From contig NC_133158.1 of the NCBI RefSeq assembly GCF_040802235.1, forward strand, positions 165,327,401 to 165,391,400: a stretch of DNA of 64,000 bases, written 5' to 3'. The translations under genes and the position numbers were made by a program. This DNA is from Manis javanica (taxonomy: Eukaryota > Chordata > Mammalia > Pholidota > Manidae). Positions 1-64,000 of this stretch are shown here, one piece after another. Every line of letters starts with the position of its first letter. The stretch's first letter is position 1. Below the pieces are notes generated by a model that ran no database searches, was not told where the DNA came from, and saw only the letters and a list, made by a program, of their open reading frames with translations.

Positions 1-157
1 TGTGTGGTCTATTCTTTTCTCCAGGTGTATGCAGTCTGGCACAGCCTTCTTTCCTGTTGCTCTTTAAGGATTAGTTGTATTGATTATATTTTCATATTAT
101 ATGTGGTTTTAGGAGGAGGCCTCTGTCTCACCTCTCACACTGCCATCTTTAATCCAA
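1..157 (-). mobile_element. L1 retrotransposon, 5' UTR end, continues off the left edge
   Basis: Read on the minus strand, this stretch matches the first ~150 bases of the full-length L1 at 46985-53313. Both share the start AAAGATGGC, the segment AGGTGAGACAGAGGC and the downstream AAAACCACATATAATATG. The L1 5' end lies near 157 and the body would extend left of the window. Because L1 copies are usually 5'-truncated, a preserved 5' end implies a full-length element outside the window. Boundaries are good to about 5 bp on the right. Confidence 0.8.
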
Positions 158-179
158 TCCCCTTTTAAATTTATTTAAT

Positions 180-663
180 AGTTTATACTTTAACATGGAT
201 TTTAAAAGACACAGAGAGAGAGGAAAGCCATCAAGTACAAAGAGGTGGACAGTGAAATGTAATTTTCCCATCTGCCTATATCCCAGCTATCCCATTTATA
301 CCTCTGCATGGAAAGTCACAGTACCTGTGTTTCTTTTGTCTGCATGAGGTTACTATAAGCATACACAGGTTAACAAAAAATCATTCTAGCCTCCCCATTT
401 TTAGGAAAGCTAAATATTTACTTCTGTATCTTGCCTTTTTTAACTTAACAATATAGCACTGAGCTCTTGCCAAATCAATACTCAGAGAATATCTTCATTC
501 CTTTTTATAACTGCCTAAAATGTTACATAAACATAACATTATTTAACCAGTTGCCTCTTGCTGGAATTTCAGTTTCTAATCTTTGCTATTACAAACAACA
601 ATTCAACAAATAATCTGATACATATGTAATTTCACATGTGGAATTCCTTGATGTAATGATGCA
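180..663 (-). repeat. Old degraded L1-like sequence, weakly supported
   Basis: The stretch around 550-650 (GCTGGAATTTCAGTTTC, then CTTTGCTATTACAAACAAC) resembles a diverged L1 open reading frame 2 / 3' region read on the minus strand. No open frame survives. The left part, about 180-450, shows nothing I recognise. Confidence 0.35.
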
Positions 664-1063
664 GTTTGTATTTACTCTCCTTGTTTATTTTATGTGTGTT
701 TGGGATGGCTGATGGAGAGATTTATAATCAGGCTACTTCCATTGTTCTGCAGACTTGCAAGATCCAACAGTCCCTATTTTCATATAATTTTATACCTGAA
801 AAACCCAAAAGAGTCAACTGAAAAGCTACTACACACAGTAAGAGAATTCAGTTGTGTAGTGAGGTATAAAATTAATAAAGAAAAGAACCCCATAAATTTC
901 TTTTATACAAACAGCTTGAAAGTTATGATGGGGAATTCCATGTATAATAGGAAGAACAAGTAGCTATAATAAATATTTAAAAAAATAAAGTAAGTATAGC
1001 TATAACAAGAAATGTGTAAAACTGATCCGTTTCCTAGCAGTCATAACAAAGTACCACACACTG
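664..1063 (+). repeat. Left arm of a large inverted repeat
   Basis: This ~400-bp segment is the near-identical reverse complement of about 1845-2241. Shared landmarks include the stretch starting GTTTGTATTTACTCTCC, the segment with AACCCCATAAATTTC, and the end at the CACACACTG motif. Only scattered substitutions and small homopolymer length changes separate the arms. The short frame at 694-963 is mirrored in the other arm, so it is a consequence of the duplication and not evidence of a gene. Confidence 0.88.
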
Positions 1064-1439
1064 TACGGTATTTTTAGTGATATCGCTAAATTGTCCTCCA
1101 TGGATGTTGTGGACATTTGCACTCCATCCAGCAGCATATAAAAGTACTTCTTTCTCCACAGCCTGACCAGTAAAGTGTTTACTGAATAGATTTTTTTAAT
1201 GGTATTTGCAATTTTATTTTGTTCTTTTTCAGAGTTTTCACTATCATTACTTCTCCACTTTCCCATCTGATATTGCATCTCCAGTTCCAGAAAAAGGAAA
1301 ATAAACTCTGTCAGAGTCTTACTGGATCATGTCAATCCTCCCTAAATTAATTTAATTTATAAGTCTCCACACTGTCAAAATGCTGTCTTCTTATCTAAGA
1401 ACATGTGTTTCCATTTATTCACATTTACTTCTGTGCCCT

Positions 1440-1862
1440 AATTGTTGTGTACCCCAAAAAGGTATGTTTCAAGTTCTAACCCCTGGTACCTGTGAATGTG
1501 ACTTGACTAGGACTAGGAAATAGAATCTTCATAGATGTAATCGAGTTAAGATGAGGTCACACTGGAACTAAAGTGGGCCCTAACCCAATATGACTGGTGC
1601 TCGTATTAAAACAGGAGAAGAGACACAGACAAACACACAAAGGGAAGTCAATTACGTGAAGATGGAGGCAGGGACTGGAGTTACGTTGCCACAAATCAAG
1701 AAACATCTCTGAACCAGGAGCTGAAAAAGGCAAGTGAGAATTCTCTCAAGGCTTCAGAGGGATGATGGTCCTGCCAACACCTTGATTTGGGGCTTCTGGC
1801 GTATGAACTGTGAGAAAACACATTTCTGTTGTCTTAAGCCACCCAGTGTGCGGTACTTTAAC
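1440..1862 (+). repeat. Old LTR-like interspersed repeat between the inverted arms
   Basis: The sequence has the familiar mammalian pattern of a fossil non-autonomous LTR: a 'gatgtaatcgagttaagatg' type segment, then 'gggccctaacccaatatgac', 'ccaacaccttgatttgg', and finally 'ttaagccacccagtgtg'. I recognise the pattern but cannot name the family with confidence. Its last ~20 bases overlap the start of the right inverted arm, and a reverse copy of that end closes the left arm at 1042-1063. Confidence 0.6.
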
Positions 1863-2241
1863 TGCTAGGAAACTGATCAGTTTTACACATTTCTTCTTAT
1901 AGCTATACTTACTTTATTTTTTTTTGTATTTATTATAGCTACTTGTTCTTCCTATTATACATGGAATTCTCCATCATAACTTTCAAGCTGTTTGTATAAA
2001 AGAAATTTATGGGGTTCTTTTCTTTATTAATTTTATACCTCACTACACAACTGAATTCTCTTACTGTGTGTAGTAGCTTTTTTTCAGTTGACTCTTGGGT
2101 TTTTCAGGTATAAAATTATATGAAAATAGGGACTGTTGGATCTTGCTAGTCTGCAGAACAATGGAAGTAGCCTGATTATAAATCTCTCCATCAGTCATCC
2201 CAAACACATACGAAATAAACAAGGAGAGTAAATACAAACCG
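1845..2241 (-). repeat. Right arm of the large inverted repeat
   Basis: This is the reverse complement of the left arm at 664-1063, separated from it by about 780 bp. The arms are similar enough to fold into a long hairpin. See the left-arm entry for the landmarks. Confidence 0.88.
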
Positions 2242-2494
2242 CTCAGGACCCATGTGTTCAACATTATCATTACCAGGAGACAGAGAGCAGAGCAACCTTT
2301 AAATTACCTATAAATAAAGGGTTAAAGAAACCAATTCCACAAGAAGTCCCATTGCCTACCTTCTCCAAGCCTGTGGACAGTGTGAGTGAGGGGAGGCTAA
2401 AAAGACTCCATGGAGAAGAGCAGAGAGGTCCAGGGAAGTCAGAGGAAGCACCGACACTATCACCCACAAAGAGAGAGTAAAACAACAAATGCAA
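2242..2494. other. Unrecognised intronic sequence
   Basis: No repeat family, splice-flanked exon or RNA gene was recognised. The short overlapping minus-strand frames here have no recognisable protein features. Confidence 0.4.
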
Positions 2495-2570
2495 ATTTTG
2501 TAACCACAATGTTGCTCATGTGAAACCTTCATAAGATTGTGTATCAATGATACCTTAATAAAAAAAATGC
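2495..2570 (+). mobile_element. Short L1 3' end fragment
   Basis: The stretch around CATGTGAAACCTTCATAAG followed by GTGTATCAATGATACC and an AATAAAAAA tail matches the very 3' end of the L1 family seen complete at 53230-53313. Only the terminal ~75 bases are present, so it is a severely 5'-truncated copy. Confidence 0.6.
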
Positions 2571-3779
2571 ACAAATACTGAACACAAGTGAGGACTTAAT
2601 AGTCACAGTCCTAGTGATGTGAAAGCGTCTGGAAACTGCAGGACCCGCGGTGACAATCTCTAAGGAATGTGCCTCTGGGAGAGAATCAGGTATATAGATA
2701 AAAATAAGAGATCTTAGAGATGAGGCAGTGAATGGAAAGAAGACAGTAAGAGGGGGAAGTTAAGGACCCTGCAGAAACAAAACAGAAACAAGATATACCC
2801 ACCCTTCCTTTGCCTGTTCCCCTCACCATCATCATCCACAAATTACTAAAAAGAACTGAATAGAAGAGGGAAGAGTTACAGAAAAACTCTCAAACGAGGA
2901 ACTGTCTACAAAATAAGCAGACACAGTGTAACAACAGAAGTACACTATGTGCCCACAGAAGTCCTACAAAAAGCCAGAAAAACACAAGTGAAGGCTTTCC
3001 TGTTGATGGTTTTCTCCCCCAAAACCAAACCTGAAGTTAGAAAAAAACTGTAACATATCCCTTATGAATTAAATATCCTTAAGCAAGAATTTGTAGACAG
3101 AAAAAAACCCTTGAGTCAGAAATGTAAAAACTAAGAACCAAAATGCACAAAAACAGAAATTAAATAGAGTTGGTTGGAACCCATAAAGAAACAGAAGCAA
3201 AGACAAAAACCATACAAGAAATGAAAACTAAACTCTAAGTTACACAAGGAAGAATAGATTTTAATGAAAACTTAACAGAGGATATTGAAGAAAAGGAGGA
3301 AAACAAAAGAGAATGAAAATGAAAGAAAGTAAGAAGCAAAAGGTCAGAGAAAACTGGCTGAAACGGATGCCAGGAAAGAAGGTAGAACATTTTTACTGGC
3401 GTTCTTAAGGGAAGAAATTTAAATAATGGAATAGCACTAATACTAAATTACAGAACAATAAAACTTTCCAGAGATGAAAGGCCTGAATCCACATGCTGAA
3501 AAGGCCTGCCAGATACTTGGGAAAAATGACCCAAAATGATCAACTGTGACATATATCCTCGTAAAATTATTTAAAGAAAAAAGCCAAACTTTAGGGCATC
3601 TAGGCAAAAAGATAAAATAATTTATTAGACTAGCCTCACATTTCTAAAAACTAACATAAAGCAAGACAACAGTAGAGCAGCATTTTCAAGAAACTTAAGG
3701 AAAGAAGTGTAAACCATATGTTATCCTTCCAAATACAAGTTTCAAGAACATCAAAAAACTGTTTTGGAGTAAGCTGTTT
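2571..3779. other. Unrecognised A-rich intronic sequence
   Basis: The region is A-rich on the plus strand, with no open frame or family I can name. A-richness on one strand in a window this dense in L1 hints at a very old L1 body leading into the clearer fragment at 3780, but I cannot align it. Confidence 0.35.
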
Positions 3780-4925
3780 GACATCAGTCTTGGCAATGAC
3801 TTTTTGGATTTGACACAAAAGGCAGAGGGAATTAAAGCAAAAATAAACAAGTGGGACTATATCAAATTAAAAAGCTTCTACACCATTAAGGAAACCATCG
3901 ACAAAATGAAAAGGCAACCTCCTGAATGGGAGAAAGTATTTGCAAATCAAGTATCTGATAAGGGGTTAATATAAAAACTATAAAGAACCATATAGTTCAA
4001 CAGCAAAAAACCCTATCTATCCAATTTAAATATGGCCAGAGGAACTGAACAGACATTTTTCCAAAGAAGAAATGCAAATGGCAAACAGATGAAAAAGTGC
4101 TTATCATCACTGATCATCAGGGAAATTTAAACCACGATGAGTTATCACCTCATACCTGTTAGAATGGCTGTCATCAAAAAGATAACAGATAACAAGTATT
4201 GGCAAGGAGTTAAGAAAAGGGAACCTCACCCCCCACTTTTGGTCATGTGTATACTGGTATAGCCATGATGGATAATAGTATGGAGGTGCCTCAAAAAATT
4301 AAAAATAGAACTGCTACATGACCCAGCAATCCCACTTCTGGGTATTCATCTGAAAGAAACAAAATCACTATCTCAAAGAGGTATCTGCACCCCCATGTTC
4401 ACTGCAGCATTATTTACAATAGCCAAGACAATGTAACAACCTAAGTGTCCATCAGAAGATGAATGGATAAATAAAATGTGGTACATATACACAATGGATT
4501 ATTATTCAGCCATAAAAAAGGAAACCCCGCCATTTGTAATAAACCAAAGAAATGCTGTATGATCTCAGTTATATAAAAAAATCTAAAAAAAAATTGAACT
4601 CAGAAACAGAGAACAGATTGATGGTTGTGGGGGTATGAGAGCAGATCCCAACTGGTGGTCAAAAGGTACTCTTCCAGTTTTAAGGTAAATAAGTTCTGGG
4701 TGACTGTAGTTAACAGTACTGTATTATATACTTGAAAGTTGGGGAGAGTAAATCTAAAAAGTTCTCATCACAAAAAAACTTTGTAACTATGTGAGGTGAT
4801 GGACATTAACTAAGCTTACTGTGGTTATCATTTTGCAATATATGCACTTACCAAATCATTGCTTTGTACACCTTATACTCATACAATGTTAAATATCAAT
4901 TATAACTATAAAACTGGGTAAAAAA
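3780..4925 (+). mobile_element. Old L1, 3' part of ORF2 and 3' UTR
   Basis: The plus strand carries degraded L1 ORF2 C-terminal landmarks in order: a 'gactatatcaaattaaaaag' type segment near 3856, the 'atggaggtgcctcaaaaaat' region near 4280, 'ccatgttcactgcagcatta' near 4393, and 'gtacatatacacaatgga' near 4481. A 3' UTR and A-rich end follow near 4920. Many stops and indels mark it as an old 5'-truncated copy with no coding capacity. Confidence 0.8.
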
Positions 4926-6971
4926 ACAATTTGAATATGGTAGAGTTCAGGGAATCTGATGGGTATGTACACTTTCTGAGGAATCTATTAGAGGAGAAGC
5001 TTCATTCATCCAACCAAAATATGCCTCGGAAACTTCTGCAAGAACACTGATAGTGAGCATTTTAGATATTCAACTGTAGAGGTAAAATTAAAGACTGGTG
5101 TCATGGAGTGAAGGACAATATATAAATATCATATGACCTGACAAAGTAGAAAGAATGCAACTAAAACCTAAAGAGAGGAGTGAAAAAGAAGTAATATAAG
5201 ATCATTGACTGTTATATAGCTAATAGATGGGATGGTCAAAGGATATCACTGAAAACTGACAGTAAAAAGTTAAGAAAAAAGGGGATTAAGGACACTTATA
5301 AAAGATATTAACATAATGGTACTCTGATAATAAAAACACAAACTTTCTTAAATACCAAGAGATGCTTAAAAAAGCAAAGAGAAAATATAAAGAGAGAAAC
5401 CTAGGATAATACACATACTAATGATAAATGGGGTGTAGCATTATAAGGTACATAATACACGGTATTTATGCCTTAAAAGGGTTGATATAGTAAATGGTAC
5501 TTACACAATTTGGTTATCCATCTGGAAGAAAACACCAACATCTTAATTTCATTCCTTTGAAAGAAAGAAAGGGAGACTAGCATGCAGGAAGTTTCCTGGG
5601 AAGTGTCTTAGGAGCCACCCTCACTAGGAAGTAAAGGAAGCAGAATTGGGAATGGGGAGGATGCAACTGGGACCTGGGCTGACACCACGGCGCTTTGGAG
5701 GCAAGCTTCGTTGGGATCTCATATTCCTGCAGCACCCAGTTAGTTCTCATAGGATGTCTCTGGGGGAAAGCACACCTTGGCCAAGGCAATGCCTTGGGCC
5801 AAGGACAATTCCCAGGAAGGGATGCAGCTGTGAGCCACCAGTCTGAGTGGCTGCAAAATGCATACTCAGTTATGGACAGAAGGTCTGGGCAGAATACACA
5901 GCATCCACTACAATGATACAGTTATGAAAAGTAATTAATTATAGTAAACATGCCACAACATAGAAAACCCTTGCAAATGTAATGGCTTAAAATCACATAT
6001 ATACAATATGATTATATTTACATCAAGTTATGGTGTGCAAAATAATACATATTGCTTAAAGATGTACACTTAAGAGTAAAAACATAAGAAGCACGTGGCA
6101 ATTACAGGCACCAAATCTCCCCTCTCTATGGGAAAGAAGGAAAGCATTTAAGCTACAGAACAGAGAAGGCGTTAGCTATTGTATAAGCAAAGTTACAGGT
6201 TACAAAGGGGGTTAAACTGTATTATTCCATATACTTATGTATTTTGTATATCTGAGGTATAACAAATATTTAAGCCAAAAAATTAAAAGATAAACGGTAA
6301 CAAATCCAAGATCTTTGTCTTTTAAAACAACAAACTGATAAAACACTAACAAACAATCAGAAAAAAAAAAGGAGAAGCACAAACACACAGCATGTGAAAA
6401 TACAAAAGGGGAAAAATGCCACAGAATCAGAGGACATTAAAAAAATCATTACAACTACTTTGTTCATCCTGGAGCAACTAAATTAAGAACCTGAATAGAA
6501 TGTATAATTTTCTAGGAAAATATAACTTACCAGAACTGTCCAGAAAAGATAGAAAATCTAAGCTAATAAGTTAACATAGAAAAAAATTAAGTTGTCAAAG
6601 GGTTGCCCATCTAAATAGCAACTGAGGTCACACTCTCTTACAGATACGTTCATCAAAAAGAAAAATGTTTTATTTTAAATTATATATTTAAAAATATTAA
6701 GTTTAACTATTAATGCATTTTAATCAAATGCTAAAATGTTTTCAAAGGATTTGATAAGATTTAACATGCACTCATTATAAAATAGCCTTGCTAAATTCTT
6801 GTTACACATTTAATAAAAAAGCAAATGATGAATACCTGATGAGATCATATTTTATGAATATGTAGTAGATTTTATCAAATGCCCTTTCAGCAACTATGGA
6901 TGTATTTTTCATTAAGCATCATTAAAAAAACAGTCCCATTAAAGAAAAAAATAAGAGAGAACGTCAATTAC
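4926..6971. other. Unrecognised AT-rich intronic sequence
   Basis: About 2 kb with no gene or named repeat that I can support. Short overlapping frames near 5577-5916 lie on both strands over the same bases, have no domain and show no splice context. The part from about 6660 is very AT-rich and may be an old L1. Confidence 0.4.
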
Positions 6972-6985
6972 CACTCATCACTATT

Positions 6986-8602
6986 TTTTTTAAAATTTTG
7001 TTATCATTAATATACAATCACATGAGGGACATTGTGGTTACTAGATTCACCCCATTATCGAGTTCCCACCACATACCCCATTACAGACACTGTCCATCAG
7101 CATAGTAAGATGTTACAGAGTCACTACTTGTCTTCTCTGTGCTGTACTGCCTTCCCCGTGCCCTCTGCCCCCAGCTACATTATGTGTACTAATCGTAAAG
7201 CCTCTTTTTCCCCTTCTCCCTCCCTTCCCACCAATCTTCCCCAGTTCCTTTCCCTTTGGTAACTGTTAATCCATTCTTGGGTTCTGTGAGTCTGCTGCTG
7301 TTTTGTTCCTTCAGTTTTTTTTGTTCTTATGCTGTAGAGATGAGTGAAATCATTTGGTACTTGTCTTTCTCCACCTGACTTATTTCACTGAGCATAATAT
7401 ACCCTCTAGCTTCATCCATGTTGTTGCAAATGGTAGGATTTGTTTTCTTCTTATGGCTGAATACTATTCCATTGTGTATATGTACCACATCTTCTTTATT
7501 CATTCATCTACCGATGGACACTTAGGTTGTTTCCATTTATTGGCTATGGTAAATAGTGCTACAATAAACACAGGGGTGCATATGTCTCTTTCAAACTGGG
7601 CTGCTGCATTCTTAGGATAAATTCTTGGGAGTGGAATTCCTGGGTCAAATGGTATTTCTATTATTAGTTTTTTAAGGAACCTCCATACTGCTTTTCACAA
7701 TGGTTGAACTAATTTACATTGCCACCAACAGTGTGGGAGGGTTCCCCTTTCTCCACATCCTCACCAACATTTGTTGTTGTCTGTCTTTTGGATGGCAGCC
7801 ATCCTAACTGGTGTGAGGTGGTATCTCAATGTGGTTTTAATTTGCATTTCTCTGATGATTAGCGATGTGGAGCATCTTTTCATGTGCCTGTTGGCCATCT
7901 GAATTTCTTCTTTGGAGAATTGTCTGTTCATATCCTCTGCCCATTTTTTAATTGGCTTACTTGCTTTTTGTTTGTTGAGGTACATGAGCTCCTTGTTTAT
8001 TTTGGATGTCAAGCCCTTATCGGATATGTCATTTATGAATACATTCTCCCATACTGTAGGATGCCTTTTTGTTCGACTGATGGTGTCCTTGGCTGTACTG
8101 AAGCTTTTTAGTTTGATATAGTCCCACTTGTTCATTTTTGCTTTTGTTTTCCTTACCCAGGGAGATATGTTCATGAAGAAGTTGTTCATGTTTATATTCA
8201 AGAGAGTTTTGTCTATGTTTTCTTCTAAGAGTTTTATGGTTTCATGACTTACATTCAGGTCTTTGATCCATTTTGAGTTTACTATTGTGTATGGAGTTAG
8301 ACAGTAATCCAGTTTCATTCTCTTGCATGTAGCTGTCCAGTTTTGCCAACACCAGCTGTTGAAGAGGCTGTCATTTTCCCATTGTATATCCATGGCTCCT
8401 TTATTGTATATTAGTTGACCATATATGCTTGGGTTAATATCTGGACTCTCTATTCTGTTACACTGGTCTATGGGTCTGTTCTTGTGCCAGTACCAAATTG
8501 TCTTGATTACTGTGGCTTTGTAATAGAGCTTGAAGTTGGGAAGCGAGATCCCCCCTGCTTTATTCTTCCTTCTCAGGATTGCTTTGGCTACTTGGGGTCT
8601 TT
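6986..8602 (-). mobile_element. 5'-truncated L1 with target duplication
   Basis: On the minus strand this is the 3' portion of L1: the ORF2 C-terminal region from about 8600 down to 7760, then the rest of ORF2 and the 3' UTR to 6986. Flanking 14-base direct repeats CACTCATCA(C/T)TATT occur at 6972-6985 and 8603-8616 with one mismatch, as expected for target-primed insertion. A reading frame of about 283 codons remains open from about 8612 to 7761, starting in flanking DNA. It covers only the post-RT tail of ORF2, without the RT catalytic motif. This is the least decayed truncated L1 in the left half. Confidence 0.9.
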
Positions 8603-8649
8603 CACTCATCATTATTATTTAACATTGTTTTGCAGCTACCAGCCAATAC

Positions 8650-10260
8650 AATTAGACAAAAGAATGACATAAGTATTTGGAATGGTCCTTGAGAGGTAAA
8701 ACTACCATTATTTACAGATAATTATGACTGTTTACAGAGAAGCTCCAAGAAATCTACAGGGAAGCTCTTTCAAAAAAGGAGGGTATTGATTTGGGGAATA
8801 CAAAATTCATACTCAGAAATTAACAGGTTCATTATATACAGAAAATGTTAACTATTTAGAAGCTAGAATGGAAATGATTACCCCACTTACAATAGCAATG
8901 ACAGAAAAAAAACAGGAAGGAATTCAGGAAGAAATATGTAGGGATAAAAACAAATGGAAAAAATACCAAGTTCTTGAACAGCAAAGTACAAAACCTTAAC
9001 AGTATCAACTGCCCCCAAATTATTCTACAAATATAAAGAATCACAACAAAATTAACAACAGTATTTTATCCTTCTAGTTAGACCAACTGATTCAATACTT
9101 AATATGGAATATAAGACCTAAAACTATAAACCTCTTCACAGGGCAGAGTTGCATGAAATTGGATCTGGTATTGATTCTCAGATATGCCACCAAAGGTAAG
9201 AAAAAACAGCCAAATGTGACTGTGAAATTTAAAAAATTTTTCACATCAAGACACTTACCCACAGAGTAAGAAGGCAACCCATGGAATGGAGGAAAGTATT
9301 TGCAAATCATGTATCTGATAAAGGATCAATATCCAAAATACACAGATAACTCCTAAAACTCAATGACAAAAAAAAAAACCTGATTCAAAAATGGGCAAAG
9401 GAATTGAATGGATATTTCTTCAAAGAAGATACATACAAATGGCCAATAAGCACATGAAATATATTCAACATCACTAATCATTATAGAAATGCAAATCAAA
9501 ACTAGAATGAGATACCACCTTCTACCCATAAAGATGGCTACTATCAAAAAAAAATAAGTGTTGACAAGGATGTGGAGAAACTGGAACTCTTGTGTACTGT
9601 TAATAGAAATATAAAATGGAACAGCTGCTATAGAAAACAGTATGGTAGTTTCTCCAAAAAATTAAAAATTAAAAATAGAATTACCACATAATCCAGGAAT
9701 TCCACTTCTGGGTATATATTCAAAAATATTGAAAATAGAGTCTCAAAGAGATATGTGTACACCCATAACCCCAGCAGCACTATTCACAAAAGCTAAAACA
9801 TGGATACAATCCATGTCCATCAATGGATGAATGGGTAAGCAAAATGTAATAAATACATACAATGGAATAGTATTCAACCTTAAAAAGGAAGGAAATTCTC
9901 ACACATGCTACACCATGGACAAAACTTGAGGACACTATGCTAAGTAAAATATACCATTCACAAAAAAGACAAGAACATATGATTCTACTCCTATGAGATA
10001 TTTAAAATGGTCAAAATCATAGAAGCAGAAGGTAGAATGGTGATTGTCAGGGGCTGGGGTAAGGGGTGGAAATGGGGGCATTAGTGTTTAGTGGGTACAG
10101 ATTTCAGTTTTACAAGATTAAAGAGTTATGGATATGGGTGGTGGTTATATGACAATATGAATGTACTTAATACCACTGAACTGTTTGTTTAAAAACGGTT
10201 AAAGTGTAAGTTTTATGTTATGTATATTTTAATACAATAAAAAAATTTTTCTTTAAGGAC
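8650..10260 (+). mobile_element. Old L1, ORF2 3' half and 3' end
   Basis: Degraded L1 ORF2 can be followed on the plus strand: the 'attatatacagaaaatgtt' and 'ccccacttacaatagcaatg' region near 8830-8890, 'tatttgcaaatcatgtatc' near 9297, 'ggaattccacttctgggtat' near 9695, and the tail near 10240. Numerous indels break every frame. It lies just right of the younger minus-strand L1. Confidence 0.72.
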
Positions 10261-10379
10261 AGAAAATAAAGTACGAGATAAGCAAAAAAAAAAAAAAATA
10301 AGAATAGTCATACAAATCCCAGAAACACACTGAGGATTTTAGCCCCACCCAATTATTTAAATAAGTTATAATAATTTAA

Positions 10380-11394
10380 ATATTATACACTGCAAAAGCA
10401 AAGGCATATAATCTGATGGACCAGAAAAACAAGTCCAAGAATAGACCCAAATCCATAAAGAAATTTAGTATGAATCAAAGCTGACACTTCAAATTAGTGA
10501 GGTATAAATGGTTTGGGTGGATTACTCAATAAATAGTGCTGGGATAACTGACAAGTGAGTAACCATCTGAAAAAAAATTAACTGGAGCCATAATTTACAC
10601 CTCAATCAAAGTAAATTCCAGATAGATCAAAGAACTCAATGTAATTATTTTTTTAGGTACCAGAAAAAAAACATGGGAGTGTTTTAATCTCTGTGTATGG
10701 AAAACTTTTCTAAATAATGAACCCAAGCCCAGAAGTCATCAAAGGAAAGACTGATATGATTACAAAGTATATGTATGTATCACACTGTCTGCACTTAAGG
10801 AAAACACTACAATGCAGGGCACAAAAATCAACTGGAAAGAAGTATTTGCAATTCACATTACAGGAAAAAAAAGTTTACAAAGCTCCTATAAATAAACAGA
10901 ACACACGAGCCCTAAGAAAAATGGGCACAAAACACTTTTAGACATTAAAAAAGTATGTTCAACCTCTCTCATACGAGTAAAAATAAATATACAAGATCAA
11001 AAACATTGTGCTAGTATACTTTATTGAAAAGGATAAGGAAAATGGACTTTCTCATACTTTTCTGGTAGTAGAATAAAGTAAGTACACTCTTTATGGAGGG
11101 TAACTGCACCATATCTATGAAGATTTAAATGCATATATCCTGATACATGCAAGTCTACACAGTCATGTGAAACCACATATATACAAGGATACTCACTATG
11201 GTGCCATTTTTACAGCAAAAGGTAAGACAAACCCTGTTTATCAATAGTAGAATGGTTAAACAAATCATGGCCAAATAAAGAGATGAGGGGGCATTTGTAC
11301 TATGAACTGATATGGACTGACCTCCAATATAAACTCCAATATAAATGAAAAGAAGCAAGTTACAGAGAAGTATGTGTAGCTGCAGCATTTGTGT
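10380..11394 (+). mobile_element. Old L1 ORF2 fragment
   Basis: Diverged L1 ORF2 sequence on the plus strand, including the 'accagaaaaacaagtccaag' region near 10420, 'aaatagtgctgggataactg' near 10531, and 'atagatcaaagaactcaatg' near 10622. It is older than the fragment starting at 11395, which may be a separate insertion. Confidence 0.55.
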
Positions 11395-12045
11395 AAAAAG
11401 ACTACCTCTCCACTCCTAGGAATTTACCCTAAGAATGCAGCAGCCCAGATGGAAAAGACAGATGCACCCTTATGTTCATCACAGCACTATTTACAATAGC
11501 CAAGAAATGGAAGCAACCTAAGTGTCCATCAGTAGATGAATGGATAAAGAAGAGGTGGTACATATACACAACGGAATATTATTCAGCCATAAGAAGAAAA
11601 CAAATCCTACCATTTGCAACAACATGGATGGAGCTAGAGGGTATTATGCTCAGTGAAATAAGCCAGGCGGAGAAAGACAAGTATCAGATGATTTCACTCA
11701 TCTGTGGAGTATAAGAACAAAGAAAAAACTGAAGGAACAAAACAGCAGCAGAAACACAGAACCCAAGAATGGACTAACAGTTACCAAAGGGAAAGGGACT
11801 GGGGAGGATGGGTGGGAAGGGAGGGATAAGGGGGCATTATGATTAGCATGTATAATGTAGTGGGGGGCACAGGGAGGGCTGTGCAACACAAAGACAAGTA
11901 GTGATTCTATAGCATCTTACTACGCTGATGGACAGTGACTGTAATGCGGTATGTGGGGGGACTTGGTGATGGGGGGAGTCTAGTAAACATAATGTTCCTC
12001 ATGTAACTATAGATTAATGATACAAAAAAATAAAAATAAAAATAA
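11395..12045 (+). mobile_element. L1 3' end, relatively young subfamily
   Basis: Close to the corresponding part of the full-length L1 (52660-53300): 'aggaatttaccctaagaat', 'agtgtccatcagtagatgaa', 'ataagccaggcggagaaag', then a 3' UTR and an A-rich tail with repeated AATAAA units ending near 12045. An 80-codon frame at 11472-11714 is the ORF2 C-terminus only. It is 5'-truncated and cannot encode a reverse transcriptase. Confidence 0.85.
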
Positions 12046-12834
12046 ACACTATCTCTGAGGCAAAGGAACTAGCTGGATATTTGGCAGAGTGAGAACACAC
12101 TTCTGTTCTTTGATTAACTTTAATGAAGTAGTAAGATGAGCTACTTACACCATTTATACATTTTGTATTTTATACCATGAACACAAACTACATATATATC
12201 AAACTCACTTTATTTTTTAAATTCTGTATTTTCCTTCACAACAAATAATACTTCTGATTTCATAATATAGGTAAAATCATCTGAGCTAGAGAGAGACAGG
12301 GTATAGTTTTTGTAGTACTTTAGATAAAATCCTTTTGCAGGAAGCTTCAAAGACCATTATATTGTAATCAAATCCTGTTTAAAGAAAAGTCTTCCACAAC
12401 AGGATAGAAAACTAAATATGACCAATTCACTGTCACATAATATGAATTAGCTACATGAAGGATTCCTGCATAAAATTACAGAAAAGTTTTAAAAAAGCCG
12501 GAAGATGGCGATATTGCTTCATTTAAGTCTCACTGGTAGGAGTATCCGCTGATCCTGTTATTAACAAACCGGATTTTCCTGTCTCTCTTGTTGCCCTTCT
12601 GCATTCCCTAAAATTGCCTATCCTACTCTTCCCCCACGATAAGAAACTGAAATAAAGATTAGTGGAAAAGGAAGAGAAGAAATTCCTCAATTTTTAATAG
12701 TAGTCTTTACAAGTGAACATAATTAAAATGTATTACAAGGTTCTTTTTGTTAAATATGAACAAACAGGTTTATAACCATTCTCTCCTGAAGCTACACTAG
12801 AACAATGCTGAAGAAAAAAGGATCCATCAAAAAA
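12046..12834. other. Unrecognised intronic sequence
   Basis: No gene, splice-flanked exon or named repeat recognised. Confidence 0.4.
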
Positions 12835-13010
12835 ATACATATGTGGAAAATACAGTTAATAATTATGTAACATCTTCCTACAATGATAGACAGTAACTGC
12901 ACTAGAGGGGGTGAGGATTTAATAATATGGGTAACTGTTAAACCACTGTGCTGTTTATCTGAAACCAACATAAGATTGTATATCAATACTTTAATTTTTT
13001 TTAATGCATA
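12835..13010 (+). mobile_element. Short L1 3' terminus
   Basis: The segment with 'gataatgatagacagtaact'-like spacing, 'taatatgggtaactgttaaa' near 12922 and 'gattgtatatcaatacttta' near 12973 matches the end of the L1 3' UTR seen at 53990-54110. Only the final ~175 bases are present. Confidence 0.65.
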
Positions 13011-14580
13011 TGCATATGTACCATGAAAGGTGACAACAGTGGAGGAGAGACTTAAATAAAGCTTTCTGAAGCTAAACAAAGGATTGCTGATAGTACTTGG
13101 CTTGGTAAAACAGAGCCCCAAACCTATGCATATGTGGGTAGGTGGGGGGTATGAAACCAATTAAGAATCTAACACAACAGAAAGGCTCAAGAAGAGACAT
13201 CTGAAGGAAGGGATCTGGATTGAGGCTGAAAATAGGAATAATGTTTGAAACTTTGAGTGAGGAATAGTTTTCACCCAGAAGCCTTACCATGTAGCCAAGA
13301 AACTGCCTCTCCTGTACCCCAGCAATAGACAAGTGGTTTACATTCTTAAAACATTAAACAAGACAGGATGTAGAAAGCACATACACAGGGGTTGTGTGTC
13401 ATATCATACCACAAAGAAATTAATGAAGATTTACATGCTGAACAGTGGACCCCAGTCCTATACTCCAAATCAGCTTCCAGAACACAGGCCTATCAGGCAG
13501 GAAGCTGGGCGATTACTCCATGGGCAATCTGACCCAAGAGAAGAGGCCTAGCCACTCAATTATCCTGTGCTAAGACTTGCACTTAACACCCAAGAGAAGA
13601 AAAACATTTACATCTATTAGAAAGTCAAATAAATGTAATAGTTCTCTGTTTACTCAAGGACAATCTGAGTCAAATTGTTTCTTTCCAGGTAAAATACTGG
13701 ACTGAAATTTTACATAAATAGGAATAAATATTAAATAAGTCAGAGGCTTTTGATACTAAGGTAGACAGCTAGTCTGAGCTCTGTTCAGCAGTTTTTCAGA
13801 ATGCTTCAAGGTGAAGAATTAAAGACAGAAAAATCCTTTTGCACTCTATTTTCTACTTTGATGAAAAGATATGTACTACCATTCTTATTTTCAAATACAT
13901 TTATTTTCTTGTTTCATATTCAATTTATCAGACATACCCAACCCCTGTTGATAACAGCATCATTAGCCGCATCTTTAACTCTGAAATACATGATGCTCCT
14001 GCTCTGTGACTAACAAGAGACACTGCGACTATTATTAGCTGTATTTTTATTCTTTTTTTTTTTTGGAATACTTTCAGCTTTCCTCTCTTCCTTCATTACA
14101 ACTTTAAGATTTTACATCATTTTATTAGACTCACTTTTTTTCTTTTGGCCTACAGAACACGCCAAAAAGACATATAGCACATAACATAGATATTCCAACA
14201 AAATAAAAATAGTTGTTACAAAGTTAACGTTTTATCTAAGTATGTACTTGTTTCTACCCACAGTAAATCGATCACTATAACAGACTCACATGGCTCATAA
14301 TCATGATTTAACCAATTAACTGAAATACAACTGAATTTAAAATACCATAAAGAATATTACACAAAAGTGATCAATTTTTCAAGTTATGCTAGTAATGCTA
14401 GTTATAGGATGACCAATGAAAAACAATGGCTAGTTTTCAAATCACTTACTTATATTTGAATGAATTCACAACACTAGAAAAACAGCAACAGAAAAAACCC
14501 AAATAAGATGCTATAAAGATTTAGTGGTTCTTGCTTGAAAGCTGAAGGCCTACAACAGTATTTTAGCAAGGCAATATAGT
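13011..14580. other. Unrecognised intronic sequence
   Basis: No feature can be supported. Overlapping short frames at 13072-13551 occur on both strands and lack domain features. Confidence 0.4.
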
Positions 14581-14765
14581 GGAGCGGCTGGTGCTGGAGC
14601 CAACAAAATTCACGTTTGAATCCTGGTTCTGCCATTACTGTCTTTCTGATCCTAGTAAAGCAACTTGTGTCCTTACCTATCAAGTGAAGGACAATAAAAC
14701 CTACCTCATACACTTTTGGTGAGGATTAAATGAGATCCTTATCACATAGTAGGTTTTGGGTAAAC
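14581..14765 (+). repeat. MIR element
   Basis: The tRNA-derived ancient SINE pattern is visible: a 'gtgctggagccaacaaaatt' head, the 'tttgaatcctggttctgcca' B-box-like segment, and the 'gaggattaaatgagatcc' tail region. MIR is shared by all mammals and is here diverged. Confidence 0.75.
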
Positions 14766-16624
14766 ACTATTATGGATTTTTACCTTCTTACTTAATCCTA
14801 GCAAATATGCTGTGGTCTTTTACACTTTCTAGGTTACAGAAGAACAGCCTTGTAAACAGGATTTCACTTTTTCCAATGAGGTGCATATATGAATGGAATC
14901 TCGTATTTTCTTTACTTACTTACTAGAATCTTTCCCGGAATTTTTTCAAGGCCTGAAGAAGGGCTTTGTATGTAGTGAGCGCTTTATAAAAGTCTTTTTC
15001 TTAGCATTAGTTCACATGTTTCTGCTTAGTATTTCAGTTTCTTGAAATTTATTCTTATTTTGTCACCTATATTAAGACAGGAAATTCAACTGTCCTGAAA
15101 TCTTTCCCCAGAGCCTAACTTCAACTAGCCCACAAAACTAGTAACTCAGAACAGATCTTTCTCAGACCTGTAGTATCTGACAGTCCAGATTATCCCGAGA
15201 ATACCACTGATCTGTTACTATAATAGAGTAACAACAAAAGAAAATGACTTGGGATAAAGGAGTACTTTTTTCTTTCAGAGAGAACTCATTAATAAAAACA
15301 CATTTAGTCATTTTTACATTGTAAACTTTACTAATTAAGTTAGCAGTCTTTGCTCAAATTTGCTAAGGTAGCTGGAAGAAGCTGTTAGTAGTAACAGACC
15401 TAAAATCATTCTGATACAAATTAGAAAATCCAACATCTGCTAACACCTAAACATTGGTATCCCCTATTAGAAATGTATGCTATAGCATTTTCTGGGGTTT
15501 AAATAACTCATCTATAGTGCTGAGCTAATCTCAGTGTTGGATTTTTCTTCGACAATGCCTTTGCAGTACTTGTTTCCACAATAATCCTGCTCACTGACAG
15601 CTGCTTTGCTGAGTTCCAGATTTGGAAAACTGAAACTTGAAAGCAAGACAACTCTATAGAAACCATGAACTTCTTATATTTGAAATTTAAATAGCTGCAT
15701 TTACCCTACTTATCTCTGAACTTTACTAAACATTTCATTTTAAAAAAGGACAAAATCTCTGAATGATTAGCATTTTGGTACCTTCACTGGAATCAGATGA
15801 TTCTGTTTGCCTTTTGCTTTTTCATTTTTCAATTTTGAAACAAGCTTAGTAAATTATCTTAATTGTCTGGCATATCATCCATCTCAAGATTTTATTATGA
15901 CAGTACAAAGATTTCAAGGACCTTGATTCCTTTTCCATATAGTAATCAGGGAATTCATATTGTAATTGGGTTTTGTTAGGTAAGAATTTAAGCTGTCCTT
16001 ATCCACCCCTTTCCCAACCAAAATAATTTTCTTATGTGTCTATTTGGAAAATTACCTATTTAAAAGCTTTTCAAATAAACTTTTCAAGATCTAAAATAGT
16101 TAAGTACTCTTGGAAAACCTTCCTAGACATTTCTGATCACTATTGTTCACCTTCCACAAATTATTTTCTTTAAAGATCTATGTTTAGTAGTTATTTTTAC
16201 AGCAATTGTGACACAGGATAATGTCTTGAATAACATGAATTTAATGACAAAATCATAGGCAGAATGTTAACATCAGTAATCACTCTATTACTTTTCATAT
16301 ATAATCATGGAAATTTTCATGCAATTTTCAGTTTGTTTCTTAGAATGCCTGCACAGGTATTGTTACCTTTGAATATTGACTTGTTCAACCTAAAAATACA
16401 CAATCACTGTGCTCACAAAATTTTCCTGCTTGTAAATATTTTACAGCTAAAAATACATCAACTAGTGCAGAATTATTTATCTGAGTTTTTCCAAACTTTT
16501 GTTAACCTAGAAATCATTTTATTGACTGCAATTCATTAGTTGTATATGCGCTTATATCAACTCCTTTCACCATCTCTCTCTCCTTTGAACAGCATTTAAT
16601 AAATCTTTTAAATTTTTTTTATAT
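14766..16624. other. Unrecognised intronic sequence
   Basis: AT-rich DNA with no exon, RNA gene or family I can name. The 91-codon frame at 16264-16539 has no motif and no splice context. Confidence 0.4.
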
Positions 16625-17985
16625 TCCATGCCCTTTTTTATTGGGATATAGTTGAAATACAATTCTATATTGATTTCAAATGTACACATAGTGACTTGAT
16701 AATTATAAACATTACTAGATGTTTGCCATGGTAAGTGTAGTTACCCTGTTACCATATGAAGATATTATTGGTTATATTCTGTATGTTGTACTTACATTCC
16801 TCTAACTTGTTTTACAATTTCCAATTTGCACCTCTTTATCCCCCCCTTCACCTATTTTGCCCATTCCCCACACCCCCTCCCTATGGTAACCAACAGTCTG
16901 TTGTCAATATTTATGGGTCTATTTCTTTTTGTTTTATTTTTTTAGATTTCACACGTAAGTGAAATTACATGGTACATTTGTCTTTCTCTGACTGGCTTAT
17001 TTCACCTAGCATGATTCCTCTAGGTCCATCCATGTTGTTGCAAATGGCAAGATTTCCTTCCTTTTTTGGCTGAGTAATATTCCATTGGGTACATGAACCA
17101 CATCTTCTTTATCCATTTATCTATTAACGGGCGTTTGGGTTGCTTCCATATCTTGGCTATTGTAAGTAATGCTGCAGTGAACATAGGTGTGCATGTATCT
17201 TTTCAAATTAGTGATTTTGTTTTCTTTGGTCAATTCCTAGAAGTGGAAATGCTGGGTCATATGGTATTTCTTTTTTAGTTTTTGGAGTTACCCCATATAG
17301 TCTTCTATAGTGGCTGTACCAATTTACATTCCCACCAACAGTGTAGGAGGGTTTCCTTGTCTCCACATCCTCACCAACACTTGTTATTTTTTTGTCTTTT
17401 GGATAATAGCCATTCTGACTGGTGTGAGGTGATACCTCACTGTGGTTTTGATTTCCATTTTCCTGATGATTAGTGATGTGGAGCATCTTCTCATATGCCT
17501 GTTGGTCATTTGTATGTCTGCTTTGGAAAAGTATCTATTCAGGTCCTCTGCCCATTTTTTAATTGGATTATTTGGTTTTTTTTGGTGTTGACTTGTATGA
17601 GGTCTTTATATATTTTGGGTGTTAGCCCTTTATTGTATGCATCATTTGCAGATATATTCTCCTACTCAGTAGGTTGCCTTTTGTTTTGTTGAGGGTTTCC
17701 TCTGCTTTGCAGAAGCTGTTTAGTTTGATGTAGTCCCACTTGTATTTTTGCTTTTGTTTCCCTTGCCTGGGAAGACCTGTCCAGAAAGAAATTTTCTCAT
17801 GCTGATGTCCATGAGATCCTTGCCTATGTTTTCTTATAAGAGTTTTAAGGTTTCATGTCTTACATTTAGGTCTTAATCCATTTAGAATTTACTTTTGTGT
17901 ATGGCATAAACAGTAATCTAGTTTCATTTTCTTGCATGTAGCCAACCAGTTGTCCTGACAATATCCTTCTCTATCAGAGGTAGTA
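16625..17985 (-). mobile_element. L1, 3' part, older 5'-truncated copy
   Basis: The minus strand carries the L1 ORF2 C-terminal region and 3' UTR. Landmarks seen on the plus strand as reverse complements include 'ccatccatgttgttgcaaat' near 17028, 'gtatcttttcaaattagtg' near 17194, and 'catcctcaccaacacttgtt' near 17366. Frames are broken throughout. It ends just left of the retrocopy insertion at 18107. Confidence 0.85.
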
Positions 17986-18090
17986 TTATATCACCACAAT
18001 TTCAAGAATGCTGTGAAGAATGCTGTGAAGAAAAACTTAATAGATTGCTTTTTTAATTGTCTACTCTCAAGTGAACTATAAAAGAGAAGT

Positions 18091-18106
18091 TACTGCTTCC
18101 AGTTTT
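18091..18106. repeat. Target site duplication, left copy
   Basis: TACTGCTTCCAGTTTT is repeated exactly at 20141-20156. This 16-base duplication brackets a minus-strand poly(A)-tailed insertion. Confidence 0.9.
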
Positions 18107-18407
18107 TTTTTTTTTGACATTCCACTTGGACTATTTTTTTTTTTCATTTTAAAACTATATATTGAAAATTAGACTGATCGTATTACATTTAGGAAGAGAC
18201 TTTTCAGGATAAAACCACTTCCTCTCTGCTAAACATCTGCCTTAATATGGTATAAAACAGTTATTAAAAAGCTTAATTATTAACTAAAAGTAATATTATA
18301 TTACATATATTCAGAACAAGAATGCTTTCTTATTTATATCTATATATCATGTTTTATGCTACTTAAAATATTATTTTGTTAATATCTTTTCCTTCTTACA
18401 GGCAGAA

Positions 18408-18720
18408 CAATTTATCGAGAAGCACCAATTACCAGACAATATATGAATCACTATAGGGGACTGGCCTACGAGCTAAAAGTTATGATGCCATGTGATATAC
18501 GCTATTGCGGAGGCCTCTGTATTTACAACTAATTTGCTGCCAGAGCCTGGAAAGGGGGCAAGTGTCAGAACTAGTAAACGAATTTCTATTTTCCTCAATC
18601 AGATTGATAGAGAATGAAGAGTAGCATATGAAAGATATAATGATGTTGATAATATAGCACTGCTATTAGAATTGTACATTGTTCACTATTACTGGGCATA
18701 TTGTGAGCTGCAGGTTCCAC
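18408..18720 (+). pseudogene. Exon-like segment of unknown origin inside the transduced DNA
   Basis: A pyrimidine-rich tract and CTTACAG at 18396-18407 look like a splice acceptor. Behind it the plus strand reads about 40 codons without a stop (…TIYREAPITRQYMNHYRG…), ending at TAA near 18530. A further protein-like stretch in another frame follows (…YNDVDNIALLLELYIVHYYW…) near 18630-18700. I do not recognise the protein. It runs opposite to the retrocopy, which would fit an exon of a gene at the source locus captured antisense. Chance open frames are also possible. Confidence 0.3.
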
Positions 18721-19849
18721 ATATGGCACACTAACATTTGCTGGAATTTTACTGATAGAAGTAAATCATCATCTTAAAAATTCATGTCATCATTTTTTTT
18801 TTGAGAGGGCATTTCTCATATTTATTGATCAAATGGTTAACAACAATAAAATTCTGTATAGGGAACTCAATGCACAATCATTCATCAACCCAAGCCTAAT
18901 ACTCAATAGTCTCCAATCTTCTGAAGCATAACGAACAAGTTCTTACATGGTGAACAAGTTCTTACATAGTGAATAAGTTCTTACATGGTGAACAGTGCAA
19001 GGGCAGTCATATCACAAAAACTTTTGGTTTTGATCATGCATCATGAACTATAAATAATCAAGTCAGATATGATTATTCATTTGATTTTTATACTTGATTT
19101 ATATGTGAATCCCACATTTCTCCCTTATTTTTTTTTTAATAAAATGCTGAAGTGGTAGGTAGATGCAAGATAAAGGTAGAAAACATAATTTAGTGCTGTA
19201 AGAGGGCAAATGTAGATGATCAGGTCTGTGCCTATAGACTAAGTATTAATCCAAGCTAGACAAGGGCAACAAAACATCCACAGATGCAGAAGATTTCTCT
19301 CAAAACAGGGGGGGATGAGGTTCTAAGCCTCACCTCTGTTGATTGCCAATTTCTCACCTGATGGTCCCCCTGCAACTGTGCCTGTCTTAGGTTGTTCCTC
19401 CCTTGAGGAATCTTACCTGTCTCTGGCTAACCAGCCGTCTTCTGGGGCCATATGGGGATATGTAAAGTTGGTAAGTGAGAGAGAAGCAATATTCTTTGAA
19501 AAGGTTAGCTTTTTACTTCTTTGCAGATTTATGCCCTGTGGCTTCTATGCCCAACATTTGTCTTGAGGTATCTATCTTTACCACTTGGAAGAATTATGAT
19601 ACTCAGTAATTTTCGATATGAGGCATGGATTCTACTAAAGAGCTGTAATTAGGAAGGAAGAAGAAAAGCTATAGAAGTAGCAGACAGAAGAAAACATGGG
19701 AAGATTGATCATTTCTTTGACATAACTTCTTGTAGAGTAACATAAGCATGTATAGGTTTTAAGAAACTACTAATTAAATTGTGTACACACATTAACAGAA
19801 TAGGAATACAGATACATAACAAAAGCAGACCTACAATTACCGGCCATAT

Positions 19850-20104
19850 CTAGTGAAACCAAGAAAACCAGTTAGGTGCCCTAGGCATTTGTGAAAACTT
19901 ATCAATAATATGATGGATATTGTCTAACTGAATTTGAATAGTTTGAGAAAAATCAGACAAATTAAAACAACACATTCCTGGGAACTGTTCACATCCCATA
20001 TGTTCTTTTAACAGTAGATAGTCTATGGTTGCACGATTTTGGAGCACTGCAACTTGCACTTCTCCTAATTCTTGGTTGAGTTCCGACAATATAGATCCAG
20101 TCAA
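19850..20104 (-). pseudogene. env: ERV env transmembrane-subunit fragment
   Basis: An 84-residue frame ends at a stop at 19850. It shows the hallmark heptad/immunosuppressive-like segment (LQNRATIDYLLL) followed by a CX6CC motif (C-EQFPGM-CC, then FNLSD). That motif is typical of gammaretrovirus-like Env, in which the surface and transmembrane subunits are disulfide-linked. The membrane-spanning segment and all upstream Env are absent because the copy is 5'-truncated. This lineage differs from the provirus at 29859-37884, whose transmembrane subunit has a CX7C motif. Confidence 0.8.
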
Positions 20105-20140
20105 ATTTGTTGTTTTACTGTATGCACAGGCCAGCTTAGA

Positions 20141-20156
20141 TACTGCTTCCAGTTTT
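20141..20156. repeat. Target site duplication, right copy
   Basis: Exact repeat of 18091-18106. Confidence 0.9.
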
Positions 20157-23100
20157 GATTAAACATTTTATTTTGGCAGTTTTAAAGTACATAGTATTTT
20201 TCCACATTTACAGGTTTGTTATTTTACGATTAACTTAAATAGAACTAAACTGCTCACTTTGACAAATTTATTCCTCAATAACAACTTGTCTTTTTAAAGT
20301 AAAATGGAGCCTATTAAATAAACTTATGAGTTTGAATATAAAAAAATAAGATTTGGGGTTTCTTCCTCAGAACAGTTTCCTCATTCCATCTTCCCCTGCA
20401 CTTAGAATTCTGTAAGGGCTGAGGCCATGTCACACTCCTTTATCAACTCAGTGCCTTACAAAGTGCCCCTAACATAGTAAGCACTCAGAATCTGTCTGCT
20501 GGGTGACTCACACAGAGAACAGCTGTTGGGGAGTCACCTCTCCATGCCTACTATCTGGCTGATAGTTTGTATCATCCCTAGGAATAGGGAAGGTTAAAAG
20601 AAAGGGTGGTAGGGGAAGGGCTTGAATTTAAAAGGATAGTAAACAGGAAACAGAATAAGAGTTGGAAAGATCTAATCTAATTAGATCTAATCTAATCAGA
20701 TCATTACAGATTATTTCAATGGAAACGAAAAGCCTTTACAGAGATACATGCATTTTAAAGACAAAGATGACTTGGTTAAGGCTTGGAGACAAGAAAATAT
20801 TGGAAAAAGAAAGGTCAATGGGAAGCTATTATTATTGTCCAGAAAAGGAAAGGAGGCCCAGACTATGGTAATGGCGGTCGGAACGGAGAAAAATGGATGT
20901 GAATTACCCTTGTGCTTTAGGCATTCATCTCTAGCAAGAAAAATTCTTCTCAGACTGGATGAAGTCAAACAAGCACTGGTACCCTGTGCAAAATGGGCGT
21001 TTAATACATTTAATCAATGAATCAATGGAAACCAAAGCTAATATGGGTGAGAAGATTAAAGAGAGTTCCTGACTGCTCTAAGTAAACTTATAGCAAGGTA
21101 TATACCACTCCAGATGAAACTGCCATGCAGCTGTTAGCAACTGTTCAGAACCTATGGAGAGCGGAAGCGACTGCCATAAGACTGAAGACAGGAAAACGTA
21201 GTACTGCCATTCAAAAAGAGAGAAAGGGGATTCTGCCAACTGTTAATCACTGAAGCTAAATGTAACTCGAGACAAGATTCTAGAATCATTACTGAGAGAA
21301 ATTTGTGAACACAGAAAAAGCAGTAACTAACTTATGCTACTGGAAACCAGTATAGTAGTTTCATTAAGGACAAGCAATGACAGATGAATGTTCTTTTCCT
21401 AAAAGGAACTAAAAGATTTAAAAAATAAAGTGTATAAATTATATGGGTTTTAGGAAGGCACTCATTAAAGTTCCTTAATGAACTTTAGTCCTTGTAAAAC
21501 TTTTCCTTAGTCCTTGTGAAAATTTGGGAATATTTGAGGTGGGTAATGATGAATTAGCTGGATTTCTAATTGGCTAAAGAAATTGAACCAAAGAATTAAC
21601 GAGTTTTTTAAATCAACCTTAAGAGAGGTCTCTAGCAGAGCAAGGGTTCTGTAATTAGCCCTGTCTGTTCAATATTTTAATAAGACTCGCATGAAGGCAA
21701 TGTCAGCATTATCAAACTTACACAGTTTACCAAATCTATGGATAAATACATAAGCCCATTTACTGAATGACCAAATCAGAATTTTTTTTAAAAAGTCAAC
21801 AAATGGGAACCAATCTGACAATATCAAATTTAATACAGATAAATGTAAAGTCCTACAAAAAAATATTCTATTAAAGAACAGTGAGAGCATGGACAAAACA
21901 ACTGAAAAATTTAAGCTCACTACAAAATCAATAATAATGGGTAATGGATATAGCACTTAAATGCCAGGGACCATTCTAAATGCTTTACTTATGTATGTTT
22001 AAGAAGAATATGGGTGAACTGAAACAAATCCATAAATAAGCCTTCTGTATTGTGACAAGGCTCAAAGCAAACCAGAAAATCATTACAGGAGGTTAGTGAC
22101 TGAGAATATTTTATCTAGAGAAGAAAAGAATCAATTGAATATAGTATGTATCATCAAATATTTGAAAACCCACACACAGAAGAGACAGAACTAGAACCAG
22201 TGGAGATACAACTTCTAGTTCAGTAAAAGAATTTTATAAAAATTAGAGTTCTCCAAATATCTTTGCCTCAGAAACTCTGAAATTATGAATCTTCTCTCCA
22301 GAAAAATGTACAGATGTGTAATTTTGCCTAACATTTATAAGGGTTCACAAATCTACTTTAAAATTTATTCATGCCCCACCTCTGGAGTCATGTATCCCAG
22401 ATTGAAATGGAAAGGATTCAAGTATGAAGAGGCAAATATATTTAATAATCTTTAAAATTCATTACAACTTAAAACACTATGATCTAAAAAAACTCAACTC
22501 GATGCTTTCTAGTTTCCTCTAAGATCCATTATGATACTTATTCCAGTAAGAGTTTAAAATATAATGACAAGGTCAGAAAAAGAGTGAAGTCAAGTTTGCC
22601 AAGTGACAATGTAAACGTGCCTGTAAATTCATAGATGGTGTATGGCTTACTATTTAACCTTTAAAAGAAATATACCTAAGTTTAAACATAAAAAATGAGA
22701 TGCTAATGTACTGTTCAGTGTCTAATATTTAATGCCCAAATTAGGAACTTCCCCCCTCTGCTTTTAAAACTTCATCCTAACTTCTCCCTTTCTAGCCTTT
22801 GTTCTGGTTAAGACTGACAAGGAAGACAGAATACTTAGGTTCTAATTCACTCCCTTTGCCATGAATTTAATTTTGACTTAATCTGTTTTCTCACCATGTT
22901 CTTAAAACTTTCATATATCTAAAAGGCCTTTAAAAATGATTACTGCTGCATAAATATAAATAACTCATGAATTATGTACAAAACATAAATTATCAACAGC
23001 AAGAAAACAAAGTCTTCCTATCATATTTTTTAGAAAGCAAACATATTCACATTCCAATTCCTAATTATACAAAGCGATTTTTGAGTCCTTTAGGGTGTGT

Positions 23101-24089
23101 TTCAGTGTATAATATTCATCCACAAATGCTTTCCATATTAAGTACAAACACTTCTGTACATCCAGTTTCAAGTTGTACTGAGAGGAAATGGCTCAGAATT
23201 AAGAATTTTGGCTGCAAGGGAAAAACTTGAAGGTGCCAGTGGAACTACACATTTACAAAAGTTGGGAGGGAAGTTACATGATAACAAAATGGTAATATCA
23301 AATATTAGACGCTTGAAATTTCCATTTTCTCTCTCAAACAACTGGAAATAAACAGAATTCAAAAGTAAGAGTTTATAAGTCTTGGCCCTTTATTAAATAT
23401 AAGTGCCACATTGCTGAAACTGCAACCATACTGCCAGAACAATGCCACAGACACCATGTCTGCCATTCGGCTAGTCTCTAATTCCAGGCACAAGATGTTC
23501 TCATAAATAACAAACATATCAAGAGCCTGTACACAAGTGCGACAGAAGCCGGGGTCTACGCATTTGATTTTTCTCCTGGTGCTACTTGAGACTGGACACT
23601 ATTTATTTTAGTAAGAGGATAGTGATGAAGCTTTAGCTAAATTATAGGCTAACCAATGAAATGGAAAAGCAACATAATAATCAGATCAACTAAATTATCT
23701 TATACTTAATTTTGAATAGAAACAGGTTCATGACGACACTGTACAAAGGGCAGATAAGTAACTTCAACTGTTTCCTAGGTGAATATTATTTCAACCCATT
23801 AAGAGGAAAGTAGAAGTAAAATGGAAAAACACAAAACTTAAGATTGGGGGGAGGAGGAGGAAGAGAATGAGCTATACTGACTTAGTAAAAAGAGAGTTAC
23901 AAAAATGGGACAGGGAGTCTGAGCCCTCTGAGATATAATAAGGAAGAGAAAAGTATCCAAAGGCTCAAAGGAAGCTTCAGTAGTTAATATGTGAAAGGAA
24001 GAGCCTGTTAACTATTTCAACAATTTCCTTGAACCAGCATTCCCTGTCGTAAGAAAAATGCCTACCTCATGCAGGGCACTTAATAACCG
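20157..24089. other. Mostly unrecognised intronic sequence with a possible L2 relic
   Basis: A short L2-like 3' end may lie near 20400-20500 ('gaggccatgtcacactcc', 'catagtaagcactcagaatc'). The rest shows no gene or named repeat. A direct repeat of 'agatctaatctaat' type near 20668-20700 is a small local duplication. No splice-flanked TFDP2 coding exon was recognised. Confidence 0.4.
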
Positions 24090-24099
24090 GTGCTTTTTG

Positions 24100-24240
24100 T
24101 CCTAAATGCGTTCCACAGATTTGTCCATTTACTCCTCGCAACACACGGAATAGGTAGGTATTACTATTTTACAGATGAAGAAACTGAGGCCACACAATGC
24201 AAGATAACACATGCCGGTACCAGAGACCGAGCGCTCATCC
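24100..24240 (-). repeat. MIR element
   Basis: The plus strand shows the reverse-complement MIR pattern: 'tttactcctcgcaacac', 'taggtaggtattactatttt', 'acagatgaagaaactgaggc'. Old and diverged. Confidence 0.7.
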
Positions 24241-24639
24241 ACTTAGTTGAACTGTCTCTCTTGGAGATCCTACAAAAACCTTTATACTTTTTTGTGGAGA
24301 GGGACCTTGGCTCTCTGGAATTTCTCAAAGGAGTCTGGGCCCAAAAAGAAATCCTCTGCTTTAGAGAAAAGTGCCGTTAAGGGGGATATGAGATTCTTCC
24401 AAGTGCACAAAGCTTTGGAACTCTGCACCTGGAGATGGAGACAGAGGAGGCGTGTTGGTCATTAAAGGAGGTAAAGTCCGAAAATCAGACTTAAAAACCA
24501 CTCTTCTCCCATTAAAAGACCGAGAGAGTAGAATGCAGCCCTTCCTCTCTTCCATGAGGCGAGATACAGGGACGCTGCCTCCCTCCGATTTGCTGTGCAT
24601 ATGGGGGAAGGGGGGCTCTCCGGTTTCACACACCGCTTA

Positions 24640-25620
24640 CTCGGCCAGGCCTGGAGGACGCGTGGGAATAAACAGATGGACTCGGGGTGACACGGAGGCC
24701 CTGAGGCGCAGGGAGGGAAACCTGCCCGGGACCGCGCCAGGCCGGGTCCAGAGGCCCACGGCACGCGGGTCCGCGCCCTCGTCCCGGACCTTACCGCCGC
24801 TGGGCTGCAGAGGACTAGGCGGCCACGCAGGGTTGTCCTTCCGAGGCTGGAGCGCGTCTTCGGGCGCCGCCGCTCCCGCGGTGTCCGCGCTTGGCGGCGG
24901 CCAGGTTCCGGCGCACTCACACTATAAGCAGGAGTGGGCGATCCGCGGCCTGCCCCGTCGAGGCCCTGGAGTTCGAGGCCCCGCGAAGCTGACCCTGCGA
25001 ACGCCCTCGAGCCCGCCCAAAAAGGAAGGATCAGGGCGCGCCCCGCGTGCGGAGCAGCGGCGGCGGCCCTAGCCGAGAACGCTGGCTACTTGGTCCGCCC
25101 TCACCCGGCCCAGTCACTGCCCCGCTTCCCCCGCGCGAGCTTTGGCGGCGGAGCAGCACTGTTAGCGCCGATTGGCCGTCGGCATGAGTGACGTAAGGCG
25201 CCACTCCTCACGGATTGGCCAGGAAGGCGGTGCGTGCAAGGAGTAAACAAACCCCGCCCCCAGGCTTCCCAAAGAGAGGAGTGGGCCAAGAGGTGAAGGG
25301 GCGGGGCCTCAGCGGAGTCTGCGGGGGTTCGGGTGCCTTTTCCGAGACTCAGTGGTCCCCCGCGGTGACCCCGCCGACCCCCCTCCAGCTGCCTCTGGGG
25401 CGGGCTGCAGGCCGGAGACCTAAAATTTATGGACGCGCTCTCCCCCGTCCCTCCTCCCGGCTTGGTTGGGAATCTTGACTTTTTCTCCATCCGCCGGTAT
25501 TCCCCAGGCCTAACTAGGGCGGTTACATCTCGTCCCCCACGCCTGTGATGGATCGCCCCCGGGGGAGCAGCGAGGAGGCGGTTGAAAACAAGTGACTAAG
25601 GCCACGTGTGGAGCCAAGTG
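24640..25620 (-). promoter_or_regulatory. TFDP2: CpG island promoter, probably TFDP2
   Basis: This is the only strongly GC- and CpG-rich block in the window, in sharp contrast to AT-rich flanks. On the minus strand it reads CCAAT at 25175-25171 and 25218-25214, both as GGCCAATC. There is a CRE-like TGACGTAA at 25189-25196, GC boxes near 25252-25260 and 25298-25306, and an E-box CACGTG at 25603-25608. CCAAT orientation and the splice donor at 24794 favour leftward transcription starting roughly at 25070-25130. The TFDP2 assignment rests on remembered mammalian order (TFDP2 next to GK5, same strand), since no TFDP2 coding exon is visible. Bidirectional activity cannot be excluded. Confidence 0.6.
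24795..25110 (-). other. TFDP2: Putative non-coding first exon, probably TFDP2 exon 1
   Basis: A strong minus-strand splice donor (GGCG then GTAAGG, GT at 24794-24793) lies inside the CpG island. The interval between it and the CCAAT/CRE cluster would be a 5' untranslated exon of about 300 bases. The start is an estimate from promoter spacing. No long minus-strand coding frame with a plausible start is needed or claimed. Confidence 0.4.
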
Positions 25621-25789
25621 TGGGCACCCTGTAATTCTTCAGACAATGGACGAGAGCACACTGAGCTTGTGGGTTCCTCAGCACGCAGGCAAGTACACAT
25701 ACCAGGCCAGGTCTCCAGGTCAAGTGGAAACTGAAGAGAAAATCGCGGCCCCACACCCCCAAATACCTGTCCATTTAGTTCAGTATTAA

Positions 25790-26420
25790 AATTTTTTGTC
25801 TATTCTGTGCCCATGTAAAAAATCACGTGTGAGCTTACATTCTAGTGGGGTAGGAAAGGCAATGTGCAAAAGAAATAAGCAAAATATAAACTGTTTACAG
25901 GCTGATGGGAGAAACAATTAAGCAGAGAAGGTGTTTGAGGGATGGGTGGTCTTAAATAGGGTACTCAGGGAAGGCAGTAGAAAGGCCATTTAAATAAATA
26001 TCTAAAGGAGGTGAGAGAGGTAAGAAAGCACCTTTGGACCTTTCTCTGGGGTGGGGCGGGGAGAGAACGTCTGCATAATAGTACATAGATAAAGTCCTAG
26101 GACTTCAAGAATGATGAATGCAGTATTCCTCCAACTAATTCTAAAATGCAAAAGCCTCCATAGAGTGATGACTTTGCATTTTCCAGTAACAAATCAATAG
26201 GATTTATTTATTTTCCATAGTAATTTTGTTCAGGTTTCAATTTAACAAATACTTTTCAAACACATTAGTCACAAAAAGATGCAAAAATGAGCAAGACAGA
26301 CAAACCTCTATGCTCAGGGAACTCCATCTAGCAGGAGAGATGAATTGTAAACAGTTCAGTACAATGTGTAAACACCATAATAGACATACACCCATAGAGT
26401 GCTTGGGGTGATGTAAGTGG
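25790..26420. repeat. Old interspersed repeat fragments (L1M-like)
   Basis: 'gagcttacattctagtgggg' near 25831 and a second similar segment near 26230-26400 ('tttaacaaatacttttcaaa', 'tctatgctcagggaactcca') match a pattern common in old mammalian L1 3' regions. Family assignment is tentative and boundaries are loose. Confidence 0.45.
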
Positions 26421-27109
26421 GGTGGATGTTATTATGGAGCTGTAACTCTCTCAGGATCTCTATAAAGAAAACTCTGTGCTAGACTTTGAAGTGAAGCTGT
26501 GACTATCACATTCTCAAAATCTCTTTTTAAGTTTCTAAAGTGCGAGTCTCAATATTAAATTGAACCATAGGAAATTGCTACAACTTGACAACAGTTTTCA
26601 CAGGGCTCAACTTATTCTCTTGTAGAATTAATATGAAGATTTTGCTATGTAATGTATATATGTGTGTTCAAATATGACAATTATAATCATTGGATAATGC
26701 TTTTGAAGAAAATGATTTAAAAGTCAATGTTTGATAACATCCTCCAACACTATGAAGTAAAATGGGCAGTGAAAGTTTCAAATTTCCCATATGGTGGTTT
26801 GATCTAGCTGTGAATTTCCATGACCTAATCAGGGTAGGCAGTAAAGGACACTAAATGCTAGTTTCACAGCAGGCCAAGTAATTGAGAATAAGGAACAGCT
26901 TGGTTTTGAAGCCAAAAACTGAAAATTCTCCAGAACAGAATAAATTGTCAAGTTGCTTCAGGGAGGAAAATTCATGTAAATCAATTTTGCATTCCCACTC
27001 ACAGTTCCAATTTTGAAATTTGCACATCAGCTTTCTCTCTTCCTTCTCATTTCCCCATTAAGGGATCTTATTTCCTTTGAAAGGAAAAATAAAGCTTCCA
27101 CCATCCCCA

Positions 27110-27540
27110 GTGCCAAAGAGGAGATGCCTGAAACATGACAGAACATTTATTAATTCAGCAAACACTTATTAAGCACTTATTGTATGCCCTGAACAGTGCA
27201 AAGCATTGAAAATACAAACATAAATGTCCTAAGAGCTCTAGTCACGGATATTCCTTGTGCTTGGAACAATCCCCCAGTTCATCCACACCTCACCTACACA
27301 TGCCTTCTCATCTAAGCTCAAAGTACACTTTTTCCAGCAAAACTTCCTCTGACTCTCCATTGCCAGCTCTTTTCCCATAAAAATCTAACATTTCTCAAAC
27401 TTGTAGTTACTCATTTATTGTCTGTATCCTGTTACATTGTAAGCTCCTTGAGATTCAGGTCCATGTCATCCTATTCACTACCATATCCTCCATGCTTAAG
27501 AGAAGCTCAGTAAGTTTTTGTTCAATGAATGAGAGTGCCA
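27110..27540 (+). repeat. L2 element, 3' end
   Basis: The L2 3' pattern is visible: 'tccagcaaaacttcctctga' near 27337, 'acattgtaagctccttgaga' near 27434, 'aagctcagtaagtttttgtt' near 27503 and a terminal 'caatgaatgag'. The leading 'aacacttattaagcacttat' part near 27160 may be a separate old repeat. Intergenic, upstream of the CpG island. Confidence 0.65.
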
Positions 27541-27574
27541 CAGCCCAGAACAGTTGGAAAGAGGAGGGAGGCAT

Positions 27575-27622
27575 AAACAAACAAACAAACAAACAAACAA
27601 ATAAATAAATAAATAAATAAAG
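27575..27622. repeat. Simple repeat (AAAC)n-(AAAT)n
   Basis: Six or more AAAC units pass directly into AAAT units. The minus-strand frames rich in FVCL/FIYL repeats over it are artefacts of the tetranucleotide repeat. Confidence 0.95.
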
Positions 27623-28339
27623 CCTCTATTTGTAAATATGTGGACCAACAAGAGGTCCATGAAAGAGACTGATCTGTTACAGTTATACCTGAGGAATTCC
27701 CAGGTGCAGCCCTTCCTTTTCCTGGTGCAGGACACTGCTTTCTAGAAGTGGAGCTGTAAGACTGACTCCTGGACCTGGGCCTCTCAAACTTCAAAGTGCA
27801 CAGGACTCAAAGATCTTTCTAAAATCCAGACTCTGAATGAATAGGTCTGAGGGGTAGGGTCTGGCGTGTGGGGTCTGCATTTCCAACAAGCTCCCAACTG
27901 GTGCTGATGCTGTTTCACCAAACACCACACTTTTGAGTAACAAAATCCTCAGTGACACCTTTTTATCATACAAAAAGATCTATAGTTGGCAGTTATAGAT
28001 GAACATTTTTTTTAAGCATCCTGTTTTCACACCTAATCCACACAGTGACTGACTAAAGAAATAACACTTAAGAGAAAAATGTGTTGAATCAAGGCCTCTT
28101 CCAGAGGCAGTCCTATTATATGCCATTTAATCATTACTAACAGGGCAGAGTAGAAACAAAGCCTTGGAATTTCCTCTTGGAGGGACACAGCCTTCTCAGT
28201 TCATTTCTGCGATGACTTGGTTAGAGCAGTGAGAGGATTTTACAGTCACCTTCAGTAAAACCAACCTCTTCTTGATATCGAGCCTAAAATCCTTTTTATG
28301 ATAAAATATTTCATCCTAAAAATATAAAGCAAATGTGAG

Positions 28340-28800
28340 TTATAAGGAATATGATAAACCCTCATGTACCTGCTAAAGTAATAGGATTATTAACACCACT
28401 GGAGCTCTGTGCATGCCTCCCCACAAAGGCCCCTCTGACTTTCCCTCCCCAAAATAACCCTATTCTGAGTAGTAATTTCCTCGGTTTTCTTTATAATTTT
28501 AACAAACATATATGTAGCTCCAAGCAATATATTGCTTAGTTTTGCATATTTTTGACTACATGTATTTGGGGTCAAGCCTTATTATTCATCTGCACATTAT
28601 TTTTTTCTCAATATTTTATTTGAGAGTCATCTGCCTTGATGGATGTAATACGTTGATTTTCACTGATGTAAACAAAATCTACATAATTCATTTTCTTATT
28701 GATAGGCATTTGGCTTTCTACTTTTTAAAATTCTGCTGTTATGAATATTCTTGTACACCTCTCCGTTGTACATGTGAAAGTTTCCATAGGGTATTAGTCA
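28340..28800 (-). repeat. Old L1-like fragment
   Basis: 'cattttcttattgataggca' near 28690 and 'attctgctgttatgaatatt' near 28731 resemble reverse-complemented L1 ORF2 3' sequence. Strongly decayed, boundaries uncertain. Confidence 0.5.
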
Positions 28801-29490
28801 CGTACAGGAGTGAGAGTCAAAATACGGAACACCTGGTACTACAGCCATCTTTGCTTGCTCTTTTTCCACACTCCCCCTCTGAGAAAATTTCTGTGTAGGT
28901 GGTTTATTTTGGAAAATGATTCCAAGGAACAGGAGTAGGGGCTAGGAAGAATGCAGCTGAAGGAGAAAAACCAATCCATGGATGTGTTATGGAAATGATC
29001 ACTGCTGGAGGCCTCTGAGGCGGGATAGCGCAGAGGCCCCTCCGCCAGCCCTGTGAAGAGCACACCTCAGAACTGTCCACAGAAGGAATGGAAGGGGGAC
29101 GTGTTTATACACTGGCTCCCATCCCCATTGTTTATAAGTCGCACCGTAGGGTGTCAACACTCCCGCACTTCCAGGTTTGACCATGGGTGAGAAAGACAGA
29201 GCAGGCTCTATTCCAGAGAAATCCCAGCTCAGGAAACAGGAGATATGGTTAATAAGGTAAGATGCAGACAGGTTAGCTGATAGCTGCAATAACTGGAAGA
29301 CAAAAGTGGGCCAGGAGGATGTGAAGTGGGGCAAGAGGTGATCAATACTCATGTAATTGAAAAATAAATGGAGAATAAGAGACAGCTTTTTCTTACAATG
29401 TAAATAAATAACCGAAATAGAAATGGTGAAATAGAAAATCACCATTATTAGGTGAACAGTACAGGAATTATTGTTGTAGGCAAGAACCAT
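28801..29490. other. Unrecognised intergenic sequence
   Basis: A 163-codon minus-strand frame (28999-29490) overlies this interval. It has a hydrophobic start but no recognisable domain or splice context, and I do not call it a gene. Confidence 0.4.
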
Positions 29491-29858
29491 CCACAGATGC
29501 TAAAACTAGTGAGTTTGGGAAGCTACTGTGTTGGGAAACAGGATATTGACATATTTAAAAGCATCTCCTCACAACATTGTTATTAACTACAAAGGAAAAA
29601 GTAACTTTTACAATGGGAAAACCTGGCAGATACCACCTAATCAAGTTATTGAGGGTCAATAAAACATATGGATGTGTCTTCCTGGTAGGATGCACTGAGG
29701 TCACAACTTCTGCAGTATTTTAACAAAAATTCAGAACCTTAACCTAATCAGAAGAAGTATCAACCCAAACTAAGGGATATTCTCTACAATAACTGCTAGT
29801 ACCCTTTAAAAATGTCAAGAAGGATGGAGGAATGGTCACAGACAGGAGGTGAATAAGG
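29491..29858 (+). repeat. Old interspersed repeat interrupted by the provirus, left part
   Basis: Sequence on both sides of the provirus reads as one degraded old repeat, continuing at 37885-38135 ('tgggatcctggattgaactg', 'gggaactctgcactatcttt'). I recognise this as a common mammalian repeat pattern but cannot name the family. Confidence 0.45.
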
Positions 29859-29864
29859 GGACAT
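29859..29864. repeat. 6-bp target site duplication, left (GGACAT)
   Basis: GGACAT directly abuts the left LTR and is repeated exactly at 37879-37884. Six-base duplications are typical of betaretroviral integrases. Confidence 0.95.
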
Positions 29865-29931
29865 TGTCGCGCGCCCCGTCCTCGCCGGCAAGAACAGCAC
29901 GCAACAACAGCAGGATTCTTCTGCAGAAAGC

Positions 29932-29937
29932 TTTATT
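29932..29937 (-). terminator. Proviral polyadenylation signal AATAAA
   Basis: AATAAA on the minus strand, about 60 bases downstream of the TATA box and about 67 bases before the LTR end. This spacing gives an R region of roughly 55-60 bases and a U5 of about 50. Confidence 0.8.
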
Positions 29938-29996
29938 CTTCAGCTCTTTGTGAAACAAATGAGTTGGGCAGGACCCAGAGGGGAAGGAGAGGCTTG

Positions 29997-30004
29997 CTTA
30001 TATA
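29997..30004 (-). promoter_or_regulatory. TATA box of the 3' LTR
   Basis: TATATAAG on the minus strand, with a CCAAT box about 70 bases upstream. The 5' LTR has the same box at 37684-37677. Confidence 0.8.
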
Positions 30005-30198
30005 GTTCTCATGCTCTGACCTGGTTGGTGCGGCTCCATATGCCTTATTAGCATAACCATTTGGTGGGTCTCATTGGTCCTTATGCCAAGGCGCAATTAG
30101 CATGTAGTTTAGTGGTGTGGGATGATTTGTCATTAGGAAGTTTGGGGCCTTCCGGCTGCCCTGCATGGGGCGCTATTTTCTGAGCGCGGCTGCCAACA

Positions 30199-30212
30199 TC
30201 TCCCCCTTTTTT
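30199..30212 (-). other. Polypurine tract for plus-strand priming
   Basis: On the minus strand AAAAAAGGGGGAGA directly abuts the TG of the 3' LTR, exactly where the second-strand primer must lie. Confidence 0.92.
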
Positions 30213-30544
30213 GTCTAACAGAAGCTCAAGGCGGAACTTGCCAGCAGAGGCGGAGACAGAGGCCTGACCTCCATCATACTTCCTGATGCCCCCTTTTTGG
30301 AGAGGGGTTCTGGGCATCTACCCCTATGCAGTCAGGCATGCCTCTCAGAGGGGTCCAAGACCTCTTGCAGTGCTTTGCCTCGCATCCTCTGGCTGGCGTT
30401 GGGACCGCTTGGTACAAAGGGTTTGGACCCTTTTTCTCAACCCTCTTGCACCATGAGCTTCTTAAAGAAAGCTGTAATTAAGCATTGAGGTACTCGGGCC
30501 TGGTGCAGTGCCACATGGGCTCAGGGTGCAAGAGCTACCTCAAG
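30213..30544 (-). other. Proviral 3' untranslated region between env and the polypurine tract
   Basis: About 330 bases with no sizeable minus-strand frame. In simple betaretroviruses an RNA export element can sit here. I see no diagnostic repeat and do not claim one. Confidence 0.5.
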
Positions 30545-32320
30545 CTAAAGCCGAGCTTCTTTCTTAAGCATGTTGAGCCACACTTGGGGAGAGGCGCCAA
30601 CGTCTATCGCCATTAGGGCTTGAGCAAGGATCACCTTGTCCTGCTTATGTTGGTTGCGGAGTCTGCATAACAACCAGAGTAAGAGCATGAGACCTCCAAG
30701 CAGGAACACGCCCATCCCAGCCATGCCCGCCCACTCCTTGACGTGGGAGAGAGCTCTGAGGAACCAGGAAGAGAGTCCTTCCGCTACGGAGATATCTAGA
30801 CGGGTGGAGTTGATGTGGATAATTTCTCGCCGCAGCTCTTCTAGTGTCCCATCGAAGTCTTGGGACCAGTTTCCTGAAAGATACTGGGACAGGTCTTGTG
30901 ACAGATTAGCTGCCCGTGTAAAATTTTTATATTGAATGCTAGTGATGCAGAGGGCACGATATTTCCGCTCACATCCCAATTGGGCCATTTGCCAGAGCAC
31001 CTCCATTTGTTCCTCCACGAGATCTATGCGTTGATTGAGGATCATTATTCCTCCTTTCAGTTTGCCATCAAGTGTGGACTGTTGGTCCAGGGCAGAAGCT
31101 ACTGAGGCTGCAAGGTTATTGAGCTCTGTAGCCGATTTGATGGAGGTGTCTAAAGCTATACCAGCGGCGGTGGCTGCGACCGCGGTCGCGGAGATCAGGA
31201 GCACTATGGCGGCTGTAACACTGAAATCGCGCCTTTCTCGAAACAGAGTCATGGTGTTAGGGGCGTCTACGGGAACAGGGACCCAACGGGGGATGCGGAC
31301 TACCAAAGCATTGGTAAAGTTACGCGCATCCCAACACTGAGACAGAAAGCAGGTTTCATTGGAGCAGGAGTCAAAGCTACTATTGGATAAGATAAACAGA
31401 AATGGGGGGTATACGCATACTGGAGAAGGTGGAAAAAGGGAATTAGGTGACTCTGGACCTGATTTTGCTGAACACGTGTAGTTCTCGTTGTTATGGGTCA
31501 TGATCATGTTCCAGTGTGCGCGCATGTGGTTATTCTCGCACCAAAAGGTGATATTTTTTACACCGATTCCCCCACCCTGGAGGGCGGAAAAGGGGGAGAG
31601 GTCGGTACACGAGCCATTGACTCCACACAGCATCCATTTATGGAAGGGGTTCATGCTCAGCTGCTGACGAAACTCGCCTTCAAGCACCTTTACTGGCCAC
31701 CAAGCCTCATTGGCTGGCCGTCCCTCCATATCTGGGGAGATGGTAAACTCCTGCCTCTCAGTTGCCCACGTTACTACAGTTGACTGACAGTCAGTCCAGG
31801 GCCACAGCTCTCCCTCATAGTCGCCCACACAATGGGAGGCATATTTGGGTTGACGAGGCCTGTCGGTGGAATTGTTCCTGGGAGAGTGTACAAATGTGCC
31901 ATTGATCTAGAGAACCATCTGGTGGATAGTCATGTTCTTATAGGACGGGCTCCCTTCCTTATTAGGCCCTTCAAATTTAGCTGACATAACGGGGAGGCTA
32001 CTGGCCTCTAGAATTATGTCACTGAACCATCCGTATTTCCTCCGTTTCAGGGAGATACAGCCAGCTAGATTCTGAGTGGTGAAGCATAATGACCCATTAG
32101 TTACGAAGGATCGGTTTTCTCCCAGGGGAGCTACTAGGGTGTCTTTAACTAAGTAGGGCAAGTTCATACTAGTATTGGTAGTGAAAAAGCGCGGAAAAAC
32201 GGCTGCATTGAAACGGACAGGCATAGGCTTAGGAAAGGCAGACAGGATTCCCCATCTCAATACTCCCTGAGTCGGGGTCTCCAGTGTCAGGAGCAGGGTC
32301 AGGAGGTACAGCGAAGTCAT
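30545..32320 (-). pseudogene. env: Betaretroviral env with one in-frame stop
   Basis: One frame from ATG at 32320 to the stop at 30545, broken once by TAG at 31909-31907. The first 137 residues begin with a hydrophobic signal-like segment ([11 protein letters not shown]). After the stop, 427 codons stay open. They hold N-glycosylation sites, a furin-like RERR (residues 197-200 of that part) and a hydrophobic fusion-peptide-like stretch (201-224). A CX7C loop (C286, C294), a membrane span (about 368-388) and a short cytoplasmic tail follow. Env would mediate receptor binding and membrane fusion. The start overlaps the end of pol by 92 bases. Normal expression would use a spliced RNA. The stop prevents a complete precursor from this copy. 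Confidence 0.92.
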
Positions 32321-34858
32321 CTCCTTTGTTTAGGACTTTCCTCGTTAGGCGCTCCGGGATCCAGAAGGGATTTTCTTCACCCTGGGGGAAAACACACACA
32401 GCTCCCCTGGATCTGATTATGATTGGATCCGGGCCCTTCCATTGGTTAGATAACACGTCCTTCCATTTTACTAGTTCTTGTGGGTCTTTTGGCCACTGAT
32501 TATGGCGATCCGCTGCTGTATGGCTTTGAGCATCCAGATTCAAAAAATTTATAGTGAAAAGTGCTAGGGCTATGGCAGTTTTTGGTGTGGGGGGTATATC
32601 TTCAATTCCCCCTTTTTGTTTAAGTAAATAGGATTTGAGCGTGCGGTTCGCGCGTTCCACAATCCCTTGACCCTGTGGGTTGTAGGGAAGGCCAGTGATA
32701 TGTTTTATCCCCATGTGATGACAAAATTGAGCAAATTTTGTAGAGGTATAGGCTGGGCCATTGTCTGTTTTCAGAATCTGTGGTAACCCCCATGCGCTCC
32801 AAGCTTCAAGGCAGTGCTGGATGACATGGGAAGCTTTCTCTCCTGACAATGGGGAGGCAAAGATGACTCCTGAACAAGTATCCACGGATACATGTACATA
32901 TTTCAGTTTCCCAAAAGACGAAATATGCGTCACATCCATTTGCCAAACTTGTAAAGGCCTAATACCTCTGGGGTTGATCCCAACATGAGGTGTGGGAAGG
33001 AAGCTGCAGCAATGTTGGCAGCTAAGGACAATGTTCCTAGCTTCGGCCCTGGTTATGCTAAACCGCTTGCGCAGTGTTTCGGCAGTGACATGAAATTGTG
33101 TATGGAATTTTGAAGCTGTGGTGATAGGGTCTAGCAGGGGAAAAGCTATATTTCTGGTTGCGAGGTCTGCCAGGTGGTTGCCTTGGGTCATAGGCCCGGG
33201 AAGGCCTGAATGTGCTCTGATATGAGTTATATACAAAGGAGATTGCCTATGAAGTAGTGCTGATTGTATCTGTTTGAACAAAGTGGCTACTGGGCTGGAC
33301 GCTTTGATTAGCCCGGCCACTTCTAGAGATTTGACTGCATTAACTACATAACAGGAGTCAGACACAATATTTAAAGGTTCAGGAAAGATTTGTAGGACCT
33401 CTAAGACTATGCGACATTCCACTATTTGTGGAGTGTCAGGCGTGTAGCCTTTTGTCACAACTTTGCCATCATGGACATAGGCACCTGTGCCTGTCTTAGA
33501 CCCGTCCGTGTAAACTGTTTTTCCATGAGGCAGCGGGGTTAGGCTAGTGACCCGAGGAAATACTAGGAGATGATTTTTGGCGAAGTTGATGAGGGGATGT
33601 TTAGGGAAATGATTATCAAAGGTTCCTGAGAAACTGTAAGCAAGTATGGCCCAATCATCGTTCATAGCACATAATACTTGTATCTGTTCTATGCTGTAAG
33701 GGGTTATAATTTTAGCTGGAGCCTCTCCGAAATGTGTCATGGAGGTTTTTACTCCTCTCAAAGCAAGTTTGGCCACGGCTGCTGGATAGTACTCTATTGT
33801 CCTAGCCTGAGAGGCTTGGGGATGAATCCAGATCAGTGGGCCGTGCTGCCATAAGACTGCTGTTGGCAGCTCTGGGGTGGGAAGGACACACAACTCAAAG
33901 GGTTCATTCGATTGCACTCTATTTAATTGTGCTGTCATCAAAGCCTGTTCTACTTTGCGAATGGCTTGTAATGCCTCAGGTGTGAGGGAGTGCGGTGACG
34001 TTAGTTGTGGGTCTCCTTCTAGGGTTTTAAATAGTGGAGTCAATTCAGTGGTGGGTATCTTTAAGTATGGGCGCAACCAATTAATATCCCCTAGGAGTTT
34101 TTGGAAGTCATTCAAATTTCGCAATTGATTATGTCTTATCTCAAGCTTTTGGGGGCAAATTACATCTGTGTAAATGGTTGCTCCTAGGAATTTGCTAACA
34201 CTAGATTTTTGGACCTTCTCGCTTGCTATATTCAGTCTCCAATTTTCTAGGGATCTAGTGAGATCTATATATGCTTCTTCTATTTCCGCTGGTTGTGGGG
34301 AGCAAAGAAGGATGTCATCCATGTAATGGATGATCTTTAGCGTGGGATAGGTCTTACGAATTGGGTCTAGCGCTCGCTGAACGTACAGTTGACATATGGT
34401 GGGGCTATTTGCCATTCCTTGAGGGAGGACCTTCCACTGAAATCTGGCATCGGGTTGTTCATGGTTAATAGCTGGCAAAGTAAAAGCAAATCTTTCCCTG
34501 TCCTTGGAGCTTAGAGGTATAGAAAAGAAACAATCTTTAATATCTATTATGAGCACTTTCCATTCTTTGGGTAAGGCAGAGAGGAGTGGCAGTCCCCGTT
34601 GTACGGGTCCAAGCATTCTCATTTGAGCATTTACTGCTCTCAGATCATGAAGCAACCTCTATGATCCTGACTTTTTCCTGATTACAAATATGGGTGTGTT
34701 CCATGGGGACACAGAGGGTTCTAGGTGTCCCACTTGGAGCTGCTCTTGCACTAAGCAATGAGCTGCTTCTAATTTAGGGGCCACTGAGGAACCCATACGG
34801 CCTCCTCTGTGAGCCAAGGTATGGGCATGGCATCTTCAATGGCCCCTATGAAAAACTC
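32229..34858 (-). pseudogene. pol: Betaretroviral pol (reverse transcriptase, RNase H, integrase), broken near its start
   Basis: The pol frame opens by a -1 shift out of pro near 34851 and runs to a stop at 34771-34769. The frame then changes by one base near 34772-34778, and TAG at 34661-34659 interrupts the RT N-terminus. From 34655, 808 codons are open to 32229. RT motif A aspartate is at D38 and YMDD at 111-114. RNase H has D384, E413, D433 and D497. Integrase has an HHCC zinc site (H518, H522, C546, C549) and a DD35E triad (D574, D631, E667). All catalytic residues inspected are retained, so damage is confined to the first part of RT. The C-terminus overlaps env. Confidence 0.93.
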
Positions 34859-35646
34859 AGGCCGTGACGGTCATTCTTTACTTTGGGCAGGATGGTCTCT
34901 ATGTGTCCCTGTTGGTGTTTCCCCAGCCCCTTGCCAGGGATGTATCCCATGTCCATCATCATGCCTTGGGCGGGGGTGGAGTATTCATTAATGAGTTTGA
35001 GGCCTAAGTCTCTCATGACATCCCTCCCCCATAAATTGACCGGTAGAGGGAGTACATAAGGGGTGACTGTACCCTCTTGTCCTTCAGGGGCTCGCCATTT
35101 CAATGGTTTGGCACTAATTGAAGGGCTTGACTCATATCCTAAACCTTGTAATGAATGTGAGGATTGGGTCACAGGCCACTTGGAGGGCCACCAGGTTGCA
35201 GAGATAATACTTTTATCTGCTCCAGTGTCTAGGATTCCCTCAAAGCTCTTTCCCTCTATTTGAAGAGTTAATTTTGGTCTGTCTGCTAAATCTAATACTA
35301 TGAAGGCTGAATCCCAGTCAGAGGAGCCGAAGCCCCTTTCTCCCCTCTCCGTGTTGGTAGCAGGATAATTGGCGTGGAGACTAGGTAAAACTAAGAGCTG
35401 GGCTATGCGGTCTCCCGGGGATATAGGATAGATTCCTCTGGGAGCCGAACACATGATTTTTACCTGTCCTTCATAATCTTGATCTATGACTCCGGAATGA
35501 ACTACCAGGCCTTTCAATGCAGCAGAAGAGCGCCCTAGGAGTAACCCAATGGTATTTGGTGGTAGGGGGCCTTTAAAGTCTGAAGGGATAGGCTGAACTC
35601 CCATCTGTGGAGTCAACACTATTCTGGTGGTGGCACGGATGTCCAA
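34846..35646 (-). CDS. pro: Retroviral dUTPase-protease with G-patch (pro), open
   Basis: Continuous 266-codon frame, entered by a -1 shift from gag. It opens further upstream, and position 35646 is a TTG, not a true start. Residues 1-110 form a dUTPase with GRSS (38-41), the GVIDQDYEG motif (52-60) and the C-terminal RGERGFGSS motif (101-109). Aspartic protease follows with active site LDTGAD (139-144), where D140 would be catalytic. A G-patch (about 232-247, GYIPGKGLGKH) ends the chain. dUTPase hydrolyses dUTP and protease matures Gag and Pol. This is the only proviral gene without a visible lesion. Its expression would still depend on the broken gag. Confidence 0.92.
   Translation of the reverse strand: MDIRATTRIVLTPQMGVQPIPSDFKGPLPPNTIGLLLGRSSAALKGLVVHSGVIDQDYEGQVKIMCSAPRGIYPISPGDRIAQLLVLPSLHANYPATNTERGERGFGSSDWDSAFIVLDLADRPKLTLQIEGKSFEGILDTGADKSIISATWWPSKWPVTQSSHSLQGLGYESSPSISAKPLKWRAPEGQEGTVTPYVLPLPVNLWGRDVMRDLGLKLINEYSTPAQGMMMDMGYIPGKGLGKHQQGHIETILPKVKNDRHGLSFS
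34849..34858 (-). promoter_or_regulatory. Probable pro-pol slip region
   Basis: Just before the pro stop the minus strand reads GAGTTTTTCA then TAG (stop at 34848-34846). The -1 frame opens directly into RT-like sequence here. The T run is a plausible slip site, but it is not a canonical X XXY YYZ heptamer in the pro frame. Confidence 0.5.
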
Positions 35647-37374
35647 TCCCGCGGAACCTGAAGTGGCTCTCCTTGGGGGGCCTGGTTGTTCCCGAATGAC
35701 ACTTGCGTGCTGGTTGCCCCATATATTTGCGGGCCCTGGTGACGGGGGCCCCTCTGGGCGTTTTTTGGCAACTCTAAGGGTTTCCCTTCTATATCTTTAA
35801 TAGACCGGCACTCATTAGCCCAATGCCTGCCTTTCTTACACTTAGGGCACAACTCAGGGGTCTTTTGGGTTGTTTGTTCTGAAGCTGGGCTCCTACACTC
35901 TCTCTTTATATGTCCTAATTTCCCGCATTGAAAGCATTTGATACTTCTGTTAGTGATCCTGGCTTGTTTGTGGCTCTGTAATATGGCTGCGGCTAGGCCC
36001 GCATTGGTGAGTGGCCCTCCTATTTCTCTACAGGCTTTCAACCAGGCATGTATCCCTTTTTGTTTCCAGGGTGTTATCGCCTGTCTGCATTCCTTGGTAC
36101 ATTGTTCAAACACTAATTGCTCCACTAGGGGCATTGCTTGTTCCTGATCTCCAAATATTCTGCCTGCGGCCTCCATCATACGAGCGACAAAGTCAGAAAA
36201 TGGCTCGCTCAGCCCCTGAATAATTTTTGTCAAATTGCCTGATACTTCTCCTTTGTTGGTGAGGGCTTTCCATGCCTTGGCGGCGCACGTGTTTATTTGT
36301 GCATATACCTGTAAGGGGAAGGCGGTCTGGTCGGCTACCCACTGTCCTTGGCCCGTCAGCATATCATATGACCATGCAGGCTGTCCTTCGGCCGCGTTTG
36401 CGCGTGCCTGGGTCATGCTGATATCATGCCACAATGCCTTCCATTCTATGTATTGCCCCATACTAGAAAGGCATGCCTTAGTTACATATTGCCAGTCTGC
36501 GGGTGTCATGGCTGTCTCTGTTAATCTCTCAACTTGTGCTATGGTATAGTTAGCACTGACTCCATAAGCCCAAACGGATTCTGCTAACTCCTTAACTTGT
36601 TTATGGCTCAGGGGCTGGTGAGAGCGTACACCGTTATCCTCAAATACAGGAAACATTTGTCTAATTGCCTGAAGAGTATCTGGGTGGCAAAAGGAGAGTG
36701 CGCCACTCACGTAAGGTGGCGGGGCAAAGGGCGTCGGGGGACACCCTGCTTTCATTTTTTCCTTGGTCCGCTTTTCAACTTTGCTGGTTCCCTTACTTCT
36801 ACACTCTGCGGTTTTATTTTCTTCCCCTTCCTCTGCGGACGTTAATTCCTCCTCAGATTCCCTATTGGAGAGTTGGAGGTCCCTCAACTCTTTCCAGGGG
36901 TATTTACTATTTTCTCCGAGGCGATCGTCACTCGCTTCTCGGGGCTCTTTCGCTTTTGCCCTAGGCGGGCTTTCTCCCTCACTCTGAGGTTTCTTTACCT
37001 TCGTTTTTGTGGCCTTTTTTCGGCCGCGCGCGCTCTGTTTCCCGTTCCGTTTCTGACATGCTCTCTTGGATATCTGTCAATGCTCTCTGACCTTCTTTTA
37101 TTACCTTTTCACATCTCTCATCTTGCAGACAAGCTCTAATCAGTTTCCAGAGGGGCCTGGTGCCTCCCCTCAGGCTACCCTCCTCCTCCTCTCTATCAAG
37201 ATCTTTCCCCAGTTTGTCCCAGCTCGGGATTGAGAGGGACCCTGAACAAATGAACCAGGGGGCCACACGGTCTATCTCCTTCACAAAAGATCCTAAGACT
37301 TTGCTGGAGACCTTCAAGTTTCGCTCTTTGAGAGCTGTCTGCAGCGCCGTGACTAATGACGGTGCATTCCCCAT
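35619..37374 (-). pseudogene. gag: Betaretroviral gag, frameshifted between matrix and capsid
   Basis: Starts at ATG 37374 in strong context (CACCATGG) and encodes MGNAPS, a myristoylation-type N-terminus. The 131-codon matrix frame stops at 36981-36979. A second frame, offset by one base and open over the same interval, encodes capsid and nucleocapsid down to 35619. Counted from 36887, it has a PPPY late domain (56-59) and a major homology region (about 224-243). Two CX2CX4HX4C zinc knuckles follow (318-331 and 347-360). A six-A run near 37015 on the minus strand is a likely site for the single-base length change. The 36887 codon is TTG, so it is not a separate start. Gag would form the particle shell and bind genomic RNA. 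Confidence 0.93.
35760..35766 (-). promoter_or_regulatory. gag-pro programmed -1 frameshift site, A AAA AAC
   Basis: In the gag frame the minus strand reads CCA AAA AAC GCC, giving the heptamer A AAA AAC, a classical retroviral slip site. From it the -1 frame is open without interruption into dUTPase. GC-rich sequence with GGGGCCCCC and GGGCCC follows within 10-30 bases and could form the stimulatory structure. Confidence 0.88.
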
Positions 37375-37435
37375 GGTGCCTCCTTATTTACAGAGAACCA
37401 TCAACCATCATCCTAAAAAGCAGGGGCCTCTCGGA

Positions 37436-37441
37436 ACTTAC
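37436..37441 (-). other. Proviral major splice donor
   Basis: GAGGG-GTAAGT on the minus strand between the primer site and the gag ATG matches the 5' splice-site consensus. It is placed where the leader donor for env mRNA is expected. Confidence 0.75.
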
Positions 37442-37524
37442 CCCTCCAGGCTTTCTTCTGACCTGCAGTTCTGAATCCTCTCCAGATGTCTGAAGGGTCC
37501 TCCCTGTGCCGGTGATGTTCTGGT

Positions 37525-37542
37525 TCCCGGGATTCGGCACCA
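37525..37542 (-). other. Primer binding site, tRNA-Phe type
   Basis: TGGTGCCGAATCCCGGGA on the minus strand begins two bases after the 5' LTR. It matches the complement of the tRNA-Phe 3' end, as I recall it, at 17 of 18 positions. Betaretroviruses usually use tRNA-Lys. Confidence 0.8.
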
Positions 37543-37544
37543 CT

Positions 37545-37878
37545 TGTCGCGCGCCCCGTCCTCGCCGGCAAGAACAGCACGCAACAACAGCAGGATTCTT
37601 CTGCAGAAAGCTTTATTCTTCAGCTCTTTGTGAAACAAATGAGTTGGGCAGGACCCAGAGGGGAAGGAGAGGCTTGCTTATATAGTTCTCATGCTCTGAC
37701 CTGGTTGGTGCGGCTCCATATGCCTTATTAGCATAACCATTTGGTGGGTCTCATTGGTCCTTATGCCAAGGCGCAATTAGCATGTAGTTTAGTGGTGTGG
37801 GATGATTTGTCATTAGGAAGTTCGGGGCCTTCCGGCTGCCCTGCATGGGGCGCTATTTTCTGAGCGCGGCTGCCAACA
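37545..37878 (-). repeat. 5' LTR of the provirus
   Basis: 334 bp, identical to the 3' LTR except at 37823. It contains TATATAAG at 37684-37677 and AATAAA at 37617-37612. It would drive transcription of the full proviral RNA leftwards. Confidence 0.97.
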
Positions 37879-37884
37879 GGACAT
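37879..37884. repeat. 6-bp target site duplication, right (GGACAT)
   Basis: Exact repeat of 29859-29864. Confidence 0.95.
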
Positions 37885-38135
37885 GAAAATTAAATGCAAT
37901 GTGGGATCCTGGATTGAACTGGGCCAGAAAAAGGACATTAGCTGAAAAACTGGCAAAATTCTAATAAGGTCTGTGGATTAGTTACTACTACTGTATCAGT
38001 GTGAATTTCCAGATTTGACTAATTATATTATGATTACATAAAGTGTTAATTAGGGGAAGCTGAGTGAAAGGGGGAACTCTGCACTATCTTTACAACTTTT
38101 CTCTAAGTCTAAAATCATTTCAACATAAGTAAAAA
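37885..38135 (+). repeat. Old interspersed repeat interrupted by the provirus, right part
   Basis: Continues the degraded repeat that stops at 29858 and ends near an A-rich stretch at 38130. Confidence 0.45.
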
Positions 38136-38259
38136 AACTAAACACCGGGGATCTTACTAAAACACATATTCCGATTTAGTAGGTCTGGAATGAAGCCTGA
38201 AATTCGGCTTTTCTGAAAAGCACTCTGGTGACAGCCTACTGGTCCCAGCAGCATACCTG

Positions 38260-38400
38260 AGTAGCAGGTCTTTTCTTCTTCCCGGTGCATTGAGGTGAAA
38301 CTGACATACAGTATGAAGTGAATACTTTGATGAGATTTGACATGTATACACCCATGAACCCACTGCCACAATTAAGATAATGAAGTTATTGTTGGAAGGC
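38260..38400 (+). repeat. Old L1-like fragment
   Basis: 'gacatgtatacacccatgaa' and 'ccacaattaagataatgaag' resemble a common old L1 segment. Short and diverged. Confidence 0.45.
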
Positions 38401-38564
38401 AATTCCACATGGATCTTTCGTTTCTGCTTGTCTTGTGAGCAGAGGCATTGAGACCTGAGTTGTAAAAGAGAGAGTGTCTCCCTCTAGAGTGAAGGGCAGT
38501 TTTGTTCCCTGTCCAACGAAACAAAAATTATCTCCTCTGCGAGCAAACATCAGGCACATTTACT

Positions 38565-38608
38565 ATAGATGCTAGTATAAAAATATTCATGGCAATGTTG
38601 CTCCAAAA
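38565..38608 (+). repeat. 44-bp direct repeat, copy A
   Basis: These 44 bases recur without mismatch at 42023-42066, about 3.46 kb away. The sequences on either side do not match. It starts ATAGATGCTAGTATAA and ends TTGCTCCAAAA. Confidence 0.9.
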
Positions 38609-38665
38609 GCCTCAAGTTTCCTAAGGTTGATTCCTCAGCTGTACTGCTAACCCACTGTAGAGCAT

Positions 38666-39100
38666 TCACCTGCATTCTCCACACAGGAGTTGAAAGGCAA
38701 AGGGAACCATTGCAAATATGATCATGATGTTTGCTGTCCAATGAGTAATCAAGTCCTTTATCTCTGACTCTAGGGTCTCCAATCTTCTGCCAGTATCCAT
38801 GGAACTGTAAGCAGTTGACTCAGAGTAAAATTTCAAGTTCTTCTCAGTTCTGGAGTGTTCTGTGATGAAGCTGGGATGTTGACAAGAGACAGGACTTTCT
38901 GGGAGAGAGACAGGACAAGGGCCTCTGAGTAAGTCAGAGGATATGAGAATTCCCTGGGATCTGGTAGCTAATGTTCTTGCCCAAGTGCGGGGTGAGGGAG
39001 AAGGGGAAGTTAGCAAATTTAACATACTAGCCTTAGAGTCTTCACCTCTGGTTCTCTTCCTAAATAGCAAAAATCCCCTATTACTCCCTATCATCCCCAT
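38666..39100 (-). CDS. Unrecognised 144-codon frame with a C-terminal hydrophobic segment
   Basis: The frame starts at an ATG immediately after a TAA and ends at TGA. The predicted chain is basic at the start and Ser/Pro-rich in the middle. It has a heptad-like stretch (RLETLESEIKDL) and finishes with a hydrophobic segment (ANIMIIFAMVPFAFQLLC), like a tail anchor. I do not recognise the family. It lies on the same strand as GK5 and the putative TFDP2, but no splice sites, promoter or poly(A) signal are evident. It could be a decayed repeat or a chance frame. Confidence 0.2.
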   Translation of the reverse strand: MGMIGSNRGFLLFRKRTRGEDSKASMLNLLTSPSPSPRTWARTLATRSQGILISSDLLRGPCPVSLPESPVSCQHPSFITEHSRTEKNLKFYSESTAYSSMDTGRRLETLESEIKDLITHWTANIMIIFAMVPFAFQLLCGECR

Positions 39101-39531
39101 TTATTTTTTCCTACAATTTCTTTTACATAAGCCAGATTCTTTAAAAATATTGCTATAAAATAGATAAATTTCAGAAGTCAGCTCCACGTATCTCCATAAT
39201 ACCCCTCCCTTCCTTGTCCTCCTCCTTAGACTAGTATTACTTTGAGTAAAATAAAATCAAAACTAAATCCCTGCCTTTCTTCTAATAACTGAATGTTTAC
39301 CATCTTTTAAATGTCCTACTATGGAACGATACCATGAGTTACATTATGGTCCAGGAATGGAATCCAGATCATCTGACCGAATCCTCCACTGTACGGATGT
39401 CACTAGATAGGTGTACAAATCCAAAGCAATGAAGTTCAGAGAAACACTGAATAAAAATGTCTTTAATTCACAATGTATATAGATTATTCACTATTTCATT
39501 GTAGTTTACCAAATAATTTTAGATGATAATT

Positions 39532-39547
39532 TTCAGAAGGGATTTTT
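39532..39547. repeat. Target site duplication, left copy
   Basis: TTCAGAAGGGATTTTT, repeated exactly at 40487-40502. Confidence 0.93.
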
Positions 39548-40486
39548 TTTTTTTGAGAGGGCATCTCTCATATTTATTGATCAAATGGTTGTTAACAATT
39601 AACAACAATAAAATTCTGTACAGGGGACTCAATGCACAATCATTAATCAACCCCAAGCCCAACTCTCATCAGTCTCCGATCTTCTGAAGCACAACGAACA
39701 AGTTCTTACATGGTGAACAAATTCTTACATAGTGAATAAGTTCTTACATGGTGAACAGTACAAGGGCAGTCATCACAGAAACTTTCAGTTTTGATCACGC
39801 ATTATGAACTATAAACAATCAGGTCAAATATGAATATTCGTTTGATTTTTATACTTGATTTATATGTGGATCCCACATTTCTCCCTTTATTATTATTATT
39901 ATTATTTTTAATAAAATGCTGAAGTGGTAGGTAGATGCAAGATAAAGGTAGAAAACATAGTTTAGTGTTGTAAGAGAGCAAATGTAGATGATCAGGTGTG
40001 TGCCTGTAGACTATGTGTTAATCCAAGCTAGACAAGGGCAGTAATACATCCACGGATGCAGAAGATTTCTCTCAAAACGGGGGGTGAGGTTCTAAGCCTC
40101 ACCTCTGTTTATCCCCAATTTCTCACCTGATGGCCCCCCTGTGACTGTGCCTGTCTTAGGTTGTTCCTCCCTTGAGGAATCTTACCCGTCTCTGGCTAAC
40201 CAGTCATCTTCCGGAGCCATACAGGGAAATGTAAAGTTGGTAAGTGAGAGAGAAGCCATATTGTTTGAAAAGGTTAGCTTTTTACTTCTTTGCAGATTTA
40301 TGCCCTGTGGCTTCTATGCCCAGCATTTGTCTTGAGGTATCTTTACCACTTGGAGGAATTATGATACTTGGTAAATTCGATATGAGGCATGAATTCTATT
40401 TCAGGGTTGTAATTAGGAAGGAAGAAGAAAAGCTATAGAAGTAGCAGGCGGAAGAAAACATGGGAAGATTATTTCTTTGACATATC
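39548..40486 (-). mobile_element. L1-mobilised, 5'-truncated copy of an ERV 3' end
   Basis: Minus-strand sequence closely matching 18793-19730 of the larger retrocopy, bounded by a perfect 16-bp duplication. It has an AATAAA at 39578-39573 followed about 18 bases later by a pure A run (T run 39543-39554). Poly(A), 5' truncation and a long duplication identify target-primed insertion of a processed ERV RNA by L1 machinery, not proviral integration. It carries no Env-coding part. A plus-strand frame at 40141-40335 is antisense to the element and only mirrors the equivalent frame in the other copy. Confidence 0.88.
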
Positions 40487-40502
40487 TTCAGAAGGGATTT
40501 TT
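40487..40502. repeat. Target site duplication, right copy
   Basis: Exact repeat of 39532-39547. Confidence 0.93.
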
Positions 40503-41455
40503 AACAGCTGCTAGGTTAATTCCATCACATTAGTATTTGAAATTATCTTTCCTCCAGTTATTTAAAATTTTTCTAAATATTTAAAGTTACAGTACATTGT
40601 CACAACAAATTATATCATTTTCCCACCACCAAGAATTAACTCTGTTCTCTAGTCATTTCCCTTGTGCAAGAATGTGGAGTATGGAATAAGGCTAACAGGG
40701 CCTAAGAGGCGGGTTGTCAGAAAAGCTTTCTTCTATCATAATCCTAAGACCAAAATTTATCTTGAGTCTCAAGTGCAGTTAACATATGCTTATTTCCTCA
40801 TGACCTTCTTAATGTGCAGAAACCAAGCCAAGAAGTAATATTAAGTAAGAATTTCTGGGTAAAATTTTTTAAAAATCCAAAAGTTAAAGTAGACAAAAAG
40901 TTAAGGGAAAAATTCACATACACATGAAAAATATTTCTTTTTGCTATGCATCTTACATTTTATTGATAGATCTTAACAATGTTTATGAGGTTCTCAATGA
41001 CTATTTAATAAAACTATGGAATTTGTAAAGAGCATCAGAGAAGTAAAATCATGAATTTACTGATGGATACAAATCAGAATCTATAATAACTGTATTGCAC
41101 AAATAGGAAAATTTCTAATTAATTTTCCACAAAATCATTTTGAAACATTTAAGCAAACAAGTTTATTTTAAATAAAAAAGATTAGAAACATTATGATAGC
41201 TATGCACAAAGTACGCATTTGTACACTCTATTTAACATTCTAAGTAAATGTATCTTTGACACTTTTTTGCTATTCTACAGTATTAGTACCCACTAATGAG
41301 TGCAGAAGGAATATGAGAACTCTTCTGCGCAGTACTTTATAAAATTGTGTTCAAGTACTATATACATTTTGCCTAGAAGGATTTTTAAATGCTACTTAAT
41401 AATTTCTTTAGTCACTGGACTGATTTTTTTTAAGTTTTTAAAAAAGATACTCATT
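40503..41455. other. Unrecognised AT-rich intergenic sequence
   Basis: No gene or named repeat recognised. Confidence 0.4.
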
Positions 41456-41474
41456 TAAAGATATGGCTCATTTA

Positions 41475-41749
41475 GCAAACAACTCAATTAGCGAATGGGC
41501 AAAAGAGGAACAGACATTTCACTGAAGAGGATAAACAGATGGCAAAGAAGCACATGAAGAGATGTTCAACATCATTATTAATTAAAGTGCAAATTAAAAC
41601 CACAATGAGAAAACCACACACCTATTGCTAAATAAAAAATTGTGACATCAAATGCTGGTGAGGATGTGGAGAAACTGGATCACTCATATACTGCTGGTGG
41701 GAATGTAAAATGGTAGAGCTCCTCCGAAAAACAGTTTGGCAGTTTCTTG
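41475..41749 (+). mobile_element. Internal L1 ORF2 fragment flanked by 19-bp duplications
   Basis: 275 bases of L1 ORF2 3' sequence ('gcgaatgggcaaaagagg', 'agatgttcaacatcattatt', 'gtgaggatgtggagaaactg') sit between exact copies of TAAAGATATGGCTCATTTA at 41456-41474 and 41750-41768. The L1 3' UTR and poly(A) are missing, so both ends are truncated. A normal target-primed L1 insertion keeps its 3' end. Confidence 0.85.
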
Positions 41750-42022
41750 TAAAGATATGGCTCATTTAAATTGGAAAGCTTATATCGCTTATTTTCTAAA
41801 TATGTAAGAGAGGTATCTGTACAGATATGGCTACTTTATTTTAATAAAACAAATTTATAGCAAAGGGGGAAAAACAGTGGAAATAGAATAATGGAACAGA
41901 GAATTTCAGGAATACCTGATTCTGGAGGTTCCTGCCTCTATCATTCCCATTGACAAGATCATTTCTGCATTCCTCTAGGGGAAGGATCCCATGGGAATAT
42001 GGTGACAAGATAGTAACTTAGA

Positions 42023-42066
42023 ATAGATGCTAGTATAAAAATATTCATGGCAATGTTGCTCCAAAA
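42023..42066 (+). repeat. 44-bp direct repeat, copy B
   Basis: Exact repeat of 38565-38608 in unrelated flanks. Confidence 0.9.
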
Positions 42067-44938
42067 TTTTTAAATCCAATGTGATTCTGGATCACCTATT
42101 TGACTTCTTAGGGGCTACACATTTTGACTGGTTTGAACTACATAACCTGGCTTTAGGTTGATGATGATTCTAGGACCAGACAGGTCCAGAGTATGGTATA
42201 ATTCTAACTGAGAAACATGATCTAAATTTGCCAAAGAGATTCAGAATCCTCTGGGTTACATTCAAGCCTTCCTGACTATCTGGGATGACTCTAGACCCAC
42301 TTAAAATTGAACAACTCCAGTGTCCAGCTATGTCTCCCCTCAAAGAATTAAAAAATTCTTGCCAAACTTCTCCGCTAGATCTTTAATTAAAGATTGGTCC
42401 CCAGTACTAGTGCCTTGCAGAAGGGGCTAATTCTGAAGTTTCTTCCCTCTAACACCAGTGTTCTTAAGATTCAATCTGTTAGTCATCCATAGTCACAGCC
42501 AGTGAAGAGAAAGGCTTTAATTGTACCTTAGAAAGTTAATATAACTATGTATTTATGAATGCCTATCCCTACACAAATATATATGCACATATATAAACAT
42601 ATAAATAATTTTTAAATTAAGCATTATAAGGATTCTAGCTCTCAAAACAAAGTAGCCCTTCTTAATCCAATAAAACATATTTTACTTGTAATAAAAACTG
42701 TTCCCTATCAACAAATGTATGTAACATTAAGAATAAAACACATATGCAAAAAGAGTTGCACTTATAAAGTAAAAATTTCATCCCACAGATAATGAAGGCA
42801 CCAAGTTCAGTTCTGTGGAAGTAGATGTGGTTTCTGTGTTCAGGGAACTTCCAGTTTAGTGAAGTCTTGCCCAGAGGCAGATAAAAGAGAGTGATCATCT
42901 CTTTTGTTAAGAGATGAAAAGGAAGATCAAATCAAAGATGACCTGCAGACATTAACCCTACACTGAAGTCATGAACCCACTCATTAAGACCACAGAGGAT
43001 GCAATCATAGGGACATGGATGGTAGATAAAAACAGGAGAAAATTTAATGTTATCATGAGATTCTCTTTTACCTCATTAACCAGCGAAGTTGAAACTCTAA
43101 GATACTACCAACCTCTTTTTGCTAGCAACCATTTCCTAAGCTAACATATTATAATTCAGTATATCCTAACAGAAAGTGACTTTATTTTCTATGAAATCAG
43201 ACCTGCTGAGAAGCAGAATCTGTAAGAAATAATATGCAGCTTTCAAATAATTTTGGTAAGAAAGCCCTTAATTGGCCACTAAGCTTCATAAAAAGGACAG
43301 AAGAAAAGAAAAAAAGAGTAAGATTCTATCTACATAATGGGATCTGACTTACAGTAAACAAAACACCTCTACTTAAAAACATTTCCAACTCTTAATTAAT
43401 GGAGTTACTGATACTCTATTTGTTCTAATGACTCCATCAAAAATTTTTAATAATTTAAGATGACAAAGTTCACTGAAATGGAATTTGCAGAAATGCAATT
43501 TGATCCTTAGTTCTATGTGTCTAACTCTCTTGAAACGGACATATCTAACAGCAGCCACAAAATTCCCATTAACAGTCACTTCTTTAATTACATTATTATT
43601 TACACCTAGCTCTGGTAACAGTAGGATTTCATGTGATAAAGCCTAACCAAGAGAGAAATAAATTCATTATTGCTACTAATCTGAAACAAACCTAACCCAC
43701 ATGTAGGGAGGGGCAATAACAGAACGGGCTGGAAGGTAGTCAACTGCCTTAGGACAATTTTACACTTGGCCTGAAGCTACTCACAACTCTCACTCCTCCT
43801 CTACATGGTTTCTATCAAGAAAGTTAGAGAATGTAGACCTGGTGCTGCTCGTCTCTGTGGAGCCCTGGCTCAGTGGCCATAGGGCAGTGAATTAGCACAA
43901 ATACACCCTTATTACGTCTACCCACAGCACATGTCTCAGAGATCAGCAGAATGAACAACAAAAAAAAGATACCCGGACAAGTTAAATACCCCAATGAAGG
44001 CAATTCTTCAATCACCAATAAATCAGGACACTTTCTTGAAATTAAGCTCTGTCAATGAGGCACTTAATAAAAACAAAGGACACTTATGAAAGCATCTAGT
44101 AACTAAGAAAGATAAAGATCACAAGAAGAAAGGCAAGATTTATACATCTTTTGCATTTTGTAAAAAATAGGATGCTATACTTCAGCAGAAGTTTTCTAAG
44201 AAATGAGGTTTGAGAAGGAAACTACAGTATTTTCTTGTTCCTCCTGAATCAATACCCCTTTTAGTTTCATTAACTAAAATGATTTCTTCAGTGCTTTCCA
44301 ATTCATAAACAATGCTTCGCTTTTGGTTAAACAAGGAAAAATTAAGGCAGTGTTTTTAAGCCCAATAAAAGAAAGAAGTTACCAACAAATAAGCCTGAGA
44401 GGGCCACAGAGAGCTCATATTAGGATAGCACATCAAGCAATTATAGTTTTAAATATAAAATATTTGCTTCAAAAATTGACATTTCTTTTTCTTACTTTTT
44501 AGCTATATGTACTTTGAAGAGCCCACTTAATTTTAAAGAATTATGGGAGCACTTTTCACATGATTCTGGAACACAGCATGAATGGTGCTTGACCCAGAAC
44601 TACTAACTCAGATAGCAAACAATCATGTTCATATGTACCACTGACCCTGTATAAAAAGGCAGAGGACCCACGACTGTCAAAATATCATTGGAAATGGCTA
44701 AAATCCTTTGGAATTTGCTACAAAACAGAAGATATAAAATTTTGAGGTATTGTTGCCTTAGAATGTTACCAAGGTTTGGATGAAAAAAATAATGAGGGTT
44801 TTTTTGTTTTGTTTTGCTTGGGCAAAGCTCATTTTAAATCTTCTCTTCTCATCATCATTGTATTGATTATCCCTGAGCTTTATCTCCTGTGCCTGTCATA
44901 TCAACCAGTCATCTGTGGTTTCAGTCATCCAGTGAGTG
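42067..44938. other. Region downstream of the GK5 stop codon, 3' UTR plus intergenic DNA
   Basis: GK5 transcription on the minus strand continues into this interval as 3' untranslated sequence. Its end is not resolved. A minus-strand AATAAA at 43186-43181, about 1.75 kb past the stop, is one candidate signal among several. No other gene is recognised. Confidence 0.45.
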
Positions 44939-45087
44939 CTACGTCTTGTTATACCAATTCATGGAGCGTTTCACGGCTTTGACCCAGTTTTCCATATTCA
45001 TTTCATATTCCTGCCATTTCTTCTGTGGCTTGAAAATCATTTCACTTTGCCTCAGTTTCTTTAGTTCCTCCTTATCAGTCCAGAACC
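44939..45087 (-). CDS. GK5: GK5 last coding exon
   Basis: Encodes the GK5 C-terminus from FWTDKEELKK through KAVKRSMNWYNKT and a stop at 44939, 48 residues plus completion of a split Gly codon. The acceptor is TTATCAG on the minus strand (AG at 45089-45088). Its phase (two bases to complete a codon) fits the donor phase of the exon at 55179. GK5 is a FGGY-family carbohydrate kinase predicted to phosphorylate glycerol. This exon forms the tail of the second FGGY domain. The ending KRSMNWYNKT is what I recall for mammalian GK5. Confidence 0.93.
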
Positions 45088-46027
45088 CTGATAACAGATG
45101 AAAAAAAATTAATCTCAAATTTAAGACAAATAATGAGTCCATATAGTTTATCCACAAACCTATGTGAGCTGCTGCAAAGGTAAACAATTAACTTAAGACA
45201 CAAACCAAAATAATTTGTTATTTTTGAATTTCGTTAGATTGTCCTTGGGAATACATACATCAGGATTTTAAAATCTTTTCATTTCTAATTATCAGTTTTA
45301 TTTCTGTGTGGCAGGGCACCACTCATTTCTAGAGCAGCCACACCCTCTCATCATTTAATTTCATGACTTGCTATTAAGAAAGAAAAAGTAAGAAATATAG
45401 AAATTTTTTATACAATTAAAGAAAAGCAAAGATAAATTAAGATTTCTGTCATATAGGTAAGGTAAGCAGCAACTCCCTGGGATATCCATAAAATTCTAAG
45501 TTGGGAATGAATATAATAAATAGTCTCTTTATCTAATTATTGTATTTCATGTAAATAATTTACATTTCAGTTCAAGATAATGTCGTAGTTCTGCTATGTA
45601 TTATTCTTTATAAAGAGGATCATGAGATTTATAATACGTAAAAAGCAGCAAGAAAAAACATTTATAACTATAATTATAAGTACTCTGGAAAGGTAGAGGT
45701 GTCTTGTTGATGAACTTGGTACATCTCACCTACACTGAAGTATTAACCTAGTTGAGAAGTCTTCATTAAGTATATTTTAATCTCTTACCAATGAGGCTGA
45801 CACATAAAATTCTTTCTTGTAAAATTTTCTGTCAGGTAATCTTTCTATTTACAAAGTCAGCATTTTAGACATCCATATTTAGAGATATCAATTAATTTAT
45901 GGAAATTATTAAAAGACCAAAGATAGTTTTCATTAGCATACTAGAGTTAGATAAATCTAGTCATGAAAATAAGCATGTTCTTAAAAATCTTTGTTTCCTG
46001 AATTTATTATTACAGTTTAAGGCATAT
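45088..46027. other. GK5 last intron, unrecognised part
   Basis: AT-rich intronic DNA directly upstream (in gene direction) of the last exon. No repeat named. Confidence 0.5.
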
Positions 46028-46286
46028 ATATATTTTTTTTGGTATCATTAATCTATAATTACATGAGGAACATTATGTTTACCAGACTCCCCCCTTCACC
46101 AAGTCCCCACCACATACCCCATTACAGTCACTGTCCATCTGCATAGTAAGATGCTGTAGAATCACTACTTGTCTTCTCTGTGTTGTACAGCCCTCCCCAT
46201 GCCCCCCGCACATTATATATGCTAATTGTAAGGCCCCCTATTTTCTTCCCCCACCTTCTCCCTCCCTTCCCACCCATCCTCCCAAA
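46028..46286 (-). mobile_element. L1 3' UTR fragment
   Basis: The poly(T) start and 'ggtatcattaatctataatt', then 'ccccattacagtcactgtcc' and 'tctccctcccttcccaccca', match the 3' UTR of the younger L1 copies, reverse-complemented. Flanks GCATATATATATTTTT and GCATATGTATTTTT are a probable target duplication. About 260 bp, 5'-truncated, non-coding. Confidence 0.85.
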
Positions 46287-46920
46287 GCATATGTATTTTT
46301 AAAAGTAATTTTATTAAATTTGTATAAATAGATCCAGTCTCTGCGTGAATTTTGAAAATATAAAGGATTTCTGGTCTCAGATTTCTGAGAGAAAAGCAAT
46401 CCAACCAGAAATCTCAGCTTTTCAGAGAAGGAAAAACTGCTTCCCATAGTCAGTGAAGTATCTTTGTATGGAAAAGCTATGAAATTAAATATAGACATAA
46501 TAAAGTAGATCAAATTCAAGCTACTATGTTACACATGAGAATAATTTGCATTTGTTCATTATTTAGAAGCATTTTAAATGTTAAGATAGTCTGACATATT
46601 TAGTCTTACAAGGTAAAAAGGGTAGAAGAATTTTATTAGTCTTATAAACAGTACTAGAATGTTTATGAGCATTTAATTTACTGTAATTGTAAGCTACCTC
46701 TATTCATTTTGTAAGAGTTTGTTTAAATATTTGAGATTTCCCCTGTTATAGTTCCAAGTTTGCCAGTTAGGCATATGAAAGAAACCATTAAAAAGAAAAT
46801 CAACTACATTAAATTTGTAAGAATTGAAATATACAAAGGAATTTAAATATGTAAATGGAAATGATTATTTAAGGGAAGTTATTTTCTTCTACTTGAATTA
46901 GTTAAATATGAATCAATGCT
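46287..46920. other. GK5 last intron, unrecognised part
   Basis: No repeat or exon recognised. The minus-strand frames near 46222-46519 straddle the L1 3' UTR fragment and have no protein features. Confidence 0.45.
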
Positions 46921-46984
46921 AAGAAAATGCAAACAAAATCACAGTGAGATATCATGTCACACCAGTTAGAATGGCCACTATACA
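46921..46984 (+). mobile_element. Older L1, left piece split by a younger L1
   Basis: 'aatgcaaacaaaatcacagt' and 'tcatgtcacaccagttagaa' are L1 ORF2 3' sequence. It continues without a gap at 53314, after the younger L1 and its target duplication. Confidence 0.85.
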
Positions 46985-48038
46985 GATGGCATTAAAGATG
47001 GCGGAGTGAGAGGTGAGACAGAGGCTTCCTCCTAAAACCACATATAATATGAAAATATAATTAATACAACTAATCCTGAAAGAGCAACAGGAAAGAGGAC
47101 TGCGCCAGACTGTATACACCTGGAAAAAAGAGCAGACCTTATGGAACAGGGTAACGTACCAAAGCTGTGGCCTGACAGGATGCAAGTCCTTCCCCCACCC
47201 CAGCTCACCAGCAGGAGGGAGAGAAATGGAGCAGAGAGGGGATGGAGGCCTAAGACTGCTGAATACCTAACTCCAGAGATCTGCTCTGGGAGCACAAACC
47301 TACATTTCATGGTGCTTTCATGATACTCTCATGATTAGGGGGTTGGAAAGCTAAGACAGGAAGAATTCCTGGAGAGACTGAGATTCTGGCTACTTGTGGA
47401 AAGCAGGGATCCATATCCAGCTGCTCTTGAACAAAAGAAAGGAGAGCAGTCTGAGAGACTCCCTAATAAGGAAGCCCTTAGCAAGAGGACTGCTAAAGGG
47501 GCAAGAATTGCACAGAGCTTACTGCTCAGGGGAAAGGACAGGTAGACAAAATTGTCCGGGTGCACTCTGCCCAGCAGATTGGGAGCTTTCACGATTTCCA
47601 GGTACTCCAGCTCCCTGGCTGGCTGCACAGTTCCAAGCACCCCCTCCATGATACACAGCTGACTGCGCCATTCTCCCAGCCAGCCCCACCTGGCTCGCAA
47701 ACTGGCACACCCTACCCTGGTGTTAGGCCAGCCAGAGGGAAGATCTGTCTAGAGCAACTACAAACGCAAAGCATAGAACCTTATACCTGTGTGCTCTGCC
47801 CACTGGTTCAGGCACTGGAGACAGGCATAGAAGCCGGGAGGCAGAGAACAGCTCTTTCCTCCCCCCAGGCACCAATACCACTCCCCTGTGACCCTGGACA
47901 TTGCTTCAGGGGCTGAGCAGCTCCAGAGAGTAGAGCTTCTGGACACTAGAGGGCGCCATATACAAATATGAAATGACAAAGGAACCTGGTTCACAATAAA
48001 ATTAATATAACTCCTGAGAAAGATTACATGGAACTCTC

Positions 48039-48660
48039 ATGACCCTTCCTGAAACAAAATCCAAAATAAAAATCATTAACATGCTTATGGAGGTACGGAA
48101 AGATACTCAAGAACTCAGGAATGAATTCCGGTCGGAGATCCAACTGTTGAAGAGCACAATGGAGGGTGTTAAAAGCAGATTAGATATGGTGGAGGAGACA
48201 ATAAATGAAACAGAAATTAGAGAGGAGGAATACAAAGAAGCTGAGGCACAGAGAGAAAAAAGGATCTTGAAGAATGAAAGAACATTGAGAGAACTCTGTG
48301 ACCAATACAAACGGAACCATATTCGCATTATAGGGGTACCAGAAGAAGAAAGAGAGAAAAAGGGATAGAAGGTGTCTTTGAGGAGGTAATTGCTGAAAAC
48401 TTTCCCAATATGGGGAAGAAGATAGTCTCTCAGGTCATGGAGATCCACAGATCTCCCAATGCAAGGGATCCAATGAAGACAACACCAAGACATACAGTAA
48501 TTAAAATGGCAAAGATAAAGGATAGGGAGAGACTATTAAATGCAGCCATGAGAGAAATAAGATCACATACACAGGAAAGCCCATCAGGCTATCAGCAGAC
48601 TTCTCAGCAGAAACCTTACAGGCCAGAAGGGAGTGGCAAGATGTATTTAATGTAATGAAG
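48039..48660 (+). pseudogene. L1 ORF1 (RNA-binding chaperone), frameshifted
   Basis: The first frame (48039-48368) has a heptad-rich coiled coil (about residues 20-75) and the start of the RRM region (NHIRIIGVPEEE). It ends at a TAG. The C-terminal domain continues in another frame at about 48410-48655 (HRSPNARDPMKTTPRHTVIK). ORF1 protein normally trimerises and coats L1 RNA. This copy encodes only pieces. Confidence 0.85.
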
Positions 48661-49099
48661 CCGAAGGGCCTGGAACCAAGATTACTTTATCCGGTAAGAT
48701 TATCATTTAAATTTGACATTTAAATTTATCTATCATTAAACAATTCCCAGATAAGCAAAAGCTGAAAGAATTTACCTCCCACAAACCATCTCTACAGTCA
48801 ATTTTGGAGGGACTGCTACAGATGGAAGGGTTCCTAAGGTTTAATAGCTATCACCAGAGGTAATAAGACCACAGTAAAGAAAGTAGAACACCTAAATACT
48901 AATCAAATGCAAAATTAAATTAACAATCCCCGAAGTCAATCAAGGGGTAGAAAAAGAGTACAGAATATGATACCTAATATATAAAGAATGGAGGAGGAAG
49001 AAAAAGTAGGAGAAAAAGAACCTTTAGATTATGTTTGTAATAGCGTATTAAGTGAGATAAGTTAGACTCTTAGATAGTACGGAAGTTAAGCTTGAACCT

Positions 49100-52000
49100 T
49101 TGGTAACCACAAATCTAAAGTCTGCAATGGCAATAAGTACATACCTATCGATAATCACCCTAAACATAAATGGACTGAATGTACCAATAAAAAGACACAG
49201 AGTCACAGAATGGATAAAAAACAAGACCCATCAATATGCTGCCTACAAGAGACTCACTTTAAACCCCAAAACATACACAGCCTAAAAATGAAGGGATGGA
49301 AAAAGATATTTCATGCAACTAATAGGGAGAAAAAAGCAGGTGTTGCAGTACTTGTATCAGACAAAATACATTTCAAAACACAGAAACTCACAAGAGACAA
49401 AGAAGGACATTACATAATGATAAAGGGGTCAATCCAACAAGAAGATATAACCATTATAAATATCTATGTGCCCAACACAGGAGCACCTACCTATGTGAAA
49501 CAAATACTAACAGAATTAAAAGAGGACATAGAATGCACTACATTCATTCCAGGAGACTTCAACATTCCACTTACTCTGAAGGACAGATCAACGAGACAGA
49601 AAATAAGTAAGGACACAGAGGCACTGAACAACACATTAGAACAGATGGAGCTAACAGATATCTACAGAACTCTACACCCAAAAGCAGCAGAATACACATT
49701 CTTCTCAAGTGCACATGGAACATTTTCAAGAAAAGATCATATACTAGACCACAAAAAGAGCCTCAGTAAATTCATAAAGATTGAAATTGTACCAACCAGT
49801 TTCTCAGACCACACAAGTATGAAACTAGAAATAAATTATGCAAAGAAAATGAAAAAGCCCACAAACACATGGAGTTTCAGAACATGCTCCTAAATGACCA
49901 ATGGATCAATGACCAAATAAAAACAGAGATCAAGCAACATATGGAGACAAATGACAACAATAATTCAACACCCCAAATCTCTGGGACACAGCGAAGGCTG
50001 TGCTAAGAGGAAAGTATATTGCAATATAGGCCTACCTCAGGAAAGAAGAACAATCCTGTATGAACAGTCTAAACTCACAATTAATGAAACTAGAAAAACA
50101 ACAAATGAGGCCCAAAGTCAGTAGAAGGAGGGACATAATAAAGATTAGAGCAGAAATAAATAAAATCGAGAAGAATAAAACATAGAAAGAATCAGTGAAA
50201 GCAAGAGCTGGTTCTTCAAGAAAATAAACAAAATAGATAAAACCCCTAGCCACACTTACCAAGAAAAAAAGAGAGTCTACACACATAAACAGAATCAGAA
50301 ATGAGAAAGGAAAAATCACTACGACACCACAGATATAAAAAGAATTATTAGAAAATACTGTGAAAAATTATATGCTAACAAACTGGATAACATAGAAGAA
50401 ATGGACAACTTTCTAGAAAAATACAACCTTTCAAGGCTGACCAAGGAAGAAACAGGAAATCTGAACAGACCAATTATGAGCAACGAAATAGAACTGGTAA
50501 TCAAAAAACTACCTAAGAACAAAATGCCTGGACCAGATGGCTTCACCACTGAATTTTATCAAACATTTAGTGAAAACCTAATACCCATCCTACTTTAAGT
50601 TTTCCAAAGAGTAGAAGAGGGAATACTTCCAAACTCATTCTATAAGGCCAGCATCACTCTAATACCAAAACCAGGCAAAGACACAACAAAAAAAGAAAAT
50701 TACAGACCAATATCCCTGATGAACATAGATGCAAAAATACTCAACAAAATATTAGCAAACCGAATTCATAAATACGTCAAAAGGATCATCCATCATGATC
50801 AGGTGGGATTCATCCCAGGGATGCAAGGATGGTACAATATTTGAAAATCCATGAACATCATCCACCATATCAACCAAAAGTAGAACAAAAACCACATGAT
50901 CATCTCCATAGATGCTGAAAAAGCATTATGGAGGTTACTCAAAAATTTGTGGAACAAAATTCAACATCCATTCATGATAAAACCTCTCAACAAAATGGGT
51001 ATAGAGGGCAAGTACCTCAACATAATAAAGGCCATATATGACAAACCCACAGCCAACATTATACTTAACAGCGAGAAGCTGAAAGTTTTTCACCTAAAAT
51101 TGGGAACAAGACAAGGATGCCCACTTTCCCCACTTCTATCCAACATAGTACTGGAGGTCCTAGCCATGGCAATCAGACAATATAAAGAAGTAAAAGGCAT
51201 CCATTTAGCAAGGAAGAAGTTAAACTGTCCCTGTTTGCAGATGATATGATTTGTACATAAAAAACCCTTAAGAATCTACTCCAAAACTACTTGATCTAAT
51301 ATCTAAATTCAGCAAAGTTTCAGGATACAAAATTAATACACAGTAATCTGTGGTATTCCTATACACTAACAATGAACTAGCAGAGAGAGAGAAATCAGGA
51401 AAACAATTCCATTCACAGTTGCATCAAAAAGAATAAAATACCTAGGAATAAACCTAACCAAGGAAATGAAAGAACAATACCCTGAAAACTACAAGACACT
51501 CATGAGAAAAATTAAAGAAGATACCAATAAATGGAAACACATCCCGTGCTCTTGGATAGGAATAATTAATATTGTCAAAATGGCCATCCTGCCTAAAGCA
51601 ATCTACAGATTTGATGTAATTCCTATTAAAATACAACAGCATTCTTCAACGAACTAGAGCAGATCATTCTAAAATTCATATGGAACCACAAAAGACCTCA
51701 AATAGCTAAGGCAATTCTGAGAAGGAAGAATTAAGCTTGGGGAATTATGCTCCTCAACTTCAAGTTTGACTATAAAGCCACAGTAATCAAGACAGTTTGG
51801 TACTGGCACAAGAACAGACCCATAGACCAATGGAACAGACTAGAGAGCCCTGATATAAACCCAACCGTATATGGTCAATTAATACATGATAAAGGAGCCA
51901 TGGACATACAATGGGGAAATGACAGCCTCTTCAACAGCTGGTGTTGGCAAAACTGGACAGCTACATGCAGGAGAATGAAACTGGATTATTGTTTAACCGC

Positions 52001-52964
52001 ATACACAAAAGTAAACTCAAAATGGATTAAAGACTTGAATGTAAGTCATGAAACCATAAAACTCTTAGAAGACAACATAGGCAAAAATCTACTGAATATA
52101 AGCATGAACAACTTCTTCCTGAACGCATTTCCTCGAGCAAGAGAAACAAGACCAAAAATGAACTCATGGGACTACATCAAACTAAAAAGTTTCTGCATGG
52201 CAAAGGACACCATCAACAGAACAAAAAGGCATCCTAAGTATGGGAGAATATTTTTTTAAATGACATATCCAACAAGGGGTTCACATCCAAAATATATAAA
52301 GAACTTACTACACGCCTCAACACCCAAAAGCAAATAACCTGATTAAAAAATGGGCAGAGGATATGAAGAGACAGCTCTCCAAAGAAGAAATTCAGATGGC
52401 CAACAGACACATGAAAAGATGCTCCACATCACTAATCATCAGGGAAATGCAAATTAAAACCACAATGAGATATCACCTCACACCAGTAAGGATGGCCAGC
52501 ACAGAAAAAACTAAGAACAACAAATGCTGGCGAGGATGAGGAGAAAGGGGAACCCTCCTACACTGCTGGTGGGAATGTAAGCTAGTTCAACCATTGTGGA
52601 AGCAATATGGAGGTTACTCAAAAAACTAAAAATAGAAATACCATTTGACCTGGGAATCCCACTCCTTGGAATTTACCCTAAGAATACAGTTCCTCAGACT
52701 CAAAAAGATATATGCATCCCTATGTTTATTGTAGCACTATTTACAATAGCCAAGATATGGAAGCAACCTAAGTGTCCATCAGTAGATGAATGGATAAAGA
52801 AGAGGTGGTACATATACACAATGGAATACTATTCAGCCATAAGAAAGAAACAAATCCTACCATTTGCAACAACATGGATGGAGCTGGAGGACATTATGCT
52901 CAGTGAAATAAGCCAGGCGGAGAAAGACAAATGCCAAATGATTTCCCTCATTTGTGGAGTATAA
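49100..52964 (+). pseudogene. L1 ORF2 (endonuclease and reverse transcriptase), multiply broken
   Basis: The endonuclease N-terminus (SIITLNINGLN) starts near 49140, and the main endonuclease frame runs 49210-49893 with CLQETH, PGDFN and SDH motifs. RT pieces lie at 50401-50598 and 50896-51249. The FADD catalytic motif near 51237-51248 is in a different frame from the preceding RT piece. C-terminal pieces are at 51747-52259 and 52596-52964. At least four frame changes prevent a complete product. Confidence 0.9.
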
Positions 52965-53313
52965 CAAGGAAGCAAAACTGAAGGAACAAAATAGCAGCAG
53001 ACTCAGAGACTCCAAGAATGAAATGGTAGTTACTAAAGGGGAGGGGTGTGGGAAGGCAGGTGGGGAGAGTGGGAGAAGGGGATTGAGGGATATTATGTTT
53101 AGTACATATGGTGTGGGGGATCATGGGGAGAACAGTGTAGAACAGAGGAGGCACATAGTGAATCTGTGGCATCTTGCTGCCACAAGTGACTGCATTGGGG
53201 TATGGGTAAGGACTTGATAATATGGGTAAATGTAGTAATGACATTGTTTTTTCATGTGAAATCTTTGTAAGAGTGTATATCAATAATACGTTAATAAAAA
53301 ATTTAAAAAATAA

Positions 53314-54112
53314 GAATGACCACTATACAAAAGACAAAAAATAACAAGTGCTGACAAGGATGTAGAAAAAAGGGAACCCTTCTACAAAGTTGGTGGGAAG
53401 GTAAATTGATGCAACCACTGCAGAAAGCAATATGGATGTTCCTCAAAAAGCTAAAAAGTAGAAATACCATAAGACCCCATAATTCCACTTCTAGGAATTT
53501 ACACCCAAAGAAAACAAAATCCCTGATTCAAAAAGGTGTATACATCCCTATGTTTATTACTGCATTATTGAAAGAGCCAAGTTATGGGAGCAACCTAAGT
53601 GTCCATCAGTAGATGAATGGATAAAGAAGTGGTACATATACACAGTGGAATATTATTCAGCCATAAGAAGAAATCCTGTAATTTGCAACAATATGTATGG
53701 ACCTAGAGGGTATTATGCTCAGTAAAATAAGTCAGGCTGGAGAAAGAGACAAGTACCAAATGATTTCACTCATTTGTGGAACCTAAAAGCAAAACAAAAT
53801 GATCAAAATAGTGGTTAACTCATAGACACTGAGAAGAGACTGGTGGTTACCATGAGGGAGGGGTTGGGGTGGGTAGGGAGCATGAGGGGAATCAAGGGAC
53901 ACAAAAATTCTCCATCATAATATAAGTTGGTTATGGGAAGGTGATACAACATGGAGAATACAGCCAATGATTCTGTAACATCTCCCTATGTTGACAAATA
54001 GTAACTGCACTAGTAAGTGAGAATTTAATATGGGTAACTGTTGAACCACAGTGTTGTATACTTGAAACCAGTATAAGATTTTGTATTGATAGTTCAATAA
54101 AAAAAAATAATC
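53314..54112 (+). mobile_element. Older L1, right piece
   Basis: Resumes at the sequence interrupted at 46984. It carries the end of ORF2 ('atgaatggataaagaagtgg', 'ctcagtaaaataagtcaggc') and the 3' UTR, ending in an A-rich tail near 54105. All frames are decayed. Confidence 0.88.
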
Positions 54113-54299
54113 AATGAGCAAATGAAAGTGACTGTTTTAATTTTATTAAAAGTTAACAGATTTTTAGTAGCATAAAGTTTAAAAGAAAGTTCAAAATCTA
54201 CCAAGATTTCATGCTTTTTGGATTTCTAACTTTAATATGCTAAATATTAGCTTAAAATTTTTAACTGTAAAATACCCTATTTTGCACACATTCCTCCAC

Positions 54300-54810
54300 T
54301 CCATACAGGAACACATACTCCCAGTGTCCCAAGGCATCCTGCTTCCTGGGGAGCCCTCTAATTGGCCTCCCCACATCCATTCTTCACCCTTCCCAACTAA
54401 TCCTTTCAGTGATTGCCAAATGCAGACCTGTCCTTATCCCTCCCCTGCTCAGAATTCTTCAGTGGCTCTCCAATCCTTCATGATTAAGTTCAAGCTCCTC
54501 TTTGAGGTCCACCACAACTGGCCCTTGATGCACCTCTCTAGCCTCCTTCTGGCTCTCACTGTATCAGCACTTCCCACAGTGGACCAAGACCTTTGCAAGA
54601 GCTGCTTTTTTTACTGGACCACTAGCCTCATAGCCTCTCTTCACCTGGCTGGCTGCTAACCCCTTCAAAATTGAGCTGTATGCTACCTCCTCTGGGAAGC
54701 CTATACCATTTGCTAATGCTCTGGCTGGTTTATCACACAATATCATCTTTCTTTGACTTGTCTGACTCTCACCAAGAACTTCCATAGCAGGGACTATGCC
54801 TTCCAAACTC
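54300..54810 (+). repeat. L2 element
   Basis: 'attcttcagtggctctccaa' near 54461, 'gttcaagctcctctttgagg' near 54488 and 'ctacctcctctgggaagcct' near 54683 follow the L2 consensus order. Ancient and diverged, within the last GK5 intron. Confidence 0.75.
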
Positions 54811-55178
54811 TTTATTCAGTCATGCAGTAGTTACTTCACAAATGTTAATAAATAAAAGAATGGAGTGGTTTGTAACACCAAAGACAAACCTATCTACTCA
54901 GAAAGTTACCCAGAGATCCTCCCTTTTTAAAGACCAGAAAATTAATTTTCCTTGCCTTATACTTCTGACTGAAGGTGTGAAGTAAGGATGGAAGAGGTGT
55001 AAGACTCACCTACGAGGAGATTGCAGGAGGGTTTTGCGAGCAGTATGCATATATGTATGGAGCTTAATGAACACCAGGGCTTTCCAGATCCTCTCTATAA
55101 TTTTGTGAGGAAGAAGAAATGCTATCTCCAAGAAATAGCTTGCAAGACAGCTCGAGTTTTTATAAAATCCACACATAC

Positions 55179-55312
55179 CAACGGCAAGGCCGGCTAGCGA
55201 AGCTGCACCCAGGCAGGACATGTCAGTGTGCACGGGTCTCTCGATAGTCTCATTAATCAGGTCTGATGTCATCTGCATGACAAAATTGTTCTTACAAACT
55301 CCTCCATCTGCC
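55179..55312 (-). CDS. GK5: GK5 penultimate coding exon
   Basis: 134 bp with acceptor CTCCTCATAG (AG at 55314-55313) and donor GTATGT (GT at 55178-55177). It encodes ADGGVCKNNFVMQMTSDLIN then ETIERPVHTDMSCLGAASLA and GLAV, part of the ATPase-like FGGY C-terminal domain. The GG-containing ADGG loop is characteristic of the family. The first base completes an Arg codon from the upstream exon and the last base starts a Gly codon finished at 45087. Confidence 0.95.
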
Positions 55313-55887
55313 CTATGAGGAGCAAGATATTTTGAGAAATTATTCCAACAAAAGCATAAAAACATTATTAATTTTTTTAAAAGGGTCACTTTTTTTTTAG
55401 GTCCTTAATTTTAGGATTAACCTTTTAATTCCAAAACTGTATCACTCAGCATTTATCTGGCGATATAGGATCATTATCAGATCATCTTTAATTGCTTTTC
55501 TTATTCCTACCCTGTTTGTCCTGGGACTAGTGAAAATACGCCAAGTGAATAGCCAACATAATAATTCATTTGGACATTCCAGCAAAGGAAAGTTTATACT
55601 TCCATGCCAAAAGGATAGCCATACATACACAAAAAGAGATGTTAGAAGATTTTTATAATACATACATAGGTGCTCAAATCCTCCCAAATTCCATAGTTGT
55701 GTTATATTCTCCATAAATTCAAAATTAGCTTTCCTTTCCTCTCCAAATTGCTATGACCAAAAAGTTTGTGTAAAGAAGCTAGGCATAAATTCTTATTGAA
55801 ATCTTGAATAATCATACGGATGAAAATACTAATTGCAGCTACCCTTCTAATTTTTAATTAAATATTTTAGAAACAAAGTTTACATAC
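55313..55887. other. GK5 intron between the 60-bp and 134-bp exons
   Basis: 575 bases with GTATGT at the start and a CAG-like CATAG acceptor at the end, read on the minus strand. No repeat recognised. Confidence 0.7.
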
Positions 55888-55947
55888 CGGATTTTTGTTA
55901 TTGGAATATGGATCTCTTTCTGCATCAACTCATATAACTGTTTGTTT
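55888..55947 (-). CDS. GK5: GK5 coding exon, third from the end
   Basis: 60 bp with acceptor TAG (AG at 55949-55948) and donor GTATGT (GT at 55887-55886). It encodes NKQLYELMQKEIHIPITKI plus the first two bases of an Arg codon, completed at 55312. The phase fits the next exon exactly, and the sequence fits the GK5 segment before ADGG. Upstream exons were not found and probably lie right of the window. Confidence 0.93.
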
Positions 55948-58850
55948 CTAATTAAAAAAACAAGATAGTAATTATTTAGAGGACATTCATATCATGATAA
56001 TTCCCTATTTTTTCCAACCTAGAAAAATTAAAACTGTGGCTTTATTAACATGACATCTACACAATATGTGAAAGAAAATATTGAAGAAAGAGATTATGCT
56101 AGGTAAAAGTTGGTAACATACATCAAATAAAACAAGAGGCTCAGGACCTTGTGCTTTTCACCTTCATGCCAAGAGAGCACAATTTTAAGTTTATAGGAAA
56201 AGTTTAAAACCTCTAACTTATATAAGATTAAACCTATTGTTATTCTTACAAATAAAAATGTAAAGCATGCATCCATTTAGAGAGCTATTAAGATGACATA
56301 CCATAAATAACATCTAATAGAATTCATCAAAATAGAAAAATAATCATTTTTTTAATCACAAAAAATTTTATTTTAAACATTACAGATGTTCCATATTTAT
56401 GACAGTCACAGTCATAATTTTAATAAGCTACACCTTCCCCATAACAAAAGACCTCAGGGAAATATACATAAAGAATAATTTTGATGATTCAGTCTTTGAG
56501 ATTAGCAGAAGTACTGTTAGAATTCTCCCTTATGAATAAGGATATTTTTGAAGTTCAAATTGTGAATCTCTTATACTTAAGAAATTGGATATTTTTTTAA
56601 AAAATCATTCAATTTGCAGATACCAAACCTAAGTGGTATTGGTACTAGTAAATATGAAAATAATAGATTCTGAGGAAATTAGCAAAAAGCAGATTATATC
56701 ATATACAGAATGAATTTAAAGATATAAACAGTTAATATATTTCTTAAATTGGTTTAGAAACTAATAAACAGGAAATGACAACACTGCATGGGGAGGGGGA
56801 ATTTAGGGTAGGCTTCCAAACCTGAAAGCTATCGACTCCAATATTGCTCGTACAAGATGGTATTTACTGGTGGAAGGCTTCAAGCCCATAAAAGAGGCAC
56901 ATGCACAGGGGTCATTTAATGGAGCCTAAAGTAAGAGATAGTAAGAATTGTTATTATTCTAAATCATACTGTAGACTTAAAGACATATTATACAATAAAA
57001 ACATCCATGTTAGAAAAAAAGAATACTTTTTAGACTTAAAAAGTTTTAAAATAAATGATAGGCCCAAAATGCTAACTATTAGGGTAACTTTTTAACAGGA
57101 CTTAAGCAGGGTTGGGTCACAGACACTGAACTGAGCTAGGCCTGTTTAATTTATACCAAGAAAAGGGACTGAAGCATGGCATTATAAGTTATTAAATGCC
57201 CAGCATTATGATGAGGAAAATGAAAAGCATTCCTACTATTTTCCGTCTTCTCCAGCTGTGAAGTTTTTACACTGAAACTGTTTACTACGTACAGTGACTT
57301 TTTGAGGATATAAGTTAGACTTAAGATAAAAAGCTATCATGCAAAAATTATGTTTTCCAGTGTCATAACTTACATCCAATATGTTGTCAGGCATTCAAAC
57401 TAAGCTCTTCTATTTCTTAGCTTAACAGGTCTTACTTTCTAATATCAGAAATGATCCCAAAGATCCTGAAAAGAGCCAAAATCTTGAGCTGGAGTTATGA
57501 AGCCATCAGATGAAGTCTGCATTCATCTTTGCATCCACAGAAATGCAGGACAATTCCGGGACACGAAGGTGCAGGGCAAAGATCCCTGCCAGAGCCTGCA
57601 GGCTCACAGAGGACGGAAGAACAATTTCAACCCGCTCCACAAGGCGGCAGCGAAGGGACAAGCCAGTGCTGCCAGGAAAGGTTGGCCCCCAGAGAAAGCA
57701 CCTTCTAGGGCCTTGACGCATCACCTCTACCTGGAAAACCTGCCACCACCCCTCCTCTGAGTTAATCCCACACCCCCTCCAAATCTTGGTTCAGCTTCCT
57801 TGGGGAGAACTTCCAACCTCAGAGATGAGGCTCCCCCCATCAGATGTTTCTGCGGAACCCTGTAACTTCCCATCCTATCGTATCACAGGTTACAATCACA
57901 GGTATCTGTGCGACTGTTGAGACCCTGTCGTCCCTGCTGCACTGCAAGTGTCCCAGGTGGGAACTCACTTGACGTGCTCGCTGTGTGTCTCCAGGCCCAG
58001 CACTGCAGCTGGCCCCCCAGAGGGGATCAGTACACACTTGGTGAATCAATGAACAAACAATATGTTTCTGAATTACGTAACTGAAGGAATTCTACATTGC
58101 ATCTTATCATCTTATCTTTACTGTAGCTATGATTTTTTTCCTATCGCAGTTTTATCTTGATAATTAACACCTTTTGGTTATTTACTTGGTAAAAGCTGAT
58201 TTACACAATAAAGCTGGTCTATATCAGGTGGTAAAATACTGTAAAACAAAAATAGGTCAGATTCTGCCAGTTCAGTTAGTCCCTAGCAGTAGCCTATGGT
58301 TTTTCCTGCATAAAAATTACTTCTTCCAATGTAAATCCTGGTATGACTGGCCTGAAATCACTTTGGTATAAATAGCTATGAACATAATTTACTATTCATA
58401 ATAGGCCAATCTGAAGAATAATAAATTCCATAGGAACCAAAAATTTATTGGTCACAAAGTCCCCATGTCAGTCCTCTTTGGGATGATAAGGTAGGACAAA
58501 CACTGGGAAGGTCCTTTTAAGAGCCTGGTCACACCCTGCCAGGGCAGACAGCCTCTAGCCTCACCTCCAACCTGTCACTACCTCCCAGGCCATCAACCAA
58601 CTAGGAAAAGCAGGACTCAGCAAGGCTCTGCTTGGAGCCCTGAGCTGAGTTAGCAGACTCCTGTCGAAGGCAGACTACTTGCCCCAGCAGACCCTGTCAC
58701 CATGGGAATCTCAGCCTCATCTGCTGGGGACGTGCGGATGGTTAATGCCAACGTGCTTCTTGTCCTTGTCAAGCTAGAGCCTAAACCCAAGGTCTCTGGC
58801 ATCTCTCTGTATTCCTGTTTTCATATTTTACATGATACCATGAAACGTTT
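55948..58850. other. GK5 intron, mostly unrecognised
   Basis: AT-rich to 57.4 kb. About 57.5-58.05 kb is more GC-rich and may hold an old L2-like fragment ('acctgtcgtccctgctgcac' type region), not firmly placed. Short frames at 57497-57760 on both strands have no protein features. Confidence 0.4.
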
Positions 58851-59085
58851 AGCTGGATTCTGGAGTCAGGATGCCTGGGTCCTAAAACAAGCTTGGCTCC
58901 TACCCCCACTGTATGAGACTGAGCCACTGGCTTAACAGCTCTGAATCTCTGAGTCCTCATTTTCAGCATGGGATGGTGAGTATCTTCTGCCTTGCTGAGT
59001 TAATGAGGATTAAATGAGATAATGTTTGTAAAAAATTTTGGACAGGGTCTGACACAATAGTAAGAATGCACAGGTTAGCTGCCAC
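58850..59085 (+). repeat. MIR element
   Basis: 'tctggagtcaggatgcctgg', 'tctctgagtcctcattttca' and 'atgaggattaaatgagataa' give the MIR order. Diverged. Confidence 0.75.
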
Positions 59086-60437
59086 TGCAAGTGTTCTTTT
59101 ATTACTCGTTCTTACCAAAACCCTTCCCACAACTACTGACTTTCTTCATAACCCTTTCACTGTGCCCCCTGAACTCTACCTTCTATTATAAATAAATTCT
59201 CCTGTTAACCAACTCTGAGAAGTCCCCTCCACTTATTTTGCAGTTGCTGTAACAAAACTGGCTCTGGGCTGGGCAAATGGCTTCAGTTGTGGCTGTTCCG
59301 TGGAGGGTTCTCAGGCTTCCATACCACAGGGAACAGAGGGCCACTGTCCTGCCTTCCCAGGGCCACTCCAGGCACTACGCATCTGCTGTGAGGGGACGCT
59401 TCCCTTCCCCCGTGTTTTCTTAGGCCCACATCAACATCGTGCCTTACCTCCCCAACCCTTCCCATGGCTCAGACGTCCCAGCCACTCAGAGAACTAGAGA
59501 TGGCCTTCACAGCACTTGCTGGCCACATACCTTCCTAAGGAAACTGCTGGATCCACAGGTCCTATTGTCTAAAGCAGATGTTTCATGCCCTAGTCCACTG
59601 CCACCATCACAACGGTAGGGGTGAGCGCCAGTGACGCAAAGTCTGCCCAAAGCTTAAAAAGACTTGAGTAGTCTTTCCTCTCCTGGAATCCGAACTAAGA
59701 AACACAGAAGAAGACCCTCCACCGGGAAGAGCTGAAGCTAAAAGGATGCACAAGGTGGAAGAAGGTTGTATGTACTTCCAAACTGTGAGCAAGCAGAAAA
59801 TATAAGGAAAATGATGACTCATAAGCAGAAGTTATGAGGAAGAAAGGACATAGAGCAAAGCTGATAATGAGAAGAGAAAAGCAGGTCCACAGAACAGCGC
59901 CCACAAAGGACACTAGAACTGCATCATCAGATGACAAATCCTTTCTAATCCCGGTCTTCAGGAGTGGTGAGCATCAGCCCCTCTTAGTGGGAGCTCAAGC
60001 TAGCCTGCTCTTCACAAACCTGAAAACCCTCCTTGGGTAGGACTCCAACCTCTGAAGACTGGCACGTGGCTCACTGTCCTGTCCATCCTACTATTGCCAT
60101 CATCACGTACCTTTAACACCAATTGACCACTGCTTCTCACCTTGGATGCCTCTCATGGATACTCTACCCAAACCACAAGCCCTGCTAGAGCAAAGCACAA
60201 CAGCTTGTACCCACTGATGCTGTCCCCAGTGTAGGGCCCCATGCGCCAGCACCCCCTAAGTGCCATTCCCCACGGTGGCTGCCCCAGACTTTCCCACTCT
60301 CTCCAAAGTGCCTCTGGACACCCCCTTTCAGCAGACTCCCTTGAGAAATTGAGGCTAGTAGGAATCTTCACTCTCGTTTCCCCATTATTAATGGCTGTAA
60401 AATATTCTAAATTTAAGCAATATCACAGATACTTGAC
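59086..60437. other. GK5 intron, unrecognised part
   Basis: No named repeat or exon recognised. Short frames on both strands lack domain features. Confidence 0.4.
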
Positions 60438-60482
60438 CCTCCCTCCCTCCGTCCCTCCTTCCCTCCCTTCCTTCCTTCCATT
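60438..60482. repeat. Simple repeat (CCCT)n/(CCTT)n
   Basis: A pyrimidine tetranucleotide tract of CCCT, CCGT and CCTT units. The SVPPSLPSFLPF-type frame across it is an artefact. Confidence 0.9.
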
Positions 60483-61532
60483 CCACTGTCCTTCACCTTC
60501 TCTACCTTTGACAGAGCCAGCTTTTCGGTGATCTTCCATTTTCCAAACAGCTTGGTATCACACACTATTGCAGTTTGAATTAACTTTCGGTTTACAGTTA
60601 AGAGTTTCGTCGTCTTACACTGGGAAGTATCTGGCCGGCAGTTCTTCCCTACCCTTCCTTACCTAACATACTGCCAGGCTGCAATCATGGCAGGTCAGGA
60701 ACATTGTTATAAACATGAAATTAAAAGGCACATCTGTGAAAGTTTTGTCTAATGATTTGGGCTTTAGCAGTATTTTGTGTTTCCTTGAAATCATATATTT
60801 TATATTGTTGTTATAGGCACATGAATTGATGGAGAAGTTAAAAGACAGATAAAAGTCCCTAAGTCCCCCCAATACGTCATTCATCCCACTTTTCAAAACA
60901 GGAAGAATACATACTAGCCTAATTAAATCCTACCTCTGCTGATAATAACCGCTTACCTAACCTTCTTCCTGAAACCTCAATCATGCATGCTATTTAGTTC
61001 CCTCACATCACGCTGGAGAGATGCAATGCAATCTCTATATGTAGTTCATAAACTTTTAGTCCTTTAGAGCAACATATTTAGAAGGAAATTATTACAGATA
61101 TTAAAATGATGCTCATTTAAAAAACTCTAATTTGGAAATAGTGGTATTTTTAGAGATGTCAAACATCCTGATCTAATTCTTTTTCATCAGCTTCCACATT
61201 ATTTTGGACGTTTTGTAGCTGCCTTAGTTTGGGATGGACTGTTTATTATTTTTTGAAATAAAAAAATACTTAGGGAAGGATTAGAAGGACTAGTAGTATA
61301 AGCTTTCCAAAAAGAAGGAATTTTGGTCATAATAATATACCTGAAAACAGTTTTAAAAGGTCTTTGTAATGATACGTTTACAGCTGTATCACAGATCTTT
61401 TTCAGTTAAATACAAAGGTAAATATTACAAAACCAAGTCTTTTTACTAGTTTCACTTTCTAATTAGGCAAAATAACCAATACTTCACCACAGTAGTTAAT
61501 CAAAACAAATTTTGATTTTTAAAAAGTTAATG
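60483..61532. other. GK5 intron, unrecognised part
   Basis: AT-rich, with no exon recognised on either strand. Confidence 0.4.
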
Positions 61533-62330
61533 AGGGGCAGGAGGAGCCAAGATGGCAGCATGGGTAGAGCAGTGGAAATCTCCTCCCAAAACCATATATA
61601 TTTTTGAAAATACAACAAATACAACTATTCCTGAAAGAGAGACCAGGAGACACAGGACAGCAGCCAGACTACATCCACACCTGCGAGAACCCAGCACCTC
61701 GCAAGGGCGGGGGGTAAGATACAAGCTGTGGCCCAGCGGGACCCGAGCGTGCCCCCCACCCCAGCTCCCAGCGGGAGGAGAGGAGTCAGAGCAGGGAGGG
61801 AGAGGGAGCCCAGGACTGCTAAACACCCAGCCTTAGCCTTCCACACCAGGAGTGCAGACACACAGCGCATGGTGTGCTGGATACTAGGGAAATGGAACAG
61901 TAAAATCTGTGAGCGGGTCCCCACAGCTGACGCCACTGGGACAATGGAAAAGTGAGTGCCTTTTGAAAGTCTTAAAGGGACAGGGACCCCACAGCTGGAC
62001 GGAAGCGTCCTGGCGCAATCAGCCCAGCAGGTGGGAATCCCGGAAACTCCGGACTCCCTAACCCCCTGGGCGGCAGCGCAGCTCAGAGGGCCCTCACAGC
62101 GATAAACAGCCTCCCGCCCATTCCCGCTCAGGTGTGGCCACGCCCACAGCAGCAGGGCAGAATTTCTTTCACAGCAGCCGGGCAAGAATCAGAGATTCCA
62201 TCTGCGTGCAGCTGCCCAGCAGAAGCTGCTAGGGGTCACTGTTCTCCCAGGAGAGGAAGGCCACAAACCAGCAAGAAGGGACGTTCTCCCAGCTGACACA
62301 CGCCAGCTCCCCACAACTATCTCTATCACC

Positions 62331-63079
62331 GTGAAAAGGCAGAAGAATTTGATCCAGACCAAAATAACAGAGACAACCTCTGAGAAGGAGCTTGGAGAGA
62401 TAGACCTAATCATTATTCCTGAAAAAGAATTCAAAATAAAGGTCATAACCACGCTGATGGAGCTGCAGAGAAAAATACAAGAGCTAATGGACAAAGTAGG
62501 GAGGGAGACAACAGACAACAGAAATAAAACAATTTCTCGAAGGATTTATAAGCAGAATGGATAAGATACAGGAGGCCAGTGATGGAATAGAAACCAGGGA
62601 ACAGGAATGCATAGAAGCTGACGCAGAGAGAGATAAAGGATCTCGAGGAATGAAACAATATTAAGAGAACTGTGTGACCAATCCAAAAGAAACAATATCT
62701 GCATTATAGGGGTAGCAGAAGAAGAAGAGAGAGGGAAAAAGGGATAGAAAGTGTCTTTGAAGAAATAATTGCTGAAAACTTCCCCAAACTGGGGGAGGAA
62801 AAAATCGCTCAGACTATGGAAGTACACAGAACTCCCAACAGAAGAGACCAAAGGAGGACAACACCAAGACACATAATAATTAAAATGGCAAAGATCAAAG
62901 ACAAGGACAGAATTTTAAAGGCAGCTAGAGAGAGGAAAAAGGTCACCTACAAAGGAAAACCCATCAGGCTATCATCAGACTTCTCAACAGAAACCTTAGA
63001 GGCCAGAAGAGAATGGCATGATACATTTAATGCAATGAAACAGAAGGGCCTTGAACTAAGGATACTGTATCTAGCATGA
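62331..63079 (+). pseudogene. L1 ORF1, frameshifted
   Basis: The N-terminal coiled-coil region is in the frame 62331-62564. The RRM core ('ctgcattataggggtagcag' near 62699) and the C-terminal domain (62816-63079, HRTPNRRDQRRTTPRHIIIK) lie in other frames. Broken by small indels. Confidence 0.8.
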
Positions 63080-63472
63080 TTATCATTTAAATATGAAGGA
63101 TAAAACAGTTCCCAGACAAGCAGAAGTTGAGGGAATTTGCCTCCCACAAACCACCTCTACAGGGTATTTTAGAGGAACTGCTCTAGATGGGAGCACTCCT
63201 AAGGCTAAACAGATGTTACCAGAGAAAATAAAATCACAGCAAAGAAAGCAGACCAACCAAATACTAACTAAAGGCAAAAAATAAAATCAACTACTCACAA
63301 AAGCAGTCAAAGGAAACACAAAAGTGCACAGAATAAAACACCCAACTTATAAATAATGGAGGAGGAGGAATAAGAAGGGAGAGAAATAAAAAATCACCAG
63401 ACAGTGTTTATAATAGCTCAATAAGTGAGTTAAGTTAGACAGTAAGATAGTAAAGAAGCTAACCTTGAACCT

Positions 63473-64000
63473 TTGGCAACCACAAACCTAAAGCCTGCAA
63501 TGGCATTAAGTACATATCTTTCAATAATCACCCTAAATGTAAACGGACTGAATGCACCAGTCAAAAGACACAGAGTAATAGAATGGATAAAAAAGCAAGA
63601 CGCATCTATATGCTGCTTACAAGAGACTCACCTCAAACCCAAAGACATACACAGACTAAAAGTCAAGGGATGGAAAGATATTCCATGCAAACAGGGAGAA
63701 AAAAGCAGGTGTTGCACTACTAGTATCAGACAAAATAGACTTCAAAACAAAGGAAGTAACAAGAGATAAAGAAGGACATTACATAACAATAAAGGGGTCA
63801 GTCCAACAAGAGGACATAACCATTATAAATATATATGCACCCAACACAGGAGCACCAGCATATGTGAGACAAATACTAACAGAACTAAATGAGGAAATAG
63901 AATGCAATGCATTCATTTTAGGAGACTTTAACATACCACTCACTTCAAAGGATAGATCCACTAGACAGAAAATAAGTAAGGACACAGAGGCACTAAACAA
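63473..64000 (+). pseudogene. L1 ORF2 start (endonuclease), partial and frameshifted
   Basis: Opens with the endonuclease N-terminus (STYLSIITLNVNGLNAPVKR) and the CLQETH motif, then shifts frame near 63690. The GDFN-equivalent region near 63920 reads in another frame. The rest lies beyond the window. Confidence 0.85.

What the first reader, a model, noticed from the sequence alone, without database searches (positions are those of the whole stretch)
29859..37884. Very young betaretrovirus-like provirus with LTRs differing at one CpG
Both 334-bp LTRs were compared base by base and differ only at 30143/37823, a CpG/TpG site. The 6-bp duplication GGACAT is perfect. LTRs are identical at integration, so the insertion is recent, or the LTRs were homogenised by gene conversion. 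The locus may be polymorphic in the host species. The combination of betaretroviral gene content with a tRNA-Phe-like primer site could mark a little-described lineage.
Basis: partly seen in the sequence, partly recalled or inferred. Interest (0 to 1): 0.85.

Follow-up and report, generated by a model that had tools for sequence, protein, structure and literature searches.

The report
Young IAPE-type provirus in a pangolin
This is a recently inserted, now broken copy of an envelope-bearing relative of the mouse IAP retroviruses, sitting in what is very probably a Malayan pangolin genome; IAP-like elements are already reported in pangolins, and the new point is that this one nests among rodent IAPs in the Pol tree.

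Summary
Confirmed: two 334-bp LTRs differ only at 30143/37823 (TpG/CpG) and carry a perfect GGACAT duplication. The element reads on the minus strand: LTR, PBS, gag, pro, pol, env, PPT, LTR. LTR divergence gives 0.68 My (95% range 0.02-3.8), and near-identical Gag, Pol and Env exist in databases. The 'unusual' tRNA-Phe-like primer site is the known IAP primer type (PMC7472051), and the two database Pol hits that carry a virus name are IAPs. Env matches Manis javanica at 99%, so the host is a pangolin, very probably M. javanica. Gag begins MGN and a beta-type env is present, as in IAPE. Gag, pol and env are broken. IAP-like pangolin sequences are in print (PMC10776870; probably ERV-Alpha-Mpen, PMC12584738). 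Pol nests among rodent IAPs, which suggests a rodent-to-pangolin jump. A caution: PMC12584738 reports an ERV-Alpha insertion shared by both pangolins despite young LTR dates, so LTR dates may run too young. Empty site and polymorphism went untested because the genome search did not complete.

The parts
29859..29864 (.). target-site duplication GGACAT, left copy
29865..30198 (-). 3' LTR, 334 bp, TpG at 30143
30199..30212 (-). polypurine tract directly before the 3' LTR
   Evidence: sequence
30545..31906 (-). env, main open piece (453 aa): furin-type site RERR, CX7C motif, GP41-type transmembrane unit
31907..32329 (-). env, N-terminal piece in the same frame, cut off from the rest by one premature stop; Env start aligns at 32320; no Pfam match of its own
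32229..34658 (-). pol, main open piece (809 aa): RT, thumb, RNase H, integrase; the 5' part (to about 34828) is separated by a frame change and a premature stop
34846..35796 (-). pro: dUTPase, retroviral aspartyl protease (DTG), G-patch; open
35619..37076 (-). gag, capsid-nucleocapsid piece (485 aa): p24, two CCHC knuckles, PPPY
36979..37383 (-). gag, N-terminal piece (matrix p10, begins MGN at 37374), in another frame from the rest of gag
37525..37542 (-). primer binding site, tRNA-Phe-like, 2 bases after the 5' LTR
   Evidence: sequence; match to mammalian tRNA-Phe recalled
37545..37878 (-). 5' LTR, 334 bp, CpG at 37823; TATATAA at LTR position 195, AATAAA at 262
37879..37884 (.). target-site duplication GGACAT, right copy

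Best explanation
It is a recently integrated, now defective germline provirus of an IAPE-type (env-bearing intracisternal A-particle) class II endogenous retrovirus, in a pangolin, very probably Manis javanica. It came from reverse transcription primed by a tRNA-Phe and integrase-made insertion with a 6-bp duplication (inferred from anatomy). The single LTR difference is most likely later decay of a methylated CpG (inferred). Gag, pol and env of this copy are each interrupted, so it cannot make its own full set of proteins, but near-identical proteins with open frames are in the databases. Its Pol nests among rodent IAPs, so a rodent-related virus probably entered pangolins across host orders (inferred).
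For: LTRs, duplication, PBS and PPT. Class II domain set with dUTPase, protease and G-patch. Pol: the two hits named IAP are 63% and 64% identical; unnamed P0001 is 100% over 809 aa. Env: two Manis javanica proteins at 99% and 98% over the whole query, M. pentadactyla 64% at best score, named rodents 34-53%. Gag: unnamed P0179 99% over 97%, M. pentadactyla 91% over 72% and 86% over 76%, Rattus norvegicus 65% over 96% and 74% over 71%. Gag, Env and Pol trees. MGN Gag start. RERR and CX7C, no CX6CC in the main env piece. IAP uses tRNA-Phe (PMC7472051 passages). Age 0.68 My at 2.2e-9 per site per year (the rate used in PMC12584738).
Against: Four disabling lesions sit beside almost identical LTRs; about 11 interior changes are expected at the LTR rate, so this is not excluded, but inherited lesions or assembly errors would also fit. 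LTR identity rests on one change in 668 bases, and conversion between LTRs cannot be excluded. PMC12584738 reports an ERV-Alpha-Mpen insertion orthologous in both Asian pangolins although it dates that lineage by LTRs at 1.41-3.47 My and the species split at about 16.4 My; if that lineage is this one, LTR dates run too young. Most Pol-tree rows are unnamed. The PBS differs from recalled tRNA-Phe at one of 18 positions. The species name rests on protein matches, not on the flanks.
Confidence: 0.88

Rival explanations
1. An older insertion whose two LTRs were homogenised by gene conversion.
For: LTR identity alone cannot tell the two apart. Four lesions lie in a supposedly young copy. PMC12584738 reports a shared ERV-Alpha insertion in two species split about 16.4 My ago, with LTR dates of only 1.41-3.47 My for that lineage.
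Against: The interior is also nearly identical to database proteins: Gag 3 mismatches in 472, Pol 4 in 848, Env 8 in 591 residues. That points to recent spread, which LTR conversion would not produce, although conversion between copies could. The duplication is intact.
Confidence: 0.1
2. A betaretrovirus proper (MMTV/MPMV type) or a separate new lineage that merely uses tRNA-Phe.
For: Shares class II domains with betaretroviruses. No betaretrovirus row was in the trees.
Against: The closest Pol, Gag and Env hits with an organism or virus name are IAP-named, rodent or pangolin proteins.
Confidence: 0.04
3. The pangolin lineage is an old, vertically inherited mammalian IAP line, not a jump from rodents.
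For: Both Asian pangolins carry the clade. In the Gag tree the rodent link is weak (85/60). PMC12584738 reports a shared ERV-Alpha insertion.
Against: In Pol it lies with Mus and hamster IAPs, with Nannospalax and rabbit outside. A clade of five rows (Mus twice, Nannospalax, Chinese hamster IAP, and P0044, whose host the listing does not show) without the pangolin is rejected (p-AU 3.2e-5; group named after seeing the larger tree).
Confidence: 0.3

Closest known systems
Mouse IAPE (IAP elements with an envelope)
   Same: tRNA-Phe primer (PMC7472051 legend), class II gag-pro-pol, env present; membrane-type Gag start recalled
   Different: Host is a pangolin; named rodent Env hits are 34-53% identical, the best over most of the query 51%; no row named mouse IAPE was among the hits
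Rodent IAP retrotransposons (mouse, hamster)
   Same: Two hits named IAP are 63% and 64% identical in Pol; tRNA-Phe primer
   Different: Classical mouse IAPs have lost env and altered the Gag N-terminus (PMC3197615 introduction); this one has env and an MGN Gag start
ERV-Alpha-Mpen of the Chinese pangolin (PMC12584738)
   Same: PBS-Phe, dUTPase, G-patch, thumb and IN_DBD domains, placed between alpha- and betaretroviruses, LTR dates 1.41-3.47 My, LTRs in the ERV2 group
   Different: The paper's text excludes it from the lineages with Cys-His box and PPPY, which this element has; sequences were not compared
ERV-Beta.a/b-Mpen (PMC12584738)
   Same: Class II ERV in a pangolin
   Different: PBS-Lys and gamma-type CX6CC Env; here PBS-Phe-like and CX7C

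Membership tests
IAP/IAPE group of class II ERVs | Pol groups with IAP Pol | tested here: met
   midpoint-rooted, no MMTV, MPMV or alpharetrovirus rows
IAP/IAPE group of class II ERVs | tRNA-Phe primer binding site | tested here: met
   sequence; 17 of 18 to mammalian tRNA-Phe, the tRNA recalled, not fetched
IAP/IAPE group of class II ERVs | 6-bp target duplication and LTR of about 330-340 bp (recalled features) | tested here: met
IAPE (env-bearing form) | env of the beta type present | tested here: met
   broken by one premature stop
IAPE (env-bearing form) | membrane-type (myristoylation-like) Gag start instead of an ER signal (recalled feature) | tested here: met
   MGNAPS start; myristoylation itself not tested
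IAPE (env-bearing form) | particles that leave the cell and infect through EphrinA proteins | not testable with these tools
   known for mouse IAPE (PMC3197615 abstract and passages)
ERV-Alpha-Mpen lineage (PMC12584738) | nucleotide identity to its consensus | not tested
ERV-Alpha-Mpen lineage (PMC12584738) | no Cys-His box and PPPY, as the paper can be read | tested here: not met
   window Gag has two CCHC knuckles and PPPY; the paper's sentence is ambiguous
Betaretrovirus with gamma-type Env | CX6CC motif in TM | tested here: not met
   no CX6CC in the main env piece; CX7C present

The most novel reading that the evidence does not exclude
An infectious, env-bearing IAPE-type virus crossed from rodents into pangolins. 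It has spread in the germline of M. javanica so recently that copies such as this one are still insertionally polymorphic. The 'Alpha' lineage reported from the Chinese pangolin would be the same IAP lineage, not an alpharetrovirus.
Probability: 0.4. Interest if true: 0.6.

Novelty: new member of a known kind. Interest (0 to 1): 0.4.

Why it matters
The introduction of PMC3197615 says that elements such as mouse IAPs, having lost env, can no longer colonise new species, whereas IAPEs survived as infectious elements. A young env-bearing IAPE-type family in a pangolin, nested among rodent IAPs, would be an example outside rodents of that form crossing orders. It also bears on how the pangolin class II ERVs in PMC12584738 should be named, and offers a possible insertion marker within a threatened species.

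Tried and rejected
Older ERV around the provirus: the pair 18793-19729 / 39545-40489 (89% identical) brackets it and looked like LTRs of an older host element. Rejected: each begins at a poly-T run, and copy B appears to have its own short flanking duplication, so they look like polyA retroposons.

Rodent host: considered because of the IAP match. Of ten SINE consensus sequences only MIR gave hits (three), and Env names a pangolin.

Marsupial host: considered from PMC11334065 (outline and passages); dropped.

Sister copies in IMG/VR: 4 scans of viral contigs (Pol, LTR start, Env, Gag) gave no confirmed relative; the tool notes that records near the window's genome may be left out.

Paper searches, 10 in all: searches found no paper; (IAPE with cross-species transmission) found 3, none opened. 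Passages of PMC4643047, PMC4637884 and PMC6466679 were seen and added nothing decisive.

Full report
What is there. The window holds one complete proviral structure at 29859-37884. The two LTRs are 334 bp each (29865-30198, 37545-37878) and differ only at 30143/37823, where the right-hand copy keeps a CpG and the left-hand copy has TpG. GGACAT stands directly outside both. This hexamer is not rare in the window (29 copies on both strands, 30.1 expected), so the evidence is its placement, not its presence. The element reads on the minus strand: the 5' LTR is the right-hand one, followed after 2 bases by the primer site at 37525-37542, and the polypurine tract at 30199-30212 lies directly before the 3' LTR.

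Genes. On the minus strand lie gag (36979-37383 and 35619-37076), pro (34846-35796), pol (32229-34658) and env (31907-32329 and 30545-31906). Pfam finds matrix p10, capsid p24, two zinc-knuckle families, dUTPase, retroviral protease, G-patch, RT, thumb, RNase H, integrase domains and a GP41-type envelope; the short N-terminal env piece had no Pfam match. The frames fit two successive -1 shifts, gag to pro to pol, as in class II viruses; candidate slippery words lie in both overlaps, but their significance was not tested. The main gag piece has PPPY and two CCHC boxes, and the main env piece has RERR and CX7C and no CX6CC. Gag begins MGN, a myristoylation-like start; 44 of the 120 listed Gag hits begin MG.

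Broken genes. Gag is split by a frame change, pol by a frame change and a premature stop near its start, and env by one premature stop; pro is open. Near-identical database proteins run through these places: Pol P0001 (869 aa; 4 mismatches in 848 aligned), Gag P0179 (585 aa; 3 in 472 for the main piece) and Env P0121 (591 aa; 8 in 591). So unbroken relatives exist. Whether the breaks are real, inherited or assembly errors was not tested.

Host. Env matches Manis javanica proteins P0121 (99%) and P0122 (98%) over the full query; the best-scoring Chinese pangolin protein is 64% identical. The host is a pangolin, very probably M. javanica; a close sister species is not excluded, because the flanks could not be searched.

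Family. Of 526 Pol hits, 120 were listed and 7 of these carry a name: P0044, an IAP Pol-related polyprotein whose host the listing does not show (63%); a Chinese hamster IAP (64%); two Mus spicilegus proteins (64% and 62%); Nannospalax (60%); rabbit (55%); and a record filed under Trypanosoma congolense (65%). Of 384 Gag hits, 120 were listed and 46 name an organism; by my count 32 of these 46 read 'IgE-binding protein-like', a name that I recall as an IAP-Gag annotation. M. pentadactyla Gag proteins reach 91% over 72% and 86% over 76% of the query, Rattus norvegicus 65% over 96% and 74% over 71%, with further Rattus hits at 47-51%. IAP elements use tRNA-Phe (PMC7472051, passages), and the PBS here matches mammalian tRNA-Phe, as I recall it, at 17 of 18 positions. 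The same paper calls IAP 'Gammaretroviridae' in passing; the domains found here are class II. Because env is present and Gag starts MGN, it resembles IAPE, the env-bearing form described as progenitor of mouse IAPs (PMC3197615: abstract and passages; introduction).

Trees. The Gag tree used 50 rows: the window, 39 of the 46 hits with an organism name (seven, mostly near-duplicates, left out) and 10 unnamed hits. It gives a 7-row clade of the window, three M. pentadactyla rows and three unnamed rows (100/100), inside a set of rodent, colugo and unnamed rows; its link to Rattus is weak (85/60). The Env tree used 57 of the 58 hits (P0178 left out; two Scotinomys rows were labelled unnamed by me) and gives a 14-row clade (100/100) of the window, two M. 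javanica, five M. pentadactyla and six unnamed rows, with the window beside M. javanica. The Pol tree used 49 of the 120 listed hits by the quick method: window and P0001 fall in a 23-row set (99) with the Mus spicilegus and IAP-named rows, most of the rest unnamed; Nannospalax and rabbit lie outside. A careful tree of 11 rows repeats this. A clade of five rows (P0044, two Mus, Nannospalax, Chinese hamster IAP) without the pangolin is rejected (p-AU 3.2e-5); that group was chosen after seeing the larger tree, the roots are midpoint roots, and no MMTV, MPMV or alpharetrovirus row was included. The most likely reading is transfer from a rodent-related virus into pangolins.

Age. One difference in 668 LTR bases gives 0.68 My at 2.2e-9 per site per year, with a 95% Poisson range of 0.017-3.8 My (the rate is the one used in PMC12584738). 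That paper puts the split of the two Asian pangolins at about 16.4 My, so on LTR dates this insertion should be absent from M. pentadactyla. Against this, the same paper reports five insertions orthologous in both species, one of them in the ERV-Alpha family, although it dates ERV-Alpha LTR pairs at only 1.41-3.47 My, and it infers integration in a common ancestor. If that lineage is this one, LTR dates run too young, through conversion or a slow clock. About 11 interior changes are expected at the LTR rate, enough for several lesions after insertion. Near-identity of the interior to other database proteins argues for recent spread.

What is already known. PMC10776870 (passages) reports that the most abundant group of differentially expressed ERV genes in Malayan pangolin skin was closest to mouse IAP. 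PMC12584738 (text parts 1-3 of 5 and passages) describes ERV-Alpha-Mpen in the Chinese pangolin with PBS-Phe, dUTPase and G-patch, numbered 1 to 13, and a position between alpha- and betaretroviruses; its RT tree puts it with alpharetroviruses, and the authors tentatively call it Group II. It is probably the same or a sister lineage. Two cautions: its sequence was not compared, and the paper can be read as excluding it from the lineages with Cys-His box and PPPY, which this element has. The word search for 'IAP' in that paper gave no occurrence. Three searches bear on print: pangolin with endogenous retrovirus (50 papers, 25 listed), Manis javanica with betaretrovirus (4 papers), pangolin with intracisternal A (2 papers). 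No listed title or abstract start names IAPE in pangolins; of those papers I opened PMC12584738, PMC10776870, PMC4643047 and PMC4637884.

Limits. The genome search failed in 9 of 9 identical requests, so sister copies, solo LTRs and the empty site could not be examined in the host genome; 4 of 4 viral-contig scans found no confirmed relative.

Verdict. A true, broken and, by LTR dating, young IAPE-type provirus: a new member of a known kind. The cross-order origin and the naming of the pangolin 'Alpha' lineage are the points worth following.

Noticed in passing
window 18793-19729 and 39545-40489: Two copies, 89% identical, of a roughly 940-base retroposon that starts at a poly-T run and holds about three copies of a 19-base tandem unit (GAACAAGTTCTTACATGGT); copy B appears to have its own short flanking duplication. 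Identity unknown.
   Followed up: partly
window 48046-49631 and 62416-64000: A 1.6-kb repeat pair (79% identical); open pieces at 49096-49893 and 62678-63079 match an endonuclease family and L1 ORF1 domains.
   Followed up: partly
window 3820-4542, 7029-8602, 9261-9951, 16939-17951, 51691-53802: A dispersed repeat with many diverged copies (about 65-86% identical); two open pieces scanned there (7761-8618, 51735-52259) had no Pfam match.
   Followed up: no
protein P0070: A protein filed under Trypanosoma congolense IL3000 is 65% identical to this Pol over 81% of it, in the range of rodent IAP; it may be mouse DNA contamination of that assembly.
   Followed up: no
Gag tree: Cetacean and colugo Gag rows each form clades among rodent rows, so IAP-type jumps between orders may be repeated.
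   Followed up: no
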